From Candidatus Latescibacterota bacterium (GTDB taxonomy: Bacteria > Latescibacterota > UBA2968 > UBA8231), in NCBI GenBank assembly GCA_003529325.1, contig DPVW01000242.1, positions 12,302-28,387 of the forward strand: 16,086 bases of DNA, written 5' to 3'. The notes under the pieces were generated by a model, which saw nothing but the letters and a program-made list of their open reading frames with translations, searched no databases and was not told the DNA's origin. Positions 1-16,086 of this stretch are shown piece by piece (position 1 is the first letter of the stretch; every line of letters begins with the position of its first letter). The position numbers and the translations under genes were made by a program.

Positions 1-456
1 GCCACCGAGATAGGACCCCACGTTGGGGGAGACACCCGCCTGCTCGAATGCTTCGAGCCAGTGGGCGAAGCGGGTCCACCCCCTCGACGCATCGACCCAA
101 TCGGCGATCACCTCACCGTAGATGTGCGTACTGATGCCACTGTCATTGCGCCCACACACAGGGGCGGGCGTCCACGCTTCCCCCATGATCTCGGTAGTGA
201 TACCCTGGGTGATCTTGGAGAGGCAGCGACCGTCGACCATCAGTGGATAGATCGAATGACTCTGGATGTCGATGAAACCGGGACAGATGATGGCGTCGGC
301 GACATCGATGACCTGCCGAGCCTGTGTGTGGGGAATCACGCCCGGTGCCGTGATGGCGGCGATCCTGTCGCCGGCGATGGCGACATCCCCGCGCCACCAG
401 GGATTGCCACTGCCATCGACGATACGACCGTTGATGAGCAAGCTGTCTGATTGCAT
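1..456 (-). CDS. N-acyl-D-amino-acid deacylase-like amidohydrolase, N-terminal part (3' end outside window)
   Basis: This is the first 152 residues of a metal-dependent amidohydrolase of the D-aminoacylase/dihydroorotase-like superfamily; the gene runs off the left edge. The N-terminus has the family's small beta domain (LLINGRIVDGSGNPWWRGDV, residues 6-25, then IAGDRIAAI) followed by the first barrel strand with CPGFIDIQSHS at 58-68. Most relatives have a D-x-H-x-H metal motif there; here the first His is Gln65 and only His67 remains. The segment TQGITTEIMGEAWTPAP (83-99) aligns with the place where classical D-aminoacylases carry a zinc-ligand Cys, but here there is Glu93. Known relatives hydrolyse N-acyl-D-amino acids or cyclic amides, so the substrate is unknown. 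The ATG at 456 lies 4 bp after the stop of the bicupin gene with no clear Shine-Dalgarno site, suggesting translational coupling at the end of the operon. It could belong to a related amidohydrolase subfamily rather than be a true deacylase. Confidence 0.85.
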   Translation of the reverse strand, partial: MQSDSLLINGRIVDGSGNPWWRGDVAIAGDRIAAITAPGVIPHTQARQVIDVADAIICPGFIDIQSHSIYPLMVDGRCLSKITQGITTEIMGEAWTPAPVCGRNDSGISTHIYGEVIADWVDASRGWTRFAHWLEAFEQAGVSPNVGSYLGG

Positions 457-460
457 CGCT

Positions 461-1231
461 TCAGCTGACGACGAGGTAGGACAACCAGCCTTCGTGCCGG
501 TCATTGAGAATCACGTGAGGTACGTTCTGCGGCAGATAGACCGTATCCCCTTCCTTCACCGGATGGGCGTCAAAACCGGCGACGACGGTACCCTCTCCCT
601 CGAGGATGTAGTAAATCTGCTCCTTGTCATCGTGCACATGGTAATCGGAAGCGTTGCCTTTGCTGACGGCCTGCCGGGCAAGATACCAGAAGGCGAGCAG
701 GCAGGGCTGATCGGTGACGGGGTCGTCATCATTTACGAGACGCTCGAGTAGTTGCCAGGTGACGGCATTACCGTGGACGCCCATGTTCGGCGAGGCGTCA
801 CGCCAGTTGAGTACACGGGCCTTGCCCAGCGGTTGACCCTCGGCCAGCTTTTCTTCGGGGACAGGGCAGGTGATGATGAGATACTGCATCCAATCCGGGT
901 TGTTCTCGCCGATGAGCTGATGGCCGACACCAGGGGGGAAGTAGGCGACAGAGCCCTCGCTCACCGGGAAACGATCCTCCTCGATGAGGACTTCCGCCTC
1001 CCCGGAGAGGATGTAGTAGTACTGCTCCGCCTGGGCATGGGCGTGATAATCTGTACTCTTGCCCCCCTGCAAAGAATGGCCGGCGAAGCCGCTGGCCATG
1101 GTGAGGCAGTTGAATGGCGAAGGATCGTCTGCTTTTACCGGGCTGAGGATGGGCCAGACGATGGCGTTGTCGTGACCGAGGTAGGATTCTGAGTCTCGCC
1201 AGTTGCGCACTACGGCGCGAGGGTTGTTCAC
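461..1231 (-). CDS. Bicupin (two tandem cupin_2 domains)
   Basis: This 256-residue soluble protein consists of two cupin barrels from an internal duplication. Domain 1 (about 5-125) has the metal-binding motif DYHAHAQAEQYYYILSGEAE at 61-80 (His63, His65, Glu69) with the second-motif His104 in PPGVGHQLI. Domain 2 (about 138-256) has DYHVHDDKEQIYYILEGEG at 197-215 (His198, His200, Glu204) and His239 in PQNVPHVIL. Each half opens with a similar stretch, VVRNWRDSESYLG and VLNWRDASPNMG. All metal ligands are intact in both halves, so both sites probably bind a divalent metal. Bicupins include oxalate decarboxylases, gentisate-type dioxygenases, isomerases and sugar-binding proteins; none can be assigned here. 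The start is GTG at 1231, fixed by an AAAGGAG Shine-Dalgarno site 6 bases upstream that overlaps the stop of the dioxygenase gene. The gap to that gene is 12 bp. Confidence 0.88.
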   Translation of the reverse strand: MNNPRAVVRNWRDSESYLGHDNAIVWPILSPVKADDPSPFNCLTMASGFAGHSLQGGKSTDYHAHAQAEQYYYILSGEAEVLIEEDRFPVSEGSVAYFPPGVGHQLIGENNPDWMQYLIITCPVPEEKLAEGQPLGKARVLNWRDASPNMGVHGNAVTWQLLERLVNDDDPVTDQPCLLAFWYLARQAVSKGNASDYHVHDDKEQIYYILEGEGTVVAGFDAHPVKEGDTVYLPQNVPHVILNDRHEGWLSYLVVS

Positions 1232-1237
1232 AAGGGT

Positions 1238-1244
1238 CTCCTTT
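1238..1244 (-). promoter_or_regulatory. Ribosome binding site of the bicupin gene
   Basis: On the minus strand AAAGGAG lies 6 bases before the GTG at 1231. It is the strongest ribosome binding site in this operon and its 5' base is the last base of the preceding TAA stop codon. It supports the GTG start and suggests that the bicupin is initiated independently and perhaps at a higher rate than its overlapping neighbours. Confidence 0.7.
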
Positions 1245-2188
1245 TACGGTGTGTGAGTTGTGAGTGGTGCTTGACTCTGGGCCCAGGCCTGCAATGGGAT
1301 GTCCTCGTCCTGAGGCCGCCAGTAGCGGGACACGGGATGTATCTCCGGGTCATCACCGTCATAGCTCGTCCGTCCCGAGCCTAACTCGCCCAGCAGTTGG
1401 CGTTGGACCGGAGTGCAGGGTGCGAGCACGCTGTCCGACTGGTGATCGAAGTCGGAGGGGCGCATCCAGCGTGGATGATATCCGTAGTAAAGGCAGCGCC
1501 TGGCCTGAGTCGACAGATTCGGCTGCAAGGCATGCAGCAACTGCGTGCGCCATACCAGGGCCGTACCCGGACGCACATTGACACTGACGATGTTGGCGGG
1601 GTCGATGTGCCGTCGCCCATCCGCCGCGGTGGGCTGGGTGGACAAGTGGCTGCCGCGGACGACACAGATCTCGCCACTGTTCGGTGCCGTCAGGTCCGTG
1701 AGGTAATAGCCAATCTTCATCTCCATGAAGGGGAGCACGCCACCGACCCGAGGCCAGCCGAAGTTGGGACCGTCGGAATGCCAGGGGAAGAAGCTGTCGG
1801 GGGCGCCCAATTCATGGCCCTTTGCGTCATCGCTCTGTGGCGGGCGTACGTCAGCGTGGGATGTACGCAACTGCACGTTGACCCCCATGAGATCGACGAC
1901 AAATCGAAGCATCAGTGGGTGGTCGACCAAGCGCAGAAAAATAGGGTCCAGGGCGACGGCGTTGCGCATCTGGAATGCTTCGTGTGCACCCAGATCCTGC
2001 TCACTTTTGCAGCGCGCATAACGATCGTCGACGACACCGAGCAATTCGGCAACTTCCTCCGGCGACAGCGCATCTTCAACGAGGAAGAAGCCGTCCTCGT
2101 CGAAGCGGTGGCGCTGTTCGTCAGTCAACGCCAGCGGTGGCCTGGGTTCGGCGACCGGGCCATGTGGAGTCGGCGCCCGCACGGTCAT
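1244..2188 (-). CDS. Phytanoyl-CoA dioxygenase (PhyH) family non-haem iron oxygenase
   Basis: This is a 314-residue 2-oxoglutarate/Fe(II)-dependent oxygenase of the PhyH family. The N-terminus reads LTDEQRHRFDEDGFFLVEDALSPEE in register with the family opening (a tyrosine or phenylalanine after DG, then the first helix), starting near residue 21. The iron-binding triad is visible: His137 and Asp139 in FPWHSDGPNFG, and the distal His219 in TQLLHALQPN, with Arg230/231 placed to bind the 2-oxoglutarate carboxylate. The stretch AAPNSGEICVVRGSHL (about 168-182, beginning TAPNSGE) is the usual G-x-L-x-V-x-P-G-S-H-like strand. The family hydroxylates acyl-CoAs, amino acids, ectoine and small metabolites, so the substrate is open. 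An in-frame ATG exists at 2284, but the ATG at 2188 is preferred: it begins where the conserved domain begins and forms a 4-bp ATGA overlap with the upstream oxidoreductase stop. There is no Shine-Dalgarno site, consistent with coupling. Confidence 0.9.
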   Translation of the reverse strand: MTVRAPTPHGPVAEPRPPLALTDEQRHRFDEDGFFLVEDALSPEEVAELLGVVDDRYARCKSEQDLGAHEAFQMRNAVALDPIFLRLVDHPLMLRFVVDLMGVNVQLRTSHADVRPPQSDDAKGHELGAPDSFFPWHSDGPNFGWPRVGGVLPFMEMKIGYYLTDLTAPNSGEICVVRGSHLSTQPTAADGRRHIDPANIVSVNVRPGTALVWRTQLLHALQPNLSTQARRCLYYGYHPRWMRPSDFDHQSDSVLAPCTPVQRQLLGELGSGRTSYDGDDPEIHPVSRYWRPQDEDIPLQAWAQSQAPLTTHTP

Positions 2189-3219
2189 CGAGCAGAGCCG
2201 CCGATCGAGCCGTCGGCGAGCATCGTCAGCAGCGCCGAGTCGTCGACGTCCAGGGGAAGAACGACGCGCCCCCGTCGTCTGCATGATTCGTAGGTGGCAA
2301 AGATGAGTTCCGTAGCGCGCAGCGCCTTGTGACTGGACAATTCGGGTTCGGCGCCACTTTCCATGCAGTCCACGAGGTTGCTGACGCTGGCGATGGTATG
2401 TTCCGACACGGGCACACCGAGGGTGAGTTCAGGGTCCGTCCACTTGCCGTCACGCACCAATCGCACGGGGTGTTCAGCCTTGCCGCCAGGTGTGACCTCG
2501 ACAACACCTTGAGAGCCGATGAGTCGGTTCTGCAGATTGCCGAAGCCGGTCTCGCCGGTGACCAGCAACCCTTCGACGTCGTTGGCGAAGTGGATCCATG
2601 AGATACCACTGGTGTCGAGGGCGACGCCAAATACCTCGTGCTTTTTATCCACCGAGATCTGGCCGATCACCCATTCTGCCGGTGTTTCCTCGTTGAAGAA
2701 GAACATCATGTCGAACCAGTGGGTTCCCCAGTCGAACATATTCGGGCAGGAGGCCTCGATGCGTTGCAGTTCACCAATGGCGCCGTCACGCACCAGTTGC
2801 CGTGCCGATTGGAAGGTGTCACCGAAGCGTCGTTGATGGCAGAACGTGAGCAGGATGCCATGGCTGTCACAGGCGGCATGCATGGCGCGGGCGTCCCCCC
2901 AGGTGGGGGCCATCGGTTTTTCCGCATGGATTGCGCGGGCGCCAGAGGCGGCGGCGGCTTCGACCATCTCACGATGGAAGTGGGGCCAGGTACAGACGCT
3001 GACGATGTCCGGCGATTCAGCATCCAGCATCTCGTGATAGTCGTCGTACTTGGCGGATACTTCGTACGACTCGGCGAAGGCGTCACGAGCCTCCGGCGAT
3101 GGGTCAGCGCAGGCGACGATCGTTGTGCGCGGGTCGACAGTATATCCCTCGGCGTGCGATCGACCACGTCCACCGCAGCCGATGATGGCGGCCTTCAAGT
3201 TTGTGGCATTGGCTGACAA
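2185..3219 (-). CDS. Gfo/Idh/MocA family NAD(P)-dependent oxidoreductase (operon copy)
   Basis: This is a 344-residue dehydrogenase with an N-terminal Rossmann fold (AAIIGCGGRGRSHAEGY, residues 10-26) and the family signature HAEKPMAPTW, Glu100-Lys101-Pro102, whose Lys is the usual catalytic residue. A WGTHWFDMMFFF motif (His167, Asp170) supplies the second pair of catalytic residues and leads into the alpha/beta C-terminal domain. Members oxidise or epimerise sugars, inositols and sugar acids using NAD(P). An in-frame ATG at 3378 would add about 53 residues of Arg-rich, non-homologous-looking sequence buried in the sulfatase gene. The better start is TTG at 3219, 8 bases after an AGGGG site (3228-3232), giving a normal family length. 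The gene begins 29 bp after the sulfatase stop and overlaps the dioxygenase start by 4 bp (ATGA). Its substrate is presumably an intermediate of the operon's pathway. Confidence 0.9.
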   Translation of the reverse strand: MSANATNLKAAIIGCGGRGRSHAEGYTVDPRTTIVACADPSPEARDAFAESYEVSAKYDDYHEMLDAESPDIVSVCTWPHFHREMVEAAAASGARAIHAEKPMAPTWGDARAMHAACDSHGILLTFCHQRRFGDTFQSARQLVRDGAIGELQRIEASCPNMFDWGTHWFDMMFFFNEETPAEWVIGQISVDKKHEVFGVALDTSGISWIHFANDVEGLLVTGETGFGNLQNRLIGSQGVVEVTPGGKAEHPVRLVRDGKWTDPELTLGVPVSEHTIASVSNLVDCMESGAEPELSSHKALRATELIFATYESCRRRGRVVLPLDVDDSALLTMLADGSIGGSAR

Positions 3220-3222
3220 ATT

Positions 3223-3233
3223 CTCTTCCCCTC
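3223..3233 (-). promoter_or_regulatory. Ribosome binding site deciding a TTG start
   Basis: The minus strand reads GAGGGGAAGAG here, 3 to 13 bases before TTG at 3219. The AGGGG core is 8 bases from the start codon. No in-frame ATG lies between here and the conserved Rossmann motif, so this site is the main argument for a TTG start. Confidence 0.6.
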
Positions 3234-3248
3234 GATTTCTGCAATGTG

Positions 3249-4673
3249 TCAAATCGCCGGCGGTGGTTCCCACTCGGCATTCGGTTGCGGGATTTTCGCT
3301 TCCACCGACTCGCGCCACGTGGCGAGACGTTCGTGCAGATCGCGCTCGACATCTGGGTGCTCCGTTGCGAGGTCGCACTCTTCTGATAGGTCATCACTCA
3401 AATTGTAGAGCTCGCGGCGGTTGTCCTCGAAGAACTCGATGAGCTTCCAGTCCCCGGCACGAATCGAAGAACCGGGAGTGCCACCCTGGTTGCCGTAGTG
3501 CGGGTAGTGCCAGAAGATTGCATCCCGTGCAATCGCGTCGGCTCCGCGCAACAATGGCAGGATGGATGTGCCGTCTACGTGCTGCTGCGGTCTTGATGGC
3601 AGGCCAGCAGCTTCCAGTAGCGTGGGGTAGAAGTCCGGCGTCGTCACCGGCACACAGCAGCTGCTGCCGCCGGTGATATGCCCCGGCCATTTGATTATGA
3701 GTGGTTCGCGCGTGCCGCCCTCGTACATCCAGCCCTTGCCCTCCGCGAGTGGGGCGTTGCAGGTCGGTGATCCCTCGGAGGTGGCGAGTCCGCCATTGTC
3801 GGAGGTGAATACGACGATCGTGTCCTGCCCCTTGCCATTGCGTTCCAGCGCCTGCAATACACGGCCGATGTTCTCGTCGAGGGAGTCGATCATGGCTGCA
3901 TACACCGGGTCTGAATGCAGCAGGCGCCGGCGCACCCGTTGCCCCTTCTTGTGTTCACACGGGAAATACTCGCCGTCGACGAAGGTCTCGAAGCGATCGA
4001 GACCGAGGCGCTTCGCCTTGTCCGCGTATCTCTCCGTACGGTCCGCCTTTGCCTGGATCGGTGTGTGCACCGAATAGTACCAGAGATTCAGGAAGAAGGG
4101 CTGATCACCGACGTTGTCGATGAGATCGACGGCGCGGTCCGTCAGGTAGTCGGTGAGATAGGTATCTGGCGCGACGTCCGTATCGATGAGTGGTTCGATC
4201 GACCAGGGGCTGAAATAACCACCTTTCCCCGGCGACCCCATATGACAACCGCCGACGTTGACATCGAAGCCGTGATCCTGCGGTAAGTGCCCCTCACCGC
4301 CGAGGTGCCACTTGCCGACGTGCCACGTCGCATACCCGCCGTCGCGCAAGGCGCTGGCGAGGCTTGTTTCTGAAGTGGGTAGATCACGCAGATAGGGCAC
4401 GTCGATGACATGGCCGCGGGGTGCCGGGCGAGCATCACCCCAATGAATCCAGTCCGTGATCCCCACGGTGGCGGGGTATTTGCCGGTCAGTAGACTCGCC
4501 CGCGTTGGGGAACAGACCGGACAGGCGGCGTAGCCGTCGGTGAAGCGCATGCCGTCGGCGCAGAGAGCGTCGATGTGTGGCGTTTCGTAGTACTCGGAGC
4601 CACAGCAGGACAGGTCGGTCCAACCCATGTCGTCGATGAGGATGAACAGGATGTTCGGTGGGGCCTGGTTCAC
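3249..4673 (-). CDS. Sulfatase (arylsulfatase-like, formylglycine type), no signal peptide
   Basis: This is a 474-residue type I sulfatase. Metal ligands Asp14-Asp15 are in ILIDDMGWTDL; the formylglycine motif is CSPTRASLLTG at Cys54 to Gly64 (C-x-P-x-R), so Cys54 should be oxidised by a formylglycine-generating enzyme encoded elsewhere. Further family landmarks are GKWHLGG (Lys121, His123), a histidine at 203 in SVHTPI, SDNGG (Asp292, Asn293) and GKGWMYEGG (Lys313). The C-terminal RAGDWKLIEF strand is typical. Family members hydrolyse sulfate esters of sugars, aryl alcohols or choline. The start is GTG at 4673, forming a GTGA overlap with the kinase stop; AGAGGG lies just upstream, and the longer ATG at 4820 would prepend Arg/His-rich sequence read from inside the kinase gene. 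The protein begins directly with the catalytic strand, so it has no signal peptide and probably acts in the cytoplasm. It may act on an imported sulfated sugar or metabolite. Confidence 0.93.
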   Translation of the reverse strand: MNQAPPNILFILIDDMGWTDLSCCGSEYYETPHIDALCADGMRFTDGYAACPVCSPTRASLLTGKYPATVGITDWIHWGDARPAPRGHVIDVPYLRDLPTSETSLASALRDGGYATWHVGKWHLGGEGHLPQDHGFDVNVGGCHMGSPGKGGYFSPWSIEPLIDTDVAPDTYLTDYLTDRAVDLIDNVGDQPFFLNLWYYSVHTPIQAKADRTERYADKAKRLGLDRFETFVDGEYFPCEHKKGQRVRRRLLHSDPVYAAMIDSLDENIGRVLQALERNGKGQDTIVVFTSDNGGLATSEGSPTCNAPLAEGKGWMYEGGTREPLIIKWPGHITGGSSCCVPVTTPDFYPTLLEAAGLPSRPQQHVDGTSILPLLRGADAIARDAIFWHYPHYGNQGGTPGSSIRAGDWKLIEFFEDNRRELYNLSDDLSEECDLATEHPDVERDLHERLATWRESVEAKIPQPNAEWEPPPAI

Positions 4674-5638
4674 GATACCCTCTCGTCTTTGGCAGGATTG
4701 CCCTCGATCAGCGCCTCGATGCGTTGTCTCGTGGGCAGGGCAACACCGAAGTGGCCCATGGCGGTGACGGCGATGGCACCTGCGGCGTTGGCGAAGGCGC
4801 CGATGCGATCCGGGTCCCAATTTTTCAGGAAGCCGACCATGGTCGCTGCGGCGTGACAGTCACCGGCACCGGTAGGCTCGACGACGTCTACTCTGTATCC
4901 GGGACAGAACACGGGCTCTCTATCCCCCTCGGTCAATACGACGCAGCCTTCTGCGGCAAGTGTCACCGCCACCAGCTTCGGCCCGCGGGCGCGGAGTTCG
5001 CGGGCGGCGTCGAAGGCCTCTTCCTTGCCCGTGATGGCTGCAGCCTCCTCCAGCGTTGGCGTCACGACGTCGGCGCTGGCGAGGGCCTCTTCGAAGGCGT
5101 CGGCCGTCTCCGTAGATCCCAATATGGAACGTATGTTCGGGTCGAAGGAGATGGGAACGCCGGCAGCACGGGCGGTGGCCATCGCCACTCGCGAAGTTTC
5201 AAGCGCGGATGCACTGATCTGCATCGTCGTGCCCGGCACGTGCAGGGCAGCGGCGCTGGCTATTGCCTCCGCGTCGATGTCGGCGGGCGTCAACGCCGTC
5301 GCCGCCGAGTCTCGGCGATGGAAGATCAGGTGGGTCTGGCCGTCGATGCACTCGTGAAAACAGAGGCCGATCTGTCGCGACTCGATCTGGCGGATGGCGG
5401 ATACATCGACATTCTCCTCGACGAGGGCAGCGATCATGAAATCACTGAAGGGGTCTGTGCCGACATGGGTGATCAACGCCGCATCGTGGCCACAGCGCAC
5501 GGCGGCAGCGGCATAGGTGGCGGGTCCGCCTCCGGCATATTTGTGCCACTGACTGGCGGCGTGCATGCTGGCCCCCACGGGTTCCGGCATGAACTCGACC
5601 AGGGCCTCTCCCAGCGCCAGGATGGGACCATCGGTCAT
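4670..5638 (-). CDS. PfkB-family carbohydrate kinase (2-keto-3-deoxygluconate kinase-like)
   Basis: This 322-residue kinase has both PfkB signatures: KYAGGGPATYAAAAVRCG (33-50) and VVEPTGAGDCHAAATMVGFL (252-271), with Asp260 as catalytic base and the anion hole GAG at 257-259. The usual Asp-Thr before TGAGD is replaced by Glu-Pro. Between them are FHRRDSAATALTPADID (106-122) and ISFDPNIRSIL (163-173), which match positions conserved in 2-keto-3-deoxygluconate kinases and related sugar-acid kinases. It would use ATP to phosphorylate a sugar or keto-deoxy sugar acid. The ATG at 5638 is preferred over 5839 because it begins at the conserved ILALGEALVEF strand, overlaps the E2 stop by 4 bp (ATGA) and has GGAG about 7 bases upstream. 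Placement between a 2-oxoacid dehydrogenase and a sulfatase suggests a step between desulfation or dehydration of a sugar and carbon-carbon cleavage. Ribokinase- or fructokinase-type activity cannot be excluded. Confidence 0.88.
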   Translation of the reverse strand: MTDGPILALGEALVEFMPEPVGASMHAASQWHKYAGGGPATYAAAAVRCGHDAALITHVGTDPFSDFMIAALVEENVDVSAIRQIESRQIGLCFHECIDGQTHLIFHRRDSAATALTPADIDAEAIASAAALHVPGTTMQISASALETSRVAMATARAAGVPISFDPNIRSILGSTETADAFEEALASADVVTPTLEEAAAITGKEEAFDAARELRARGPKLVAVTLAAEGCVVLTEGDREPVFCPGYRVDVVEPTGAGDCHAAATMVGFLKNWDPDRIGAFANAAGAIAVTAMGHFGVALPTRQRIEALIEGNPAKDERVS

Positions 5639-6834
5639 TCGCCCTCTCCGTCGTTGTCGATGAGTCGTGCAGGTTCTTCCAGCCAACCCTTCAGTGACTG
5701 CAGAAAGGCGGCAGCGCCAGCGCCATCGACGGCACGGTGGTCGCAGGCAAGGCAGAGCGTCATCTGCTCGCGCACGACGGCGGCGCCAGCAACGGCGATG
5801 ACACGCTCGCCGCTGCGCCCGACGGCGAGGATGGCGCACTCAGGTGGGTTGATGATTGGCAGGAATCGTTCGACGCCGTACCCGGCAAGACTAGTGATGG
5901 TAAAGGTTGGTGACGGTTTCTGTGCCACGACGCCAGCGCGCGCCGCGTCGATCGCCTGGTGGCGTAAGGCGGCAAGCTCAGGGAGGCTGTGACGGTCGGC
6001 ATCCGCCAGGGCGGGGACCAGAATGCCACCATCGACGGCGACGGCGAGCCCGATATGGCAGCCCGCCTTGAGTACGATTTCCCGTTCACCCACGTGCGCA
6101 TTGAGGCGCTCGTGCTGGCGCAGGGACCGAGCCGTGGCGGCGACGATGAGGTCGGTGAGGGAGAGGGCTGGATCGGCGCCGAGTTTGGTCCGCAGTTGCT
6201 GTGCGTCGGTTACGTCGACGTCGATGAAGAGATAGAAATGCGGCACACTGCGGGCACTGAGGCTCATACGCTCGGCGATGGCGGCACGCAGTCGGCCATG
6301 GGGCTCGACTCGATCTCTGCCCTCCACGACAGGTTCAATGCCAACCATGACGGGTGTGGCGCCGGATTCGGCCAGCGCGGCACTGAGGACATCCCGTTTT
6401 ATGATTCGCCCCCCAGGGCCCGTGCCACGGATCCGGGTAAGATCGACGAGGAGCTGTCGTGCCACTCGTCGTGCCGATGGCGAGGCGGCGCGACCTGCCG
6501 ATGTCGCCGTAGCAGTCCTGGGTGCCATCCGGGGTGCAAGGTCGACACCAAAGAGCGGTGCTTCGACACCGGCAATCGGTGTGGCGGCAATGCTCTCTCC
6601 GGGCTCACCGATCCAGGCGATGGCGTCCAGCACCTGTGCCTGCTGCCCGGCGGGGCAATCGATGCGCAGCAACACACCAGACCCCTCGGCGGTGACCTCG
6701 AAGGCGGCCTTCTCTGATTCGACGACAGCGAGGACGTCACCCCGTTGCACGCGATCCCCTTCGACAATCGACCACTCCAACAGGATACCGGTCGTCAGAT
6801 TCTCGCCCACTTGTGGCATACGTACCGCGATCAT
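5635..6834 (-). CDS. 2-oxoacid/acetoin dehydrogenase E2, dihydrolipoamide acyltransferase
   Basis: The 399 residues follow classic E2 order. A single lipoyl domain at 1-78 has Lys42 in VVESEKAAFEV as the lipoylation site. A flexible Ala/Pro/Thr-rich linker (about 80-116) precedes the peripheral subunit-binding domain at 117-153 (ASPSARRVARQLLVDL, then GTGPGGRIIKRDVL). The acyltransferase domain runs from about 180 to the end, with the catalytic DHRAVDG motif (His366, Asp370). It transfers an acyl group from the E1-bound intermediate to CoA via lipoamide. The ATG at 6834 overlaps the E1 beta stop as ATGA; I see no strong Shine-Dalgarno site. Having one lipoyl domain and separate E1 subunits resembles acetoin dehydrogenase or branched-chain-type complexes more than proteobacterial pyruvate dehydrogenase. 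No E3 gene is present in the window. Confidence 0.93.
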   Translation of the reverse strand: MIAVRMPQVGENLTTGILLEWSIVEGDRVQRGDVLAVVESEKAAFEVTAEGSGVLLRIDCPAGQQAQVLDAIAWIGEPGESIAATPIAGVEAPLFGVDLAPRMAPRTATATSAGRAASPSARRVARQLLVDLTRIRGTGPGGRIIKRDVLSAALAESGATPVMVGIEPVVEGRDRVEPHGRLRAAIAERMSLSARSVPHFYLFIDVDVTDAQQLRTKLGADPALSLTDLIVAATARSLRQHERLNAHVGEREIVLKAGCHIGLAVAVDGGILVPALADADRHSLPELAALRHQAIDAARAGVVAQKPSPTFTITSLAGYGVERFLPIINPPECAILAVGRSGERVIAVAGAAVVREQMTLCLACDHRAVDGAGAAAFLQSLKGWLEEPARLIDNDGEGE

Positions 6835-7835
6835 GAATACACCGCTCGACGCACGGCAGCGATGATGTCATCCGTCTGCGGGATACAGGCCTGTTCGAGT
6901 GCCCGATTGTAGGGAATCGGCGTATTGCGGCCGGCGACGATCTCTACAGGTGCGTCCAGATAATCGAAGGCATCCGCCTGGATGATCGAGGCGATGTCCG
7001 CTGCGACACCACCGCGACGTACCGCCTCCTGAACGATGACGACGTGTTCGGTGCGGCAAACGGATTCGACGATCGCCTGTCGATCGAGAGGGACCAGAGT
7101 ACGCGGGTCGAGGACCTCCACGTCGATGCCATGCGTGGCGGCCAGTTCTGCGGCAGCCGCCAGGGACCTGGGAATCATGTTCGACCAGGCGATGAGGGTG
7201 CAGTCCCGTCCGGCGCGCTTGATGTCGGCAACTCCGAGAGGGATCACCTCTTCCTCCTTCGGCACGAGTCCTTCGGTCATGTACAACAGCTTGTGCTCCA
7301 GGAATACAACAGGTTCGTCGTCGCGAATGGCGCTGACGAGGAGCGCGCGAGCATCTCGAGGCGTGGAGGGCATGACGAGCTTGAGTCCAGGGATGTGGTA
7401 GAACAGTCCCTCCAGAGACTGAGAGTGCTGCGCCGCCACACCATCACCGACACCACCTTGGGTGCGCAGCACCATGGGCACCGATCGTGCGCCGCCTGAC
7501 ATGAGTCGGTATTTCGCCGCCTGGTTGACGATCTGGTCCATGGTCAACAACGTGAAGTCGACGAAAAGAATCTCGACGACGGGTCGCATACCGGTGATGG
7601 CGGCACCCACGGCGGCGCCGACGATGCTGGGTTCGGCGATGGGGGTATCGATGCAACGCTTTGGTCCAAATTCGGCGAGCAGGCCATCGGTCACTTTGTA
7701 CGAGCCGCCACGTTCGGCGATGCCTACGCCGATACAGAAGACACTCTCGTCCCGAGCCATCTCCTGGCGCAGGGCCTCGTTCAGACCGTCTCGAAAGAGC
7801 AGTGTACGGCTCTCTGATTCGTTGGCGTCGGTCAT
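6831..7835 (-). CDS. Thiamine-diphosphate-dependent dehydrogenase E1 component, beta subunit
   Basis: This 334-residue subunit has the transketolase pyrimidine-binding domain (about 10-190) and transketolase C-terminal domain (about 205-325). Glu68 in IDTPIAEPSIVGAAVGAA corresponds to the glutamate that activates the thiamine aminopyrimidine ring; AAQHSQSLEGLFYHIPGLKL (134-153) carries the conserved active-site His137; PSTPRDARALL and the EVLDPRTLVPLD stretch are standard E1 beta features. With the alpha subunit it decarboxylates a 2-oxoacid or cleaves acetoin and passes the acyl group to lipoyl-E2. The length and the two-gene E1 fit AcoA/AcoB or PdhA/PdhB types, but the substrate cannot be read from sequence. 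The ATG at 7835 overlaps the alpha stop by 4 bp, with AGGAG 8 bases upstream, a good ribosome binding site. Confidence 0.93.
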   Translation of the reverse strand: MTDANESESRTLLFRDGLNEALRQEMARDESVFCIGVGIAERGGSYKVTDGLLAEFGPKRCIDTPIAEPSIVGAAVGAAITGMRPVVEILFVDFTLLTMDQIVNQAAKYRLMSGGARSVPMVLRTQGGVGDGVAAQHSQSLEGLFYHIPGLKLVMPSTPRDARALLVSAIRDDEPVVFLEHKLLYMTEGLVPKEEEVIPLGVADIKRAGRDCTLIAWSNMIPRSLAAAAELAATHGIDVEVLDPRTLVPLDRQAIVESVCRTEHVVIVQEAVRRGGVAADIASIIQADAFDYLDAPVEIVAGRNTPIPYNRALEQACIPQTDDIIAAVRRAVYS

Positions 7836-8779
7836 CTGTCGTACTCCTGCAGGAAGGCGTCGACGTCAGGTTCTGGAGAGTCGTGGGCAAAGTCGATGGC
7901 CGCCTCGATATCGGCGTCCACCTCATTCTGGATGAGATCCGCTCGTCTGTCATCCGCCATATGCCGTCGGCACAATGTCAGGGGATCGCGGCCCTTGTAG
8001 AGCTCGACCTGATCCTGCGGCATGTAGGTACCCGGATCATTCACGTGGTGACCGGCGTGGCGATAGGTCTTGGCCTCGATCAGGATCGGTCCCTCACCGG
8101 CCAGCAGCCGTCGCCGTGCATCGGTGGCACAGTCGTAGACTGCGAGCACGTCGTTGCCATCGACGGCAAGACTGTCAACACCGTAACCCTCCCCACGGTG
8201 GAACAGATCGACGACACGACTGGACTTGTCGATCGGGGTGGATACGGCAAACTGGTTGTTCTCCACTACCAGCAGCAGTGGCAGATTCCAGATGGCGGCA
8301 AGATTCAACGCTTCTCCGAAGGTTCCGTGATTGGCGGCACCGTCGGAGGAAAACACGATACAGACCCGATCTTCGCCACGAATCGTGGCGCCCAACGCGG
8401 CGCCCACACCGATGGGGATGCCCGCGCCGACGATACCATTGGCACCCAGGTTGCCAGTGTCCGGGTCGGCGATATGCATGGAGCCGCCGAGACCGCCACA
8501 GTAGCCCGTCGCCTTGCCAGTGATTTCGGCGAGCATACGGTCAAAACGACCACCACGGGCAAGACAGTGCCCGTGCCCACGGTGGGTGCTGACGATGTAG
8601 TCCTCTGTCCCCAGGGCGGCACACACACCTGTGGCGATGGCCTCCTCGCCCAGATAGGGGTGCAGATACCCGCGAATGTGTCCCTGGCGGTATAACTGGA
8701 TACAGGTCTCCTCGAAGCGGCGAATGCCGTACAGCGTACGATAGAGTCTGGCCAGGAGTTCGGGGTCGGATGTCGACAT
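7832..8779 (-). CDS. Thiamine-diphosphate-dependent dehydrogenase E1 component, alpha subunit
   Basis: This 315-residue E1 alpha subunit starts with helix LLARLYRTLYGIRRFEE (8-24) and has HPYLGEEAIATGVCAAL (40-56), STHRGHGHCLARG (64-76) and the thiamine-diphosphate motif beginning SSDGAANHGTFGEALN (144-159) and ending VVENN (171-175). The motif normally starts Gly-Asp-Gly; here the first Gly is Ser145. YRHAGHHVNDPGTYM (239-253) is the conserved phosphorylation-loop region, of the GHHVNDPG form seen in acetoin/pyruvate-type enzymes. It is the promoter-proximal gene of the nine-gene operon. An in-frame ATG at 9007 is rejected because it adds 76 non-homologous residues running across the divergent promoter and into the opposite gene. 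The ATG at 8779 has no Shine-Dalgarno site; a possible promoter ends just upstream, so the mRNA might be leaderless. Confidence 0.93.
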   Translation of the reverse strand: MSTSDPELLARLYRTLYGIRRFEETCIQLYRQGHIRGYLHPYLGEEAIATGVCAALGTEDYIVSTHRGHGHCLARGGRFDRMLAEITGKATGYCGGLGGSMHIADPDTGNLGANGIVGAGIPIGVGAALGATIRGEDRVCIVFSSDGAANHGTFGEALNLAAIWNLPLLLVVENNQFAVSTPIDKSSRVVDLFHRGEGYGVDSLAVDGNDVLAVYDCATDARRRLLAGEGPILIEAKTYRHAGHHVNDPGTYMPQDQVELYKGRDPLTLCRRHMADDRRADLIQNEVDADIEAAIDFAHDSPEPDVDAFLQEYDR

Positions 8780-8786
8780 GGGTCGA

Positions 8787-8816
8787 AATGTAGCAGCCTG
8801 GGACGTCTGCACCCAA
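8787..8816 (-). promoter_or_regulatory. Candidate sigma70-type promoter of the E1/E2-kinase-sulfatase operon
   Basis: On the minus strand TTGGGT (8816-8811) and TACATT (8792-8787) are separated by 18 bp, resembling -35 and -10 hexamers. Transcription would then begin close to 8780, at or next to the ATG at 8779. This would explain the lack of a ribosome binding site for E1 alpha. The match is weak to moderate and the assignment rests on spacing and position only. Confidence 0.35.
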
Positions 8817-8827
8817 CAGGCCGCTGC

Positions 8828-8856
8828 TTGCCGGAGTAGGACAAGGGCGCTACCAT
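8828..8856 (+). promoter_or_regulatory. Candidate sigma70-type promoter of the TIM-barrel gene
   Basis: TTGCCG (8828-8833) and TACCAT (8851-8856) are 17 bp apart, with 4 of 6 matches each to the consensus hexamers. The predicted start of transcription, near 8863, falls on the left arm of the 13-bp inverted repeat, giving a 5' leader of about 70 bases. The two candidate promoters in this gap face away from each other, as expected for a shared control region. Confidence 0.4.
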
Positions 8857-8861
8857 CCGAA

Positions 8862-8913
8862 TAGTGCCGTGTCTCGGAACAATCCTGTATTCGGCCGCCC
8901 AGACACGGCACTA
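8862..8913. repeat. Perfect 13-bp inverted repeat in the divergent control region
   Basis: TAGTGCCGTGTCT (8862-8874) and AGACACGGCACTA (8901-8913) are exact reverse complements separated by 26 bases. The right arm ends 7 bases before the AAGGAG ribosome binding site of the plus-strand gene. As DNA the arms could be half-sites of a dimeric or tetrameric regulator with centres 39 bp apart (close to whole helical turns). As RNA they could form a 13-bp stem at the very start of the transcript, near the ribosome binding site. There is no U-run after the right arm, so an ordinary intrinsic terminator is unlikely. Confidence 0.75.
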
Positions 8914-8920
8914 GGAAACC

Positions 8921-8926
8921 AAGGAG
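8921..8926 (+). promoter_or_regulatory. Ribosome binding site of the TIM-barrel gene
   Basis: AAGGAG is followed after 7 bases by ATG at 8934. It fixes that start and lies directly downstream of the right arm of the inverted repeat, so folding of the repeat could affect ribosome access. Confidence 0.75.
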
Positions 8927-8933
8927 CCCGGAT

Positions 8934-9749
8934 ATGAGCATAGAACAAGTACAGTTTGCTGGACTTTCGGTGAGCCGGTTCATCATCGGTGGCAATCCCT
9001 TCAGCACGGTGTCGCACCAGGGGCAAGCCCGCGATCTGGAGATGCGTCAGTGGTATACGACGGCTCGGATCAAGGCGACCCTTGCCGAGGCTGAAGCGAG
9101 TGGGGTAACGACCTTTCTCGGTCGAGCCGATAACCACGTGATCCGCATGTTGTGCGAGTACCGAGATGAGGGAGGTCAGATCGACTGGATCGCCCAGACC
9201 ACACCGGAACTGGCCAGCATCGAGCGCTCCGTGAGTCGGGCCCTCGGCGGTGGCGCCAACGCGATCTTCGTGCACGGTGGGCAGACGGACCAGATGCTGG
9301 CCAAGGGTGAGCTCGGCAAAGTGACGGATATCATCCAGCGCATCCGCGACGCCGGCTTGCCTGCCGGGATCGCTGGCCACAACCCCGATGTGCACCGCTG
9401 GGCGGAGGACCACCTCGACGTCGACTTCTATATGTGCTGCTACTACAATCCATCACGACGGGACGAAAAAGCCGAGCGGGATGCCGAGGCACGCGAAACC
9501 TACCGGGACGAGGATCGACAGATCATGGTGAGCCTGATCCAGAGTCTGCGTCGCCCGGCCATTCACTACAAAATCATGGCGGCAGGACGCAATGATCCAG
9601 ACGAGGCGTTCGCCTTTGCCGTCGCCCACATGCGGCCAACGGACGCGACCTGTGTCGGCGTACACACGAAGGACAACCCCGACATGGTGCGCGAAAATGT
9701 CGAGCGTCTGTCACGCTGTCTGGGCCAGGCCGCCGCAAAAGCAGCCTGA
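8934..9749 (+). CDS. TIM-barrel-like protein of unknown function (distant aldo/keto-reductase-like)
   Basis: This is a 271-residue soluble protein of unassigned function. The opening VQFAGLSVSRFIIGGNPFS (6-24) resembles the first strand of aldo/keto-reductase-like barrels (the L-G-x-S-x-x-L-x-x-G-G theme). It is followed by alternating strands and helices: TLAEAEASGVTTFLGRADNH (49-68), DWIAQTT (84-90), ANAIFVHGGQTD (108-119), LPAGIAGHN (142-150), VDFYMCCYYNPS (163-174), AIHYKIMAAGRN (209-220) and ATCVGVHTKDN (238-248). I cannot find the Asp-Tyr-Lys-His tetrad of true aldo/keto reductases. The polar ends of the strands (Asn21, Asn67, His114, His149, Asn150, Tyr170, Lys213, Asn220, Lys246) point to a barrel-mouth active site, perhaps for an aldolase, lyase or isomerase. 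It is transcribed divergently from the dehydrogenase operon through a shared control region, which suggests related regulation. A strong ribosome binding site supports the start. Confidence 0.8.
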   Translation: MSIEQVQFAGLSVSRFIIGGNPFSTVSHQGQARDLEMRQWYTTARIKATLAEAEASGVTTFLGRADNHVIRMLCEYRDEGGQIDWIAQTTPELASIERSVSRALGGGANAIFVHGGQTDQMLAKGELGKVTDIIQRIRDAGLPAGIAGHNPDVHRWAEDHLDVDFYMCCYYNPSRRDEKAERDAEARETYRDEDRQIMVSLIQSLRRPAIHYKIMAAGRNDPDEAFAFAVAHMRPTDATCVGVHTKDNPDMVRENVERLSRCLGQAAAKAA

Positions 9750-9752
9750 TCA

Positions 9753-10772
9753 TCAACTCGGCGGGGTCGGTGGCGCCCCCGTGTGCTGTTGCATGAAGTC
9801 GGCAAAATCGACGACCGCGCCGGTCTCTGCGCTCAGTGACATCGCCTCGATGATACCGATTGTTGTCAGATTGGCGGGGCCACTGATTCCGGGGGGGTGA
9901 CCACCTGCGGCATAGTCGCGCAGGCTGTCCAGCATGCAGTCGTATTGCGATGGCAGGGATGGCGCAGTCAGGGTTTGGGGTGCATCCGCGCCGGGCGCAT
10001 GGAGGACCAGCCCTTCGGGGCCAGGCACGACGGTTCCACCTTCGAAGTCGATGCGTGTATCGCCGCCCTTGGAATGCGCGGCGAAGGTGCAGGTGAAACC
10101 ACACCGGCAGCCGTTGGCAAACTCGATCCATGCATAGATACCACCGCCACCGCGATATGGGCTCCAGGACGGATTAAAGCTGTCACACCAGAGTCTGGCC
10201 GGCACGGAATCGAACATATACATGGCCGCATCGAAATCGTGTACGCCGCGCTCCCATAGATAGGCGTGAGCATCACGTCCGGAGTGATGGGTACGGGGGC
10301 GCCAGCCGTAGGTTGACACCTGGCCGAACTCCGGTCTTCCCAGTTGTCCGGAGCGGACGACTTCGCGCATTTGATGGGCGGGATTGCAGAAACGGCGATT
10401 CTGGCAGACGATGACACGGACATCCTTCGCCGCTGCCTGGCTGCAGATCTGCACGGCACTGTCGAGGCTCTTGGCGAAAGGTTTCTCGACGAGGACGTGC
10501 TTGCCAGCGACGACGGCCTCCATGCACTGTTCGGCATGTAGATCCGGTGGCGTGATGACGGCCACCGCGTCCGCCTCCACGGTCGCCATCGCTTCAGCCA
10601 ACGTGCCAAAGCACTGGGACTCGCTGAGCCCACTGACCTGTCGAGCCGCTGCGAGATTCTCTGCACTTGTATCGACGAGGGCGACGCTCTCGTAGTCGGG
10701 GTGCCCAGGGACTTCGCGGACCGGCCAAGCGCCCCGGCCCCCGGCCCCCAGATGAATCAGTCGAATCGGCAT
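9753..10772 (-). CDS. Gfo/Idh/MocA family NAD(P)-dependent oxidoreductase (second copy)
   Basis: This 339-residue protein has the dinucleotide-binding start IRLIHLGAGGRGAW (3-16), the catalytic HVLVEKPFAKS stretch (Lys97 in Glu96-Lys97-Pro98) and LWERGVHDFDAAMYMF (172-187), with His178 and Asp179 as the usual catalytic pair. The C-terminal half is the GFO/IDH/MocA beta-sheet domain. It is only distantly similar to the copy at 2185-3219 (different signature contexts), so it is a separate family member, not a recent duplicate. The likely activity is NAD(P)-linked oxidation, reduction or epimerisation of a sugar or cyclitol derivative. The ATG at 10772 has an AAAGGAAA ribosome binding site about 9 bases upstream. 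The gene is divergent from the FAD oxidase (88 bp between starts) and its stop lies 3 bp from that of the convergent TIM-barrel gene. Confidence 0.9.
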   Translation of the reverse strand: MPIRLIHLGAGGRGAWPVREVPGHPDYESVALVDTSAENLAAARQVSGLSESQCFGTLAEAMATVEADAVAVITPPDLHAEQCMEAVVAGKHVLVEKPFAKSLDSAVQICSQAAAKDVRVIVCQNRRFCNPAHQMREVVRSGQLGRPEFGQVSTYGWRPRTHHSGRDAHAYLWERGVHDFDAAMYMFDSVPARLWCDSFNPSWSPYRGGGGIYAWIEFANGCRCGFTCTFAAHSKGGDTRIDFEGGTVVPGPEGLVLHAPGADAPQTLTAPSLPSQYDCMLDSLRDYAAGGHPPGISGPANLTTIGIIEAMSLSAETGAVVDFADFMQQHTGAPPTPPS

Positions 10773-10781
10773 GATATTGTG

Positions 10782-10789
10782 TTTCCTTT
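10782..10789 (-). promoter_or_regulatory. Ribosome binding site of the second Gfo/Idh gene
   Basis: The minus strand reads AAAGGAAA 9 to 10 bases before the ATG at 10772. It supports this start; no other plausible start lies near the Rossmann motif. Confidence 0.6.
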
Positions 10790-10796
10790 GCTGAAG

Positions 10797-10824
10797 TTGA
10801 CTGCTTGGCCCTCACATGTAACAA
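10797..10824 (+). promoter_or_regulatory. Possible promoter of the FAD oxidase gene in the divergent gap 10773-10860
   Basis: TTGACT (10797-10802) is a 5-of-6 match to the -35 consensus. TAACAA (10819-10824), 16 bp downstream, is a poor -10 candidate. A short GCTCG / CGAGC inverted repeat with 8 bases between the arms lies at about 10824-10841, where a regulator could bind. The 88-bp gap must also hold the promoter of the oppositely oriented Gfo/Idh gene, for which I see no clear hexamers. Confidence 0.3.
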
Positions 10825-10860
10825 GCTCGCGGACGAACGAGCAAACCTATCGAGGATGAC

Positions 10861-12030
10861 ATGACGGATTTCGATGCAGTTGTTATCGGTGCCGGGGTAC
10901 TGGGCTGCAACGCTGCGTGGCATCTACAGGAACGGGGCTGCCGAGTCCTGGTCCTCGATGAAGCCCGGGGCCCCGCAACCCGCACGACTCGGGCGGCTGC
11001 TGGTTTCGTCTGTCTGTTCTCCACCATCCACCGACAGGAGTGGGGGCAGACTGAGTGGCTGATGCAGGATTATGGTATCGAGTTCTATTCCCGCTTGTCC
11101 CAGTCAACGGGAAAGGACTTTGCCTTCCATCGCAGTGGCATCGCCTATCTGTATCTGACGGAACAAGGCTGGACTGATATCCAGCCCTGTATCGCCACGG
11201 CCAGTGCCTACGGAACACCGCTCGAAGTCCTGACCAGCCACCGGGCGCAGACCATCCTGCCACAGGTTGCCTTCGACACAACCGTCGGTATCATCTTCGA
11301 CTCCCGCTCCCTGCGACTGCGTGCGGCGGATGCGATTCCTGCTCTCGCCGCACAAGTCGAGCAACGAGGAGGTGAGATCAGATATGACGTCAAGGTCGAT
11401 GGGTTCGCCCTGGAGGGTGGCAGAGTTTCAGGCGTGCGAACCACTGAGGACGTTGTGGCTGGTGAGTGCGTCGTCGTCGCCGCCGGTGCGTGGTCAAGAC
11501 CATTGTTGGCACCCCTGGTATGCCTTCCGGGTGAACCAACCATCGTCGCGCGCTACACGACGCGGCCACTGCCTGGCGTCGATGAGCACCTGCCGATGCT
11601 CATGTTCTCCGACTCCGTGCATCGATTCTTCATTCGCGAGGAACGTGGTGGTCTGCTCATCGGTGGCGCGGATCTGCAGCCTTTGCCGGCGGACCGCGCC
11701 ATCAACGCCACTGCGCCACCCCACGGTATCGACGGTCTGCCCCAAGATCACGCATATCGCATGCGTGAGCATCTGCGCAAGGTGGAGCATGTTCTACCGC
11801 TATTGAGACAGGCCGATATCGAGCAGACCGACGCCGGTCTGCCCGTATACACCGAAGACCGCCGTTTCGTCGCCGATTCGATACCCGGGGTCGAGGGGCT
11901 GTATGCCCTGGCTGCCTGTAACGAGGCGGGTGTCACCCACGGTCCCGCTCTTGGTCGGCATCTGGCGGAACTCATCGTCGATGGTGACACCCGGTTGCCA
12001 CGCTCCCGATACGCCATCGATCGTTTCTGA
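10861..12030 (+). CDS. FAD-dependent amino-acid/amine oxidoreductase (DAO family)
   Basis: This 389-residue flavoprotein begins with the ADP-binding fold FDAVVIGAGVLGCNAAWHL (4-22; Gly10, Gly12, Gly15), then VLVLDEARGPATRTTRAAAG (29-48), the D-amino-acid-oxidase family's second FAD motif. The middle contains a substrate-binding beta domain. The end has GLYALAACNEAGVTHGPALG (about 340-365), the conserved strand-helix that closes over the flavin, followed by a C-terminal helix. Close families are glycine, sarcosine and D-amino-acid oxidases and dehydrogenases, which oxidise an amine at its alpha carbon. No signal peptide or membrane segment is seen. The ATG at 10861 has GAGG 5 bases upstream. 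The gene converges on the lyase-like gene with 12 bp between stops. An amine substrate would link it with the N-acyl-amino-acid-type amidohydrolase at the left end, but that is speculative. Confidence 0.9.
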   Translation: MTDFDAVVIGAGVLGCNAAWHLQERGCRVLVLDEARGPATRTTRAAAGFVCLFSTIHRQEWGQTEWLMQDYGIEFYSRLSQSTGKDFAFHRSGIAYLYLTEQGWTDIQPCIATASAYGTPLEVLTSHRAQTILPQVAFDTTVGIIFDSRSLRLRAADAIPALAAQVEQRGGEIRYDVKVDGFALEGGRVSGVRTTEDVVAGECVVVAAGAWSRPLLAPLVCLPGEPTIVARYTTRPLPGVDEHLPMLMFSDSVHRFFIREERGGLLIGGADLQPLPADRAINATAPPHGIDGLPQDHAYRMREHLRKVEHVLPLLRQADIEQTDAGLPVYTEDRRFVADSIPGVEGLYALAACNEAGVTHGPALGRHLAELIVDGDTRLPRSRYAIDRF

Positions 12031-12042
12031 AGCGTCAGGCAT

Positions 12043-15000
12043 TCAGTCGAAGTGGTACAGGCAGATCCGGTGATCGTCTAACACGCAGAAAATGTCACGC
12101 TCTGTGCAGTGCAGCTGACGGATCTCGCCCTTTGTCTGCAAGGATCCAGTCTGCACTCCGGTCGCACCGAACTTCAGCACTCGCCCCTCATCTGTGGCGA
12201 TGACGATATCGTCACCACTTCGCGCCGCTGCGCGGATCCATTCGCCCACGTGTTTGTGTGTCTGCACGGTGCCATCGAAGCCCAGCAAATACAGATCGCC
12301 GAATTCGCCGGCAGCGACGATCGCCGATGGCAGCCTCTCCAGTCCCACCACCTTGCCGACGATGTTCAGCTGCCAGAGCTCTTCGCCTCGTCGCGGTTCG
12401 ACAGCGAACAACCAGCCGTCCTCGGTGCCGTACAGGATTTCCTGTCGAGTATCACCGTCGAGATCGCACAGTCGCAACTGTGTGAGGCCGATGCCTCGTC
12501 GCGGGGTCGTAGCATTGCCCTCAGCGCCGACCTGCTCCAGCGTCGACCAGCGGAAGGCGCCGTCGAATTCATGGACCGTGAGCGGCGTCGAATATGTGTT
12601 GCCGACAATGACCTCAGCTCGACCGTCGCCATCGACATCGGCCGCCTGCAGGGCGGTGATCACATGATATCGGATCCACTGCGCCCACTTCGGCGTGGTG
12701 TCCGCTGCGAAGACATTGACGAACCAGCCCGCCGTGCCAGCAAGCAGGCTCAGGCTGCCCTCACCCTCGAGGTCGGCGACACACAATGTTGTGACCGGCG
12801 CTGGCACGTCATTCAGATTCTTCAAGGGCCGCCGCCCGCGCTGGTGCCCGGTGGCGCCGTCGAGAACGATCAGTTCAGAGGCGCTCGTTCCGACCAGAAT
12901 CTCGGGATTGCCGTCACCATCGATGTCGGCAGCCAGCAGCGCTGTCGCCGGGGAGGGCAACTGCACGTGCCAGGCTGGTATGCCATCTGCGGTCCGCAGC
13001 CTTGCCAGATCCCCGTTGGCGCCAGCCACCAGCAGGGCCGGGTCGGTGGCAGAATCGAAGATGGTGACGGGACCGACTGCGTCGATGTCGAGGTTCTGTT
13101 GCCACAACGGTCTCGTGTGTCTGGCGTCGGTAGCAACTATTGCCGCCATCTCCGTGGGAACTTTACGCGGGATCGGATCGTCGTCTGCGGCGAAGGTGCC
13201 TGGTTTGCCTGCCTCGTCGAGGCCGACGATGGTCGTTTCATCTCCGTCAGAGATCCGCATGCGAGCCCTGTGGCAGCGCTCGATCCGCACCCCATCGTGC
13301 GGCGTGAACAGGTGCAGGAAGGTGATCGACTCGCCCACGGCGAGTCGCTCGGCCTGTTTCTGGTGCACGACGTGAAGTGCACCGTCGTGATGGGGGTAAC
13401 CGCCCCATGGACCACCCGGATCTTCGACGATCTGTTGCATGGAGTCGTCCGCATTGAGCAGCAACAGCTGGGTGCCAGCCTGCGACAGCAGTACCTGACC
13501 CGGACTTGCATCCACGTCCCCGACAACACGCCACAGACAGCGACAGCGATATTCACCCGGTTCGCGGCAGTGCAACTCGTCGACGACGGCGATGTATCTG
13601 CCCTTTTTCCAGATGATGTTGCGGTGCCAGTCGACGCCGTTGTAACCGGCAGCCACGCTCTGCACGAAGCCCCAGTCGCCGTCCTGTCGCGCTACCGTGA
13701 GCCGCGCCAGCGGGGGAATGACAACCCCCGCTCCCGGGGATTGCAGGACGCCGACACCGTCGCGCTGCACGGTGACGCTGTTGTGGAACTTCGGCGCCGC
13801 ACGGATGTAGTCGCCATCGGCGAGCCAGGCTCGATCCAGCCAAGTCAAGCGCAGAACGGCGTTGGTGTCCTCGTGGCCATGGCAGAATGTGCCGACGCCT
13901 TCGAGCAGGAGATACTCGTCGTCAGCCGAAAAACTCGAACGCAGGGACAGCTTGTCGAAGTAGCGAGCCGCTGGATCGGGGCGATATTCCGCGGCAGCGT
14001 CGCGCTCCACCCAGCGCCGTGACGTTTCTGGCAGTGCCAATGCCGTGACTCCGAGCAGGTCATCCGGCGGCTCGGGGTCAACCCCCGGTACCACGAAGCC
14101 TGCCTCGGTCAACTCAACAGAGGCATGCCAGCTTTGTTGGGCGTCGTCGAGTCCTGGCAGCTTGTCCTGGGCAAGCCAGTTGAGCAGCCACAAGTGTGTT
14201 GGATCGCAGCTGTGCCACACCGACGCAACGAGAGGCCACAAGTGCGACCGCCATCCGCCTGTCTCAAAGGCGGCATAGCCACTGCTGTCGCCGTAGCCGA
14301 CCTCGCTGCGCAGGTTGTCGGTCGTGATCGCGACGAGCCGGCACAGATCAGCGACATGGCCATCATCCAGATAGCTGTAATCGTCACGTGTCAGCAGATA
14401 TTCAAGTGTGTGTCGAGGCACTGCCCAGACGTAACCGACACCGGCGTCATCATTCGGTTTGTATCCGAGTGCCTGGCCGGCAAAGATGCGCTCCACACGC
14501 CGGCTGGCGTCGGCGAATTCCGTGACGCCATATCGGCGCGATAGATAGTCGTGGCCCGCCGCCAGATTCAGCCCGATGAAGGTGACATGGTTCTGGCGCG
14601 GCAACCCATCCGGATTGATCTCCTGGTGCAAGTAGAACAGCCCCGCGAGATGCCTGAGTTGTTCGACGAACATCTGCACCACCGCGTGGCGATTTGCATT
14701 GTCGAACACGGGGTGGTCCTCGATGAGGTCCCACAGGTGGATGAACAGGTTGAGGCCGAAAAAATCGTGATACTCTTGCGGCTCACGGATGCGCTGCTGA
14801 CGCCAGGGCTCGATGGAACCTGCGAAGATGGCGGTGATCAGGGTGCCCCAGGCCTCGTGATCGGTCAGATACATCTGCCAGAGATATTGTTTCAGCTTGC
14901 CGCTGCGGAAGGGAGAGGCGACCCAGCCACCATCCCAGGTGTTCAGGTCCTGGTCGATGAGGGCGTCGAGCTCAGAGGCTTCAGGCGGCTTGGGCGGCCT

Positions 15001-15444
15001 GGCGAGAGCACACTTGAAAATGCGTTTGAGGGCGCCATCGCAGGCGTCGATGACGTTGATCAGTTCCGTCGTGGCGGCGTACAAACCTGCCTCACTGCTG
15101 GCGCCGGCGACGACGGCGTTGTGTCCGAGGCCAAGGGGGTCGCTGATCGAACGCAGAAGGTAGTCATCGCGGCCAGGGAACAGCGTGTCGACAAAGCAGC
15201 AGCGGGCATTGTAAAGACGGGCTACGGCGGCGTTGTTGGCGACGTGTCCACAGGCGATGACATGGGCCTCACCGAAAGCTGATGGGTCAAATGCGCCATG
15301 CGGGATGATGGCAGCGGAGCACATATCTGCGAGGCGCTGCACCAGGGGATCGGTGGACCATGCGTCGGGTACGACCACAACGATCGGATCTGACAGACTG
15401 GTTGCGCGAAACAACCTGTCGCGTGGCAGATCGATATCAGGCAT
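12043..15444 (-). CDS. Heparinase II/III-like (polysaccharide lyase-type) protein fused to an FG-GAP/VCBS beta-propeller
   Basis: This is an 1133-residue protein in several parts. Residues 1-145 look like an alpha/beta domain of the kind that precedes many glycan-active enzymes; VVAGASSEAGLYAATTELIN at 111-130 resembles their dinucleotide-like strand-helix. Residues 155-450 are helical and rich in Trp, His and Tyr, as expected for an alpha/alpha toroid, with RQNHVTFIGLN (283-293) and ETGGWRSHLWPLVASVWHS (394-412). Residues 495-760 match the heparinase II/III-like beta-sandwich: FCHGHEDTN (520-528) gives the metal- or substrate-binding His-x-His, and FHNSVTV (553-559) the conserved His-Asn strand. 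Residues 780-1133 form a propeller with four Ca-type loops: DIDGDGNPEILVG (840), DLEGEGSLSLLAG (891), DVDGDGRAEVIVG (936) and DLDGDTRQEILYG (994). No signal peptide is visible, and no strong ribosome binding site precedes the ATG, 11 bp after the enolase stop. Lyase chemistry on an acidic glycan is inferred from the fold; it could instead be a noncatalytic glycan-binding relative. Confidence 0.78.
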   Translation of the reverse strand: MPDIDLPRDRLFRATSLSDPIVVVVPDAWSTDPLVQRLADMCSAAIIPHGAFDPSAFGEAHVIACGHVANNAAVARLYNARCCFVDTLFPGRDDYLLRSISDPLGLGHNAVVAGASSEAGLYAATTELINVIDACDGALKRIFKCALARPPKPPEASELDALIDQDLNTWDGGWVASPFRSGKLKQYLWQMYLTDHEAWGTLITAIFAGSIEPWRQQRIREPQEYHDFFGLNLFIHLWDLIEDHPVFDNANRHAVVQMFVEQLRHLAGLFYLHQEINPDGLPRQNHVTFIGLNLAAGHDYLSRRYGVTEFADASRRVERIFAGQALGYKPNDDAGVGYVWAVPRHTLEYLLTRDDYSYLDDGHVADLCRLVAITTDNLRSEVGYGDSSGYAAFETGGWRSHLWPLVASVWHSCDPTHLWLLNWLAQDKLPGLDDAQQSWHASVELTEAGFVVPGVDPEPPDDLLGVTALALPETSRRWVERDAAAEYRPDPAARYFDKLSLRSSFSADDEYLLLEGVGTFCHGHEDTNAVLRLTWLDRAWLADGDYIRAAPKFHNSVTVQRDGVGVLQSPGAGVVIPPLARLTVARQDGDWGFVQSVAAGYNGVDWHRNIIWKKGRYIAVVDELHCREPGEYRCRCLWRVVGDVDASPGQVLLSQAGTQLLLLNADDSMQQIVEDPGGPWGGYPHHDGALHVVHQKQAERLAVGESITFLHLFTPHDGVRIERCHRARMRISDGDETTIVGLDEAGKPGTFAADDDPIPRKVPTEMAAIVATDARHTRPLWQQNLDIDAVGPVTIFDSATDPALLVAGANGDLARLRTADGIPAWHVQLPSPATALLAADIDGDGNPEILVGTSASELIVLDGATGHQRGRRPLKNLNDVPAPVTTLCVADLEGEGSLSLLAGTAGWFVNVFAADTTPKWAQWIRYHVITALQAADVDGDGRAEVIVGNTYSTPLTVHEFDGAFRWSTLEQVGAEGNATTPRRGIGLTQLRLCDLDGDTRQEILYGTEDGWLFAVEPRRGEELWQLNIVGKVVGLERLPSAIVAAGEFGDLYLLGFDGTVQTHKHVGEWIRAAARSGDDIVIATDEGRVLKFGATGVQTGSLQTKGEIRQLHCTERDIFCVLDDHRICLYHFD

Positions 15445-15455
15445 CGAACTGCCCG

Positions 15456-16086
15456 TTACGGCTTATTCACGACGTAACGGCCCAGTGCCTGTTCGTCGAC
15501 TTCGACGCCGAGTCCTGGCGTATTTGGCACAACGAACTTGCCATCGGCGTAGGTCCAGGCAGTCGATCCCACGAGGGTTGCCCGATCGGCGAGGCCAGCC
15601 TGATACTCCTGCAGATGCTCGTGCCCACAAGCTGTAGAAAAGTGCAGAGTCGCCGCCTGAAATGGACCCAGTCCGTTGCCCATGTGTGGTGTCGTCGGCA
15701 CGCCGGCGGCGTTGGCCTGTTGCAGTTGCCGCAGGCCGTCACTGAATCCCGTACGGCCAATATCTGGTTGAAAAATGTCCAGCGATCGAGGTGACTCAAA
15801 CCAGGCTTCCGTCTGGAAGTGGGTGCGGAAGTGCTCGCCGAGGGCGATGGGCGCCCCAGGATGGGTGAGCAGTTCACGATGGCCCTGCAGGTCTTCCGGC
15901 TCCAGTGGGCACTCCAGCCAGGTGCAGTTCAGTTCGCCATATCGACGTCGCGCCTCGGGGCCATTTTCTGTCGATACCATCCACAGGGTATCCACCATCC
16001 ATCGATCGGTGGCATCACCGGCGCCGGCCTGCAGGAATTCGACCTCTGCCGTGCCTGCGTCGAGGTCGCCGTCAACGAAAAGTTTC
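15456..16086 (-). CDS. Enolase-superfamily (mandelate racemase/muconate lactonizing type) enzyme, C-terminal part (5' end outside window)
   Basis: The last 209 residues of an enolase-superfamily protein are present; its N-terminal capping domain lies beyond the right edge. The sequence runs in frame from KLFVDGDLDAG at the edge through DRWMVDTLWMVS (metal ligand Asp32 of the fragment), LECPLEP (Glu58), ALGEHFRT (Glu84) and LDIFQPDIGRTGFSDGLRQL (102-121) to GVPTTPHMGNGLG, where His134 corresponds to the barrel acid/base. Such enzymes abstract the alpha proton of a carboxylate and mostly dehydrate sugar acids to 2-keto-3-deoxy acids, which are substrates of keto-deoxy sugar-acid kinases such as the PfkB protein in this window. 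The usual Asp-x-Asn around the first ligand reads Asp-Thr-Leu here. The gene ends 11 bp before the lyase-like gene, implying co-transcription. The exact dehydratase is not assignable. Confidence 0.88.
   Translation of the reverse strand, partial: KLFVDGDLDAGTAEVEFLQAGAGDATDRWMVDTLWMVSTENGPEARRRYGELNCTWLECPLEPEDLQGHRELLTHPGAPIALGEHFRTHFQTEAWFESPRSLDIFQPDIGRTGFSDGLRQLQQANAAGVPTTPHMGNGLGPFQAATLHFSTACGHEHLQEYQAGLADRATLVGSTAWTYADGKFVVPNTPGLGVEVDEQALGRYVVNKP

Follow-up and report, generated by a model that had tools for sequence, protein, structure and literature searches.

From its distribution among related genomes, we regard the run of nine consecutive minus-strand genes present in the window (the whole 16,086-nucleotide stretch of DNA analysed here; Table 1) as a composite of two older blocks set side by side, namely E1alpha-E1beta-E2-PfkB (block A) and sulfatase-Gfo/Idh-PhyH-bicupin-amidohydrolase (block B). 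Its apparent function is to desulfate a galactose-like sugar and to pass the product on to central metabolism. Such a putative role in sulfated-sugar catabolism is supported by the S1_16-like sulfatase, the sugar-acid type kinase, an enolase-superfamily partner and an E1 clade found in sugar gene clusters. These same four features back the earlier note's suggestion of a route for a sulfated sugar acid, which is weakened by the genes not forming one unit.

Table 1 Coordinates of the features in the window.
Feature	Position	Strand	Remarks
E1 alpha subunit, TPP-dependent dehydrogenase	7832..8779	-	PF00676; block A
E1 beta subunit	6831..7835	-	PF02779/PF02780; over the NCBIfam PRK09212 cut-off; block A
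E2 acyltransferase	5635..6834	-	Lipoyl, E3-binding and catalytic domains; block A
PfkB-family kinase	4670..5638	-	Closest models IolC, tagatose kinase and KDG kinase; block A
S1_16-like formylglycine sulfatase	3249..4673	-	CSPTR motif; no evident signal peptide; block B
Gfo/Idh/MocA oxidoreductase	2185..3219	-	TTG start; block B
PhyH-family Fe(II)/2-oxoglutarate dioxygenase	1244..2188	-	Block B; not at the same place in G010 and G001
Bicupin	461..1231	-	Block B
Amidohydrolase, D-aminoacylase family, 5' part	1..456	-	Rest of the gene lies past a run of N, outside the window; block B
Divergent 271-aa protein	8934..9749	+	Without Pfam match; 88% identical gene neighbours PfkB in G002
FAD amino-acid-oxidase-like protein	10861-12030
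Enolase-superfamily (MR/MLE) protein, C-terminal part	15456..16085	-	Follows block B in relatives

All five 4-bp start/stop overlaps previously reported (at 7832, 6831, 5635, 4670 and 2185) are exact in the sequence, four of them ATGA (7832-7835, 6831-6834, 5635-5638 and 2185-2188) and one GTGA (4670-4673). The earlier domain assignments likewise agree with domain searches, and the MR/MLE gene at 15456-16085 had been missed. The three non-overlapping junctions of the run are gaps of 4-29 nt: 29 nt from the sulfatase stop at 3249 to the Gfo/Idh TTG start at 3219 (with GAGGGGAAGAG upstream of the start), 12 nt from the PhyH stop at 1244 to the bicupin GTG start at 1231 (with AAAAGGAGA upstream of the start), and 4 nt from the bicupin stop at 461 to the amidohydrolase ATG at 456, assuming that this internal Met, nearest the start of the orthologs, is the start. 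The amidohydrolase, the ninth gene, begins at the low edge of 461..8779 and extends past the end of the window. Immediately outside, the contig holds a run of N (L001 12000-12301), and the other window end has N as well; intact orthologs of the amidohydrolase are single open frames. We infer that the nine genes probably form one transcript. A scan of window positions 1-9500 on both strands gave 5 terminator-like sites (1 on the minus strand), compared with 4.3 in shuffled sequence, and 2 sites resembling promoters, compared with 2.6; with no excess of sites over shuffles, the scan speaks neither for nor against a single transcript. KDPG aldolase, transporter and regulator genes were not found within the operon.

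Blocks A and B are joined in G000 and G001. In the relatives G005 and G010 each block has its own contig, and in G002, a member of the same genus, PfkB is joined to block B and exactly the intervening E1/E2 genes are missing. The block B order (Sulf-Gfo-(PhyH)-bicupin-amidohydrolase) was found in 6 of 64 phylum genomes, and the block A order (E1a-E1b-E2-PfkB) in six of the nine genomes with an E1beta ortholog, counting one genome where it was pieced together from two contigs. Sulfatase orthologs (at least 60% identity) occur in 28 of the 64 phylum genomes, five of which have an E1beta ortholog, and amidohydrolase orthologs (at least 59%) in 20 of the 64; both are thus widespread without the remaining genes. 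As the two blocks are unlinked in some relatives, the nine genes do not form a fixed unit. Scattering of the genes in relatives, which the earlier note had named as counting against its reading, was therefore found in part: the gene order breaks up in the unlinked pair and in the E1/E2-less genome. The related proposal that all the proteins are made for one pathway keeps the five overlaps and the enrichment of E1beta with block B (an ortholog in 4 of 6 block B genomes versus 5 of 58 others, in a test that ignores relatedness) on its side, and has the split into two blocks against it. The blocks could instead be functionally independent, with chance alone having placed them behind a common promoter in this genus, block A being a general pyruvate/acetoin dehydrogenase with a sugar kinase and block B an unrelated sulfo-compound module. 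We consider this rather unlikely: the separate contigs, the intact block B of G002 and the many sulfatase orthologs lacking E1beta would all fit it, whereas the E1beta enrichment, the position of PfkB beside block B in G002 and the joined state in both G000 and G001 argue for a functional tie.

Block A resembles acetoin and pyruvate dehydrogenase complexes (aco, pdh) in its E1alpha, E1beta and lipoyl-E3-binding-catalytic E2, and differs from them in having no E3, in the association of E1 with a PfkB kinase, and in an E1 clade whose representatives in other phyla are associated with clusters containing a class II aldolase. E1beta reached the PRK09212 cut-off (374 versus 321 bits) and E1alpha stayed below that of TIGR03182 (322 versus 393.85 bits). 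With no E3 gene in the cluster beside E1 and E2, the complex has to draw its E3 from another locus, and the genome does encode three E3 proteins elsewhere that exceed the TIGR01350 cut-off. The sources name the E1alpha relatives (among the matches listed, 120 of 7768) variously as pyruvate, pyruvate/acetoin or acetoin:DCPIP enzymes, so that names do not decide the substrate; E1 could equally well be a pyruvate/acetoin-type enzyme as a sugar-acid enzyme, and formation of an acyl-CoA from a sugar acid by the putative E1/E2 activity is possible. For the kinase, the closest models were 5-dehydro-2-deoxygluconokinase, tagatose kinase and KDG kinase, all below cut-off (NCBIfam KDG/KDGal kinase: 139.8 bits versus a cut-off of 400). 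Its structure matches are of the KDG-kinase type, and the Arg of 'RRDSA' and the Arg of 'DPNIR', which we take to be substrate residues in 1v19, are kept in the alignment to that structure. The kinase, Gfo/Idh, MR/MLE and sulfatase proteins all scored below the cut-offs of the equivalog models.

E1beta falls inside a supported clade (support 99/97) spanning Latescibacterota, Planctomycetota, KSB1, Acidobacteriota, Lentisphaerota and Omnitrophota, whose members from other phyla mostly have a class II aldolase and further sugar genes next to them. The E1 genes of this clade adjoin PfkB and/or class II aldolase genes, and also HAD, FSA and isomerase-like genes where the contig reaches; in L052 and G048, aldolase, E2 and PfkB matches were not found near E1. 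This association across six phyla suggests a use of a 2-oxoacid dehydrogenase complex that is specific to carbohydrates. The stronger proposal that the E1/E2 of the clade takes, in place of pyruvate, a 2-oxo acid or alpha-hydroxyketone that derives from a sugar (for example 2-keto-3-deoxy-aldonate or hydroxypyruvate), giving a sugar-acyl-CoA or glycolyl-CoA in an undescribed step common to the six phyla, seems to us improbable.

The formylglycine motif of sulfatases is C-x-P-S/T-R, and the sulfatase translation carries CSPTR together with a PF00884 domain (179 bits). Its best solved relatives by sequence are 6UST (586 bits) and 9FO1 (446 bits). In PMC11760155, 6UST (HhSulf) is reported as a 6S-GalNAc sulfatase, 9FO1 is AMOR_S1_16A, a kappa-carrageenan enzyme, and Trp79, His125 and His149 (9FO1 numbering) are the residues characteristic of S1_16. 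The window sulfatase is like both S1_16 enzymes in keeping the Trp and first His (Trp75 and His123, corresponding to Trp79 and His125), the Glu, Asn and Gln of the sugar site (in 11 of 11 sulfatase sequences compared, the window one included), the Lys and the sulfate-site His. It is unlike them at the second characteristic His, where Ser147 takes the place of His149, as a serine does in all 11 sequences, and known specificities may consequently not transfer; Trp75 is replaced by Phe in three of the 11. The sulfatase thus appears S1_16-like, resembling galacto-sugar enzymes; it shows no evident signal peptide and is probably cytoplasmic. Both the sulfatase and the PhyH family are hugely expanded in this genome (82 and at least 150 matches, respectively), so that chance neighbours are common, which weighs against a sulfated-sugar mechanism. 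A compact conserved block centred on a sulfatase offers, in turn, a tractable entry to one substrate of the many sulfatases and PhyH proteins without assigned ones.

The amidohydrolase belongs to the D-aminoacylase family and is related to PpOngB, and the ong pathway for oxidised chitin amino sugars (PMC9537276 and PMC12017989) is a close parallel for this part of the operon. By analogy, GalNAc- or GlcNAc-sulfate would be desulfated, oxidised to an N-acetyl-aldonate, deacetylated by the amidohydrolase, deaminated/dehydrated to KDG or KDGal and phosphorylated by PfkB. A D-aminoacylase-family enzyme and a KDG kinase serve the ong route (PMC9537276), a GH20 gene adjoins MR/MLE in one relative (G010), and the reported activity of 6UST fits as well; we nevertheless hold this route to be unlikely. 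OngB Ser292, which like Gln298 has a role assigned in print, corresponds to Thr295 in the G002 ortholog (PpOngB 294 aligns with ortholog residue 297), as it does to Thr in D-aminoacylases, and no Gln occurs at the Gln298 position in TSVLPPW (residues 298-304, a stretch outside the alignments). The metal-ligand Cys is changed to Ala (GEA for GNC, read from D-aminoacylase alignments) and HxH to QxH, while both His (224, 254) and Asp417 are kept, all invariant in the four orthologs aligned. The subtype V site of OngB (Cys/His/His metals and catalytic Asp) is hence not matched, and we rejected the amidohydrolase as an OngB-type GlcNAc1A deacetylase. An OngC-like PLP enzyme is also absent among the nine genes, and the Glu/Asn/Gln set of 9FO1 is read in print as leaving an acetyl group no room, although in 6UST, which has these residues too, the Glu is positioned differently (PMC11760155).

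The MR/MLE gene was found in all 6 block B genomes versus 3 of 58 others (again in a test that ignores relatedness), on a contig separate from block B in G002 and G003. The gene is complete in G001. Its blocks DTLW, ECPL, GEHFRT, QPD and TPHMG, invariant in 6 of 6 orthologs, presumably supply the MR-subgroup metal ligands and His-Asp dyad. The enolase-superfamily models matched first are sugar-acid dehydratases, below cut-off. An ortholog matches 4dn1 with 174 bits and the cycloisomerase 5xd7 weakly, with 58 bits, and we set aside a carrageenan 3,6-anhydrogalactose route. Near MR/MLE or the sulfatase, some relatives carry amide-cleaving enzymes, namely a nitrilase-like gene (G001, by eye), a penicillin amidase (G005) and, in G009, an amidase and an ArgE/DapE-type deacylase; G009 also has a MenC/N-acylamino-acid-racemase-type gene there. 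These could point to an N-acyl compound and away from a plain sugar, with MR/MLE as racemase/epimerase and the D-aminoacylase-like amidohydrolase as deacylase of an N-acyl or amide-containing small molecule; the FAD amino-acid-oxidase-like protein of the window would agree. We judge such a substrate quite unlikely, given that the amide-type neighbours are not conserved with block B, that three of the enzymes, PfkB, Gfo/Idh and the S1_16-like sulfatase, are of sugar type, and that the first MR/MLE matches are dehydratases.

Our best reading, held tentatively and at rather less than even confidence, is that both blocks together with MR/MLE serve to import-dependently degrade a sulfated galacto-sugar or sugar acid to acyl-CoA. 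What was observed is the gene content, the two blocks and their co-occurrence, the protein families and the conserved residues; from these we infer the substrate, the order of steps and every reaction. The imported galacto-configured compound would lose its sulfate to the sulfatase, and a further substituent, for instance O-methyl or N-acyl, might be removed by PhyH and the amidohydrolase. Gfo/Idh would oxidise the sugar towards an aldonate, the enolase-superfamily enzyme would dehydrate it to a 2-keto-3-deoxy acid, and PfkB would phosphorylate the latter for cleavage by an aldolase encoded elsewhere; the genome encodes one KDPG-type aldolase. The released 2-oxo acid (pyruvate or similar) would then be converted to acyl-CoA by E1/E2 with an E3 from elsewhere.

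The De Ley-Doudoroff or KDG-KDPGal route consists of an enolase-superfamily sugar-acid dehydratase, KDG kinase and KDPG aldolase. The operon is like it in bringing together an oxidoreductase, a dehydratase-like MR/MLE gene and a KDG-type PfkB kinase, and unlike it in adding a sulfatase, PhyH, bicupin, amidohydrolase and E1/E2 and in leaving the aldolase outside. The myo-inositol iol operon comprises IolC kinase, IolG oxidoreductase, IolD, IolB and IolA; an IolC-like kinase and IolG-like oxidoreductase are shared, as are a class II aldolase in cross-phylum relatives and an IolE-like TIM barrel in L114. We rejected this pathway because the IolC (183 bits, cut-off 300) and IolG (98.9 bits, cut-off 355) scores were below cut-off, and IolD, IolB and IolA had no matches among the window proteins scanned. 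The bicupin was likewise rejected as (S)-ureidoglycine aminohydrolase or oxalate decarboxylase, its scores being far below cut-offs and its structure matches weak; a KdgF-like function is a conceivable alternative. A search of the open literature with general terms yielded no publication that we recognised as describing block A or block B.

Between E1alpha and the divergent gene lies an inverted repeat whose arms are absent at the G002 locus and which has one exact copy in the genome.

The run of genes has the content and order that the earlier note had described. On the minus strand, from position 8779 downward, lie E1alpha, E1beta, E2, a PfkB kinase, a sulfatase, a Gfo/Idh/MocA oxidoreductase, a PhyH dioxygenase, a bicupin and an amidohydrolase, the last identified through NCBIfam matches and orthologs. 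All five junctions claimed as 4-bp overlaps are exact ATGA or GTGA overlaps, and the other three, with the chosen starts, have gaps of 29, 12 and 4 nt. The contig (29,276 nt) belongs to a 5.53-Mb assembly of 502 contigs that is 85% complete and 5.18% contaminated. By eye, no signal peptide was apparent among the nine N-termini, so the sulfatase is probably cytoplasmic. The runs of N at both window ends fall within the amidohydrolase and MR/MLE genes, and in the amidohydrolase a short stretch of residues is duplicated on either side of the run, as at a scaffold join.

Features of the window (window coordinates) and adjoining runs of N (coordinates of contig C279, DPVW01000242.1)
Feature	Coordinates	Strand	Description
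Nine-gene run	461..8779	-	Interval of the earlier note, E1alpha to bicupin; the ninth gene, the amidohydrolase, lies at 1..456 and continues outside the window
50-bp element	8863-8912		In the intergenic region from E1alpha to the divergent gene; 12-bp arms AGTGCCGTGTCT / AGACACGGCACT form a perfect inverted repeat; single exact copy genome-wide; arms absent from the G002 locus
Divergent gene	8934..9749	+	271-aa protein without Pfam match
Oxidoreductase gene	10861-12030		FAD-dependent, DAO family; nearest models are N-methyltryptophan, glycine and D-amino-acid oxidases, under cut-off
1133-aa protein gene	12043-15444		Weak matches: heparinase II/III C-terminal; propellers of PQQ, FG-GAP and lambda-carrageenase type
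MR/MLE gene	15456-16085		C-terminal part of an enolase-superfamily protein
Run of N	C279 12000-12301		Adjoins the window
Run of N	C279 28388-28694		Adjoins the window

Gene neighbourhoods in relatives argue that the run is two blocks, E1alpha-E1beta-E2-PfkB (block A) and sulfatase to amidohydrolase (block B), joined in the window's genome (G000) and in G001. A search of 64 genomes of the phylum found an E1beta ortholog at E <= 1e-120 in seven, and in nine when pieces broken at contig ends in G004 (76% and 70%) and G059 (73% over 228 residues) are included. Among these nine, the block A order occurs in G000, G001, G005 (E1alpha truncated where the contig stops), G010 and G052 (PfkB of 277 aa, recognised by Pfam); in G004 the order is pieced together from two contigs. 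The contig stops shortly past E1beta or E2 in G056 and G059, and neither E2 nor PfkB was recognised around the E1 of G048. Downstream of PfkB, a Temptin_C gene is found in G010 and a peptidase S15 gene in both G010 and G005, with no sulfatase there.

With mostly the best 25 candidates scored per genome, the sulfatase has an ortholog at E <= 1e-120 in 30 of the 64 genomes and, at 60% identity or more, a single match in each of 28, only five of which contain an E1beta ortholog. Sulfatase neighbourhoods were inspected in 16 of these 28 genomes, and six of them (G000, G001, G002, G003, G005 and G010) have Gfo/Idh, PhyH, bicupin and amidohydrolase genes after the sulfatase, with exceptions: an opposite-strand gene occupies the PhyH position in G001, where a 41% PhyH homolog lies upstream of MR/MLE; no PhyH match was found at this position in G010; and in G003 the bicupin match covers only 26 residues and the contig terminates within the sulfatase. 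The other ten inspected loci had no bicupin or amidohydrolase match in the 6.7 to 19.9 kb examined. Bicupin orthologs at 60% or more occur in 5/64 genomes, every one inside the six-genome set, and amidohydrolase orthologs at 59% or more in 20/64. In G030 and G026, from another family of the phylum, the same sulfatase has another partner set, with the ortholog abutting a Gfo/Idh-like gene (loci L161 and L167) and, in G030, also an RraA-like gene.

In G002, from the window's genus, the divergent 271-aa gene is followed by PfkB, sulfatase, Gfo, PhyH, bicupin and amidohydrolase, and E1alpha, E1beta and E2 are absent precisely between the divergent gene and PfkB. In G001, a nitrilase-like gene (judged by eye) and an opposite-strand gene separate PfkB from the sulfatase. 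The comparison of gene order named as a check in the earlier note thus gives a divided answer: blocks A and B are joined in G000 and G001 but lie on separate contigs, unlinked, in G005 and G010. Its proposal of one nine-gene unit serving one pathway does not hold as a fixed arrangement, the junction being seen in two genomes of one genus, although the occurrence of the blocks is correlated.

This correlation extends to the MR/MLE gene as a tenth partner. In G001 its ortholog immediately precedes E1alpha; in G005 and G010 it is located 2.6 to 3.6 kb before the sulfatase, and in G002 and G003 it is on a different contig from block B. At E <= 1e-70 (at most 29 candidates scored per genome) it was found in 9/64 genomes, namely all six block-B genomes plus G009, G014 and G019. 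Fisher tests, which ignore relatedness and are indicative only, link block B to MR/MLE (6/6 vs 3/58, p 1.1e-6; within the family 6/6 vs 3/19, p 0.0005) and to the E1beta ortholog (4/6 vs 5/58, p 0.003; within the family 4/6 vs 1/19, p 0.005). These co-occurrences suggest that blocks A and B are separable yet functionally connected. At the G009 locus (L187), the MR/MLE ortholog adjoins a second enolase-superfamily gene over the TIGR01928 (MenC) cut-off, with an ArgE/DapE-family deacylase and an amidase also beside it; open frames of similar length adjoin MR/MLE in G014 and G019 (L188 and L189).

The top models for the G001 MR/MLE ortholog are galactonate, mannonate, arabinonate and rhamnonate dehydratases, all under cut-off, and its nearest solved structures (4dn1 and 2nql) are both named merely as isomerase/lactonizing enzyme. 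Blocks that we take to be the metal-ligand and His-Asp blocks are unchanged across six orthologs. For PfkB, the top models are IolC, tagatose kinase and KDG kinase, each under its cut-off, and the top structures are 4du5, 3pl2 and 3iq0, plus the KDG kinases 1v19 and 1wye. The genome has one KDPG-type aldolase (PF01081), on contig C455. Taken together, the PfkB, MR/MLE and aldolase evidence fits a route via a 2-keto-3-deoxy sugar acid, on which the favoured explanation centres.

Among solved structures the sulfatase matches 6UST best (586 bits), followed by 9FO1 (446 bits). PMC11760155 describes both as S1_16 enzymes, 6UST as a 6S-GalNAc sulfatase and 9FO1 as a kappa-carrageenan galactose-4-sulfate sulfatase, in a subfamily that also includes 4S-Gal/GalNAc enzymes. 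The window sulfatase retains Trp75, His123, His203, Glu300, Lys313, Asn395 and Gln396; the second characteristic S1_16 histidine is Ser147 in 11/11 sequences (the window and ten orthologs), and Trp75 is replaced by Phe in G030, G027 and G004. Based on these relatives and the kept residues, a galacto-configured substrate is likely. Sulfatase matches in this 5.5-Mb genome number 82, a count that includes fragments. The 1133-aa protein encoded between MR/MLE and E1alpha is perhaps a polysaccharide-lyase-like enzyme.

The amidohydrolase is a relative of D-aminoacylase (1m7j, 263 bits; PpOngB, 219 bits). Since the ong pathway pairs a D-aminoacylase-family enzyme with a KDG kinase (PMC9537276), we checked the protein against the GlcNAc1A deacetylase residues given in PMC12017989, and an OngB-type assignment failed this residue test. 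The position of PpOngB Ser292 is Thr295, as in D-aminoacylases, and no Gln occurs in residues 298-304 (TSVLPPW), the expected place of Gln298, a stretch beyond the alignments. The metal-binding Cys is Ala and the first His of HxH is Gln, both invariant in 4/4 aligned orthologs. The protein may have a function other than de-N-acetylation. PhyH matches number at least 150 in this genome (150 of 190 candidates scored). PMC12709175 reports demethylation of 2'-O-methyl nucleosides by members of the family, including a Poribacteria protein, so by analogy the block-B gene may encode a sugar O-demethylase.

In the proposed route, an imported sulfated galacto-sugar or sugar acid would be desulfated by the sulfatase, whose family is clear, and would lose another substituent via PhyH and the amidohydrolase. 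Gfo/Idh would then oxidise the substrate, MR/MLE dehydrate the product and PfkB phosphorylate it. An aldolase, whose gene is present in the genome but not in the operon, would cleave the phosphorylated acid; E1/E2, with E3 from elsewhere, may finally yield an acyl-CoA. No step in this route is assigned to the bicupin. The kinds of enzyme in the run are already known, and our literature search with general terms recognised no description of their combination.

The more surprising part than the operon itself is a cross-phylum tie of window-type E1 to aldolase and PfkB genes. The closest PDB match of E1alpha is human pyruvate dehydrogenase (211 bits). E1alpha does not reach the TIGR03182 cut-off; E1beta passes that of PRK09212, and named relatives (among 120 of 7768) are called pyruvate, pyruvate/acetoin or acetoin:DCPIP enzymes. 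Two further E1alpha/beta pairs in the genome are 43-52% identical. The cluster contains no E3, and three proteins elsewhere in the genome exceed the TIGR01350 cut-off. A scan of named genomes gave 73 E1beta loci; 24 loci (20 of the 73 plus four of the phylum) were compared with a set of neighbour proteins, with assignments backed by Pfam and NCBIfam, the remainder being compared with window proteins only. A same-strand class II aldolase lies 3' of E1beta in 9/24 loci, directly in eight and, in L059, with a transporter and a further frame in between: Lentisphaeria L053; Acidobacteria L055 and L056; Planctomycetes L057, L059, L060 and L114; KSB1 L119; and Omnitrophota L120. Further matches in these nine, several of whose contigs are short, were E2 (7/9), HAD (6/9), GntR (4/9), FSA/transaldolase (4/9), PfkB (4/9, upstream in L056) and xylose-isomerase- or IolE-like TIM barrels (4/9). 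An E2 match is missing in L053, where the contig ends too soon, and in L120, where HAD directly follows the aldolase. None of nine compared loci with E1beta at 57-64% identity (L061 to L082) has a same-strand aldolase; in L078 it is on the opposite strand.

A 34-row E1beta tree, whose bootstrap is not fully settled and whose inner order is open, groups the window's E1beta in one clade (support 99/97) that also takes in every one of the eight aldolase-linked rows, the phylum's five PfkB-linked rows, G048, L052 and L054. Because no aldolase, E2 or PfkB match was found around E1 in L052 and G048, a fixed E1-aldolase/PfkB association is disfavoured. On balance, these results place the E1 in sugar catabolism, with no particular substrate indicated. 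The recurring multi-phylum cluster reads GntR, E1alpha, E1beta, class II aldolase, E2, HAD, FSA/transaldolase, PfkB and a TIM-barrel isomerase-like gene, and is nearly complete in L119 alone among the nine aldolase-linked loci.
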